Shown here one piece after another: positions 1-64,000 of a stretch of 64,000 nucleotides of DNA. The stretch is from Zoroaster sp. YZ-2022 (Eukaryota; Echinodermata; Asteroidea; Forcipulatida; Zoroasteridae). Location: the NCBI GenBank assembly GCA_029582265.1, contig CM055816.1:96622809-96686808 (forward strand). The letters are read 5' to 3'. Positions within the stretch are counted from its first letter, which is position 1. Every line of letters begins with the position of its first letter. The notes under the pieces are model-generated. The model searched no databases. It was not told the DNA's origin and saw nothing but the letters and a program-made list of their open reading frames with translations. The position numbers and the translations under genes were made by a program.

Positions 1-1403
1 CTCTAGCGGTGAATTTGCATCCAGTGTCTTGATGATAGTAGACTAGCCCCTAGATTGGTTCCTGTCTTTATCCTATTTCCTATATCAACGATATAGACAG
101 GCTCCAAGCGCACCATTCAAGGAGTTTCATTGGCCTTGGATACGTTGTGCTGGTATGTCCTGTAAATATAGGGTAGCATGCCTACATGTCAGTGTTTGTC
201 AGCTTGTCCTGATCCTGTAAATGTAGGGATGAAACCTGTGTACTTAATTGTCTTCTGTCCTCGGTATCATGTTCACTGGCGTATATACACCGGTGCAATG
301 ATCGTCATATAAAATTAAGTTAGCATTCCTAACATAGTGTTCGTCAGCTGGTCCTGAAATGTAGGGAAGATGTCTGTTTATTTGCTTCAATTATATTTGT
401 AGTTCCCACTGCCCCTTTACATTTCCGTAAAACATAATGGTCCAGAAAATATAGGTAGCATGCCTATACACGTCAATGTATGTTAGCTTGTCCTGTAAAT
501 TTACGGATGATGCTCGTTTCCTTGGCTTCAATCCTTGGTAGTTCCCACTTGCCATTTAGATTTCTGTACAACAAGGTCCTGTAAATGTAGGTAGCATGCC
601 TACAGGTCATGAGCTTACGGTCAGCTTGTCCTGTAAATGATTGTTTACTTGCCTTTAATCCTCAGTATAATGCCCACTAGTCCTATACATACACTTCTGT
701 GCAATACATGGTCCTGTGAATAATTATAGGAAGCATTCCGACTATAGTGTTTGTCAACTGGTTCTGATAATGTAGGAATGATACTAGTTCTACTTGCCTT
801 CATGTAAAGGTAGCATGCCCACCAGTGTACCTGGTCTTCAGGCCTGTGGTTTCTCAGGATTTTACTTGATTTCAGGATTTTTTACAAATCTCCCTTTGCC
901 TGAAAATATTTTCGAAAGAGGAAAAGTAGCATGCATTGTGTCCGAACCTCAAGTTTCTGGTTTGTGGGGATGTGGAGAGTCTGTAAATCCTCCAACATTA
1001 ATTAAACATCAGGAGATTCAGGGCTTTGTCCTCTAGACCAAAGGGAGACCCAGTTCCGCTACCCATTTGTCAGGATTTGTTTACTTTTGTCAAATCACAC
1101 ACCCCTAGGTTTTGTTACATTCTAATCGTAAATAATGATTGATGGTCATCGTCCCCAAAATGTGGAAAAAATACCTCGCCGTACTTTTGATCATTCTTAA
1201 TTGGGCTTACAGAAACGAGGGAATGAATGAAAATGTGATATGGATAGATTGTAATTTAGAAATACACTCTTCGAAACTGTGCGTATAATATTATATTACA
1301 AACTCATAGTCTTAATATTCAGCTGCTATAAACCCATTTGAAGGTTCCATGTAATTTACATTTCCAGTTGAAATATTTAGGTTTTATTTCAGAAGTAAAT
1401 AAT

Positions 1404-1589
1404 GGTCCTATAATTGGGACCATTCTCCTGAGGACGATCAGAGCATACTGATCGAAACGTCGAGTTGTACCCCCAGTTCTTTTCAGAACTAATTACTACT
1501 CAATTGAGATTCCACATGGTGTCACCGCAATTAGTCTTACTTATCATCCTCACCATGCAAAGCTACAAGTTTTACCGGTCCTATAATTG
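1404..1589. mobile_element. 160-bp insert with 13-bp target duplication (copy 1)
   Basis: GGTCCTATAATTG at 1404-1416 and 1577-1589 flanks a 160-bp insert. The matching place in copy 3 of the repeat (5169-5180) carries the short sequence once and no insert, so it is an empty site. The insert contains CTGAGGA, then a 7-bp perfect stem with a 6-base loop, then AAACGTC. This resembles, imperfectly, a hammerhead-ribozyme core of the kind found in Penelope-like elements. The same insert is at 3288-3473. Confidence 0.7.
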
Positions 1590-3287
1590 AATAAAACATT
1601 CCAAATGGTACCACATTATTGGTCTACAATGTAATCCAAGTCGGTCCCTAAATTGTAGACTTGCTGCAAACCCTTTGGCTCTATAGGTCTAGCCCCGGCA
1701 TCCAGCTGCTACATAAACCGTTTGTCGGTTCCCTTAACTAGCTTCCATTTCCAGTTAAAATACTTGAACAAAGGATTCCAAATGGTACCACATTGTTGAT
1801 CTAAAATACATCTCAGAGTCCCCAAATTGTAGACTTGCTACCAACCCATATTAGCTCTATCCGCTCAGCGCACATCGTAGCCCTCTAGCGGTGAATTTGC
1901 ATCCAGTGTCTTGATGATAGTAGACTAGCCCCTAGATTGGTTCCTGTCTTTATCCTATTTCCTATATCAACGATATAGACAGGCTCCAAGCGCACCATTC
2001 AAGGAGTTTCATTGGCCTTGGATACGTTGTGCTGGTATGTCCTGTAAATATAGGGTAGCATGCCTACATGTCAGTGTTTGTCAGCTTGTCCTGATCCTGT
2101 AAATGTAGGGATGAAACCTGTGTACTTAATTGTCTTCTGTCCTCGGTATCATGTTCACTGGCGTATATACACCGGTGCAATGATCGTCATATAAAATTAA
2201 GTTAGCATTCCTAACATAGTGTTCGTCAGCTGGTCCTGAAATGTAGGGAAGATGTCTGTTTATTTGCTTCAATTATATTTGTAGTTCCACTGCCCCTTTA
2301 CATTTCCGTAAAACATAATGGTCCAGAAAATATAGGTAGCATGCCTATACACGTCAATGTATGTTAGCTTGTCCTGTAAATTTACGGATGATGCTCGTTT
2401 CCTTGGCTTCAATCCTTGGTAGTTCCCACTTGCCATTTAGATTTCTGTACAACAAGGTCCTGTAAATGTAGGTAGCATGCCTACAGGTCATGAGCTTACG
2501 GTCAGCTTGTCCTGTAAATGATTGTTTACTTGCCTTTAATCCTCAGTATAATGCCCACTAGTCCTATACATACACTTCTGTGCAATACATGGTCCTGTGA
2601 ATAATTATAGGAAGCATTCCGACTATAGTGTTTGTCAACTGGTTCTGATAATGTAGGAATGATACTAGTTCTACTTGCCTTCATGTAAAGGTAGCATGCC
2701 CACCAGTGTACCTGGTCTTCAGGCCTGTGGTTTCTCAGGATTTTACTTGATTTCAGGATTTTTTACAAATCTCCCTTTGCCTGAAAAAAATTGTCGAAAG
2801 AGGAAAAGTAGCATGCATTGTGTCCGAACCTCAAGTTTCTGGTTTGTGGGGATGTGGAGAGTCTGTAAATCCTCCAACATTAATTAAACATCAGGAGATT
2901 CAGGGGGCTTTGTCCTCTAGACCAAAGGGAGACCCAGTTCCGCTACCCATTTGTCAGGATTTGTTTACTTTTGTCAAATCACACAACCCTAGGTTTTGTT
3001 ACATTCTAATCGTAAATAATGATTGATGGTCATCGTCCCCAAAATGTGGAAAAAATACCTCGCCGTACTTTTGATCATTCTTAATTGGGCTTACAGAAAC
3101 GAGGGAATGAATGAAAATGTGATATGGATAGATTGTAATTTAGAAATACACTCTTCGAAACTGTGCGTATAATATTATATTACAAACTCATAGTCTTAAT
3201 ATTCAGCTGCTATAAACCCATTTGAAGGTTCCATGTAATTTACATTTCCAGTTGAAATATTTAGGTTTTATTTCAGAAGTAAATAAT

Positions 3288-3473
3288 GGTCCTATAATTG
3301 GGACCATTCTCCTGAGGACGATCAGAGCATACTGATCGAAACGTCGAGTTGTACCCCCAGTTCTTTTCAGAACTAATTACTACTCAATTGAGATTCCACA
3401 TGGTGTCACCGCAATTAGTCTTACTTATCATCCTCACCATGCAAAGCTACAAGTTTTACCGGTCCTATAATTG
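3288..3473. mobile_element. 160-bp insert with 13-bp target duplication (copy 2)
   Basis: This is the second copy of the insert described at 1404, in the second tandem unit, with the same flanking 13-mer at 3288-3300 and 3461-3473. It was therefore duplicated together with the unit rather than inserted twice. Confidence 0.7.
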
Positions 3474-5477
3474 AATAAAACATTCCAAATGGTACCACAT
3501 TATTGGTCTACAATGTAATCCAAAGTCGGTCCCTAAATTGTAGACTTGCTGCAAACCCTTTGGCTCTATAGGTCTAGCCCCGGCATCCAGCTGCTACATA
3601 AACCGTTTGTCGGTTCCCTTAACTAGCTTCCATTTCCAGTTAAAATACTTGAACAAAGGATTCCAAATGGTACCACATTGTTGATCTAAAATACATCTCA
3701 GAGTCCCCAAATTGTAGACTTGCTACCAACCCATATTAGCTCTATCCGCTCAGCGCACATCGTAGCCCTCTAGCGGTGAATTTGCATCCAGTGTCTTGAT
3801 GATAGTAGACTAGCCCTAGATTGGTTCCTGTCTTTATCCTATTTCCTATATCAACGATATAGACAGGCTCCAAGCGCACCATTCAAGGAGTTTCATTGGC
3901 CTTGGATACGTTGTGCTGGTATGTCCTGTAAATATAGGGTAGCATGCCTACATGTCAGTGTTTGTCAGCTTGTCCTGATCCTGTAAATGTAGGGATGAAA
4001 CCTGTGTACTTAATTGTCTTCTGTCCTCGGTATCATGTTCACTGGCGTATATACACCGGTGCAATGATCGTCATATCAAATTAAGTTAGCATTCCTAACA
4101 TAGTGTTCGTCAGCTGGTCCTGAAATGTAGGGAAGATGTCTGTTTATTTGCTTCAATTATATTTGTAGTTCCCACTGCCCCTTTACATTTCCGTAAAACA
4201 TAATGGTCCAGAAAATATAGGTAGCATGCCTATACACGTCAATGTATGTTAGCTTGTCCTGTAAATTTACGGATGATGCTCGTTTCCTTGGCTTCAATCC
4301 TTGGTAGTTCCCACTTGCCATTTAGATTTCTGTACAACAAGGTCCTGTAAATGTAGGTAGCATGCCTACAGGTCATGAGCTTACGGTCAGCTTGTCCTGT
4401 AAATGATTGTTTACTTGCCTTTAATCCTCAGTATAATGCCCACTAGTCCTATACATACACTTCTGTGCAATACATGGTCCTGTGAATATAGGAAGCATTC
4501 CGACTATAGTGTTTGTCAACTGGTTCTGATAATGTAGGAATGATACTAGTTCTACTTGCCTTCATGTAAAGGTAGCATGCCCACCAGTGTACCTGGTCTT
4601 CAGGCCTGTGGTTTCTCAGGATTTTACTTGATTTCAGGATTTTTTGTACATCTCCCTTTGCCTCAAATTGTTTTGAAAGAGGAAAATTAGCAACCAAAGA
4701 AAGAAAGAAGCAGCCTGTATTGTGTCCAAACCTCAAGTTTTTTGTTTGCGGGGAGTCTGTAAATCCTACAAAATCAAACTTCCAGGAGGTTCAGGGGGCT
4801 TTGTCCTCTAGACCAAAGGGAGACGCAGTCCCGCTACCCATTTTTCAGGATTTTTACTTTTGTCAAATCACACACCCCTGGGTCTTGTTGCATTCTAATC
4901 CTGAATAATGATGGATGGTCATCGATCCAAAAATGTGGGAAATACCTGGTCGTGCTTTTGAGCATTCTTAATTGGGCTTACAGAAAAGAGGGAATGAATG
5001 AAAATGTGATATGGATATATTGTAATTTAGAAACACACTCCTCGAAACTGTGCGTATATATTACAAACTCATAGTCTTAATATTCAGCTGCTATAAACCC
5101 ATTTGAAGGTTCCATGTAATTTACATTTCCAGTTGAAATATTTAGGTTTTATTTCAGAAGTAAATAATTGTCCTATAATTGAATAAAACATTCCAAATGG
5201 TACCACATTATTGGTCTACAATGTAATCGAAGTCGGTCCCCAAATTGTAGACTTGCTGCAAACCCATTGGCTCTATCCGCTCAGTGTCTAGTGATGATAG
5301 TAGACTGCTAGCCCCGGCATCCAGCTGCTACATAAACCGTTTGTCGGTTCCGTTAACTAGCTCAGTTTCCATTTCCAGTTAAAATACTTGAACAAAGGAT
5401 TCTAAATGGTACAACATTGTTGGCCTAAACCAAGTGTCTTGATGATAGTTGACTAGCCTCTAGACTGGTCCCTGTCT

Positions 5478-6311
5478 TTATCCTATATTAAGGATATCTG
5501 AAGCAGTGAATAAGCGTTGCACATTTGCATATGAAGGACTAGAAACAGATGAGGTAATATCAATATTAAAATCGCCCAGTATAGCAATGGCCAAGTAATT
5601 ATGAGAAAATGGCAAAATTGAATCCAAAACAATTTGATAATTTTCAAATAATTTAACACTGACACTAGGTGGTCTGTATAAACATCCTAAAAGTATAGTA
5701 CCATGTTTACAATGAATCTCAACCCAAATTAGTTCTAAATCCAAACGTTCAAATTTATTTATACGAACAGGGTTTAAATGATTAGATACCGCAATAAATA
5801 CACCACCACCACTATGCCGATTGCGATCCTTCCTGAAGATACAGTAGTTGGCGTTAAAATTTAATTCACCGTCATTTATTGCAGAGTCCAGCCAGGATTC
5901 AGTGATAAAAGCAATGTCATACTTGGTCACCAACAGTTCAGTTTGAAACAAGACATTTTTGTTGACAATACTTCTGGCATTAAACATAACACAGTTAATA
6001 CTTGATCTTGAGACATTGTTGATCTGTGGGACATTTGCTGAATTTGTATTTCTAGAAGAAACAGCATCAGTAGGGCCAGGATTGGGATGAACATCCCCAC
6101 CGAGTTCAAGTTGAAAGGTAGAAGTAGAGTTAGAATAATAGCTAACGCGACAATTGCCAAACCTCAATTCGATGAAGACGTTCGGACGTCGAGGAATACA
6201 GGAGATTGGAGTTGAAAAACTTGAAGTTGAAGACGTGAATAGGGGCAGGATGCATGTATGTGTATATGTACACAGTTCCACCATGTTGGTTGCATTGTGA
6301 AGATAAACCAT
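5478..6311 (-). pseudogene. CR1/L2-like non-LTR retrotransposon ORF, 5' part (APE endonuclease)
   Basis: The frame encodes the N-terminal half of an apurinic-like endonuclease, which nicks target DNA for target-primed reverse transcription. Visible motifs in order are NARSIVNK, the catalytic glutamate in TESWLD, SGGGVFIAV, YRPP and GDFNID. Just before the domain lies GGDVHPNPGP, a 2A-like ribosome-skipping motif with H in place of the usual E; 2A-like sequences are known from sea urchin non-LTR elements. The reverse transcriptase is missing because the element ends where the 1.88 kb repeat begins, near 5490. It is a dead fragment. Confidence 0.88.
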
Positions 6312-6725
6312 GCTTGCTCAGAACAAAGGAGTGTGAAAGCAGGATGCCAACTGCTGGTATGTCCATAATGGGGTTGGTCAAGTGTAACGTGAAGAATGCA
6401 GCAATGACTTGATACAGTGCAAGATTCTGGCTGAAAATACCGAGAATCCATGAAGAACACTGGCCAGGAATCATTCCAGAAACATTGAGAATGTACATAT
6501 TTTACATCTGAAGAAACAGTAGTCAAAGACCAGCTGGTATGAAATTCATACAGTATGTGAAGCTACAAATGGCAAAAATAGTACATATTGTCAGAGCCCA
6601 GCAAGGAGCGTGCTGACTGACCGCCATCTTGATGCATAATAATGTTATGTACTAAGCGCGCGTGTACTTCTACCAACCAATGATCGCTGGAGAAATTCCG
6701 CGCATACGCACATCAACGGCAAAAC
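5490..6725 (-). mobile_element. LINE 5' fragment inserted in the tandem repeat
   Basis: Repeat sequence stops near 5490 and resumes near 6726. The material between holds the endonuclease ORF and about 400 bp of its upstream region. It is therefore an insertion into the third tandem copy. No clear target duplication was found, and the inserted piece is the 5' part, which is unusual for LINEs that normally lose the 5' end. A later deletion is likely. Confidence 0.7.
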
Positions 6726-6862
6726 ACGTCAAACTTTCCATTTGTAGTTAAAATATTTAGGTTTTTATATCAGAAGTAAATATGGTCTTATAATTTAACA
6801 TAGGATCCCAAATGGTTCCCACATTGTTGGTCTAAAATGTGTCCAAGAGTCGGTCCTCATAT
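6726..6862. repeat. Continuation of the 1.88 kb repeat
   Basis: The stretch TTTAGGTTTTTATATCAG and what follows to about 6862 matches the part of the repeat seen near 3260 and 5145, beyond the LINE insertion. It then runs into the GT-rich minisatellite. Confidence 0.75.
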
Positions 6863-6867
6863 AATAT

Positions 6868-7055
6868 ACATGGTGCGTGGGTGTGTGTGTGTGTGGGTGT
6901 GTGAACGTACACACCATTCGTTGTGGGGTCCAAAACACAATAGAACAATTGGACCCCACAAGGTAACTATAGAAAATCTTGTACCCCACAGGAGAATTAT
7001 AAGGAAAAGGGATAATAGAACGAACAAAGGAATACCCCACAAATCAATGTGCGTG

Positions 7056-7099
<44 letters not shown>

Positions 7100-7605
7100 C
7101 GTACACACCATTCGTTGTGGGGTCCAAAACACAATAGAACAATTGGACCCCACAAGGTAACTATAGAAAATCTTGTACCACCCCGGAGTATTCTTATGAA
7201 AAGGGATAATAGAACGAACAAAGGAATACCCCACAAATCAATGTGCGTGAGGGTGTGTGTGTGTGTGTGTGTGAACGTACACACCATTCGTTGTGGGGTC
7301 CAAAACACAATAGAACAATTGGACCCCACAAGGTAACTATAGAAAATCTTGTACCCCACAGGAGAATTATAAGGAAAAGGGATAATAGAACGAACAAAGG
7401 AATACCCCACAAATCAATGTGCGTGAGGGTGTGTGTGTGTGTGTGTGTGTGTGAACGTACACACCATTCGTTGTGGGGTCCAAAACACAATAGAACAATT
7501 GGACCCCACAAGGTAACTATAGAAAATCTTGTACCCCACAGGAGAATTATAAGGAAAAGGGATAATAGAACGAACAAAGGAATACCCCACAAATCAATGT
7601 GCGTG

Positions 7606-7680
<75 letters not shown>
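6868..7680. repeat. Minisatellite of about 165-190 bp units joined by (GT)n
   Basis: Four units are visible, each made of a (GT)n tract, a GAACGTACACACC segment and a 13-bp perfect inverted repeat (TTGTGGGGTCCAA and its complement, 16 bases apart). Each ends in GGAATACCCCACAAATC before the next GT run. The last GT tract (7611-7676) is the longest. Open frames on both strands come from the repeat itself and are not genes. Confidence 0.93.
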
Positions 7681-7681
<1 letters not shown>

Positions 7682-7689
7682 GCCACACA

Positions 7690-8045
7690 CACACAAATGG
7701 TATGTGCCCTCGTCAAGCGGGGAAAGCGGACTGATGACTGGCGGTCGCAGCGGGGTCTATTTATGCTCGCCGCGCGGACGCATCGAACGTTTTGAGAACG
7801 TATTGCGGACGTCATGAGGGCGTAACGCGAGCGCGCTTGGTCGCGTAGAGCGCCGTGGGAGCGCGTTCGAACTCCACACTGGACGAGATGGGAGCGCGGT
7901 GGGTCGCAGCAGGAGCGCCGTGAACGCGATGGGAGCGTACTAAAATCTCCGTTGTTTGACATTTTCGGACAGTTTTCCGCGATCGTAATGCATTTTGCAA
8001 AAAATTTAAGCGCACAGCGAGCTCCGTCCCGTCGCAATAGAGTGT
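7690..8045. other. CpG-rich stretch with GAGCG repeats
   Basis: About 350 bp is strongly CpG-rich in an otherwise AT-rich region, with GAGCGC/GAGCGT recurring at least seven times. No coding pattern was recognised. It could be a promoter-like CpG cluster or the end of a DNA transposon. Confidence 0.4.
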
Positions 8046-10369
8046 GACAGGGCTATAACTAGTGACTTAGAGTTACCCTGGGTCAACACGAACTTTAGTA
8101 TTAGAATGTAACTAACGCAAGTAATGTTTCATGAATACCAATTAGTTACCAACTAGGCTTAGTAAGCAACTACAGGCCTTTTTAGTAACCAACTAGGCTT
8201 AGTAAGGTTTCACGAATATGGCCCCTGTAGTATAAATGCAAAAGAAGTGTTAATGGCCTCACGTTTCGACCCTAGCAGTGTCTTTCTCAAAGGCTAAAAA
8301 AGGTTTGATTAAAATACATCCATTGATTAATACAAACTCTTAAAATGACAACACAAAAACTAAAACATGCTATTTAAACTCGAATATGTAAAGTTTCAAA
8401 CAAAAAGAAAATAAATACTTGAAAAAAATAACAAGAAACCTAAGGGCTAAAATAAGATGACAGCAATGTTAAAACTTAAAAGTCAGGAACAATCAAGGAA
8501 CATTCTTATTGAGTGAAACAAACATCAGCATGAGCGAGTTCTAGATCACTGAAGTTCCACTAACGCAATCGTTACCATCGTTTGCCAACAATTTCAAGTG
8601 GAACGAGTTGTACGCCATTTAGCAAACGTTCCACTTGCAGTGACTTCATTGCAAACGTTTGCGCCAACGGATCGCGATATTATGTTTGCGTAAGTGGGAC
8701 GCAGCCCTATTGGTCTTTGATGGGGAAAACCAATTCAGATCTTTATGGGTTATGTAGTTCTCTTGAGCGATGAGTGATTGGACGATACTGAGAATGTCAT
8801 TTGTGGAATTCTGGTTATTGTGTAGTTATGACCGGCATAACTTGAAATAAATCAGTCACTTAAAGAGACGGCAGCGGTGCACTATAGTGCTGACGGTGAA
8901 TAACTAAAAGAGCCGGCAATATGCAAATGAGGATACCTACGACAACTATCCGTTTATTGAAATCTCATTCTAATAAGCCAAAGCGTTTTGTAGTTACATC
9001 ACTTTAAACATGCCACTTTCATGGATGCCCGATTACTACGTACAAGGTCAACGGAAGCTGTCAACCTTGCATTTCGGGCGAACGATACGACCATTTTTTT
9101 TAAATGTTGTGTCAAATTGTGCCTAAAACATCAGCCAATTAAGAAATTTATAAGGGCTCCTATAAAACAAAATGCATCGCGCGAGACTGTAAAGTGAACA
9201 GTCTACGTGGCGGTCAGGCGTGGGGGGGGGGGGGGTTCCGCCCGATCATCGGGAATTAAAAATCAGCATTTTAACGCATCAAAACCAACTCAAAATGTTC
9301 ATATAAATCCTGAATACCCTTAGGAACCTTCAAAGTAATATAAGCAGAATCGTGTCTTTAAAAAATCCATTTCTTAGCCCCCCCCCCCCCCCAAACCAGA
9401 ATATTTAAGTTATTGGACAAGGGTAGAATTCCCCTGACCACAGGCTGACGAAAAAAGAGCCCTCTGTTGACAAATAGGACTCCAGTAGCAAGAATTTTTG
9501 GGAGGTTTACTACGGTATATCCAAAGTATTCACGAGACTTCCTTATTATCAAAAATTACTCAACAATTTATTCAATTCGCTTAAAATTAGAGACAGTAAC
9601 TGTAGCATACCATAGAATGACATTTTGGGGATGTTATTTAGCTGATAAAAAATTAATTAAAACATTTTTTTCCCATAATATTAGAGGAGAGGCAAGATGA
9701 GTTTTAACTTTTGAGGATTGTTTATCATTTATTTTGGGAAAAACTTGACACTTTTAGATACTAAAAAAAATCATGTTGAAGGAACCACAGACTGACACCA
9801 TAAATTATTTTGTTATTTCGGGGGGGGGGGAGGGGCTTGTAGAAAACAGTCATAGTTTGTCCAAAAATGAAGTTATTTAGATATTTTTTATTTTATTTTA
9901 AAAAAGAAAAATTTCTGTAACTTTTAGGGGACATATTCAAGGTGAAATAATATTTTTCTTTGAAATACAATAAATTACTGTTTTTCACATATTGACTTCT
10001 AAACCGTGAACGTTCACGCACAAAGAGACGACATGTGCAGCTTAGACTAGACATTTTTGGGGCAGTAACTTTTCAGCCAAAGCTTAAATTCGAAATTTTA
10101 TATAGGTGAATGGATTGTTATATAATACAAGCGAAGTTACCCGAACTGAAGATCAGGTTTGGAGCGGTTGGAGTTGGTGAATTAAGGAGGGTGGGGATGA
10201 AGGGTTGATAGAGTGCAGGTGTGTAATTGGCCAGTGTGTGACTGAAGGAGGGGTGAGCCATAACGTCTGTTGTATGTCAGATTTAAGAAACACCACGAAA
10301 GTGTGGCCGTTGCGGTATTTAAGCACACGGGTCAAGAATAACACAACACCTATAGCGAATACAGAGGGA
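8046..10369. other. No gene seen; homopolymers and short repeats
   Basis: A direct repeat of about 25 bp (ACCAACTAGGCTTAGTAAG) occurs twice between 8145 and 8205. At 8261-8300 (minus) there is a GAGAAAGACACTGC...TCGAAACGTGAGG motif like the tails of some invertebrate retroelements. Long G or C runs (10 or more) lie near 9223, 9380 and 9820. No conserved coding frame was found. Confidence 0.5.
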
Positions 10370-10580
10370 GTGCGTTCGGACAACTGACGGGTCCCGAACG
10401 ACGGCCGCTGCATGACAAAAAGCAGCGAATAAATGCGGAAAAGCGGCGATTCGCCCGTGATGCAAAAACGCCGTCTTCGGCGGAGCCGTAAGGGCGACGA
10501 CGACACCCTGTGGATTTTTCCCGACACGCAGGTACCCCTCCCGAGCCGCGGGACCCAGCGGTTCCGGAGCCTATTATGTA
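10370..10580. other. GC-rich island, function unknown
   Basis: This GC- and CpG-rich block sits in AT-rich surroundings and includes the hairpin CGCCGTCTTCGGCG. A minus-strand frame crosses it (10153-10584) but shows no recognisable domain. I cannot name it. Confidence 0.35.
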
Positions 10581-11439
10581 ACAAACCTTTTAGACGGGCC
10601 TAAGGATTTCGCTCTTATTATAATAAAGATTCCCCACTCCTTTTAAAATTTCAGCCAAAAAGTAAATTTTGTTTCCATTTTAACACAACCAAAAACAAAC
10701 TGACAATATTTTTGCTAGGTCTCTCCCCGTCAGTTTGTTGATTAAACAGGAGTCAACCGGGCCGCCGAGTGTGTCTCGGCCGTGTGCAAGCAACTGTGGT
10801 ATGACATTTCATGGACAATCAGCAATTTTACAAACTTGTACAGCACAATGAGAGAGACTCTTTAATTAGAATAAAACGTTGTTGTTTGTATGTGTATATG
10901 TTATACATAGGTATAACTTACAAATTGATAGGATCTAATCTCCTCTGTTCACCCATCTTCAAAAGAGACAATGCCAGATAGACTCTAAGTAATTGATTGG
11001 GTGATTGATTGGTTCTTAAGTTAGCTATTTGATTCATTGATTGATGGTTGATTGATTGATTGTTGTAATCTTGAGAACGATTAGGCCTACTGAATGTTGT
11101 TTGAACATTCCCATAGGCAAATATTCATCCAAATATGTGAAATTCTATCATCCAACTAATCGTGTGCAATGACAGTTATAAAAGGCCTCTTAATTTTTGC
11201 ATGATTATTTTATAAATTAAACAGAGATGAAACCAACATTTTCTATAATTACAGTTTTCAACCTAAATATTTTAGCTTTCATGTTATTGTTGCAAGTTGA
11301 ATACAAGTTTTTAAACTTGATTCTTTAACTGTTTGTTTTATTTGTACAAAACCAACAGCCCCTTCCAAAGGAACACAGCTACAGGTTAATTTGTGCACAA
11401 TAACTGATTTAAAAATAACCCAACTGCTGCTTCAACTAC
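10581..11439. other. No gene seen
   Basis: AT-rich sequence with a (TTGATTGA)n-like patch around 10996-11065. No coding pattern, RNA gene or element was recognised. Confidence 0.5.
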
Positions 11440-11780
11440 GAAAACAACAGTGCAGGGTAAAACTAAATAACCCAATCTTTGGGTAAAGAAATAACACAAC
11501 ACAGGGTTAAAATGGTGGTTGGGTAAAGTTTACCCAATTTTTGAGTAAAAAGGGAACATGGTCGTCACATGGGTAAACTTCTTGCCCATTTGTATTATGC
11601 TAAGCTTCAACACAGGTTTGTGTTAAAAATTACACAGGAGTGGGTACTTTTAACACTTTGGATGTTGTACAATAATTTTACACAAAAATTAGTGAACAAC
11701 CATGTTCCCTTTTTACTCTCGAAAAGATGTAAATTTTACCCAATATTGAGCATTTATTTTTTAGAGTGTAAATAATGTCG
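11440..11780. mobile_element. Small inverted-repeat (MITE-like) element
   Basis: GAGTAAAAAGGGAACATGG near 11543 is matched inversely by CCATGTTCCCTTTTTACTC near 11702. Further out, GGGTAAA/TTTACCC motifs repeat on both sides. The arrangement fits a short non-autonomous DNA element. Exact ends and target duplication are not clear. Confidence 0.45.
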
Positions 11781-12519
11781 TTAAATGAATTTGCATATAT
11801 TTTTGTTAGAGTAAAAGGTTAATGGCAACACAAAACCCAATCATCTAAATAGTTATGCCTTAACCTGGACGAAACTTAGAACTGCTAGGTTCAGCTCATT
11901 GTGGCAAAAACTACTAAAATTAACGTTTGCATGCGGTCTTTGACTGTTTCAGTTGATTACTCACAATAAATACATGAGATAAAGATATGAATTAAAATGT
12001 AAGACAACAAAGCTTGGAATATTTTGTGATCGTTTATTTTGTAAAATGCTCCGGTGTTTGTATGATCATAAACAAGACATGCAGACGGACATCACAGTTG
12101 CTGTAGTTAGAAGTGGACGGACTTGTAAAAATAGAAAGTCTATAAATCAACAGACTGACCACAAAAAAAAACTTTCCAAAAAATAGGCTGCTCATCAACA
12201 CACTGACGTTGGCAAAAAAGAGAGAGAAAAGAACAGTCGGTGAACATGAGAGATGAGTCTGCGAACAAGCGCAGCACAAATGCCACGGCTTCAGAGTGAT
12301 CACATGGTCAGCAGAGTGATTACACAGTGCGATCAAGGGCCGTGGAATTTTTTTGAAGGTGAATATAATGTTCTCAAGAGCATTCTGTGCTAAGATACCT
12401 TTTTAAAAAAATTCTTTTTAATTTTTTTCTGTCTTTGGGGAAAAGATCACTTGGCAAAAAATAAGGGGGCAGGCCACGTGGTCCCCCAAAATCCTCCTTT
12501 GATAATAAATTGCAATGAT

Positions 12520-12530
12520 TTTATTTTATT
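12520..12530 (-). terminator. Poly(A) signals for the 397-aa gene
   Basis: Two overlapping AATAAA hexamers lie on the minus strand about 70 bases past the predicted stop codon at 12599, the expected place for 3'-end formation. Confidence 0.5.
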
Positions 12531-12598
12531 TGAAATGGTTTGTTGATAAAAACGTCGTCGTAGCCTAAGGCCAAACTGAGCAACGGACAACATTTCAG

Positions 12599-14911
12599 CT
12601 AAGAAGCTCTATGAAATTGGGAGTGGGAGTTATGGTCGAGCAAGGCCTGCAGAAAAAGATGGCAAGGTGCAACCGTAACACATGCCCACGAGATAGCCCA
12701 TTATACTCACACAGGTTGACGATTCACTCAGCACATCTTGTGGTTGAGTGGAAGGCTCAATTGCGAGGAAAGCATATGAATCAGGTTCAGTCAGTGTTAA
12801 TAAGCTGGAAGACGCGATATGATATAGTTCGTTCTCCTGAAGAAAAAAATTATAATTAGCGATACAGCTTGATTGATGTGAACAATTTGATTGGGTAAAC
12901 AATTGGACAAGGTAATCTCTGGAGATTCTGTACGTACTGTACTTCCCAATAGACCATTATCATGCTGCCACCATCTTGGTCAAGTTCCTTGTATCCAATA
13001 ACAATAATGAATGCTAATATTCATTGTACAAAAAGGAACGAGACTATTTCTCCTTCCAGCCTCGGTTTGGTTACATTGATTTGAATGAGAGAAAATCAAG
13101 ATGGCCGCACCATGATATAGGTATATTGTGTTTTTAAAATCTTGGGATATTTTTCGTACCTCATCAGACAGCAATGGGACCAGGGATCCGTCGTCATTCA
13201 AGATGTACGTCTCTGCCGTAGAGCACTTGAACGAAGAAGTGGATGAGGAAGGGTCTGAGGTTCCAACCAAGGTATGTTGGTCTGATGGCACTATTGAAGA
13301 GGTTCCTACCGATGATGTGGTCGAAGACAAGTGCGAAGAAGTCATTGTGGTGGCTGACGTGGAACTAATTCCCTGAAAGGACAATGCATTATTTTTAAAT
13401 TTATCACTAGGAACCTCAGTGACATTTTACCGTGCTGGTTTAGGGGGTGGGTTGTCATGAAGTAGTTCAAAGATCATGCAGGGCACTTTACCCCCACCCC
13501 CCTAAATAAAAAAAATATAAAAAATAACAAAAATAACAAACATAAATATCAATCAAATTAATGAATAAATAAATGAATCCATTATTTTGTAAATAAGCTA
13601 CGGTGGCTTTGTAAGTGGTGTTTGTGAAGTCTTTTGAAATATGAAATAAATGGAGTCGTTTAACTGCACTCAAGAGAAAAAAAAACATTAAATAAAAAAT
13701 ATTAAATAAACAAACAAACTAACTAACACCCAAACAACAAACAAAAAAACACCCCAACAAACAAACCAACTAACCAACCAAACAATTTATCAATAAACAC
13801 CACAAACATTCCAACACCCCAACACCCCGACACCCCAAACAAACAACCAATGAGACAAAAAAAAAATAATAATAAATGAATAAATAAATATATAATAACA
13901 AATAATGCGGTAACTTGTCAATTGCTTTCCAACTTTGGACGTTCCTGACTGGATGACTCTCACTCCTACATACCTCATCAACAATGTCATCTTTTGGCTG
14001 CTGATTGTCCAGATGACCAAGCGTATTTCTGGGGCGCTTTCGGTCGAGTCGTTTCAGGGATTTCATAGTGGGCAGAGACTGGTCATCCTCTCGGTGAGCT
14101 CCGTCTTCATCACTGCTTAATGAACTGACCAGACCCGTTTGCTTGCTACAAAGATACAGTCGAATCATGCATCTTTTAGCTTCATCGAGGAGGAGTCTCA
14201 ACGTTTTGGCTGGATCAACTGGTTGATGATTGCAGTCCCACAGATTTTCTTCAAACTCAAAATCTTCAATACGACCGTCTGTTTTTTCCTTTGGGAAAAC
14301 ATATTGTTTTGCCTGCTCTCCTAAACTTGAGATGGCGGTGTCTTTGAGAACATGCAGCTTGATAATGCCGCCGCCCATTGGAGCACGAACTTGCTTGTAA
14401 GCACGTGACTTGCAGTCATTGTTCAACCATCCCAGTTCGATTCGGCACTGCTCCTTTTCGGCATTTTTGTTTTTGGCACGCTTGTGTGGTCCCTTTTGGT
14501 TCATTAGGCCTAGGCATACTTTGTCCTTCAATCGTTCTATTAGTGAAGTGCGACTTGACTCCTTTTCATGCCCATCCTTTGAAGACAAACTTGAAACTTT
14601 ACGTTTGGAATAGGCAACCACTGCAATTCGATCCCCAAACTTCGGGACGTATTTAGCCAACTCCTCGTCTTGCATGACAACAACAACATTGCAGTCAATC
14701 TACATGTAAATGTACACACGAAAATATCGTATAATGCAAGTGCATGTTCACCACTAACTATTAAACACTAATCATAATATATTAGCTATATTACTAATTG
14801 ATGACATAGTAAAATAATTCATAATAATACCTTATCATCTTCCATCTTTATTATTACAACCTCTGTGATGTTTCTAGACTCCAGGAAGTCCCTCAGAGTA
14901 AGATCGCCCAT
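12599..14911 (-). CDS. Five-exon gene, 397-aa G2E3-like N-terminal-domain protein
   Basis: The exons are 14831-14911, 13974-14699, 13160-13372, 12711-12836 and 12599-12646. All have GT-AG borders and all join in phase 0. The protein starts MGDLTLRDFLESRNITEVVI and runs on through MEDDKIDCNVVVVMQDEELA. This is a short helical N-terminal module seen in many uncharacterised fish and invertebrate proteins annotated as G2/M-phase-specific E3 ligase-like. Residues around 80-200 carry LGWLNNDCKSRAYKQVRAPMGGG and FPKEKTDGRIEDFEFE, matching the second conserved block of that family. No HECT domain is seen; the C-terminus is Ser/Thr-rich and ends at TAG 12599. Function is unknown. The array beginning at 15345 lies only 430 bp upstream of its start codon. 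Confidence 0.72.
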
Positions 14912-15344
14912 GTTGGAACCTGATAATAAAACAACACAATCCTTTACTCAAAACGAAGTAAACGTTACACACACCAAACGGGGTTAAACGGGTAGGTGTT
15001 TTAGGCCTAAAATCATGGAGGAAGAAGAGTACACTTTTTCCACGGTAACATTACAGTCTTGAATTTTGCCTATAATCCAACCTAAATGTTTTCATGCACA
15101 CTTAGTTCGTAAAGTAGCTACTAATAAGCATTGTTTGGTCGCCTGCACAATAAATGTATGGTATACACGGTATACAATACACAGATTAGTTGGGATGAAT
15201 GTGTACAATGTGCGCAGCTTGAGCTTGGGGTCACTACAAAAGTCAGTGATCCCCCGTACCATGATGATACACCAAGGTGTATCACTTTCAATACTAGTAC
15301 AAGTTCATGTGGACAACAGCTGCGGAAAGTAGTAAGCCTACCTA
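14912..15344. promoter_or_regulatory. Upstream region of the 397-aa gene
   Basis: These 430 bp separate the gene's start codon from the tandem array. No TATA box was recognised. The promoter must lie here or inside the array, or an untranslated exon has been missed. Confidence 0.3.
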
Positions 15345-15501
15345 CAATCCCGGCCAAAATAGTTGGGACACGTGACAATAAACATACCCTGCCATGTCCC
15401 CACTCTCCGCTCTCCCGCTCCCCCCACCAATGTTGTTATCGCCCAATAAGAGCCAACATTGTCAGGGGGCCGGGGGGCCCAGCGAGATTTGACCGGGATT
15501 G
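15345..15501. mobile_element. Mariner-type MITE, first of ten
   Basis: The terminal inverted repeats are CAATCCCGGCCAAA and TTTGACCGGGATTG. The start, ending in GTTGGGACACG, looks like Tc1/mariner ends, and the flanking TA agrees with that group's target choice. It has no coding capacity. The centre holds a C-rich strand (CCCCGCTCTCC) and a second inverted repeat, CCAATGTTG with CCAACATTG. Confidence 0.7.
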
Positions 15502-17121
15502 TCTGAATTCCCTTGTAGTATGTGAGCGACATGGCCATTTTATCCATGCGCTTATTGTCTGTCTTTGTGATTTTTTTTTTTTTTGTTCAGTTTATTTTAT
15601 TTTATTATTACAGTAGTATTATTAAGTTTTCTCTGGAGGGGTGTTTGGTTTTGTTTCCCAAACATGAAATGGCGTCCAAAGGTTGAATTAAAGATCATTT
15701 TTTTGGGAAAAAATAATAATAATGATAAAATATTATTGTAGATTTTACCCTAACGTGTGATAAATTATACTCTGTATACTCAGTGTTTCCAGAGTGCTGC
15801 GGACAAAAATATACAAACGTTCTAAAAAAAATAATAATAATAAAATATTATTGTTGATTTTACCATAATGTGTGATGAGCACTGTATACTCTGTTTCCCG
15901 AGTGCTGCGGACATAAATACACCATCACTCTGATCGGGTGAGACTCGAACGTACGATTCCTGCATTCCACAGCAGATGTCTTATCCACTATACCACCATG
16001 GTTTCCGCCAACAAAACGCCAGTTCGATCCCCATTCATCTGTCGATGGATAATGTAACCACGGTTCACCACTGTACAATAAAGAAGGAGAGTCACTCCCT
16101 TCCTTTCTATTTTGGTTTCGATGGATCACCGTTGGATTTTTCGTCAAAATAACGGAATGAGGGGATGAAAACAAATTGAAGAGGCTTGTATGTTGTTTGT
16201 GTATCCTAATGCGCTTTTCGCGTTGAACACAAACTCTCTTTTGGGAACTTATGGACCAAAATGGCATGGTGAACCGTGTACGGTGCACGCTACAATTAAG
16301 TTCTGTTTTGCGCAAGCGCATTGCATCATACATCGTCCTTAAACAATATTTTAAGGGAGTGACTCTCCTTTTTCCTTATTGTACAGTGGTGAACCGTGGT
16401 TACACTATCCATCGACGGATTAAAGGAATCGAACTGGGGACTCGTCGGTTCGAATCCCAACCAACTAGAATGTTTATGTATTTTTGTCCGCAACACCTAC
16501 AATAATATTATTTTTATTTTTTTAATTTTTTAATTTTTTTTAATTTTTGGATGATGATTTTGAGGAGGAGAGTGACGAAAATGATGAGGATGACGTCCAG
16601 CGTCACCTACATCATTGGCATCATCATCATCACGAGATGATCACCAACACCATCACTTGCCTTGTCCCTTAATGTATTGTCCCTGAGACAAAGACAAAGA
16701 CTGCGGTTTGCCCGCGTCTGGTCAGCTTGCTTCGTATAAACTAAGAGAAAATTCAGACAATCCCGGCCAAAATAGTTGGGACACGTGACAATAAACATAC
16801 CCTGCCCTGTCCCCGCTCTCCGCTCCCCCGCTCCCCCCACCAATGTTGTTATCGCCAGCCGGAGCACAGACCGCCCAATAAGAGCCAACATTGTCAGGGG
16901 GCCGGGGGGCACAGCGAGATTTGACCGGGATTGTCTGAATTCCCTTGTAGTATGTGAGCGACATGGCCATTTTATCCATGCGCTTATTGTCTGTCTTTGT
17001 GAATTTTTTTTTTTTTTTCAGTTTATTTTATTTTATTATTACAGTAGTATTATTAAGTTTTCTCTGGAGGGGTGTTTGGTTTTGTTTCCCAAACATGAAA
17101 TGGCGTCCAAAGGTTGAATTA

Positions 17122-17331
17122 AAGATCATTTTTTTGGGAAAAAATAATAATAATGATAAAATATTATTGTAGATTTTACCCTAACGTGTGATAAATTATA
17201 CTCTGTATACTCAGTGTTTCCAGAGTGCTGCGGACAAAAATATACAAACGTTCTACTCGGGTGGGATTCGAACGTACGATCCCCGCGTTTTAACGCAGAT
17301 GTGTTAACCACTACACCACCGTGGCACCCGA
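17122..17331 (-). mobile_element. tRNA-derived SINE A (representative, second array unit)
   Basis: The minus-strand head (17331 to 17257) folds like a tRNA, with a perfect 7-bp acceptor stem (TCGGGTG/CACCCGA). It has box A TGGTGTAGTGG and box B GTTCGAATCC. The T stem is mismatched and the anticodon loop is irregular, so it is a SINE promoter head and not a working tRNA. The body reads GTCCGCAGCACTC and the tail is (ATT)n. The copy recurs in every array unit except the first, where the head is deleted. Confidence 0.7.
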
Positions 17332-17399
17332 ATAAGTAGAGGCAAAGGTTGAATTAAAGAACATTGGGGAAAAAAGACAACAATATTTAAAAAATAATA

Positions 17400-17570
17400 A
17401 TAATAAAATATTATTGTTGATTTTACCATAATGTGTGATAAGCACTGTATACTCTGTTTCCCGAGTGCTGCGGAAATAAATACACCATCACTCTGATCGG
17501 GTAAGACTCGAACCTACGATCCCTGCATTCCACAGCAGATGTCTTATCCACTATACCACCATGGTATCCG
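17400..17570 (-). mobile_element. tRNA-derived SINE B (representative)
   Basis: This is a second head on the minus strand (17570 to 17495) with box A TGGTATAGTGG and box B GGTTCGAGTC. It is followed by the same GTCCGCAGCACTCGG-type body and ATT-rich tail as SINE A. It is present in all nine spacers. Confidence 0.65.
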
Positions 17571-17574
17571 CCAA

Positions 17575-17992
17575 CAAAACGCCAGTTCGATCCCCATTCA
17601 TCTGTCGATGGATAATGTAACCACGGTTCACCACTGTACAATAAAGAAGGAGAGTCACTCCCTTCCTTTCTATTTTGGTTTCGATGGATCACCGTTGGAT
17701 TTTTCGTCAAAATAACGGAATGAGGGGATGAAAACAAATTGAAGAGGCTTGTATGTTGTTTGTGTATCCTAATGTGCTTTTCGCGTTGAACACAAACTCT
17801 CTTTTGGGAACTTATGGACCAAAATGGCATGGTGAACCGTACAGGTGCACGCTACAATTAAGTTATGTTTTGCGCAAGCGCATTGCATCATACATCGTCC
17901 TTAAACAATATTTTAAGGGAGTGACTCTCCTTTTTCCTTATTGTACAGTGGTGAACCGTGGTTACACTATCCATCGACGGATTAAAGGAATC
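17575..17992. repeat. Inverted repeat inside each array spacer
   Basis: About 80 bp near 17580-17660, containing ACCACGGTTCACCACTGTAC and GGAGAGTCACTCCC, is mirrored near 17920-17990 by the complement. Roughly 280 bp lie between. The palindrome recurs in every unit. It probably comes from two SINE or MITE copies in opposite orientation. Confidence 0.75.
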
Positions 17993-18066
17993 GAACTGGG
18001 GACTCGTCGGTTCGAATCCCAACCAAGTAGAATGTTTATGTATTTTTGTCCGCAACACCTACAATA
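17948..18066 (+). mobile_element. tRNA-derived SINE C (representative, opposite strand)
   Basis: A third copy of the same SINE family lies on the plus strand, with box B GGTTCGAATCC and the body GTATTTTTGTCCGCAACACC. Each spacer thus carries two copies on one strand and one on the other. Confidence 0.55.
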
Positions 18067-18111
18067 ATATTATTTTAATTGTTTAAATTATTTTTAATTT
18101 TTTAATTTTTG

Positions 18112-18235
18112 GATGATGATTTTGAGGAGGAGAGTGACGAAGATGATGACGATGACGTCCAGCGTCACCTACATCATTGGCATCATCATCATCACGAGAT
18201 GATCACCAACACCATCACTTGCCTTGGCCCTTAAT
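18112..18235. repeat. GAT-rich / CAT-rich segment of the array spacer
   Basis: A GATGATGAC-rich stretch is followed by CATCATCATCATC and GAGATGATC, so the strand can fold on itself. In one frame it reads as acidic residues followed by histidines (EDDDDDVQ then HHHHHE). This recurs in every unit, but the flanking frame is not kept. I regard it as simple sequence. Confidence 0.55.
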
Positions 18236-21200
18236 GTATTGTCCCTGAGACAAAGACAAAGACTGCGGTTTGCTCGCGTTTGGTCACGGCTTCGTATATA
18301 AACTAAGAGAAAATTCAGACAATCCCGGCCAAAATAGTTGGGACACGTGACAATAAACATACCCTGCCCTGTCCCCGCTCTCCCGCTCCCCCCACCAATG
18401 TTGTTATCGCCCAATAAGAGCCAACATTGTCAGGGGGCCGGGGGGGCCCAGCGAGATTTGACCGGGATTGTCTGAATTCCCTTGTAGTATGTGAGCGACA
18501 TGGCCATTTTATCCATGCGCTTATTGTCTGTCTTTGTGAATTTTTTTTTTTGTTCAGTTTATTTTATTTTATTATTACAGTAGTATTATTAAGTTTTCTC
18601 TGGAGGGGTGTTTGGTTTTGTTTCCCAAACATGAAATGGCGTCCAAAGGTTGAATTAAAGATCATTTTTTGGGGAAAAAATAATAATAATGATAAAATAT
18701 TATTGTAGATTTTACCCTAACGTGTGATAAATTATACTCTGTATACTCAGTGTTTCCAGAGTGCTGCGGACAAAAATATACAAACGTTCTACTCGGGTGG
18801 GATTCGAACGTACGATCCCCGCGTTTTAACGCAGATGTGTTAACCACTACACCACCGTGGCACCCGAATAAGTAGAGGCAAAGGTTGAATTAAAGAACAT
18901 TGGGGAAAAAAGACAACAATATTTAAAAAAAAACAATAATAATAAAATATTATTGTTGATTTTACCATAATGTGTGATAAGCACTGTATACTCTGTTTCC
19001 CGAGTGCTGCGGAAATAAATACACCATCACTCTGATCGGGTAAGACTCGAACCTACGATCCCTGCATTCCACAGCAGATGTCTTATCCACTATACCACCA
19101 TGGTATCCGCCAACAAAACGCCAGTTCGATCCCCATTCATCTGTCGATGGATAATGTAACCACGGTTCACCACTGTACAATAAAGAAGGAGAGTCACTCC
19201 CTTCCTTTCTATTTTGGTTTCGATGGATCACCGTTGGATTTTTCGTCAAAATAACGGAATGAGGGGATGAAAACAAATTGAAGAGGCTTGTATGTTGTTT
19301 GTGTATCCTAATGTGCTTTTCGCGTTGAACACAAACTCTCTTTTGGGAACTTATGGACCAAAATGGCATGGTGAACCGTGTACGGTGCACGCTACAATTA
19401 AGTTATGTTTTGCGCAAGCGCATTGCATCATACATCGTCCTTAAACAATATTTTAAGGGAGTGACTCTCCTTTTTCCTTATTGTACAGTGGTGAACCGTG
19501 GTTACACTATCCATCGACGGATTAAAGGAATCGAACTGGGGACTCGTCGGTTCGAATCCCAACCAAGTAGAATGTTTATGTATTTTTGTCCGCAACACCT
19601 ACAATAATATTATTTTAATTGTTTAAATTATTTTTAATTTTTTAATTTTTGGATGATGATTTTGAGGAGGAGAGTGACGAAGATGATGACGATGACGTCC
19701 AGCGTCACCTACATCATTGGCATCATCATCATCACGAGATGATCACCAACACCATCACTTGCCTTGGCCCTTAATGTATTGTCCCTGAGACAAAGACAAA
19801 GACTGCGGTTTGCTCGCGTTTGGTCACGGCTTCGTATATAAACTAAGAGAAAATTCAGACAATCCCGGCCAAAATAGTTGGGACACGTGACAATAAACAT
19901 ACCCTGCCCTGTCCCCGCTCTCCCGCTCCCCCCACCAATGTTGTTATCGCCCAATAAGAGCCAACATTGTCAGGGGGCCGGGGGGGCCCAGCGAGATTGA
20001 CCGATTGTCTGAATTCCCTTTTAGTATGTTAGCGACATGGCCATTTTATCCATGCGCTTATTGTCTGTCTTTGTGAATTTTTTTTTTTGTTCAGTTTATT
20101 TTATTTTATTATTACAGTAGTATTATTAAGTTTTCTCTGGAGGGGTGTTTGGTTTTGTTTCCCAAACATGAAATGGCGTCCAAAGGTTGAATTAAAGATA
20201 ATTTTTGGGAAAAATAATAATAATGATAAAATATTATTGTAGATTTTACCCTAACGTGTGATAAATTATACTCTGTATACTCAGTGTTTCCAGAGTGCTG
20301 CGGACAAAAATATACAAACGTTCTACTCGGGTGGGATTCGAACGTACGATCCCCGCGTTTTAACGCAGATGTGTTAACCACTACACCACCGTGTCACCCG
20401 AATAAGTAGAGGCAAAGGTTGAATTAAAGAACATTGGGGAAAAAAGACAACAATATTTTTTAAAAAATAATAATAATAAAATATTATTGTTGATTTTACC
20501 ATAATGTGTGATAAGCACTGTATACTCTGTTTCCCGAGTGCTGCGGAAATAAATACACCATCACTCTGATCGGGTAAGACTCGAACCTACGATCCTTGCA
20601 TTCCACAGCAGATGTCTTATCCACTATACCACCATGGTATCCGCCAACAAAACGCCAGTTCGATCCCCATTCATCTGTCGATGGATAATGTAACCACGGT
20701 TCACCACTGTACAATAAAGAAGGAGAGTCACTCCCTTCCTTTCTATTTTGGTTTCGATGGATCACCGTTGGATTTTTCGTCAAAATAACGGAATGAGGGG
20801 ATGAAAACAAATTGAAGAGGCTTGTATGTTGTTTGTGTATCCTAATGTGCTTTTCGCGTTGAACACAAACTCTCTTTTGGGAACTTATGGACCAAAATGG
20901 CATGGTGAACCGTGTACGGTGCACGCTACAATTAAGTTCTGTTTTGCGCAAGCGCATTGCATCATACATCGTCCTTAAACAATATTTTAAGGGAGTGACT
21001 CTCCTTTTTCCTTATTGTACAGTGGTGAACCGTGGTTACACTATCCATCGACGGATTAAAGGAATCGAACTGGGGACTCGTCGGTTCGAATCCCAACCAA
21101 GTAGAATGTTTATGTATTTTTGTCCGCAACACCTACAATAATATTATTTTAATTTTTTAAATTATTTTTAAATTTTTTATTTTTGGATGATGATTTTGAG

Positions 21201-24200
21201 GAGGAGAGTGACGAAGATGATGACGATGACGTCCAGCGTCACCTACATCATTGGCATCATCATCATCACGAGATGATCACCAACACCATCACTTGCCTTG
21301 TCCCTTAATGTATTGTCCCTGAGACAAAGACTGCGGTTTGCCCGCGTTTGGTCACGGCTTCGTATATAAACTAAGAGAAAATTCAGACAATCCCGGCCAA
21401 AATAGTTGGGACACGTGACAATAAACATACCCTGCCCTGTCCCCGCTCTCCGCTCTCCCGCTCCCCCCACCAATGTTGTTATCGCCCAATAAGAGCCAAC
21501 ATTGTCAGGGGGCCGGGGGGCCCAGCGAGATTTGACCGGGATTGTCTGAATTCCCTTGTAGTATGTGAGCGACATGGCCATTTTATCCATGCGCTTATTG
21601 TCTGTCTTTGTGAAAAAAAATTTTGTTCAGTTTATTTTATTTTATTATTACAGTAGTATTATTAAGTTTTCTCTGGAGGGGTGTTTGGTTTTGTTTCCCA
21701 AACATGAAATGGCGTCCAAAGGTTGAATTAAAGATCATTTTTTTGGGAAAAAATAATAATAATGATAAAATATTATTGTAGATTTTACCTAACGTGTGAT
21801 AAATTATACTCTGTATACTCAGTGTTTCCAGAGTGCTGCGGACAAAAATATACAAACGTTCTACTCGGGTGGGATTCGAACGTACGATCCCCGCGTTTTA
21901 ACGCAGATGTGTTAACCACTACACCACCGTGGCACCCGAATAAGTAGAGGCAAAGGTTGAATTAAAGAACATTGGGGAAAAAAAGACAACAATATTTAAA
22001 AAAAAACAATAATAATAAAATATTATTGTTGATTTTACCATAATGTGTGATAAGCACTGTATACTCTGTTTCCCGAGTGCTGCGGAAATAAATACACCAT
22101 CACTCTGATCGGGTAAGACTCGAACCTACGATCCCTGCATTCCACAGCAGATGTCTTATCCACTATACCACCATGGTATCCGCCAACAAAACGCCAGTTC
22201 GATCCCCATTCATCTGTCGATGGATAATGTAACCACGGTTCACCACTGTACAATAAAGAAGGAGAGTCACTCCCTTCCTTTCTATTTTGGTTTCGATGGA
22301 TCACCGTTGGATTTTTCGTCAAAATAACGGAATGAGGGGATGAAAACAAATTGAAGAGGCTTGTATGTTGTTTGTGTATCCTAATGTGCTTTTCGCGTTG
22401 AACACAAACTCTCTTTTGGGAACTTATGGACCAAAATGGCATGGTGAACCGTGTACGGTGCACGCTACAATTAAGTTCTGTTTTGCGCAAGCGCATTGCA
22501 TCATACATCGTCCTTAAACAATATTTTAAGGGAGTGACTCTCCTTTTTCCTTATTGTACAGTGGTGAACCGTGGTTACACTATCCATCGACGGATTAAAG
22601 GAATCGAACTGGGGACTCGTCGGTTCGAATCCCAACCAAGTAGAATGTTTATGTATTTTTGTCCGCAACACCTACAATAATATTATTTTAATTTTTTAAA
22701 TTATTTTTAAATTTTTTATTTTTGGATGATGATTTTGAGGAGGAGAGTGACGAAGATGATGACGATGACGTCCAGCGTCACCTACATCATTGGCATCATC
22801 ATCATCACGAGATGATCACCAACACCATCACTTGCCTTGTCCCTTAATGTATTGTCCCTGAGACAAAGACAAAGACTGCGGTTTGCCCGCGTTTGGTCAC
22901 GGCTTCGTATATAAACTAAGAGAATTCAGACAATCCCGGCCAAAATAGTTGGGACACGTGACAATAAACATACCCTGCCCTGTCCCCGCTCTCCCGCTCC
23001 CCCCACCAATGTTGTTATCGCCCAATAAGAGCCAACATTGTCAGGGGGCCGGGGGGGCCCAGCGAGATTTGACCGGATTGTCTGAATTCCCTTGTAGTAT
23101 GTGAGCGACATGGCCATTTTATCCATGCGCTTATTGTCTGTCTTTGTGAAAAAAGATTTTTTGTTCAGTTTATTTTATTTTATTATTACAGTAGTATTAT
23201 TAAGTTTTCTCTGGAGGGGTGTTTGGTTTTGTTTCCCAAACATGAAATGGCGTCCAAAGGTTGAATTAAAGATCATTTTTTGGGGAAAAAATAATAATAA
23301 TGATAAAATATTATTGTAGATTTTACCTAACGTGTGATAAATTATACTCTGTATACTCAGTGTTTCCAGAGTGCTGCGGACAAAATATACACAAACGTTC
23401 TACTCGGGTGGGATTCGAACGTACGATCCCCGCGTTTTAACGCAGATGTGTTAACCACTACACCACCGTGGCACCCGAATAAGTAGAGGCAAAGGTTGAA
23501 TTAAAGAACATTGGGGAAAAAAGACAACAATATTTTTTAAAAAATAATAATAATAAAATATTATTGTTGATTTTACCATAATGTGTGATAAGCACTGTAT
23601 ACTCTGTTTCCCGAGTGCTGCGGAAATAATACCACCATCACTCTGATCGGGTAAGACTCGAACCTACGATCCTTGCATTCCACAGCAGATGTCTTATCCA
23701 CTATACCACCATGGTATCCGCCAACAAAACGCCAGTTCGATCCCCATTCATCTGTCGATGGATAATGTAACCACGGTTCACCACTGTACAATAAAGAAGG
23801 AGAGTCACTCCCTTCCTTTCTATTTTGGTTTCGATGGATCACCGTTGGATTTTTCGTCAAAATAACGGAATGAGGGGATGAAAACAAATTGAAGAGGCTT
23901 GTATGTTGTTTGTGTATCCTAATGTGCTTTTCGCGTTGAACACAAACTCTCTTTTGGGAACTTATGGACCAAAATGGCATGGTGAACCGTGTACGGTGCA
24001 CGCTACAATTAAGTTCTGTTTTGCGCAAGCGCATTGCATCATACATCGTCCTTAAACAATATTTTAAGGGAGTGACTCTCCTTTTTCCTTATTGTACAGT
24101 GGTGAACCGTGGTTACACTATCCATCGACGGATTAAAGGAATCGAACTGGGGACTCGTCGGTTCGAATCCCAACCAAGTAGAATGTTTATGTATTTTTGT

Positions 24201-27200
24201 CCGCAACACCTACAATAATATTATTTTAATTGTTTAAATTATTTTAAATTTTTTAATTTTTGGATGATGATTTTGAGGAGGAGAGTGACGAAGATGATGA
24301 CGATGACGTCCAGCGTCACCTACATCATTGGCATCATCATCATCACGAGATGATCACCAACACCATCACTTGCCTTGTCCCTTAATGTATTGTCCCTGAG
24401 ACAAAGACAAAGACTGCGGTTTGCCCGCGTTTGGTCACGGCTTCGTATATAAACTAAGAGAAAATTCAGACAATCCCGGCCAAAATAGTTGGGACACGTG
24501 ACAATAAACATACCCTGCCCTGTCCCCGCTCTCCGCTCTCCCGCTCCCCCCACCAATGTTGTTATCGCCCAATAAGAGCCAACATTGTCAGGGGGCCGGG
24601 GGGCCCAGCGAGATTTGACCGGGATTGTCTGAATTCCCTTGTAGTATGTGAGCGACATGGCCATTTTATCCATGCGCTTATTGTCTGTCTTTGTGAAAAA
24701 AGATTTTTTGTTCAGTTTATTTTATTTTATTATTACAGTAGTATTATTAAGTTTTCTCTGGAGGGGTGTTTGGTTTTGTTTCCCAAACATGAAATGGCGT
24801 CCAAAGGTTGAATTAAAGATCATTTTTTGGGGAAAAAATAATAATAATGATAAAATATTATTGTAGATTTTACCCTAACGTGTGATAAATTATACTCTGT
24901 ATACTCAGTGTTTCCAGAGTGCTGCGGACAAAAATATACAAACGTTCTACTCGGGTGGGATTCGAACGTACGATCCCCGCGTTTTAACGCAGATGTGTTA
25001 ACCACTACACCACCGTGTCACCCGAATAAGTAGAGGCAAAGGTTGAATTAAAGAACATTGGGGAAAAAAGACAACAATATTTTAAAAAAAATAATAATAA
25101 TAAAATATTATTGTTGATTTTACCATAATGTGTGATAAGCACTGTATACTCTGTTTCCCGAGTGCTGCGGAAATAAATACACCATCACTCTGATCGGGTA
25201 AGACTCGAACCTACGATCCTTGCATTCCACAGCAGATGTCTTATCCACTATACCACCATGGTATCCGCCAACAAAACGCCAGTTCGATCCCCATTCATCT
25301 GTCGATGGATAATGTAACCACGGTTCACCACTGTACAATAAAGAAGGAGAGTCACTCCCTTCCTTTCTATTTTGGTTTCGATGGATCACCGTTGGATTTT
25401 TCGTCAAAATAACGGAATGAGGGGATGAAAACAAATTGAAGAGGCTTGTATGTTGTTTGTGTATCCTAATGTGCTTTTCGCGTTGAACACAAACTCTCTT
25501 TTGGGAACTTATGGACCAAAATGGCATGGTGAACCGTGTACGGTGCACGCTACAATTAAGTTCTGTTTTGCGCAAGCGCATTGCATCATACATCGTCCTT
25601 AAACAATATTTTAAGGGAGTGACTCTCCTTTTTCCTTATTGTACAGTGGTGAACCGTGGTTACACTATCCATCGACGGATTAAAGGAATCGAACTGGGGA
25701 CTCGTTGGTTCGAATCCCAACCAAGTAGAATGTTTATGTATTTTTGTCCGCAACACCTACAATAATATTATTTTAATTTTTTAAATTATTTTTAAATTTT
25801 TTATTTTTGGATGATGATTTTGAGGAGGAGAGTGACGAAGATGATGACGATGACGTCCAGCGTCACCTACATCATTGGCATCATCATCATCACGAGATGA
25901 TCACCAACACCATCACTTGCCTTGTCCCTTAATGTATTGTCCCTGAGACAAAGACTGCGGTTTGCCCGCGTTTGGTCACGGCTTCGTATATAAACTAAGA
26001 GAAAATTCAGACAATCCCGGCCAAAATAGTTGGGACACGTGACAATAAACATACCCTGCCCTGTCCCCGCTCTCCGCTCTCCCGCTCCCCCCACCAATGT
26101 TGTTATCGCCCAATAAGAGCCAACATTGTCAGGGGGCCGGGGGGCCCAGCGAGATTTGACCGGGATTGTCTGAATTCCCTTGTAGTATGTGAGCGACATG
26201 GCCATTTTATCCATGCGCTTATTGTCTGTCTTTGTGAAAAAAAAATTTTTGTTCAGTTTATTTTATTTTATTATTACAGTAGTATTATTAAGTTTTCTCT
26301 GGAGGGGTGTTTGGTTTTGTTTCCCAAACATGAAATGGCGTCCAAAGGTTGAATTAAAGATCATTTTTTTGGGAAAAAATAATAATAATGATAAAATATT
26401 ATTGTAGATTTTACCCTAACGTGTGATAAATTATACTCTGTATACTCAGTGTTTCCAGAGTGCTGCGGACAAAAATATACAAACGTTCTACTCGGGTGGG
26501 ATTCGAACGTACGATCCCCGCGTTTTAACGCAGATGTGTTAACCACTACACCACCGTGGCACCCGAATAAGTAGAGGCAAAGGTTGAATTAAAGAACATT
26601 GGGGAAAAAAGACAACAATATTTAAAAAAAAACAATAATAATAAAATATTATTGTTGATTTTACCATAATGTGTGATAAGCACTGTATACTCTGTTTCCC
26701 GAGTGCTGCGGAAATAAATACACCATCACTCTGATCGGGTAAGACTCGAACCTACGATCCCTGCATTCCACAGCAGATGTCTTATCCACTATACCACCAT
26801 GGTATCCGCCAACAAAACGCCAGTTCGATCCCCATTCATCTGTCGATGGATAATGTAACCACGGTTCACCACTGTAATAAAGAAGGAGAGTCACCCTTCC
26901 TTTTCTATTTTGGTTTCGATGGATCACCGTTGGATTTTTCGTCAAAATAACGGAATGAGGGGATGAAAACAAATTGAAGAGGTTTGTATGTTTGTGTATC
27001 CTAATGCTTTTCGCGTTGAACACAAACTCTCTTTTGGGAAACTTATGGACCAAATGGCATGGTGAACCGTGTACGGTGCACGCTACAATTAAGTTCTGTT
27101 TTTGAGCAAGCGCATTGCATCATACATCGTCCTTAAACAATATTTTAAGGGTGACTCCCTTTTCCTTATTGTACAGTGGTGAACCGTGGTTACACTATCC

Positions 27201-29248
27201 ATCGACGGATTAAAGGAATCGAACTGGGGACTCGTCGGTTCGAATCCCAACCAAGTAGAATGTTTATGTATTTTTGTCCGCAACACCTACAATAATATTA
27301 TTTAAATTTTTAAAATTAGTTTTAATTTTTTTATTTTTGGATGATGATTTTGAGGAGGAGAGTGACGAAGATGATGACGATGACGTCCAGCGTCACCTAC
27401 ATCATTGGCATCATCATCATCACGAGATGATCACCAACACCATCACTTGCCTTGTCCCTTAATGTATTGTCCCTGAGACAAAGACTGCGGTTTGCCCGCG
27501 TTTGGTCACGGCTTCGTATATAAACTAAGAGAAAATTCAGACAATCCCGGCCAAAATAGTTGGGACACGTGACAATAAACATACCCTGCCCTGTCCCCGC
27601 TCTCCGCTCTCCCGCTCCCCCCACCAATGTTGTTATCGCCCAATAAGAGCCAACATTGTCAGGGGGCCGGGGGGCCCAGCGAGATTTGACCGGGATTGTC
27701 TGAATTCCCTTGTAGTATGTGAGCGACATGGCCATTTTATCCATGCGCTTATTGTCTGTCTTTGTGAATTTTTTTTTTTTGTTCAGTTTATTTTATTTTA
27801 TTATTACAGTTGTATTATTAAGTTTTCTCTGGAGGGGTGTTTGGTTTTGTTTCCCAAACATGAAATGGCGTCCAAAGGTTGAATTAAAGATCATTTTTTG
27901 GGGAAAAAATAATAATAATGATAAAATATTATTGTAGATTTTACCCTAACGTGTGATAAATTATACTCTGTATACTCAGTGTTTCCAGAGTGCTGCGGAC
28001 AAAAATATACAAACGTTCTACTCGGGTGGGATTCGAACGTACGATCCCCGCGTTTTAACGCAGATGTGTTAACCACTACACCACCGTGGCACCCGAATAA
28101 GTAGAGGCAAAGGTTGAATTAAAGAACATTGGGGAAAAAAGACAACAATATTTTTTTTTAAATAATAATAATAAAATATTATTGTTGATTTTACCATAAT
28201 GTGTGGTAAGCACTGTATACTCTGTTTCCCGAGTGCTGCGGACATAAATACACCATCACTCTGATCGGGTGAGACTCGAACCTACGATCCCTGCATTCCA
28301 CAGCAGATGTCTTATCCACTATACCACCATGGTATCCGCCAACAAAACGCCAGTTCGATCCCCATTCATCTGTCGATGGATAATGTAACCACGGTTCACC
28401 ACTGTACAATAAAGAAGGAGAGTCACTCCCTTCCTTTCTATTTTGGTTTCGATGGATCACCGTTGGATTTTTCGTCAAAATAACGGAATGAGGGATGAAA
28501 ACAAATTGAAGAGGCTTGTATGTTGTTTGTATATCCCTAATGCGCTTTCGTGTTGAACACAAACTCTCTCTTTTGGGAACTTATGCACCAAAATGGCATG
28601 GTGAACCGTGTACGGTGCACGCTACAATTAAGTTCTGTTTTGTGCAAGCGCATTGCATCATACATCGTCCTTAAACAATATTTAAGGGAGTGACTTCCTT
28701 TTCCTTATTGTACAGTGGTGAACCGTGGTTACACTATCCATCGACGGATTAAAGGAATCGAACTGGGGACTCGTCGGTTCGAATCCCAACCAAGTAGAAT
28801 GTTTATGTATTTTTGTCCGCAATACCGACAATAATATTACTTTTATTTATTTATTGTATGATGATTTTGAGGAGGAGAGTGACGAAGATGATGAGGATGA
28901 CGTCCAGCGTCACCTACATCATTGGCATCATCATCATCACGAGATGATCACCAACACCATCACTTGCCTTGTCCCTTAATGTATTGTCCCTGAGACAGAG
29001 ACAAAGACAAAGACTGCGGTTTGCCCGCGTCTGGTCACGGCTTCGTATATAAACTAAGAGAAAATTCAGACAATCCCGGCCAAAATAGTTGGGACACGTG
29101 ACAATAAACATACCCTGCCCTGTCCCCACTCTCCGCTCCCCCGCTCCCCCCACCAATGTTGTTATCGCCAGCCGGAGCACAGACCGCCCAATAAGAGCCA
29201 ACATTGTCAGGGGGCCGGGGGGCCCAGCGAGATTTGACCGGGATTGTA

Positions 29249-30180
29249 GGTCTTAACTTGATTGTACTTAATTGTACAGTACTGAAATTACTCACAGTTT
29301 ACGTGTCCTAGATGATAGAATCCGTCATCACACCAACTTGAACCCACACCAGCTTTCGGGAAAATCTCGGCCTTTTTTTTCGTCTCGAATTTTTTTTTTC
29401 ACTCTAATTTTTTTATAGATTGGTGAAATTCTTGCGTCGGGAGATAAACAATTGATTTAATTTTGCCCTCTCTCGATTTGTTTTTTCCCTCTCGAATTTT
29501 TTTTTTTTTCACTCTCGAATTTTTTTTTCCCTCTCGAATTTTTGTTTTTTTCACTCTCGAAAATTTGTTTTTCAATCTCGAATGTTTTTTTTTCATGTCC
29601 CTTTAGGGGCTCCGTATCTACCACATAAAAACCTGACTTGGAGTATCACTTTCATGCCGTCTCTGCGATGAGCTGACCTCCCACCGCTGAGCGCTGTGTA
29701 TAATTATACTATGAACAAATTCATTCATAATTCCCGCGCTACTAAACGTACATAATTACCCTTACGTATACACGTATGGTAATATACATACTGTGTACGT
29801 GCGTACGTTGAACTTACACGCGCCCACACACACAACTCGTAATGCATGCATTTCTATCGGGAAAACTCGTACGAACTTGAACTTGGAGTGAAAAAACCGC
29901 CGTGAAAAAACATTATATCTCGAAATTTAAATTTGCCCTCATCATTATATTTAGAGTAAGGATTTAATAATTCATAACTTAACAAGCTTTTGATATGAAA
30001 TGCACAAGGAAATGATGAATATGTGATATTTATGTCTTCCAAATATAGTGCAAGACGTTCTTTTTTTACGTTTTTCTGTGAGCCACCGAGCATAACAAAA
30101 TCCTAATTTTTTATGCTTTCCCATAATGTTTATGCCCTAATATGTCCTAAAATGACAACAAATGACAAAATATCGTTTTA
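29249..30180. other. Low-complexity TCTCGAATTTTTT repeats; no gene
   Basis: From 29370 to 29605 the motif CTCTCGAATTTTTTTT recurs about six times. The rest (29610-30180) is AT-rich with TACGTA-type palindromes near 29740-29810. Nothing coding was recognised. Confidence 0.55.
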
Positions 30181-31800
30181 TTACAATACGTTTTTATGAT
30201 ATTTTCGAAAAATCAAGTAATTACAGAAGTTAAACAAATTATACCCGCTACGGTTTTGTACGTGTATACGCCGCAATGTTTGTTGCACAATAAACAAACG
30301 ATTATTGGAGGAAACATTTCTCAACACACGCATGCTGGATACTTCGTTTGCGTGCGCGCTATGTAGTGGAACGGCTATGTTGTAGGTTTCAAAGCGCGGT
30401 GAAACATTAACAGGCAAGTCTCCTTCATTATCTTCATTTACAAGGGACATTCTCTTCTCATATTTGGTTACCGTGTCTTTATCCAAAACTGACTGGAAGA
30501 CCTGAAACGCATGATCAGCTCCTTGTACGGGGGCACTTGTGACGGCCTCAGCTGTGCATGTGCTTGACTGAAACGTCAAAGATGGCTTCAGCTTGTCATT
30601 GGAAATGGCTTGTCTGTTTATGGGATAAATCCCTGAAGACTTGAAACTGTTGGCAATGGTAAGAGGCTTGTAGAAAGCACCAACAGTTTTGTGTAGCTTC
30701 CTTGGGAATGTTGCTTTGTTGATTGGTTTCCCTGGGTGCTCCTTGGTATTTTTCTTCACGGTTGTATTCCACTGCCTCTTCAATGGACCAAACATACCCA
30801 CATCTAATGGTTGCATCAGATGGGTTGCATTTGGGACAATGCGAACGAGTTCAATACCATGAGCAACTGCATAGTCAAATGTGTTGATATCAATATGGCA
30901 GGACGCACTATCAATGAGGAGAACAACCGGGCGCTCAGGACCAGCATGTCTGTCAAAATGATCCAGGAATTTTAGGAACGTATCACCATCTATCCATCCC
31001 TTCTTTGTATAGTGGACAGCTGATCCTCTCGCTGACCCAACCAATGGATCATATGCTGTGGGACGTGGCTTTGGGAAAACAAAGAATGGTGGCATAAGTG
31101 CTCCTTCTGCACTACCATAAAACATTACTGTTAATCGCTGCTTTGTGGATCCCCCCGAGAGATGTGGTAGTGAACCTGGATATTCCGACGTGCCCTGACT
31201 TGCTTCCCATCTGAAATCCAGTTTCATCTGCATTCCAGATTCTGTGTGGTTTGTCCAATAATTGCAGATTGGACACAAATTCATTGTAACTCTCGAACCA
31301 TTCATCGATTTTGTCTTGTGTTACTTTTATTCTTGATGATTCAAGCACCTTCTTCTTTGAACTACATCAGAGTTTCTTGCCATGAATCCGTAGTACCAAG
31401 TGTAGCTGGGTCTACTGGTCTGAAGATTTCTCCTCCTCCTTCTTTAGAAGTCCCTCAACAAAATCAAGGAAATATCCATTTCTGACAGCCACCTAGCAAG
31501 AGCACGCTCTTCCTCAATATTAAAAATTGACACTGGACCATTCCTGCTATCAATCTCTACATCACCGGATACTCTCCTATGTAGAAACCCATATGACAAA
31601 TTATTTTGTCGTGCTGCTTTTTATTGACATTTTGTTTCAACTACCTGATGAACTGCTTCCTCAATGCTTGACGCTCTGTTGGGTGATCTTGTATGGAAGC
31701 CCCTTGAATACCTTTTCCGTCCCTTACTCTTCTTCGAAGGTTGACTGAAGGTAGTCATCAGCGTCCCCTTCCTCTTCCCCATTATCTGAAGAAAAAATAT
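30181..31800 (-). pseudogene. pogo/Tigger-like transposase (Tc1/mariner superfamily), broken
   Basis: The main frame (30181-31305) shows a DDE_1-type catalytic core: VVLLIDSASCHID for the second acidic residue and HLMQPLDVGMFGPLKRQWN for the third. The first aspartate lies in IWNADETGF, which is in another frame (31112-31348). The two frames meet in a run of six G on the coding strand near 31150, so a one-base change there shifts the frame. Further upstream, fragments such as EEERALARWLSEM and WYYGFMARN match the CENP-B/Tc5-type DNA-binding region but contain stops. No terminal repeats were found. The element is dead, or the G-run length is a sequencing artefact on top of older decay. Confidence 0.85.
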
Positions 31801-31994
31801 TTTACATGCAAAAAATTGTACTCCTATAGTCTGAATATGATTCCTAACAACTTGTAAAAATGTTGGTATTGTTGCTTGAGATTAAAAATATAACAGTTCA
31901 TAACACTATAAACTAAAGCAAAAGAAAAAATTCCATCTGTCTTGAATGCACTCAATGTAAGGGACAAGTGTTGCCCTGGTTTCATTTAATACAG

Positions 31995-32245
31995 ATTTTA
32001 AAAATTGGGCATAGGTTCCCCTGCGGGTGGTTAACCCATTCAACAAAGCAAACTAAATAAGGTCCAAGTACAGTATGCATTCCCAATAAATAATCAACAA
32101 ATTGGGCATAGGTTCTCCTGCGGGTGGTTAACCCATTTTGTATACTTTCAACTAAACAAACTAGACTATAGGTTTCCCTAATGAATAATTTAGAAATTGG
32201 GCATAACGTTAGGTTCCCCTGCAGGTTGTTACCGTTCAACGAAAA
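31995..32245. repeat. Three tandem copies of a roughly 97-bp repeat
   Basis: AAATTGGGCATAGGTTCCCC recurs with small changes near 32000, 32098 and 32193. Each is followed by CTGCGGGTGGTTAACCC or a variant. Confidence 0.8.
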
Positions 32246-32479
32246 AAAATATATATAACATTTCATAACACTATAAACTAAAGCAAAAGAAAAAAATAGG
32301 CCTATTTTTTGTGAAATAATTTTTTCTGATAAGTTAAACATTAAAAAAGCACTTACCTTTCTCTTTCTTTCTGATTATGCCTTTTGTAACATTGGGGCTT
32401 TGTCAAAGACACGGAAGGGATCCAACCAAAAAAAACCACAGAGCAAGGGATCCAGCAGTCACAAAAAATTGCTTCTGTC

Positions 32480-32880
32480 CCGCGAGAGCAGCACAGCTTG
32501 TCACCCTATTCCTGCTAGACAAAATACAGCGGCGTGTTGTTAACCTGGTAGGCCATGAACTGGCAGCTTCATTGGAACCCTTATTCATCGTCGCAATGTA
32601 GCCTCACTTTGTCTCTTCTATAGATACTATCATGGAATGTGCTCCACGGTCTTTCGTCGGTCGTCCCTCCAAACCGTCCTTTTGGTAGCACTTTTCTCGC
32701 TTCTCAGTCCATTCACATCCTCATACAGTCACAGTTCCCAAATGCAATTCTAAGATGTATTCAACAAGTTTCTTCCCACGTACTGCTTCACTTTGGAATT
32801 CCCTTCCTTCATCTTGTTTCCTGTTGCATACAATCCATTTAAGTTCAAGCGTAGTGTCAACAGGTTTCTCTTAACTTGAC
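32480..32880 (+). pseudogene. LINE 3' remnant (end of reverse-transcriptase ORF)
   Basis: Plus-strand fragments in shifting frames read LSSVVPPNRPFG, ASLWNSLPSSCF and FKRSVNRFLLT followed by a stop. These are hallmarks of the C-terminal end of CR1/RTE-type LINE reverse-transcriptase proteins. At least two frameshifts are needed to connect them. Only the last 100 or so codons remain. Confidence 0.7.
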
Positions 32881-33407
32881 TAAATTTTCTTGTTAGCCCT
32901 CGCCTTGAGTGTCCTTTTGGCATTGTGATGGGCGACTTACATATAAAAAAATATATAAAAAGCACACAAACCCGGCGACAAACACAAAACAACGGCGCAG
33001 GCAAATGAAAGTGAAGCGCGCCTAAAAAAAAAAAAAACCCAAATATCTGTTCTTACGATCGCAATTCTTCCTCAAAGTTTAATTTTCTGACAAAAAAAAA
33101 AAAAATTATTGCAAGAATCAGTTAAAATAATGTATTTTTAAAGCAATGTTTAACTGCAGATGTTACTCAAAACATGTTGCCGATCGTCTGCTACATCAAA
33201 GCGTTTTGCAAGTCCTCCATCTTGAAAACACAAGTAACGTTATCGACGGCTGTTTGATGAAATAGTTTTACATTCTTCGACATATAAAAATGTACGCGTC
33301 AAGTGTATTAAATAACTAAACATTCCAAAACAGCCGTATGATTTTACCTGACAGAGCTGCGCCCGCCATTGATGCAGCTCGGCTCTGAATTGGCATTTTA
33401 AATGTTG

Positions 33408-34170
33408 AGTGATCCGGAACTGGTCAAGGGTACGATGTCACAAAAATACGATTTCGGTAATTTTATCACCTCAAAAAATAAGACGACTGCTCAGGTATTT
33501 ACTCTTTTAGACATCAGGGAAGCATTTTAAATTAACTTTATCTGCTCAGACGTTCAAATTTGAAAGGTGAGAAGTTTTAACAGCGTTTTGAACCAACATT
33601 TTCTTTTTGAAATAATAATAATAATAATAATAATGTGTGGTTTTATAGCGCCACGTATCCACCAACTAAGTGGTGCTCAAGGCGCATTATATTATTATCC
33701 CTGCTCATAAGGCTCATATCATGAGGCTCATAAATCATTCCTGAAACCATCTCAGCTCCCTGGGGAGTATACAGCTCAATTGCTGCCATTTCTAGCGCAT
33801 ATAGAGCAAACCAACTCTGCCTTCACAGGTACCCATTTAACCCCTGGGTGGAGAGAAGCAATTATGATTAAGTGTCTTGCTCAAGGACACAAGTGTCACG
33901 GCCGTGATTCGAACCCACATTATGTTGCTAATACCAGAACTTGAATCCGGTAAGCTAGACCGCTCGGCCACGACACCTCAATGATCGTTATTGCAGACAA
34001 ACTTCAGAAAACTGGCCATAATTTATCTACCGATGATGTCATGCACTTGATTTTTGGTGTGTTGTCTTACTGGATGTTATTCTTCCCATTTATTAACAGA
34101 AATTGGTCATGTAAGAAGTAATTTAATAATGTGGGTTATTGCAAAGTTGAAGTGATCCGGAACTGGTCAA
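33408..34170. repeat. 20-bp direct repeats flanking 0.7 kb
   Basis: AGTGATCCGGAACTGGTCAA occurs exactly at 33408-33427 and again at 34151-34170 in the same direction. The region between contains the SINE at 33611-33977. Confidence 0.8.
33611..33977 (-). mobile_element. tRNA-derived SINE, class-II tRNA head
   Basis: Read on the minus strand it begins GGTGTCGTGGCCGAGCGG (box A like tRNA-Ser/Leu), has a box B GGTTCGAATC, and continues into a conserved body with TGTCCTTGAGCAAG. It ends in (ATT)n. A near-identical copy is at 46449 and a diverged one at 38030. Confidence 0.85.
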
Positions 34171-37100
34171 ACGACTGTATTATAAGAACTTGAGAACATT
34201 TAACTCTATAGCATAGCATAACTTCAAATATCCCCTTTAAAAATCATCTAAAATTGTACTCACTGTGATTTATTTACGCATGTGGAGAAATCTGATCATT
34301 GATGATTGAGATTAACCTGGGATTTTAGGTTTATTGGAAGCAAATAGGTTGATTATGTCAACAATAGTTCAAAAATATAATAATCATAGAATTTCTTACA
34401 AAACAGTCAATGGAGGGCGCTATACCATTTATCTGCTGCATGCGCAGCCGGCTCGGCCCGCCGCCGCGCGCTGTAGTCGAGGGCAAGGCCCTCTGGTAGG
34501 TAAAACACAAACCAGGATCAGTGGTGTCAGTGAAGTGGGGCAACGAACTCCTAAACGCCAATGCATGTCAGGTAAGAAACACACAATATAAATAACTATT
34601 AATTTGTTAATTTCATGTCATATCTGGTAATTAAATGCATACAAATTATAATGCAATTTCACTATTTTCTCAACTTGTCAGAATAAGCTGAAGGTTGAAA
34701 CACGTTCCAAAAAAGGAGTGTTATTTGTAGAATGTAGACTTGGTATGGTTAATCCCCTACAATACAATACAAAAATAAAATTTGAAATACCTTTATCGAA
34801 AAAGATGCCCTTCAATCATGGTACCAGAATTACGTCGGGACGGTAATGAAATGAGTTTACGTATTGTATTTGTACAAATTAATGACTATTTACTGCACAA
34901 GTACTGCCTATAAATATACAATAGCACACATTTGCATTTAAACTAAAACATATGTTTTTTTCATATGTTTTAGGAAACTACTTTTAAAAATTATTTTACA
35001 AAATTTGTCACAGAAGATGTCAAAGTCACAGTAAAAGTCATTGTAACAGTAACAAACTTGAGGATAAGTGCAGTGCAAATTCAACCATGGTTACCGTAAT
35101 TACGTTACCATATTTTAAAAGTACCAAGCAAATCACCAAAAGTAAAAAATGTTTTATAACACTTGGCGAGGTATATTTGGAATAAAACAATGTTGGGATT
35201 TTATTTTTATTTTCTTTGCCAAAAAATACTTTTTGTGCATTATTTTCATTTTCTCATGTTTTATTTATAAATTTTTGGAGAACAGGAAAAATAATTTAAA
35301 TCTAGGCACATAAACAATTATTTTCCACAAGGCCTCCAATAAACACAATGTCAAAGAAAATTAAATTAGAATTGTTAATGAAAATTCCACATTTTGAGAC
35401 TTTTGAAACCATATATTTCTCCCAGAAACCATATAGTTTTTCAAATTTTAATTATGGATTGGGATTCCTTATGAAAATTCTGGTCTAGAATCAATATGAA
35501 ATATTCCACTTATATTGCTAATGTAAAATATGGCCAATTCTCCATAGAAGACCAGAAATTCATAGGAATCCAACCAAGGGGTTAAAATTTTAAAAATGTG
35601 TGTTTTCAGGAAAAATATAGATTGTTGGGTTATAAGTCACAAAATGTAGAATTTTGTTCTCTTGGACACTGTGATCAGTGGAGGCCAGGTAGAAAACAAA
35701 TTGTTCATGTGTCTAGACAGCCAATGTACGAAAGACTACTTTTAAATTTAAAACAAAACATTCTTGATCTGCAGAAAAGTTAAAAATAAAACATGAGAAA
35801 ATCACACATAATTCTGTTATCAAAACATTTTCACTTTTGTTCCTTTGCTTCTACTTTAATATATTTTCCAAACTTGTAATTCGTTACTATTTACAGTAAA
35901 AAAATTAAGGTATCCATGGTTACAGATTTGCAGTGCACTTATCCTCTTCTTTTTTACCGTTAAATTAAATGTTAAATTAAATGTTAAATACTACATATTT
36001 TTTCAATAACAAAACATGTTCCCCAACAAATATGACACGATGTTCAGTTGGAATGCAATGGTATATGCTTTTTCGCACATTACATATTTCTATAGTTATC
36101 TAGACAATATGCCTAAAGGTAGAAATTCAAATAAAATACTGTTTTTTATTACTGTTTTTTCCTTACATTTCGCACAATATTAAAACCTGTACAAGGCAGA
36201 TTCTTCAAAATATGGTCTAATATATAGTAATGGGGAAACACTGCTCAGATTTTTTAAGCTGTGCATTTTAAAAACAATTATGTCCGAATAACAGGTTAAC
36301 AGACACATGATTAATCAGTATGTACAACATTGGTATTTCAATCCCTCACTTAATCTGGAATTCGAAAAAAAATTCTCGAACGTCAGTATTTTTGACGGAA
36401 ATTCACTACCTGAAAATGTTTTCTTTTATTAGATTTTAAATAAAACCTCGTGGATTGCCGAGGATTTGATTTTTTCAGTATAGAAAGGTTGTAGATGATC
36501 TATTTCTGTGTATTCACGACATGGAATGAATTAAAATGAAGTTCAAGAATTCACACAGTTGCCGTTAGTTTTAAAAGTTGCGAACGTCATGGATTTCCGT
36601 CAATATGTCAACAATAAGAAAAATGTGAAATTTGACAAGAAATAAAAAATTCCACGAACTCGCTGATTTGCTGTTTTATATTTAAAACTATTCAGATTTA
36701 TTCACAATATCAACAAATTTATTTACTACTAAGCAATTCACGCTAAAGAAACTGAACTTTTTCTACAACGCAAAACTGTCTCGTCCGTCCAACGATCAAC
36801 TGACGTTCGATCGAACGTTAATCCTGGTTTCGTGTTAAACTTTGACCACGACCATGACGACGCACGCATCTTTCTTTTTATGCATTACTAGCAACTCTCA
36901 CATCGGTAAGTAACGAACTCCGCTGTTTCCCCAGGGTACGATAGGTCATCTTAATATAGATCTGTCAAAAAACTGACGTACGACAAAGATGACGTAAGAG
37001 AACCGATTCACACCACCAGATTTAATTCAGAATGCCGCCGAAGCATAAACGGAACTATAAATTCGTAGCACATGAACGTTGACAGCTAGCGAAGTGACCG

Positions 37101-37799
37101 GCCATTACGTGGAATATTCGTGCGCAGCGCGCATGACAAAATAATGTTGCAAACGTCAGTTTTTTGACAGATTTGTTTTCTAACGTCATTTATTTGACAG
37201 ACTATTAAAAAAAGTATCGAACGTCAGGATTTTGTTGAAGGATATGTATCGAACGTCATGTTGACGGACATAAATTAAGTTGGTTTAAATTTTATGTTGA
37301 AGTAAATTGGCTAAAATAAATTACGCTGTAATAAAGCCTTTCACTATATTATATAAAAAAATTGAATTCTTCAAAAAATTTAAATATCATGTGTTTATAC
37401 GCTATGAGTTGGTTAAAATATATTATTGAAAAATACTTATTTCACAATTCCTGGTATATTTTTTTAACTTCTGGATTTATATTTATGAACAAACCATAGG
37501 CTAAACGTTTGAATTAAAGAAAATCATTTTTTAAGAATAGAGTCCATCCTAGTAGGGAATGTTAAATAAAATTACCCATTAAATGTATTTAGGTATGGTT
37601 GTTTCTATTTTTCTTGCCTGTCTTAGGTTCTATAGTCTTCCAATCATCCCATCATCTTCCATTTGCACTTCCACCACCCGCACTGCACTTCCATCACCCA
37701 CTACCTATCCCATCATCTTATTCAAAGAACTGCATCACCATATTTTGTTTAATCTCTGCTGCATGCAATTCCTCCATAGCTCCATTCATTCTCATCCTA
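34171..37799. other. No gene established; ACGTCA motif cluster
   Basis: AT-rich sequence. Between 36370 and 37270 the hexamer ACGTCA, or its complement, appears about ten times. It is often followed within 10 bases by TTGACAG or TTGACGG. A 61-codon frame at 35598-35783 and a 93-codon one at 37583-37864 have no recognised domain. Confidence 0.4.
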
Positions 37800-38028
37800 T
37801 CATCATTATGAGCAAGGCAACGTATTACCGTAACAAATTAAAGAAAAATTATCCTAGAAAATGAAGAATATCTACACTCTCGGAGCCACGGCTGCTACAA
37901 CGAAGATATAAATTAAGGGAAGAACTAAACAAATGTAATCCATCTAAAAAGCACTGGAACAACAAAACGACGCGAAGGAGACTGAAGCTAGCAACGATAT
38001 ATGGAGAGGAAAAAAAAAATGAGCCAAA

Positions 38029-38029
<1 letters not shown>

Positions 38030-38059
<30 letters not shown>

Positions 38060-38350
38060 GCGGCATTTTAAGCGCTCTTACATACAGCTTGTACCCTCAT
38101 CAGGCGCATAAATCATTCCTGAAACCATCTCAGCTCCTGGGAGTATACAGCCATTGCCTTTTGTATGGGCTAATCAAACACAACAACCAACTCTGCCTCA
38201 CACAGGTGCCCATTTACCCCGGGTGGAGAGAAGCAGTATAGTGAAAAATGTCTCCCAAAGGACACAAGCACCACGGTCGCGGTCAGGTTCGAACCCACAT
38301 TCTGACGACTCAGCCATCAGAACACAAATCCGATGCACTAAACCGCTCGA
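38030..38350 (-). mobile_element. Diverged copy of the class-II-headed SINE
   Basis: It has the same body as 33611 and 46449 (AAATCATTCCTGAAACCATC, TGGAGAGAAGCA) with a (TAA)n tail on the left. It has several indels and lies between N-terminal fragments of the decayed transposase. Confidence 0.75.
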
Positions 38351-39111
38351 AAATAAAGTTGGGACACCGACACACCGGCGACTGGACATCACCCAAACAG
38401 ATCAGATCAGCGCCAATACACCCCCACGAGAGGCAACCGCACTGAAACAAAAGAGCCTACTGGCGCGAAAGAAAACAGGCAGAAAGACAGAGACTAAAAG
38501 GCCAGGCCTAAACCTCAGAAATTAAGAAGGATTAAGGAAAAGGATAGAAATCGAAAGAAAAAAAGTCTGAACGAGAAAAGAACAAGAAAGAAATACCATA
38601 GTCAGTCAGCCAGGATACAGATCAATACAAACTGGCTAAAAAATACACAGTCATGGCCCAACAGGCTCTTCCAAATCACCCCAAAGTTTGCATCTTTACG
38701 GACTGGTTTTTCGAAAACTCATCTCCCAGAAAAAAAATGGCAATGCAAGATACTGGATTGGTACAGCTTCACGACCAACAATGCCGGGATATTGCATGAG
38801 GAAACCAGAAAAAAGGGTGGCAGGGATTGCGCTAAAAAATTTCGCCCAGTCAAGTATGCAACACAAATTCAAATTGGTAAGCAACTAAAATTGGCTAGAA
38901 GGAACGATCCGAAGAGCCCTGCGTACCAGTGGGCAGCGCCGACATTTAGGACGTGGGAAAACATAATGGCATTTTATCTTCGGGAGGATATTTCTAGGCC
39001 TTTGCCATTGAAAAGGTATGCAACTAAGCAGGGCTGGACATGTCATGCAGATGTCACTAACAGCAGCTCACAAAATGTTCGAATCAGATTATCCTGGCTC
39101 TAAAGTAAAGG

Positions 39112-40125
39112 GCGTCTCAAAAGTCGGAACGGATAGGTCGTTCCGTTGGGAAAGTCTAAGTGGTCCGTTGGGAACACGTCAGCGTTCCCCCCCAGGCATA
39201 CACAAACGGTCCCGAGGAACGGGCTGTATGCACAGCGGAACGTTCGACTGGGCACCGCGAGCGCTCAGCTACAAGAACGATCCAAAGGAACGTTCCTTTT
39301 GGGGAACAGTGGAACTGCAACACTCCGCCAACTGCGAATGGGCAGAAAAATGTAATACATTGTGTTTACCGCACGCGCGGCACACGTTTATAGTGCACTA
39401 CTACTGCACGAAATAAACTGCACAGCTCTCACACACTGAGCTAAACTGTAGTCTACACCGTGTGCAGCTGTAGCTGGGTAGGATGGCAAATGCTGAAAAT
39501 CATGTGCTTGGTAAGTAGCCTAGTCTCAAATCTTTTTGAAATAATTTATAAAATTGTCAATGCCAACAAACTATGTGTACCAATAAAGCCTGGGACTTTA
39601 CCATGGCCTTCAAGTTGACTTATAAACCCACTCAACGTTAACGTTAACAGTTAGGTTTGCCCTGCTGTCGTTGTGACTAAAACTTACGGTATTACAAGTA
39701 TTTATAACGACGCATTAAACCCAGTTATCTGTGAGCGAAGTCAGTAATTTGTGGAGTTGCACATGTTAATCACTGACTAAAGACTTTACAAAAGCTAGGG
39801 ATGGCACGTATGCAACTAAACTGTCCGTTTAACGAAAACTGCAAGCATACCTTCACCTTCCGACCATAAAACATAGTAACGATTCGCATACGGTGAAGAC
39901 TATGCTGCAATTACTAATTGAGAATGTTTCCGTGGGAACGTTCCGCAGGAATACAGTATGCTTTGCGTGTTCCCGCAGGATCGCTCATTGGGGAACACGC
40001 TGGCGGTCCCTGGGAACGCATCATTGTTGTTCCCACAGAGCATACGCATCCGTTCCCATGAATCGCTGGAGTATTCCCAGAGGAACGTTCGGCTGGGCAT
40101 ATATCCGTTCCGACTTTTGAGACGC
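39112..40125. mobile_element. 1.0 kb element with 24-bp perfect TIRs
   Basis: The left end begins GCGTCTCAAAAGTCGGAACG and the right end is its exact complement for 24 bases. Near both ends the motif GGGAACG or its complement is repeated many times (GTTCCCACAG, GGGAACACG), giving dense subterminal repeats. There is no coding capacity of note. It separates two parts of the transposase gene (a frame ending near 39103 and one resuming near 40131), so it inserted into that gene. The target duplication is unclear. Confidence 0.85.
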
Positions 40126-43045
40126 TCCCTAAGTTACTTGAAGTTCGCTTTTACGCCCCAGAATGTCCGTCTGCTATCTAAGATCCACCATGAGTGTGTG
40201 CCTGTGTCTATTGCATGAACATCAAGTATAAACTTGTTGTGGTAAACAGAGCCATCAACACAACAAAGTTAACCAATGGTGTTGAAAAGATAGCTGATGA
40301 GTTCACATTTACAGACAGGCTGTTGTGTCCGATGTCAGATTCCGCAAAGATTTCCACTTTGGCGGTGCGCATTCTGCACTTGTGATAAATGCGTAATTAT
40401 GGAGATACCATACGGAAGATGTATGAACCTGTCATCCGAGAATCAAAGGAACAATTGAATTGGCTCCACTGGGAGAGGGAGGAGGTAGTAGCGGAAAGTC
40501 ACGCCGGATCTTAAAACGAAACATGGATCAATAGAATACGTTCATCCAGGAACTCATTCGTGACACCGAGAGGCCTGTGCAAGGTGTTTCTTTTGTAAGC
40601 ATCTGTCTACGGCGAAATGGCAGCATCGACAGTATTCAAACTTAAAAGAACACCCTGCCAAATTTGGGCTATGAAGATCATGGACTTTGGGCAAAACAGG
40701 AAGGCGTTCTACCAGGATGAGGTCAAGGCTGCTCACTACGGCCAAATGCAGATCACGATGCATCCGATCATAATGTACTATCGAAAAGATAACGCTCTTG
40801 TTCGGGACTCTCTAATCTTCTTGTCAGACGATATTGGCCATGACTACCACGCAGCTCAACACTATCTCAGTCTTGCATCACGACACCTGGAACACCAGAT
40901 ACACGTGAAAAGAAGTAATATGGAGCGACGGGTGCCAGAGCCAGTACAAAAGGGAAAGGGTGCTTTTGCCGACCTTGATCTTTCTCCGGATACAGGAAAG
41001 AAACTACTGGGTCTGAACACGGGAAGGGTGAGAGTGATGGTAAGTGGAGTTGTGAATAAAGCAGTTGACCAAGCAATTTTGGGGCGTAAAGTTGTTATCA
41101 ATTCGTAAACGATTTTGTGGATATGGTGCAGTGAAAATTTAGCCATTGATACTACATATTCAAAAGATCATTCGTTTATGTCGCAAAAGATCAACAGAGA
41201 GCGACCGGAAACCAACGTATCCACAGTCAATGTATCTCACCAAGTTTCATCATCAAGTTTCATAAGCCGTTCGGAGACTATCCTACTTTTGCTTTCCGTG
41301 TTTAATCGGAAATGAAGAAATGTGCAAGAATGCGACCTACCGGTGGCACCTTCGAGCTAAAACACCTGAGCGTAAAAGGAGAAAAGAAAAATCGGTGAGT
41401 TATTTAAACATTAAAACATAGTTTCTCACACTTTCAGTTTTTTTTATAGTTAGGCCTATTATTATTTACAGAATTTTTATAGATAACTTACCTGGTGCAT
41501 TTAACATTTGTTTGGTACAGGAAAGTCGAAAGCAGTGAGTAAAGCGAAGGAATCTTCATCATCTCGATCAAGTCAAACGGCAACTCCGGGCGCCTCAACT
41601 GTGTCCCCACCATCACCTGCGGTAAAGTCCACCTGCAGTTCAACCCTCCCTGCGGTTCAACCCCCACCTGCGGACCAACCCTCACCAGGCAATTTTTTTT
41701 TTATCTTGACATCATAATACAATTTGAAGTGTTGAAACTAAAACAATGAAACAAAGCAAAAGTGATCGTATTTCAGTCTTGTTATCTTATTGTTTTTTTG
41801 TACTTTTTTTCTCGTCAGATACATCTCAGCCCATAGACAATGGACACTTTGTTGCTGTCACATTGCACGGGCAACGTGGCACGTCAGTTGGTACTTAGCA
41901 AAGGTACAGTAATTATAACCTCCAGAAATAATTAAATCCACGGAGATTTATCATTATTCCCAATCACTGATTTTCGTTTTTCTTTCCATGAATTATCTTT
42001 TAATATAGGTGGTGGACGTGCCTTTCCTATCTATCAAGTCGGGCTCTTTTACTATGTTTGGCCGACATGGATGATGTGTCAAAGCAAACGTGACTACCTT
42101 TGTCATATTTCCCCAATGGATAGTCATTGGAAGCCGAATTAAGATGACTCTGCAGAAGCAGATTACAAGTGTTGTGTTGATAATTTCAATCGTTCAAAGA
42201 GTAGGCCCTAGTGAATTTCCATATTTCCTGTTTGTGTTTGACGAGAACCAGATTGTGAAAATGACAGATTACAAATGTAGAGTATGCTCATGGACCCAAA
42301 CAATTGTGCCGTTTATCGATAGAAAGGAACGTAAATTTTCACAATGCTATTATTAAATAAAATCTATTTCTGCCTTTGATAACTTAGGGTTGTGAATGTA
42401 TTAAATTGTTCACGTAGATGGTTATTACTTTTGGTATGTAGTAATACCATTAATACTATTAATACCAGTCAGCATAAAAGGAACGACGTTACTTTTGTTT
42501 TTAGGCCTAGTAGTATGTCTATGGTTGTTTTACCCTCTAAATCGACCAATTAATCATCGGTATAGACCACTTGCAGACGCGGCATGTATCTATCTTGTCA
42601 GTCATTTTGGTCAATTCGGTACAAAAGTGCAAATTGTCTTGCAACAAGGGGGTGGTGTCACTATCTATTCCAGGAAAGATGTAACAATGATGACTGAAGT
42701 TTTTAAATATTTGACTGTTGATTTTGCCAACGTTGTAAAAGTTGTAAAAATTCATTAAGTTCATTATTGATTATTGTATATTTAAAACCAGTTGACGTCA
42801 GGGAAGATACAAAAGTTTTCCGGTCCCCGTGCAGGATTATTTTCAGTGAAAAATCGGAAAACAATTATAGCCATTACAAAATGTTCCTGTAAAGAAACTA
42901 TGTAAGGACGACGAAATAAAAGCGTCATTGTATCGAACGTCATTAAATGTCTGTAAACAATTTTAGGACGTTGTGACAAAGTGACGTAAAGCCCAGAAAA
43001 TTTCCTCCCTATTGAGAAAAAGCCCTGCAATTATTGCGCTCTCAT

Positions 43046-43141
43046 TGGCTGCAAGTTCCAACATATGAACCAATCAAACCACTTAGCAAATAACGCCATT
43101 GCTGATTGGTTGCCTGCGGATCCACTAAACCAGTATAAATA
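43046..43141 (+). promoter_or_regulatory. CCAAT/TATA core promoter candidate
   Basis: Inverted CCAAT boxes (ATTGG near 43046 and 43104) and a direct CCAAT near 43070 precede TATAAATA at 43134-43141. Spacing suits a transcription start near 43165. This is the clearest TATA-type promoter pattern in the window. Confidence 0.5.
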
Positions 43142-43191
43142 GCTTCACACCAAGACTGCCAGAATGAACTAGCACGTCAACTGTCAACACC

Positions 43192-43329
43192 ATGACAGTA
43201 GCAAAAAGCCCAAAGCATGTATACATACAAACACTTAAACGCAGGCACCATGTAATATGGAACACGCAATATGCAATATGGAACGTAATGTACATGTGTC
43301 AGGACAGAATATGGAAATGTGAGTATTGA
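43192..43329 (+). CDS. Short ORF or first exon after the TATA promoter
   Basis: The first substantial ATG after the TATA box opens a 45-codon frame, starting MTVAKSPKHV, with stop TGA at 43327. The sequence AAAT then GTGAGTA at 43316-43324 is a good splice donor, so the true product may continue in a later exon. I do not recognise the peptide. An earlier ATG at 43164 is followed at once by a stop. Confidence 0.25.
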   Translation: MTVAKSPKHVYIQTLKRRHHVIWNTQYAIWNVMYMCQDRIWKCEY

Positions 43330-43435
43330 ATGCTGAGTATAAAGCATTTGATCATAAAATTGATAAAATGAATTATGTTTAGCGAGCAAAATTGCTATTT
43401 CTTGGTGGATGCGAGTTGGTGGACGCTATTTCTTA

Positions 43436-43517
43436 GTCATGGTGCCAGAGTGGTGAAGGCGCTGCACTCGAAATCCAATGGAGTTTTCCTGTACAGGTTC
43501 GAATCCTGTCCATGATG
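43436..43517 (+). pseudogene. tRNA-Ser(CGA)-like pseudogene
   Basis: The 82-base sequence aligns along its length with the intact tRNA-Ser(CGA) at 56020 and keeps CTCGAAA and the box B GGTTCGAATCC. The D arm (TGCCAGAGTGG), the anticodon stem and one acceptor pair are changed. The downstream flank with a T run resembles that of the other copies, so it arose by DNA duplication. Confidence 0.7.
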
Positions 43518-43799
43518 TGCAAATTCCTACGACTATTTTTTTTTTCCCGATTTGATAGAATTAAAATTGCGAAGCTTTAGATATCACAAAAAACGTGAAT
43601 ACAAGTAAAATCTTGAAAGATAAAGGAATCGTGATGTTTTTTTTCCTCCTTGGCTGATAGAAGACAGTGAAGACAATTAAATTCTGAAAGATAAACATAC
43701 AAATATAGGTACTTTTTACAAATTAATTGTACTTGCCAGTGTGGGGATGATTTCTAGCGATAATATCCAAGATAATAACTACACTGTAAAAAGTGACTC

Positions 43800-44770
43800 C
43801 ACCTCATGCACGTGAATCGACTATGCTGATGCACTTGATGCATCAACGTTGGGTAATACATACACCTGAGGTTAAGTAGACTGTCATCACATGTACATCA
43901 TGTACACCGTGTGATGGATATCTGTCAACGATTAAACACTTCATGTACTTGAAGTGCATCCTTGTGTTGTTGCAACTTTTGACACAAATCCTCTTGCTCT
44001 TGAGGTGCAATGTGTGCTTTTTAGCAAGCCCGCACTGGGGTGGGAGATGACAAACTTCACGTGGTCCACCCTGTTTCAACTAATGTCATCAAACCGATGT
44101 ATGCAGCTTATACTAGCACTCTAAGCTGCTCATCATCATACGAAAGAAGAAGAAGCAAGCCCGCACTGTCACTTCATGTACATGACGTAGAAATAGGATC
44201 TTTATTTTGGAAATTAGAAGTACCTCACGTGTTTTAGGTTAAATGAACATAATAAATCTATCACCCAAAGGCACTTGAGGTACAACATGTGTATGTAATA
44301 ATACCTTATCGTAGCACCTCGAGCGTTTGAGGTGCATTGTGCATAGGGGGCCTACCCATACTACGTTGCATGTGCTTGAGGTATCGTGAATATAATCAAA
44401 CTATTACTATACGGCACTTGAAGTACAATAAGTGTATGTAATGTTCGCGGCATCGCCTATGTTTCAAGTGCACGGCGTGTATGTTAATACTGTACTGCGT
44501 ATTAGCGAGGTATAATGTTCCCTAATCGCTGCACCTCATGCGTTTCATGTGCATGGTGTCCATGTCCGTTTAGTGCGCTGCATGTGCTTGAGGTTGTAAT
44601 GTTTGCTACTCGCTGCATTTCATGCGTCTGTTGTGCGTAGTGTGAGTGTACAGTGCACTGCATCATGTGCTTGAGTTTCCTAATCGCATGCACATAATGC
44701 GTCTGAACTGCATGTGCACGTCCATAGTGCGTGCACTGCGTTGAACTCTCCCGGACGGTCTATGCTGACG
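43800..44770. repeat. Left subterminal repeats of the 6.3 kb element
   Basis: The motifs CTTGAGGT, TGAGGTGCA, GCACCTCATGCG and CATGTGCTTGAG appear more than a dozen times, in both orientations and irregularly spaced. Such clusters are typical transposase binding regions of DNA transposons. Confidence 0.7.
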
Positions 44771-45324
44771 GAGATATAGCACACCTCACATGTTTGAGGA
44801 GTGAAGATACGCCAGAACCGCTTATACAATATAAAGGCCTGTCTTGAACTGTCCTTGCCGTAGGCTAGGCCTATCTAACATACGGTTAACAAATGAGGTG
44901 CATAACCATCGAAACTATAAATATAAAAACCAATATAAAACTCACTGCCTTCTGAAGGTTGGACATTAATGTAGTTCTTTAGATGTGGGAAAAATATCAG
45001 TGCTTGAGGCGCGCGCACATGTATCGTACCACCGTCATGCACATCATGCGATATTTCCCGCCTTATCTCCAATGCACATTCGCGCTAAGGACTTTTTAGA
45101 AGCGGAAGGATCTAATACTATTTTTAGTTTTCGCATTTTGTTGAAGTATGGAAGAGAAGAATATACCAATACATAGGAAAAAAATCAATTAAGGGATTAA
45201 ATTTCAATTAAACAAAGTTTTTCAGCGAAATAATTTTGAGTAACTTAGAACTATTTTAATTCTGAGGATGGCTTCGGACTTATAGAGCAATCACGTGATT
45301 GCATGTCTATCGATCCTATGCAAG

Positions 45325-46900
45325 ATGGCGTCTCCAACTGCAGATCTCAGTGAATTTTCGTGTGAAGATCTAGTCACTTTTCTACGGAAAAATGATATTG
45401 ATGAGGAAATCACTCTAAAATTCGAAGGTAAGCACAGTCACTTTAGATATCCGAGTTGATTTTGTTAGTGAACTCTAGGTCGTCGTATCAAAGCAAAGAA
45501 TAAATAGGCCAGGCCAGGGATAGCCCCAGCCCAGCTCAGTCGGGCCTGAATCATGGCAGTGTAGGCCTAACTGTTGTATTAGAGAGGTCGACACTTTTTG
45601 GGTTTTCTTGTCCAAATATGACAAATTTGGTATCGTTGGAAAGAGCTTCAAAAGAGAAAGCCAACAGTGCCAATTATAGCTCTATATCTTGAAGTATGGT
45701 CAGGATTTGATCCATTAAAGCGGCGCGTACGGGCCTATTTTGTCTGAATAGTGAAAGTGTGTGAAAGTGCATACATGTAGGTCTCACTTTTACAGTTAGG
45801 CCTACACTGTTAAAATAAATGCCAATATTTTGATTGGTTTAAACGTTAGGCCCTAGGTCTATTCGAGAATTGTTCAAGTAGGACTCGAACCTAACTTAGC
45901 AGTTAGGGCTCAGTGTTGCTAGTATTTGCTTGGCCAACAATGTTTTGAATAAACTATGTCATGATGTCTTTAAGTTATGTTATTGTTAGTACATACAGTG
46001 CAGCTTGTATTGGCCGCTAAGTGTGCATTACATAGGCCTATGCCTATTTCTTATAATTATCTAACAAGCATGCATTTCATTTCTTACACATGTAGCTGAA
46101 GGCATCTGTGGAGAAGTGCTTCCTTTGTCTATGTCTGAACTACTGCAGTTGGCACCAAGGATTGGACCCCGCCGCATTCTTCAAAAGCGAATACCTCAGC
46201 TACTTGGCACAATGGTGAGATACATGGCAATATAGGTTGGCCTTTCCAAAAATATTTCTAGGTTCCTGCTAGTGAAAAATCCAAAAATTGCAGTGCACAG
46301 ACGATGCATTCATATTTAGCTGTTTTAGAGACTGCTCCCCTCCATTTCAGACAATAAATGTTGTTGGTTCCCATTTATACCCTCTGTAGCTGAGTCCTTC
46401 AGTAAAACCTGTGCTATATGAGTATAAAGGAATTTGTGATCTTTTCTTAATAATAATAATAATAATAATAATGTGTGGATTTATATAGCGCACGTATCCA
46501 CCAACTAAGTGGTGCTCAAGGCGCATTATATTATTATCCCTGCTCATAAGGCTCATAAATCATTCCTGAAACCATCTCAGCTCCCTGGGGAGTATACAGC
46601 TCAATTGATGCCATTTCTAGCGCATATAGAGCAAACCAACTCTGCCTTCACAGGTACCCATTTAACCCCTGGGTGGAGAGAAGCAATTATGATTAAGTGT
46701 CTTGCTCAAGGACACAAGTGTCACGGCTGTGATTCGAACCCACATTATGTTGCTAACACCAGAACTTGAATCCGGTAAGCTAGACCGCTCGGCCACGACA
46801 CCCCACATCTTAGGCAGATGATGATCTTGAAGTCATAATGCAGATAGACGAGATCCTTAATAAAAAGGCTAAAGAATGTGGAACTGATCAGAGTGATTGA
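45325..46900 (+). CDS. SAM-domain protein (SAMD3-like), short form
   Basis: Exons 45325-45427, 46096-46214 and 46814-46900 have GT-AG borders (phases 1 and 0) and give 102 residues. Residues 8-70 form a sterile alpha motif-like domain: EFSCEDLVTFLRKNDIDEE, then GEVLPLSMSELLQL and GPRRILQKRIPQL. SAM domains mediate protein-protein oligomerisation. The start codon lies in GCAAGATGGCG, which also matches a YY1-type initiator motif, 27 bases after a CACGTG E-box. Exon 3 ends in an in-frame TGA one base before a good donor (GGTAAGA), which looks like an exon spoiled by a stop. Skipping exon 3 joins exon 2 in phase to the tail exon at 47633. The gene lies wholly inside the 6.3 kb TIR element. Confidence 0.6.
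46449..46802 (-). mobile_element. tRNA-derived SINE in intron 2 of the SAM gene
   Basis: This is a near-identical copy of the SINE at 33611. Its head (minus-strand 5' end) stops 11 bases before the AG acceptor of exon 3, so the insertion may have damaged the branch point and pyrimidine tract. Confidence 0.88.
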
Positions 46901-47632
46901 GGTAAGAATATCATGTAAAGTATTTCAGCTCAAAGTAACATGCCAGGGCTTGAGGTAGAATTGTTAGCAAGTACAGCACCTACATTTGGGAATCTTTTAT
47001 GATATTCCAATTCCATTTCTGAACAGGGCGTAATTTCGTAAAGCTGTCTGTAAAGCAGAAACTTTTGGTTGACAAATTTTGTTTAACTAAGCAAAAAGTA
47101 GCGGGGAACTAGTTACAAGCAATACACATTATGACATTTTGCTGGTAACCTCATTCTGCTAAGCAATGTTTTCTGTGCATGGCAAATTTGTGTGCTTAGC
47201 AGCTTCATGAAATTGGGCCTGTGCATCATGTGAACTGAAACTGGAAGGGCAATATTTGATGGCAGCATACAAGAACAGTGTGAGTTTCTCCCATTTGTAT
47301 GCCTGCCAGTAACCATTGTTTCCTTCTCTTATTCTCTATACTTCATTAATTAAATTAAATTTGACATGATGCTGTGCATTTACGAATGGTTAGAGAAAAA
47401 TAAAACAATTACATAATTTGTTGGTTGCCATGGTGCTGAGGAAATTGTGAAAAGAATGTTGAAAAATGTTCTCAGTCAATTGATCTTTCTTTTTAAAATG
47501 GTATGTTCCAGCTGCATCCTTGGTCTTGCGCAGATTAGAATTGGAGCCCAAATCTTGTTGAATGTCTGATTGAAATAGCCACGACTTGAAGCTGTGTGTT
47601 AAAAAACCATGCATTTTTAAATGTTTTTTCAG

Positions 47633-47968
47633 GTACAAGATTCATCACCGACAGAGGCTGTTCAGCAGCATGTCTCGAAATCTACTGCTCCAAACGTGAT
47701 ATTTATCATGGATGATGGAGATCAGCCAACAAGTGCCCATGTGACTGCATATGGACGTACCCTCTGTCAGATCACAGGTGATGACCTAACCAAGCGCTGC
47801 CTACTATTGCTCATGGCAGTGTATTTTATCAGTGATTTGCATTATCCACCATGTTCTAACATCACTTTGAAATTTTTGGAAGCCTATTTCTTGGGGAAAA
47901 ACCTTAAAGACATCCCAAAGTCAAACAAAACACTTGCAACCAAGGCCGGACTTGACAATGGGCACTAA
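47633..47968 (+). CDS. Tail exon of the SAM-domain gene
   Basis: It follows a strong acceptor (ATGTTTTTTCAG) and is open for 111 codons to TAA. It contains LLLLMAVYFISDLHYPPCSN and LKFLEAYFLG, similar to the C-terminal module of SAM-containing (SAMD3-like) proteins of fish and invertebrates. It enters in phase 0, matching exon 2 of the SAM gene but not exon 3. The middle region usual for the family, some hundreds of residues, is absent, so this is a shortened or relic gene. Function unknown. Confidence 0.6.
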   Translation, partial: VQDSSPTEAVQQHVSKSTAPNVIFIMDDGDQPTSAHVTAYGRTLCQITGDDLTKRCLLLLMAVYFISDLHYPPCSNITLKFLEAYFLGKNLKDIPKSNKTLATKAGLDNGH

Positions 47969-49470
47969 ACCAGATGTAAGTGGAAAAGGTATCCTGTCAC
48001 TTTGTGTGTTTGCATGATTGATACTCTATTCTACTATTTAAATTTCAGTATCAAAAATCAATAACGGGACTCATCATAATTTGTTTTTCAACATTATTGA
48101 TTTCAGTTGCATCATTTGTTTTAAGACCAAATGGAGAAGTCGAGACGATGTTTTATAAGGGAACATTTTAAAATTGAAGCATGCCCTTTGTGTTCTTTTT
48201 CAGTGACAAATTTTCGGATCATAATTTTTGTTAAAGTTGCTCGGTTAAAAGTTGGAGTACATGAAGTTTTGTATTACCATATGTTAAGAGTTAAAAAGTG
48301 TTATTAAGTTAAACTTTTTATATAGAGATTGTGCTTTCTTTTCTTATTAATGTAATGAGTCACAAGGCCAAAGGGAGATTTAAGACATGTTGCTAAAAAA
48401 GGCTTATAATAATCATGGGATTTGCCATCATTGCATGGGAGTAGTGGAAGTTATTTGACTTGCAGGGGAGGAGAACCATTTATCAGTGAGGGAAAATTTA
48501 GATCTGCTGTATGTGTATAATGCCTCAATAGTGAACCAGGCTTCTGAAAAAACAAAATTACAATTTACATTATTCTTAGGGTCTTAATTACTCTTACTGA
48601 TATTTATGTATGTTAACTGTTTTAAAGTTTTTTCCTGCATATTATAAGACCATTTATTTACGATATTTAGGTACTCCTATACAACGTGTATAGGTGATGT
48701 ACCCCCCCGAAAAAAAGAAAACAAGTTGTCACTATGGACGGGAGTGAATTTCGAAAAGGCTTTCCATTTCTTGTCTAAAGATCTTGGCCCAATTTGATTG
48801 AGCTGCTTATAAGTAAAAACAATTTAAGCCCTGAAGAGATTCTGCTTAGCAAAATCAGTTTACCATCCAAAATATCATGTAGAGTATTCAATATGTGAAT
48901 GCATACTATTTGCTTAGCGAGTAAATGTGTTAAGCAATTTTTTTCTGATTGGCTGCAGATCTATGAAATTGGGTCCTTGTTTTGAGTTTAGAAAATATTC
49001 TTAATTATATAGGCAAGGTATGTGGTTATATCACTGTTTTAGTAATCTTTGAAACATTTTGTCTAGAATATTGGATTGGATCGAGTTATCAGCATGAACA
49101 TCATTAGTTGTATTTACAGTTATGATGATGTAACAAAAGTACCAAAGTCGTCAAAATTTTAAACATTTTTCACAGAGCAATAGTCCATTTCTTGTCATTT
49201 GTTCTACATATTTCCTTTTTGCAAATAATTTACAAAAAAAATATTTATTCTCCCTTGATGGTCTTTTAGCTTCCAGTTCTTGCCATTTAATCAAAAAAAT
49301 TGTTTAACTTTTTAAAATTTTATTTTGATGTTTTAAAAACATGATGAATAAAAGATTATAAAGAAGAAGAATTTAAGATTCGTTTAAACTAATTCTAACA
49401 ATGTATTCAGTCTTTTCTGTGCCTTTTCTCCAGAGCAAGCATCCAAGGTACCTGAGGTATTATACAACAA
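47969..49470. other. 3' flank of the SAM gene; no further gene
   Basis: AT-rich sequence inside the 6.3 kb element. AATAAA occurs at 49347 (GATGAATAAAAG), a possible poly(A) signal. No coding pattern was recognised. Confidence 0.5.
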
Positions 49471-49479
49471 CTGACATCA

Positions 49480-50045
49480 AGTGATAGAGGCAGCTGAGCT
49501 GCAGGTCATTTGTTAGACATGACCTTTGATGAGCACCTGCCACTGAAGTGCAAAAGCACCTCATGTGTTCATAGTCTTGGCACAGGTGCTAGTCGCCACG
49601 TATTTCCACTAGCACTTACTAGCCACTAGCACTATTTTGTCCCAAAATCATGAACACATGAGGTGTGTTTCCACTTCAGCAGCTGAGGTGTTTGTCAAGC
49701 AGCTCCACCACTAGCACATGAACTGCAAGATTTGCATAATGCCTCAGTTACTAGTGGTAATTTGACACTTCAAGTGCAAGCGCATATACAGCTGAAGTGA
49801 AAGTAGTCATGCAGTTAATGTGCAAGTAACATCACATGAAAAACACCTCATTTAGTTGAGGTGCAAACGCACCTCATGTGTTCATGATTTTGGGACAAAA
49901 ACGTGCTAGTGGACATGTGCTAGTTGTTTAAGTGCTAGTGAACTTCCCACTAACACCTCAACTGTCTCAGGTGTATCTGTTCATAAGCCTCAAGTGTTCA
50001 TGATTTTGGGACAAAAAGGTGCTAGTGCACAGGTGCATGATGTGC
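49480..50045. repeat. Right subterminal repeats of the 6.3 kb element
   Basis: GCACCTCATGTGTTCAT, ATTTTGGGACAAAA and GTGCTAGTG recur several times, in both orientations. They share AGGTGC and CACTTGA motifs with the left end. Confidence 0.7.
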
Positions 50046-50136
50046 AGTCACTTTTTACAGTGTAGGCATAATATGGATAGTCTCTCGGATCTTGTGCGCT
50101 CTGGATTACTTTGGTCTTAGGCGAACTATTATTATG

Positions 50137-50232
50137 GGGTGAGGTGGGTGGTTCCCATTTCTATCCCCTCATAGGGAGGGGATAGGTGGGGATGGGGGAG
50201 GAGTTCCCTTATTTCCTTTATGTTTAAAAATG
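50137..50232. repeat. Conserved block beside 7SL copy A
   Basis: The block with GGGTGAGGTGGGTG, CCCCTCATAGGGAG and CTTATTTCCTTTATG recurs at 54206-54302 in the same place relative to 7SL copy C. TATCCCCTCATAGGGAGGGG can form a hairpin. It may be only duplicated 7SL 3' flank, or an unrecognised small RNA. Confidence 0.6.
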
Positions 50233-50288
50233 AGGGACTGCTATTACATGTGTGTTTTGTGGGGGCACAAAGAGGGAAAGAAAAAAAA

Positions 50289-50539
50289 GAAGAGTTGGGT
50301 CTCACCTTATTGTCCAGGCTGTGTGTCGTCACCTATTCTCGGCTGCAATCCCGTTTCTGTTCCACACGGGGACTTTTGCCTGCTGCGTTTCCGCCCTGGG
50401 CCGGTTCGTCCATCTTCAATCAACCTGGTCGTCCCAACCACCGCTGAGCTAACCATGTTAATGCCGAGTTTAACGTGGACACACCAGGGCTCCGGCTTCC
50501 AAAGTCACTGGATTACAGGCGCACGCCACGACGGCCAAC
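50289..50539 (-). pseudogene. 7SL (SRP RNA) copy A, internally deleted
   Basis: On the minus strand it aligns with the full-length 7SL at 61702-62002. It keeps the Alu-domain 5' end, the ATTAACATGGTTAGC region and the CCCAGGGCGGAAACG region. About 50 bases on the 5' strand of the long S-domain helix are missing, so SRP assembly should fail. The 5' part with its upstream flank is tandemly duplicated (50476-50603 and 50602-50730). Confidence 0.85.
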
Positions 50540-50744
50540 CGCGAAAAGCAGTAAATTTTAACTTCTTGTTCACAAAATCATTATAAAGATATCCAAAATA
50601 CGTGAACACACCAGGGCTCCGGCTTCCAAAGTCACTGGATTACGGGCGCACGCCACGACGGCCAGCCGCGAAAAGCAGTAAATTTTAACTTCTTGTTCAC
50701 AAAATCATTATAAAGATATCCAAAATAAATCATATAAATCATAT

Positions 50745-50825
50745 CGTCGTGGACAGCATTTGAACGTGCGCGGGTTACCCCACTGGATTTCAAGTCCAAC
50801 ACCTTAACCACTCAGCCACCACGAC
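50745..50825 (-). tRNA. tRNA-Ser(TGA)-like, probably a pseudogene
   Basis: The minus-strand sequence has acceptor GTCGTGG/CCACGAC, box A TGGCTGAGTGG, the anticodon loop CTTGAAA (anticodon TGA) and the long variable arm of tRNA-Ser. The T arm (CACGTTCAAATGC) breaks two pairs and alters box B. It lies directly upstream of 7SL copy A on the same strand. Confidence 0.65.
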
Positions 50826-51322
50826 TGCGGATTGTAAAATTAAGAGAGAATACAGTTTTTCGTATCAACTTACAGAGGAAATTGACCGATGCTCACGTTA
50901 AATAAAGAAACTTACTCAGTACGGAATAATTGACCGACAGGTACGGAAGTACTTTTTTTAAAATTCTAAACTCCTCAAAAAAGTTCGGAAACTCAAGTTT
51001 GACTGACGATTTCTCTTGTTACCAACTCATTTTCCTTGCATTTGGTATAATTGGAAAGCCCTGTTATTCATCTTTACAATGATGTGTCATTTGTTATGAT
51101 TACGCAATTGGGGGATGTGCAGCACCGGTGAATATGGGGGTGGGTGTAAAGTGAAATGTTGCAAAATGGCCCATCATTGTAAAGGTGAATAACTGGGCTT
51201 TCCAATGATACCAAATGCAAGGAAAATGAGTTGGTAACAAGAGAGAAATCATTAGTCAAACTTGAGTTTCCGAACATTTTTTGAGGAGTTTAGTTAAATT
51301 ATCTATCTTTATAATTCATTAT

Positions 51323-51484
51323 CAGGAAAGCGCGAACGCAGCCCCCACTATCAGAAATTGTACTGCCGAGTTCCCCACATTTGAGGGAATCGCAAAGGTC
51401 AACCCCGCCTGGTGTGCAATAGCCGAGCCTCACCTTGGGAGAATCGCCCGTTTGATCATGATATCTCCTGAGCCAGGTAAGTAT
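51323..51484 (-). ncRNA. RNU1: U1 snRNA gene, intact
   Basis: The minus-strand transcript starts ATACTTACCTGGC, the sequence that pairs with 5' splice sites. Stem-loop I contains CATGATCA (U1-70K site), stem-loop II contains ATTGCAC (U1A site), and the Sm site reads CAATTTCTG. The 3' stem-loop contains GCTGCGTTCGCGC. Length is about 162 nt against 164 in human. The upstream flank (51485-51560) is conserved at the second U1 copy, which suggests a shared promoter. It is probably functional. Confidence 0.95.
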
Positions 51485-51560
51485 GATTACAACAATGATT
51501 GTATGGGTGGTGCCTTTCAGGAGGGTGCAAGCTAACCATGGTATGTTCATTATGAACAAG
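51485..51560 (-). promoter_or_regulatory. U1 proximal promoter (PSE region)
   Basis: Upstream of the U1 start, a block containing TTAGCTTGCACCC and CCTGAAAGGCACC is nearly identical to 61024-61100 upstream of the other U1 gene. It lies where the proximal sequence element of snRNA genes is expected (about -40 to -70). Confidence 0.6.
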
Positions 51561-51639
51561 CAGTCATCCGTTTTGACTAATTCACTGTGCGTGCATTTGT
51601 TACGTCTCCTATGCAAATTAGGAAGGTCAGAGGTAATTT

Positions 51640-51800
51640 TGAACACCGTGTCGAGTCCAGTTTAGCGGAGTCAAAACTTAACTCGACTTGAATCAACTCG
51701 GGTGAAACACCTGGGGATAGTCAAATCAAGCCGGCCATCTTGGTCAAGTCGAGTCACCTCGAGTGACGAGTTGGACACAATGAACCAGAATGTAGGGTCG
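51640..51800. repeat. GAGTC-rich flank shared with 61185-61570
   Basis: The AACTCGACTTGAATCAACTC and GCCATCTTGGTCAAGTC segments between U1 and 7SL copy B recur between the second U1 and 7SL copy D, where part of the flank is itself doubled. This shows that U1 and 7SL were duplicated as one block. Confidence 0.85.
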
Positions 51801-51920
51801 TTCCCTTATTTCCTTTATGCTAAAAAATGTACCACTATCTAAAAACACATCGCAACAATAGGGGTCATTAGTGGCTTATGTATGGGGGGGGGGGGGCACA
51901 AAAAAGGAAAGAAAAAAGGA

Positions 51921-52108
51921 AGAGTTAGGTCTCACCTTATTGTCCAGGCTGTGTGTCGTCACCTATTCTCGGCTGCAATCCCGTTACTGCTCCACACGGG
52001 GACGTTTCCGCCCTGGGCCGGTTCTTCCCTCTTCAGTCATCCTGGTCGACCTAACCTCCGCCGAGCTAACCATGTTAATGCCGAGCTTAACGTGGACACC
52101 CGATTGTC
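51921..52108 (-). pseudogene. 7SL (SRP RNA) copy B, 5'-truncated
   Basis: It matches the 3' two-thirds of the full-length gene but stops in GTGTCCACG, losing about 100 nt from the 5' end. It also has a 13-nt internal deletion in the GACTTTTGCCTGC region. The Alu-domain 5' half and the box A/B promoter are gone, so it is inactive. Confidence 0.88.
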
Positions 52109-52138
52109 AAAAATAGCATTAAGATTATCAAAAAAAAT

Positions 52139-53413
52139 CGTCATGGACAGGATTCGCACCTGCGCGGGTATCCCCATTGGTAAAACCAGTGGGGGCGTGG
52201 CTCAGTAGTTACCTGGGTGGTCTCAATCACTCAACAACAGTAGCCGATGAGGACACTTTAATCTTTTCTTTGTTCAGGACCCCACGCACCAAAGCTATCG
52301 AAACATCTATGGTGCGGGCCCTGTCCAAATTTCGCATGTCGGTGTGGTTGGCTAGAAACAGAGCAAAATACGATCACAAGCCGACCACACCGACTGCACT
52401 TTTAAATAACCTAAAATACTTTTTGTAGTGTCCTCATTGACTACAGGACCTGTTTTCTCAAACCCCGTTTATTAGCTAACACCTTTAAATTTGCTAAAAT
52501 TAGTCAAAGAAGGAAATTTTCTCCTTCTTCCTTTAAATTAGCTTAAATACGTCAAGGGAGAATTTTCTTTTCTCCTTCCTTTAAATTTTGACAAATTTGT
52601 TAATTTGCTTAAATTAGGTCAAGGGAGAAATTATTCTCCTCCCTTAAAATTAGACATTTCTTGTTTTCTTCTTCAAAGCGTTTAAACTGATTCACTCATT
52701 TTAATTGTAATTTATATTTTCTGTAATACGTGTATATTTTATTTATAAGAATAAAATATCTTTGAAAAGGTATCCCCATTGGTAAAACCAGTGGGGGCGT
52801 GGCTCAGTAGTTACCTGGGTGGTCTCAATCACTCAACAACAGTAGCCGATGAGGACACTTTAATCTTTTCTTTGTTCAGGGCCCCACGCACCAAAGCAAA
52901 GCTATCGAAACATCTATGGTGCGGGCCCTGTCCAAATTTCGCATGTCGGTGTGGTTGGCTAGAAACAGAGCAAAATACGATCACAAGCCGACCACACCGA
53001 CTGCACTTTTAAATAACCTAAAATCCTTTTTGTAGTGTCCTCATTGGCTACAGGACCTGTTTTCTCAAACCTCGTTTATTAGCTAACACCTTTAAATTTG
53101 CTAAAATAAGTCAAAGAAGGAAATTTTCTCCTTCTTCCTTTAAATTAGCTTAAATACGTCAAGAGAGAATTTTCTTTTCTCCTTCCTTTAAATTTTGACA
53201 AATTTGTTAATTTGCTTAAATTAGGTCAAGGGAGAAATTATTCTCCTCCCTTAAAATTAGACTATTCTTGTTTTCTTCTTCTTCAAACCGTTTAAACTGA
53301 TTCACTCCTTTTACTTGTAATTTATATTTTCTGTAATACGTGTATATTTTATTTATAAGAATAACATATCTTTGAAAGGGTATCCCCATTGGATTGCAAG
53401 TCCAACGCCTTGC
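52139..53413 (-). pseudogene. tRNA-Ser pseudogene split by a doubled insertion
   Basis: Bases 52139-52180 give the 3' part of a tRNA-Ser (GCGCAGGTGCGAATCCTGTC). The anticodon arm lies at 53393-53413, with loop CTTGCAA in place of a Ser anticodon. The 5' end is lost. Two 0.6 kb units lie between. The tRNA-like sequence is upstream of 7SL copy B on the same strand, as for copies A and D. Confidence 0.75.
52181..53378. mobile_element. Two head-to-tail copies of a 0.6 kb insert
   Basis: GGTATCCCCATTGG occurs at 52167, 52769 and 53379. Between them lie two copies, about 588 and 596 bp, of one sequence. Each starts TAAAACCAGTGGGGGCGTGG and ends in AATAAAATATCTTTGAAA or a close variant. The 14-mer belongs to the interrupted tRNA-Ser, so it is a target duplication. 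The GTGGCTCAGTAGTTA start resembles a box A, and the end resembles a polyadenylated 3' end, so a retroposon is likely. Confidence 0.75.
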
Positions 53414-53559
53414 ACATATTGTATGTTATGTTTAGCGGGCAAAGTTGCTGTGCATTTCTAACTATGTTTTTAATTAATGGTATAATGATAAAATTTGAAT
53501 ACCAAAACTAAACACCCTAATAAGTCGTTAGGTTCGAAGTGCCACATCTCCACCGTTGC

Positions 53560-54066
53560 TTTGTTAGCCAAGCATTCAATAATTCTTGCAGTGGCCAGCT
53601 GGATTCGAGCCAATAACTACATCAGCGCAGAGGAGTGCATCCAGGGGGTAGCGAAGGCATTTTCTTTTGGGGGTGGATGCCAAATTGTCGACTGACATCA
53701 ATGGCGTAGCCAGTATTTTCAGAGTAGGTGGGAGGGCAAACATTTTTTGTGGCCCAACCCTAGTTGTAGTACCTTTGATGCTTCATTTGCCGACTGAGGC
53801 TCTAAATACCGACTGAGAAAAATTATTGGGGGTTAATACCCCCACTCGCTACGGCCCTGGGTGCATCCAGGGTAGCAAAGAGCAATTTGCCTAAAAAGGG
53901 GGAAGTCATACGTCACACATAAAAATGTAGGCCTATGCTAAATTTCAGTAATGCCTCTTTGCCCCCATTTGATCATAACCGCATCGACACAGAGACAACG
54001 GCAATTATAAAGGCTAGACGAACAATGTTTCTTGATAAATGCATTCACCTATAATCAATGTACGTG
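53560..54066 (+). repeat. Third copy of the tRNA-Ser upstream segment
   Basis: The segment with CAGCTGGATTCGAGCCAATAA, GTGCATCCAGGG and GACGAACAATGTTTCTTGA matches the region upstream of the tRNA-Ser genes in both palindrome arms (55740-56019 and its mirror). It is more diverged than the arms are from each other. Confidence 0.8.
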
Positions 54067-54148
54067 GTCATGGTGGCCGAGTGGTTAAGGCGTTGGACTC
54101 GAAATCCAATGGGGTCTCACCGAACAGGTTCGAATCCTGTCCATGACG
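54067..54148 (+). tRNA. tRNA-Ser(CGA)
   Basis: The acceptor stem GTCATGG/CCATGAC, box A TGGCCGAGTGG, anticodon loop CTCGAAA and T arm ACAGG/CCTGT are all intact. The variable arm differs from the palindrome copies at a few positions (CTCACCGA), leaving one mismatch. A T run follows at 54167 and could terminate Pol III. Confidence 0.85.
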
Positions 54149-54205
54149 TTAACATTCTTACGCATATTTTTTTCTCCTCAATTGTTAGAATTGAAATTGC
54201 GATTG

Positions 54206-54302
54206 TGGGGGTGAGGTGGGTGTTTCCCATTTCTATCCCCTCATAGGGAGAGGATGGGCGGAGATGGGGAGGAGTTCTCTCATTTCCTTTATGTTTAAAA
54301 AT
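54206..54302. repeat. Conserved block beside 7SL copy C
   Basis: This is the same block as 50137-50232, with the GGTGAGGTGGGTG and TATCCCCTCATAGGGAG segments. It is placed between a tRNA-Ser gene and 7SL copy C. Confidence 0.6.
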
Positions 54303-54423
54303 GTATACACTATCTAAAAAATACAATGTAACAATAGGGTGGATCCAATGAGTGGCTGAAAGGAGGGGAGGGGCTGCTAATACTGTGTGTGGGGGAACAA
54401 AAAAAAAGGAAAGAAAAAAAATA

Positions 54424-54695
54424 AGATTTGGGTCTCACCTTATTGTCCAGGATGTGTGCCGTCACATATTCTCAGATGCAATCCTGTTACTGCTCCACAC
54501 GGGGACTTTTGCCTACTGCGTTTCCGCCCTGGGCCGGTTCCTCTCTCTTCAATCAACCTGGTCGTCCCAACTTCCGCCGAGCTAACCATGTTAACGCCGA
54601 GCTTAACGCGGACACCTGGTCGTCATATACGAGTCGACACAACAGGACTCCCGAATTCATGTGATCCATCCAACCCCGGCTTCCAAAGACACTTG
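54424..54695 (-). pseudogene. 7SL (SRP RNA) copy C, lacking its 5' end
   Basis: It is collinear with the full-length gene from the 3' end to TCTTTGGAAGCCGGG. The last 30 or so nucleotides at the 5' end are replaced by unrelated sequence that is the outer edge of the palindrome. The 5' G of the Alu domain and box A are lost, so it should not be transcribed from its own promoter. Confidence 0.88.
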
Positions 54696-54993
54696 TGGTT
54701 TTAAACGTGATATCTTTGGGCGCGACCCTGGCTACACTATACGTAGTATCCTTGGTCCATTGGAATTCCAATGGGAAAATAAAGAAGCACATAAGATTTT
54801 GATTACAGAAGGATCAAGGCTGTTGATTCGAATATACGAGGTCGCAATGTACAACCGTATCCACGACTTGATCTCTCTGTATAGTACACATGATGTGCGG
54901 GGCCGGAGACGGCGCACAGTCTGTGCTGAATTTCTCGGGCCAGAAATCGGTACGGGGTTGGAAAAAAATATAACGATTCCGTCATTATGTTAA

Positions 54994-55075
54994 CGTCATG
55001 GACAGGATTCGAACCTGTGCGGGGAGACCCCATTGGATTTCGAGTCCAACGCCTTAACCACTCGGCCACCATGAC
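54994..55075 (-). tRNA. tRNA-Ser(CGA), left palindrome arm
   Basis: Every stem pairs perfectly: acceptor GTCATGG/CCATGAC, D stem GCC/GGC, anticodon stem TTGGA/TCCAA with loop CTCGAAA, variable arm GGGG/CCCC, and T stem ACAGG/CCTGT. It is identical to the copy at 56020. A T run downstream (AAAAAAATATA on the plus strand near 54965) can end Pol III transcription. Confidence 0.95.
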
Positions 55076-55145
55076 TACATGCGTTGACTATGGGTGGATG
55101 CATCCATCAAGAAACATGGTTCGTCTGCCATAGTTTAGCATAGCT

Positions 55146-55209
55146 TTGAGCACCACTTAGTTGGTGGATACGTGCGCTATATAAATCCACACATTATTAT
55201 TATTATTAT
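55146..55209. mobile_element. SINE tail fragment in the left palindrome arm
   Basis: It matches the 3' end of the class-II-headed SINE, from GAGCACCACTTAGTTGGTGG to (ATT)n. It is flanked by short ATAGCT copies, and the right arm has the uninterrupted empty site (GATAGCTATGCTAAAC). It is a strongly 5'-truncated insertion. Confidence 0.8.
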
Positions 55210-56019
55210 AGCTATCACAATTGTCGCAGTCTCTATGTCGATGACCTAATCAGATCCAGTGGGGGAAGACAGGCAAGACTTAATTTAGCATACATTGTTG
55301 GCGTTATAATATTATGCCTTAAATTGCCTGTTACCCTGGGATGTTGCGCCGATGAAGTTATTGGTTCGGATCAGCTGCCCATTACAAGGTATTCTTGTTG
55401 ACGTCTGGCTAATTTGATTAACAGTGTAACGGTAGGGTTGTGGACAAGTGTGTGAACAAGTTACTCTATATGCTCTGATATTTCAAAATAAAAGAAGCAC
55501 TTTGGACGCCACTGTTCAAAATAGTGAAGTACGTAAATTATTAAAAAGGGAAATAATTCCCTAAATTAATTTCGAAGAAATCATTTTTCTTGAAAAATTT
55601 ACGTACTTCACTATTTTGAACAGTGGCGTCCAAAGTGCTTCTTTTATTTTGAAATATCAGAGCATATAGAGTAACTTGTTCACACACTTGTCCACAACCC
55701 TACCGTTACACTGTTAATAAAATTAGCCAGACATTCAACAAGAATACCTTGTAATGGGCAGCTGGATCCGAACCAATAACTTCATCGGCGTAGAGAGTGC
55801 ATCCAGGGTAGCAAAGGGCAATTTGCCTAAAAAGAGGGAAGGCATAACATTATAACACACATAACAATGTATGCTAAATTTAAGTCTTGCCTGTCTTCCC
55901 CCACTGGATCTGATTAGGTCATCGACATAGAGACTGCGACAATTGTGATAGCTATGCTAAACTATGGCAGACGAACCATGTTTCTTGATGGATGCATCCA
56001 CCCATAGTCAATGCATGTA

Positions 56020-56101
56020 GTCATGGTGGCCGAGTGGTTAAGGCGTTGGACTCGAAATCCAATGGGGTCTCCCCGCACAGGTTCGAATCCTGTCCATGAC
56101 G
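56020..56101 (+). tRNA. tRNA-Ser(CGA), right palindrome arm
   Basis: The sequence is identical to the left-arm gene, with a full cloverleaf, long variable arm, anticodon CGA and discriminator G. A run of seven T at about 56126 follows. It decodes UCG codons. Confidence 0.95.
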
Positions 56102-56489
56102 TTAACATAATGACGGAATCGTTATATTTTTTTCCAACCCCGTACCGATTTCTGGCCCGAGAAATTCAGCACAGACTGTGCGCCGTCCCCGGCCCCGCAC
56201 ATCATGTGTACTATACAGAGAGATCAAGTCGTGGATACGGTTGTACATTGCGACCTCGTATATTCGAATCAACAGCCTTGATCCTTCTGTAATCAAAAGC
56301 TTATGTGTTTCTTTATTTTCCCATTGGAATTCCAATGGACCAAGGATACTACGTATAGTGTAGCCAGGGTCGCGCCCAAAGATATCACGTTTAAAACCAC
56401 AAGTTAAATAACAAATCATAATTGATTGACCGAGAGGTATTTTTAAGTTTCAATTGATTTGAATTTTGCCCTACACCGACATGTGTATA

Positions 56490-56605
56490 GCACTGTATAC
56501 TCAGTGCTTTCCGAGTGTCTGTGGAAAAAAACGTTCACGGGCAACTCAGGCGGGATTCGAACCCACTACCTCCTGCTTACTAGTGCAGACGTCTTAACCT
56601 CAGTT
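56490..56605 (-). mobile_element. tRNA-headed SINE fragment
   Basis: The minus strand shows box B GGTTCGAATCCCGCC and the body CACAGACACTCGGAAAGCAC, followed by GAGTATACAGTGC. These match the SINE family of the 13.9 kb array. The head is diverged. Confidence 0.6.
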
Positions 56606-56739
56606 ACATCATCTATCTTTTAATTGTATTACCAGGGAGAGCGCGAACGCAGTCCCTACTATCAACAATTGTACTCCCGAGTTCCCCACATTTGGGGGGA
56701 TCGCAGACGTTGTGTCTACACTCGTGCAATTCTACAGTC

Positions 56740-56994
56740 TACAGTCTACAATAATTGGCCATTTCATTGGGCGAGAGTCTACAGTCTACAATAAATCTAC
56801 GAACGTTGATTGGCTTAGAGTCTACAGTCTACAATAATGCCACCTCATTAGCATAACATTTGTACAGCGGATCGAGTCTCGTTGCTTCCCACGGTTTTTC
56901 AACTATGCTCAGATCGCTCAGAGCGAACATAATCAAGTTACGTTTTCATCAGTGTTAAAGCTCCCAATATTGTTCCTGATCTGGTGTCTGAAAG
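56740..56994 (+). promoter_or_regulatory. CCAAT-rich promoter and untranslated exon in the insert
   Basis: ATTGG (inverted CCAAT) occurs near 56752, 56771 and 56808. It is followed by a non-coding stretch ending in AAAG then GTAAGA, a good splice donor at 56994. The matching acceptor (TTTTATATTTGTAG) is at 58314, six bases before the ATG of the 52-codon frame. Confidence 0.4.
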
Positions 56995-58320
56995 GTAAGA
57001 ACATAACATAGATTGTGTGATAAATTCCATGAGAATAATGTCCGTCTTGTCACTATATATTTGAGTGCAAAATCAGCGTAAATCAGTGTAAGAAAACTTA
57101 CTCGTTAGTTAAAGGTACTGCACACATTTAATGGCACACAGTACGTTGTGTGGAAAACACCGCCTGTGTGCATATTTATATTGTGTAGGCCTACAATGTA
57201 CATGTGCAAAAAGCTGTTGTTTATTGTCTTATTTTCTACAAAAACCTCCTCCAACTGAGGATTTGAATAAAATGTATAATAATCAACATTAAAAGCCAAT
57301 TATTTTCATTCAGCTTGTAGTTGTACCCTGGCAGACTTTAAATTGCCAACCAACACAGGTTTGTAGGTGCCAATAATTTCTTGTTCATCAATGAATTCAC
57401 TGAATTCACAATGAGTACATGATACACTTTTTTAATAATAGGCAAATACTCTTCATAAAATCAGAGTTTAAATATGACATTTACCATGAATTATAGAGAA
57501 TTTAGACCCTTCATTGTTTCAATTGTGACCAGAGGTGACCTCTACACTGAGGCTTTGTGGGTTGGGAAACTCATTTGATATAAACAATCCAAGATGGTTT
57601 CAGGGAAACGTTAGGTCATTCAAATCCTTGGAGATAATTGGTTTTTGATAAACAAACAACCTCCCTGGAGATTGGTTTTTAATAAACAAAAACCGCCATT
57701 TAACACAACACAAGTCTGAGTCAGAGTACAAGTTGGTTTTGGTATGAGTTGACAACATATAGCATTGATGAAGAATATAAATAAATATACTCTAATACTG
57801 TTTCAAAAAAAGTATTTTCAAGAGACAAATATGTTTTTCTGAACACTTCACTTCCAAAATGATAAACAATGTATTATATCATCATGGAGTAAACAAAACT
57901 GATCATAAAAATTGTGTCAGTGTCATTCTTATATCTGAAACTTGATGTAGCAAGTTTATCTCAGAAAGCTGGTTAAACAAAGTGTGGTTACACTTACAGT
58001 TACAGACAATACACTTATGATTGAGCCATGGAGGAAGGAAATACATTGAGCCCTTTTCACACGACATAGCCATTTTTAAGGAAATAATCAAAGTGATTTT
58101 TCGCCCCACATACCCAACTGATGGAAAAACACACCCATGTGATGCCACCCTTGGGTTGGGTCAGAAAAAAGTTAGTCCCTCTGACTGGGTAATTAAAAAA
58201 ATGTAATCCAGTGGCAGTCATTTGTTAGGTGCTTACTACATGTAGTCTACCCTTTGATTGTTTGATTTTAATATTACCCTTTCCCTTTGTTTTGAAACTT
58301 TTTTATATTTGTAGATCAAC

Positions 58321-58479
58321 ATGGAGTCAGATGCCCCTAAAAGCCTTCTTCCCAAGCTCCGCATCCATGATCTTAGCATCAGAGAGGATCTGCAACAGTG
58401 TGTTTTGCGGTGTTCACGTGCTGCATTCGAATACCAAAAGAAACAAAAAGACCCCAATCCTAAGGCTGCTGATAAGTAA
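58321..58479 (+). CDS. 52-aa ORF in the Dada-like element
   Basis: It starts MESDAPKSLLPKLRIHDLSI, contains a Lys/Gln-rich stretch (YQKKQKDPNPKAADK) and ends in TAA. It begins six bases after a strong 3' splice site, and the upstream phase is closed by a stop, so this ATG is the likely start. The peptide has no recognised domain. It may be the first coding exon of a longer protein if a donor near 58475 (GATAA then GTAACA) is used. I cannot assign a function. Confidence 0.4.
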   Translation: MESDAPKSLLPKLRIHDLSIREDLQQCVLRCSRAAFEYQKKQKDPNPKAADK

Positions 58480-60926
58480 CAAAGTGTGAGGTAACAAAGC
58501 GCTCTACTTCAAAAGGTCTCAACAATAGGGAATTTGTAAATTTTGAGCACTTTAAGGCTGCAGTTGACCAGCTTGAAGGATAGAAAAATCATTGACATAA
58601 TTTGTGATAATCTCATCATGCCATGTCTTTTAAAGATGCATCGCCCAATTTTTTGCCACTTTGACCCCAAAATGCTATCTAACATTTAAATCAAAATTTT
58701 CTGGTCAAATCGGCCAAAAATTGGGTGATGCATCTTTAACTAACTCAAGTTGTCTTAGGTCAAGCAAGCCAAGTATAAAAGCAGTCATATTCACTGGTCA
58801 AATTGCAAGTAATGTTTTCTTAAAATATTACAACATGATTCCATTCTACAATTGCAATTGCAAAAGACTTTAATTCTTTTCACAGGCCTTTTGAAACTTG
58901 TAACTTGTACTGGAACGCTTTGTTAGTACTACTTCCTACAGTATTTTTTAGGTTGTGTACCATCAGTTGGGGGGGGGGGGGCAACCAAATAATTTGGGGG
59001 TGCGGTGATTTATTATTATTAAATAAGTCTACGTTACATTGCTGCTAATTGTAGAAGTTGTTGTACCGAACTACATGTGCATTTTTCAAACAGTCTGATT
59101 TTACAGGGAATGCACAAAATATGTTTTCATTGCGAAAATCAACCAAATCCTACAGTTTGTTTATTTTCAATCTCGTTTGGGGAGGGAGGCGGGGGCAAAG
59201 GTTCTGAGTAGGGGGAGAGCTGGTCCCCACCACCCCAACCTCATTGAACTGGTTGTGCTTCTGTTTTGTACACACAGTAAGCGGATAATCTAATACTTGG
59301 CCATGTCATGTTCGGACAAGTCAAATACCACATTATTGTAGCTTATGACTATAAACAAGTCTCTAAAACAAATTACTGCATATAAAGTTACATATAAATC
59401 AAAGATTTTTATTAAGTGTCATATCTCCTGAACTACATGACTTAATCTTTGCATTTTGTAGATCATGAATTACTAATGGTTCATTTTATGCTCAGACATG
59501 ACCCCATTTTTACCCTTCCTTCCAGTCCACACTTGAAGTTGAAAATGAAAAAAAATTGTTATACAGCCAAAATATGGTTTGGTACTTGGATATGTGCCAT
59601 GGTTTCTATGTACTATATGAAATCATCAAAGATCCTTTTGGAATGATCGAAGGTTTAATGACGTCATGCTTTGTAGTTAGTGACGGGTTTAAAAAGGCTG
59701 TTTTTTCCATCTCACACTTTAATACAGTGTGATAAATCATACATCCTATTTTTGTAACTAATATTAACTAAACCAGTCAACAAAACAAGCTATACATGTC
59801 AACACGACGTCATCTTGGATTGTAGTAAATCAAAGTTTAATATTATTTTATAATCTTTTGTGTCATGTTGAAATAGTGAAGTTTTATAATATACATGACC
59901 CTGTTTGATCTTTACTCCTGCTTCAAACAGGACGTTCAAATACGAAATAATTGAGAAGAACATAGGGTTTACGACCAAGTTTATATAGAAATCGGATATG
60001 GTTTCTGTGTATGAAGAATGACAGATGGAATTCTTGAATTGGATTATTTCAACCATTTACATTTAGTTTGCTTTTTGCTGACAGAGTGCTCAGTGCTCAA
60101 TACTCAGTGCTTCTCAAATTCATTTAGGCAGAAAATTATCAGGTAACTGATTGCGAAAATGTTTGAGTATACATCCCAATGCTTTTACTTGGTAGGTGAA
60201 TCCTTGCTCAACTAAATCACATCTCAGAGTATTTCAACCCAGGTATGGAAAGCACAGAGTAATTAAATGTATACGAAGCACAATGAAACAAAGTCACATA
60301 TTATGCTGCCATGTTTGTAAATAAACATAATTGTTATATGTACTTGTACATGTAGTCATCTTTTGTACATGTATCTTGGGTCAATTATTTCAATTATTAT
60401 CTGTGACAAAGTAAGCTTGGATAATAAAAAGCAATATAGTAAATGTGTCAGATAACACCAAACATTTTCCTATGTGTTATTTTGTTATGCTTTAGTTGTG
60501 TGTCCACAACATGATTTTCAAATAAGCGGACTTGTATTCAATTGGCAAGGTGACAAATGATGAGAAACTCAATAATTCCTGAGGATTTCTTTAAAATTAT
60601 AATAAGGGACCTAAATCAGCTCCATGGGACTGGGGTTCATGAACTTGAATAAGAACGAAAATATTATTTCCACCTTATAGCTCTCTTTATTATAAACCTT
60701 ACTTTATTTCATTAAATCGGCATCAAATGAAAATCAATAGTTACTACATTGCAGTGGGATTTCAATAAAAAGATTAAGTCACATAACAATTTGCACGGTT
60801 TAGACAAGACAAGTACCATTAAACTCAGTAGTGCATAGATTCATTCATAAATTTACTCATTAGGTGACGTTAATAATTCCGGGGTGCCGATTGGTCAAGA
60901 ATTGCACGAAGAACCAGTCGACCGCC
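58480..60926. other. Rest of the 4.2 kb insert; no gene seen
   Basis: AT-rich sequence with an 11-G run near 58971 and an inverted ATTTTTTGGC/GCCAAAAATT pair with flanks near 58645 and 58710. No transposase-like frame was found on either strand. Confidence 0.5.
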
Positions 60927-61184
60927 GATCGCAAAGGTCAACCCCGCCTGGTGTGCAATGGCCGAGCCTCGCCTTGGGAGAATCGCCTGTTTGATCACGA
61001 TGTCTCCTGAGCCAGGTAAGTATGATTAAAAATATGATTGTATGGGTGGTGCCTTTCAGGAGGGTGCAAGCTAACCATGGTATGTTCATTATGAAGAAGC
61101 AGTCATCCGTTTTGACCAATTCATTGCGCATGCGCTGTTAAGTCTCCTATGCAAATTAGGGAGGTCAGAGGTAATTTTTGGACA

Positions 61185-61570
61185 CCTTGTCGAGTCCAGT
61201 TTAGTGGAGTTGATACTTAACTCGACTTGAATCAACTCGGGTCAAACACGTTGGTATAGTTAAGCGGAGTCAAAACTAAATCGACTTGAATCAAGGTATA
61301 GTCGAGTCAAATGAGCCGGCCATCTTGGTTGCAAATTAATAATGCAAACTAGGGAGGTCAGAGGTCATTTTTGGACACCGTGTCGAGTCCAGTTTAGCGA
61401 ATCGGTACTTAACTCGACTTGAATCAACTCGGGTCAAACACGTTGGTATAGTCAAGCGGAGTCAAAACTAAAATCGACTTGAATCAAGGAATAGTCAAGT
61501 CAAATTGAGCCCGCCATCTTGGTCAAGTCCATCAGTCACCTCGAGTGACGAGTTGGACACATGAACTAGA
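61185..61570. repeat. GAGTC-rich flank between U1 and 7SL copy D
   Basis: Two tandem versions of the block seen at 51640-51800 (AACTCGACTTGAATCAACTC, GTCAAACACGTTGGTATAG) lie here. They explain why U1 and 7SL are about 240 bp further apart than in the other block. Confidence 0.8.
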
Positions 61571-61694
61571 ATGTTCTCTTATTTCCTTTATGCTAAAAAC
61601 GTATCACTATCTGAAAAACACATCGCAACAATTAGTGGCTGAAAGGAGGGGAGGGGTCTGCTAACTTATGTATGGGAGGCACAAAAAAGGAAAG

Positions 61695-61701
61695 AAAAAA
61701 A
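61695..61701 (-). terminator. Pol III terminator of 7SL copy D
   Basis: A run of seven T on the minus strand comes directly after the 3' end ...GAGACCCAACTCTG of the 7SL gene, the standard Pol III stop signal. Confidence 0.75.
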
Positions 61702-62002
61702 CAGAGTTGGGTCTCACCTTATTGTCCAGGATGTGTGCCGTCTCCTATTCTCGGATGCAATCCCGTTACTGCTCCACACGGGGACTTTTGCCTGCTGCGT
61801 TTCCGCCCTGGGCTGGTTCGTCCCTCTTCAATCAACCTGGTCGCCCCAACCTCCGCCGAGCTAACCATGTTAATGCCGAGCTTAACGTGGACACCCGATC
61901 GTCATAGACGAGTCGACACACCGGGACTCCCGAACTCATGCGATCCATCCAACCCCGGCCTCCAAAGTCACTGGATTAAAGGCGCACGCCACGACGCCCA
62001 GC
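61702..62002 (-). ncRNA. RN7SL: 7SL (SRP RNA) gene, full length
   Basis: The minus-strand sequence of 301 nt starts GCTGGGCGTCGTGGCGTGCG, aligning with the Alu-domain 5' end of human 7SL. It contains GATCGGGTGTCC, CGGCATTAACATGGT, GACCAGGTTG and CCCAGGGCGGAAACG, then ends GAGACCCAACTCTG. Human 7SL is about 300 nt. 7SL is the scaffold of the signal recognition particle, which delivers ribosomes making secreted proteins to the ER. It is the only complete copy of four and probably the functional one; the others lack pieces. A tRNA-Ser remnant lies 85 bases upstream. Confidence 0.95.
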
Positions 62003-62087
62003 CGCGATGTAAAATAGATTTCAATATCTTGTTCACAAAATTGGCATCCAAATATACAAAATAGTATTAAGATTATCCAAAAATAAT

Positions 62088-62115
62088 CGTCGTGGACAGC
62101 TGTGAACCTGTACAG
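62088..62115 (-). pseudogene. tRNA-Ser 3' remnant upstream of 7SL copy D
   Basis: CTGTACAGGTTCACAGCTGTC and CCACGACG on the minus strand correspond to the T arm and acceptor end of the tRNA-Ser found in the same position upstream of 7SL copies A and B. Confidence 0.55.
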
Positions 62116-62370
62116 AAAAATATAAATTTAACATGCAAAATATCACAAGCAAACAACAAGACAATTTTCTATTCAAATTAATTCAAACAAACAGAATTTG
62201 CTGATCAGAAGCATCCTATTAATCTAAATATTCCTCTGTTGGCAACCAAAACAAGTGGCTCTAAAACTGAGTCATTTAAACAAAAGATATGTCCATATTG
62301 GATTCCTTTCTCAAGCACCACATTAAAATATAAACACACGTAATGGACTCTAGTTTACTAAAGAATTTAC

Positions 62371-63802
62371 CTTCCCAATCAGAGTCTATTGACATTGGTT
62401 CATCTTCTGTTTCCAAATCGAGTGACATTGCAGGAGCTGCAAGAAAAAGGTATGCCATAATTTTGAAACTAAAAAGGGAAACAAAACAAAATATAAGATA
62501 AATGAAATATTAAATGAAGGAATAACCCACCTTGTCCCATGATTTCCATCCACCCTCTAGGTTGGACAGACGACAACATAACTTCTCCATTTAAAATGAC
62601 TGCCTCGATGTCGATAGTGACAGGCGGAGATGCGGCTTGAATACAAAATATAGAAACATATTTTGAATGTGTATGTGCAACAAATGTCATGTAAAAACGT
62701 TTCCACTTTGAGAGATAAAGCAACAAAACACTGTTCCACAGTATGAACATTCATTTCATACTAATGAGGTAAATGTTTAAATCTTACACAACAGCTAATG
62801 ACTGGCTGATTGTAATCTAAATAGTTTGTTTTAAAATGTTGTGAAAAGTTTTTGATAATTCTTACCAAGGACTGCGAGTGGGATGTCATCATCGTCTTCT
62901 TTTTCTCTGTGTAGTAAGAATTCTGAACAAAATTCTGATAAAATGTGAAAAACTGAAAAGGGATATAAAAAAAAATGTACAACAAAGACTTATCTACTGT
63001 ATGGTAATTACTTACTGTCTTGATATTCATTAAAAAGATTATGTTGCTATACTTTAATCCCATCACCACATCAAGACTAAACTACAAGAGAACATAAAAC
63101 TGTGCCTAAGACAAATTCAAAGTTGCAATGGACCACCCAATTTTTAGAAACACTTCATACAAATGCGGGGGGGGGGGGGGTGGGCCTTGAAAAAGTATAA
63201 TTTTGTATTTCAAATAATGTATACTGAATCTGGTTTTAATGTTAAATCATGTGAACTTGGTGTGTATAATAGTCTACCTTCAGTTGGCAAAGAGCTTGAT
63301 TCTGGAAGAGCTGGTGATCCTAAATCAGGTAGGACAACATGCTAGATGTCAGGCTGGATTTTCTGTTCGACGACAGTCTCACGGTCAGGCTGGATTTCCT
63401 GCTGGACGACAGTCTCATGGTCAGGCTGGACTCTCTGCTGGACGACAGTCTCACGGTCAGGCTGGATTTCCTGCTGGACGACAGTCTCATGGTCAGGCTG
63501 GATTTCCTGCTGGACGACAGTCTCATGGTCAGGCTGGATTTCCTGCTGGACGACAGTCTCATGGTTAGGCTGGATTTCCTGCTGTACGACAGTCTCATGG
63601 TCAGGTTGGATTTCCTGCTGGACGACAGTCTCATGGTCAGGCTGGATTTCCTGCTGGACGACAGTCTCATGGTCAGGCTGGATTTCCTGCTGGACGACAG
63701 TCTCATGGTCAGGCTGGATTTCCTGCTGGACGACAGTCTCATGGTCAGGCTGGATTTCCTGCTGGACGACAGGCTCAGGATTAGGAGGCACTGCTTGAGA
63801 GG
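62371..63802 (-). CDS. Part of a multi-exon gene with phase-1 symmetric exons
   Basis: Predicted minus-strand exons are 63342-63802 (repeat exon), 63278-63319, 62866-62904, 62531-62635 and 62371-62436. The four short ones have lengths 42, 39, 105 and 66 nt, all phase 1 at both ends, with GT-AG borders. Translations include SPALPESSSLPTE, EDDDDIPLAVL, ASPPVTIDIEAVILNGEVML and MSLDLETEDEPMSIDSDWE. The protein is acidic and of low complexity; no domain was recognised. The repeat exon encodes about eleven copies of the 12-residue unit VVQQEIQPDHET. The gene continues upstream beyond the window and perhaps downstream past 62371. Confidence 0.5.
63345..63780. repeat. 36-bp tandem repeat inside the exon
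   Basis: About twelve units of 36 bp (plus strand GGATTTCCTGCTGGACGACA then GTCTCATGGTCAGGCT) run head to tail. Most changes are single bases. The unit length is a multiple of three, so all six frames stay open, which explains the long overlapping frames on both strands. The minus-strand reading fits the neighbouring exons. Confidence 0.92.
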
Positions 63803-64000
63803 CTATAAAGAGGGCGGAAAAACACAATTGTTGCAACTGAAACAGTGTGTGGATGATTCCATGCTTGTCCTGTGTAGTTAGGTTTCTGAATGAGAATCAC
63901 AAACTATTTTTATACATCATATACATCAGAAGTAGCTGGCTCCTTTGTAGAAAACACTTTCATAGTTATTTTTATTTAAATAAAGAAAAAAAAATCATAC

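Follow-up and report, generated by a model that had tools for sequence, protein, structure and literature searches.

Dada is a superfamily of DNA transposons, many members of which are specific for set positions within genes for small RNAs. The mark of the superfamily is a DDE transposase with a DxxH motif and with N- and C-terminal zinc fingers. The complete elements described are 4666–10979 bp long, and the range given for their target-site duplications is 6–7 bp (PMC3706591). The closest described systems are the zebrafish elements Dada-U1A_DR and Dada-U1B_DR, which are inserted in U1 genes with a duplication of GCGAAT or GCGAAC after CT (Kojima and Jurka 2013, PMC3706591). As characterized in that paper, the zebrafish Dada-U1 elements have no terminal inverted repeats and carry the sub-terminal words GTGCAAT and ATTGCAC; the GTGCAAT word is also present near the site in the fish U1 gene. 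Eight bases match at the zebrafish junctions, and the authors interpreted them as a 6-bp duplication. The Dada-U1 target has since been printed in the plus-strand (anti-U1) orientation, as ATTCGCAGGGGTC (Kojima 2022, PMC8869645). One internally deleted Dada derivative, Dada-U6N1_DR, sits at its family's own site in zebrafish (PMC3706591).

The published range of Dada-U1 is narrow. In a survey restricted to vertebrates, ray-finned fish of five orders are recorded as carrying Dada-U1, and the other vertebrates are given as without target-specific Dada (PMC8869645). In Table 1 of the original description no Dada is entered for an echinoderm, and zebrafish is the only source of Dada-U1 (PMC3706591); in 2015 Dada-U1 was named as the only U1-targeting transposon reported so far (PMC4640811). 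Among the matches listed in our literature survey, which covered titles and abstract openings of published papers, none names a Dada-U1 outside fish. Utopia and Keno resemble the insert presented below in being mobile elements of snRNA genes, and sea urchins and one starfish are among the reported hosts of Utopia; unlike the insert, both are non-LTR retrotransposons and occupy the U2 gene (PMC4640811).

We analyzed one 64-kb stretch of DNA, called here the window. It contains a U1 snRNA gene on the minus strand that is broken into two parts by a 4.2-kb piece of DNA. An intact U1 gene in the same window serves as the uninterrupted reference. The three gene segments are as follows.

60927–61023, minus strand: 5' part of the split U1 gene (nt 1–97, the last bases being the duplicated site), from Rfam and alignment to the intact paralog.
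56633–56704, minus strand: 3' part of the split U1 gene (starting with the counterpart of that duplicated site), from Rfam and alignment to the intact paralog.
51321–51484, minus strand: intact U1 snRNA gene, Rfam score 121.7 bits.

The gathering score of the Rfam U1 model is 69.5 bits. Both parts of the split gene lie within matches below this score, at 60878–61023 (minus strand, 63.5 bits) for the 5' part and at 56632–56787 (minus strand, 50.5 bits) for the 3' part. Both matches run past the U1 halves into the insert, an extension made by the program. Joining the flanks to restore the empty site gives a gene that agrees with the intact paralog in 149 of the 166 columns of the alignment. The 250 bp upstream of the split gene also resembles the intact locus (219 of 251 columns match), while in the 100 bp downstream only 58 of 113 columns match and the similarity ends there. 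Within 56633–56704 the split gene has AATTGTTGAT where the intact gene has AATTTCTGAT. This stretch is presumably the Sm-site region of U1, and the change is perhaps decay after inactivation.

The junctions and the ends of the insert are defined by the following features.

56699–56704: left target-site duplication GATCGC, read from the sequence; the A at 56705 also matches as a seventh base.
60927–60932: right target-site duplication GATCGC, read from the sequence, with the seventh base A at 60933.
56705–60926, plus strand: insert of 4222 bp, likely a non-autonomous Dada-U1 element, delimited by the duplication and recognized by its end boxes and U1 site.
56722–56733, plus strand: left sub-terminal box TCGTGCAATTCT, with core GTGCAAT at 56724–56730; its single plus-strand occurrence in the window, core offset 19.
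60898–60909, minus strand: right sub-terminal box, the same TCGTGCAATTCT inverted; its single occurrence on that strand in the window, core offset 19.
56736–56837, plus strand: three copies of the 19-base repeat AGTCTACAGTCTACAATAA near the left end, starting at 56736, 56776 and 56819.

The heptamer GATCGCA is found at both breaks (56699–56705 and 60927–60933). The first-pass annotation of this DNA had described two U1 halves with GATCGCA at each break and an intact U1 gene nearby as reference. Both points hold: the halves are recovered by Rfam, by the 149-column identity and in the sequence itself, and the intact gene by its Rfam score. That annotation also took the duplication to be 7 bp. 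Seven bases do match at both breaks, but the true size is likelier to be six. When a 6-bp duplication is assumed, GTGCAAT begins after 19 nt at both ends, whereas with 7 bp the offsets become 18 and 19. We take the duplication as 6 bp because the core is then 19 nt from both junctions, and the seventh matching base is probably due to chance.

On the U1 strand the duplication reads GCGATC and covers U1 nt 92–97, where the intact host gene has GCGATT. It is preceded in the host by TT, compared with CT in zebrafish. The intact paralog reads AATCGCA at the site, and both copies flanking the insert carry G in place of the A. This G is common to both breaks; either the target had it already or the element brought it. 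The intact U1 gene has a second GCGATT, at nt 38, which is not the site that was used, in keeping with recognition longer than six bases, a hint given by a single insertion.

The ends of the insert do not form a terminal inverted repeat; over their first 17 bases they agree at only 5 positions. The symmetry lies further inside. The 12-bp box TCGTGCAATTCT occurs once per strand across the whole 64-kb window, and these two occurrences are the two end boxes. As a control, 59,700 pairs of positions in the window were taken, each pair separated by 4222 bp. In 39 of these pairs GTGCAAT lies no more than 60 nt inward of both positions, and a single pair, this insert, has it at equal offsets. An in-register run of at least 12 bases was found in 1 of 20,000 random pairs of 60-mers drawn from the window. 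When the two 60-nt ends (the left from 56707) are aligned locally with gaps, the score is 25, a value reached by 8 of 1000 shuffles of one end; this control is weaker and does not require register between the ends. GTGCAAT is present in the host U1 gene as well, 20 nt from the site compared with 19 nt in the insert ends. In human U1 this spacing is 19. To our knowledge, no inverted end boxes are expected in Utopia or Keno. The three AGTCTACAGTCTACAATAA repeats possibly serve as a promoter or as transposase-binding sites.

The comparison with fish Dada-U1 is close. Both share the same position in U1 and a 6-bp duplication beginning with GCGA, both are without terminal inverted repeats, both carry sub-terminal GTGCAAT and ATTGCAC at their two ends, and in both the word recurs in the U1 gene. 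They differ in that the host of the insert is probably not a fish and that no transposase is visible in this copy. The insert, at 4222 bp, is also shorter than the shortest published complete Dada (4666 bp). No Dada-type DDE transposase is visible in this copy, as in any non-autonomous copy, so its superfamily has to be deduced from the target and the ends. On these grounds the insert is very probably a Dada-U1 element that lacks a transposase and would have been moved in trans. Against this assignment stand the shortness of the end word, with only 7 bases, the modest gapped comparison of the ends, the difference of one nucleotide in the U1 spacing and the presence of a single copy in the window. 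Dada-U6N1_DR offers a parallel, being likewise non-autonomous, located at its family's own snRNA site and retaining both ends; unlike the insert, it targets U6, has another end word and has a known autonomous parent. The first-pass annotation had already proposed a Dada element with no visible transposase. The Dada reading gains support from the U1 position, the 6-bp duplication and the GTGCAAT/ATTGCAC words at both ends, and the lack of a visible transposase agrees with our scan of the interior.

The interior of the insert has a G+C content of 35%, and its longest stop-free stretch is 90 amino acids. A transposase was sought by scanning the 30 stop-free stretches of at least 45 amino acids, including 58229–58486, against Pfam. 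No stretch reached the cut-off; Pfam may lack a Dada model. Four of the 30 gave matches with E values from 0.033 to 0.21, each below its own cut-off. Three further features of the interior are described here.

56995–58314, plus strand: predicted intron leading from an untranslated first exon to the 52-residue open reading frame, from a splice-site matrix.
58321–58479, plus strand: open reading frame of 52 amino acids, its ATG in the context AACATGG, possibly the remnant of a first coding exon.
58630–58739: short palindromic element lying inside the insert and edged on each side by TTAA, recognized by its inverted repeat, its fold (z -9.4) and its edges.

The donor at 56995 ranks 5th of 3908 on the plus strand of the window and is the best donor of the insert. 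The acceptor at 58314 ranks 29th of 3210 on the same strand, and a higher-scoring acceptor is present at 58885, also on the plus strand. These ranks come from an approximate matrix typed from general knowledge. The motif ATTGG occurs three times in the first 200 nt of the insert on the plus strand, where 0.55 is expected. The 52-residue frame has no relative in Pfam (E up to 1) or in the PDB (E up to 10). It found no candidate in a protein collection in which only proteins of similar length were compared, so that a long transposase starting with this exon would be missed. The plus-strand exon-like features run antisense to U1. It may be that the 5' part of a transposase gene survives here as the 52-residue frame, the predicted intron and a left end resembling a promoter. 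These features may also be due to chance, as comparable scores are given by other sites, such as the acceptor at 58885 and another at 56988 on the opposite strand.

The nested palindrome may have entered after the insertion or may have travelled in with the insert. Three Rfam microRNA matches between 58624 and 58745 were not taken as microRNA genes, because they overlap the palindromic element and their scores fall well short of the gathering threshold. In a search of the 64-kb window for other copies, the insert matches only itself, the nested palindrome and the left-end repeats. A 20-base end word gave no match in viral contigs, a result with no bearing on animal genomes.

These interior features bear on a version of the same explanation, with an unchanged mechanism of mobility, in which the insert is not an internally deleted derivative but a once autonomous full-length Dada-U1 that moved itself and then lost its transposase gene through decay in place. 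At 4222 bp the insert comes near the shortest complete Dada (4666 bp, PMC3706591), and an exon-like start is present. Against it stand the 35% G+C, the lack of a stop-free stretch above 90 amino acids and the lack of any remnant recognized by Pfam, which may be without a Dada model. The U1 flanks retain about 90% identity with the intact gene. For an insertion of that age, it seems excessive that over 1000 codons should have become unrecognizable, and we consider decay in place unlikely, preferring a copy mobilized by a transposase supplied in trans.

A chance hit on the U1 gene by a DNA transposon of another superfamily, such as P or hAT, is still less probable, and we would be surprised if it proved correct. 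Elements of these superfamilies have terminal inverted repeats at their very ends. The insert has none, and its duplication is 6 bp, at most 7. The P and hAT duplications of about 8 bp are near the 6–7 bp seen here (PMC3706591), and the insert shows no transposase by which its superfamily could be identified. A chance insertion nevertheless leaves unexplained both the exact Dada-U1 position and the in-register occurrence of the Dada-U1 end word on the two sides. An artefact of assembly or rearrangement that set unrelated DNA between two U1 fragments is hardly credible: the neighbourhood is rearranged, with a 455-bp inverted duplication near the split gene and a downstream similarity to the intact locus that stops (58 of 113 columns), but the duplicated target and the symmetrical end boxes mark transposition, and a chance join yields neither.

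For the Dada-U1 element moved in trans, the following mechanism can be proposed. A DDE transposase made elsewhere in the genome would bind GTGCAAT at both ends of the insert. It would recognize GTGCAAT together with the sequence around GCGAT in U1 genes, make a 6-bp staggered cut and join the element ends, and repair would then produce the duplication. The cut would fall at the foot of the stem-loop that we take to be the third of U1; in the Rfam structure line of the intact gene a stem begins at the cut position. As U1 genes are multicopy, losing one would cost the host little. With less support, the left end, the intron and the 52-residue frame would be the 5' remains of the transposase gene in an internally deleted or decayed copy. 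A broader interpretation is a reasonable possibility, which we advance tentatively. In it, U1-targeting Dada would be an old animal lineage extending outside fish, its transposase would read GTGCAAT in both the ends and U1, the 19-nt spacing would be set by the transposase complex rather than by the host gene, because the element keeps 19 nt where the host U1 has 20, and the element would carry the promoter, the intron and the first coding exon of an undescribed Dada gene.

The identity of the host matters for the known range of the family. Both U1 copies were compared with human U1, and 126 of 165 columns agree (76%). Fish U1 and human U1 are much closer to each other than this. With only 76% identity to the human sequence, the host is probably an invertebrate and not a fish or other vertebrate, as judged from its U1 genes. 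An echinoderm host, suggested in the first-pass annotation, is possible. Provided that the host lies outside the fish, the Dada-U1 insertion is likely new for the host group, and the range of this site-specific family then likely extends beyond fish. The same site and the same seven-letter word, found with a host U1 spacing that is one base off, test the proposal that end box and target share a recognition word. The insertion also points to where a U1-targeting transposase should be sought.

The split gene lies in a cluster of small RNA genes (50289–62002) in which U1, 7SL (SRP) RNA and tRNA-Ser genes are mixed. Three 7SL RNA genes score above the Rfam gathering threshold and a fourth reaches 69.8 against 70 bits; there are four tRNA-Ser genes. 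The 7SL copy at 50289–50666 contains a 127-bp tandem duplication. An inverted duplication with arms of 455 bp (54691–55145 and 55950–56404) that are 99.1% identical carries one tRNA-Ser (CGA) gene per arm; a few hundred bases separate it from the split U1. Elsewhere in the window there are two tandem arrays. One, at 15344–29247, repeats a unit near 1.54 kb about nine times, with most copies 94–97% alike, and the other, at 1–5429, holds slightly fewer than three copies of a unit near 1.88 kb. A Pogo/Tigger-like DDE_1 transposase frame of 379 amino acids from stop to stop is found at 30184–31320 on the minus strand. It has 44 relatives, none above 60% identity among the 12 with animal names (molluscs, a priapulid and one sea cucumber). 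An endonuclease open reading frame at 5481–6317 has 57 relatives.
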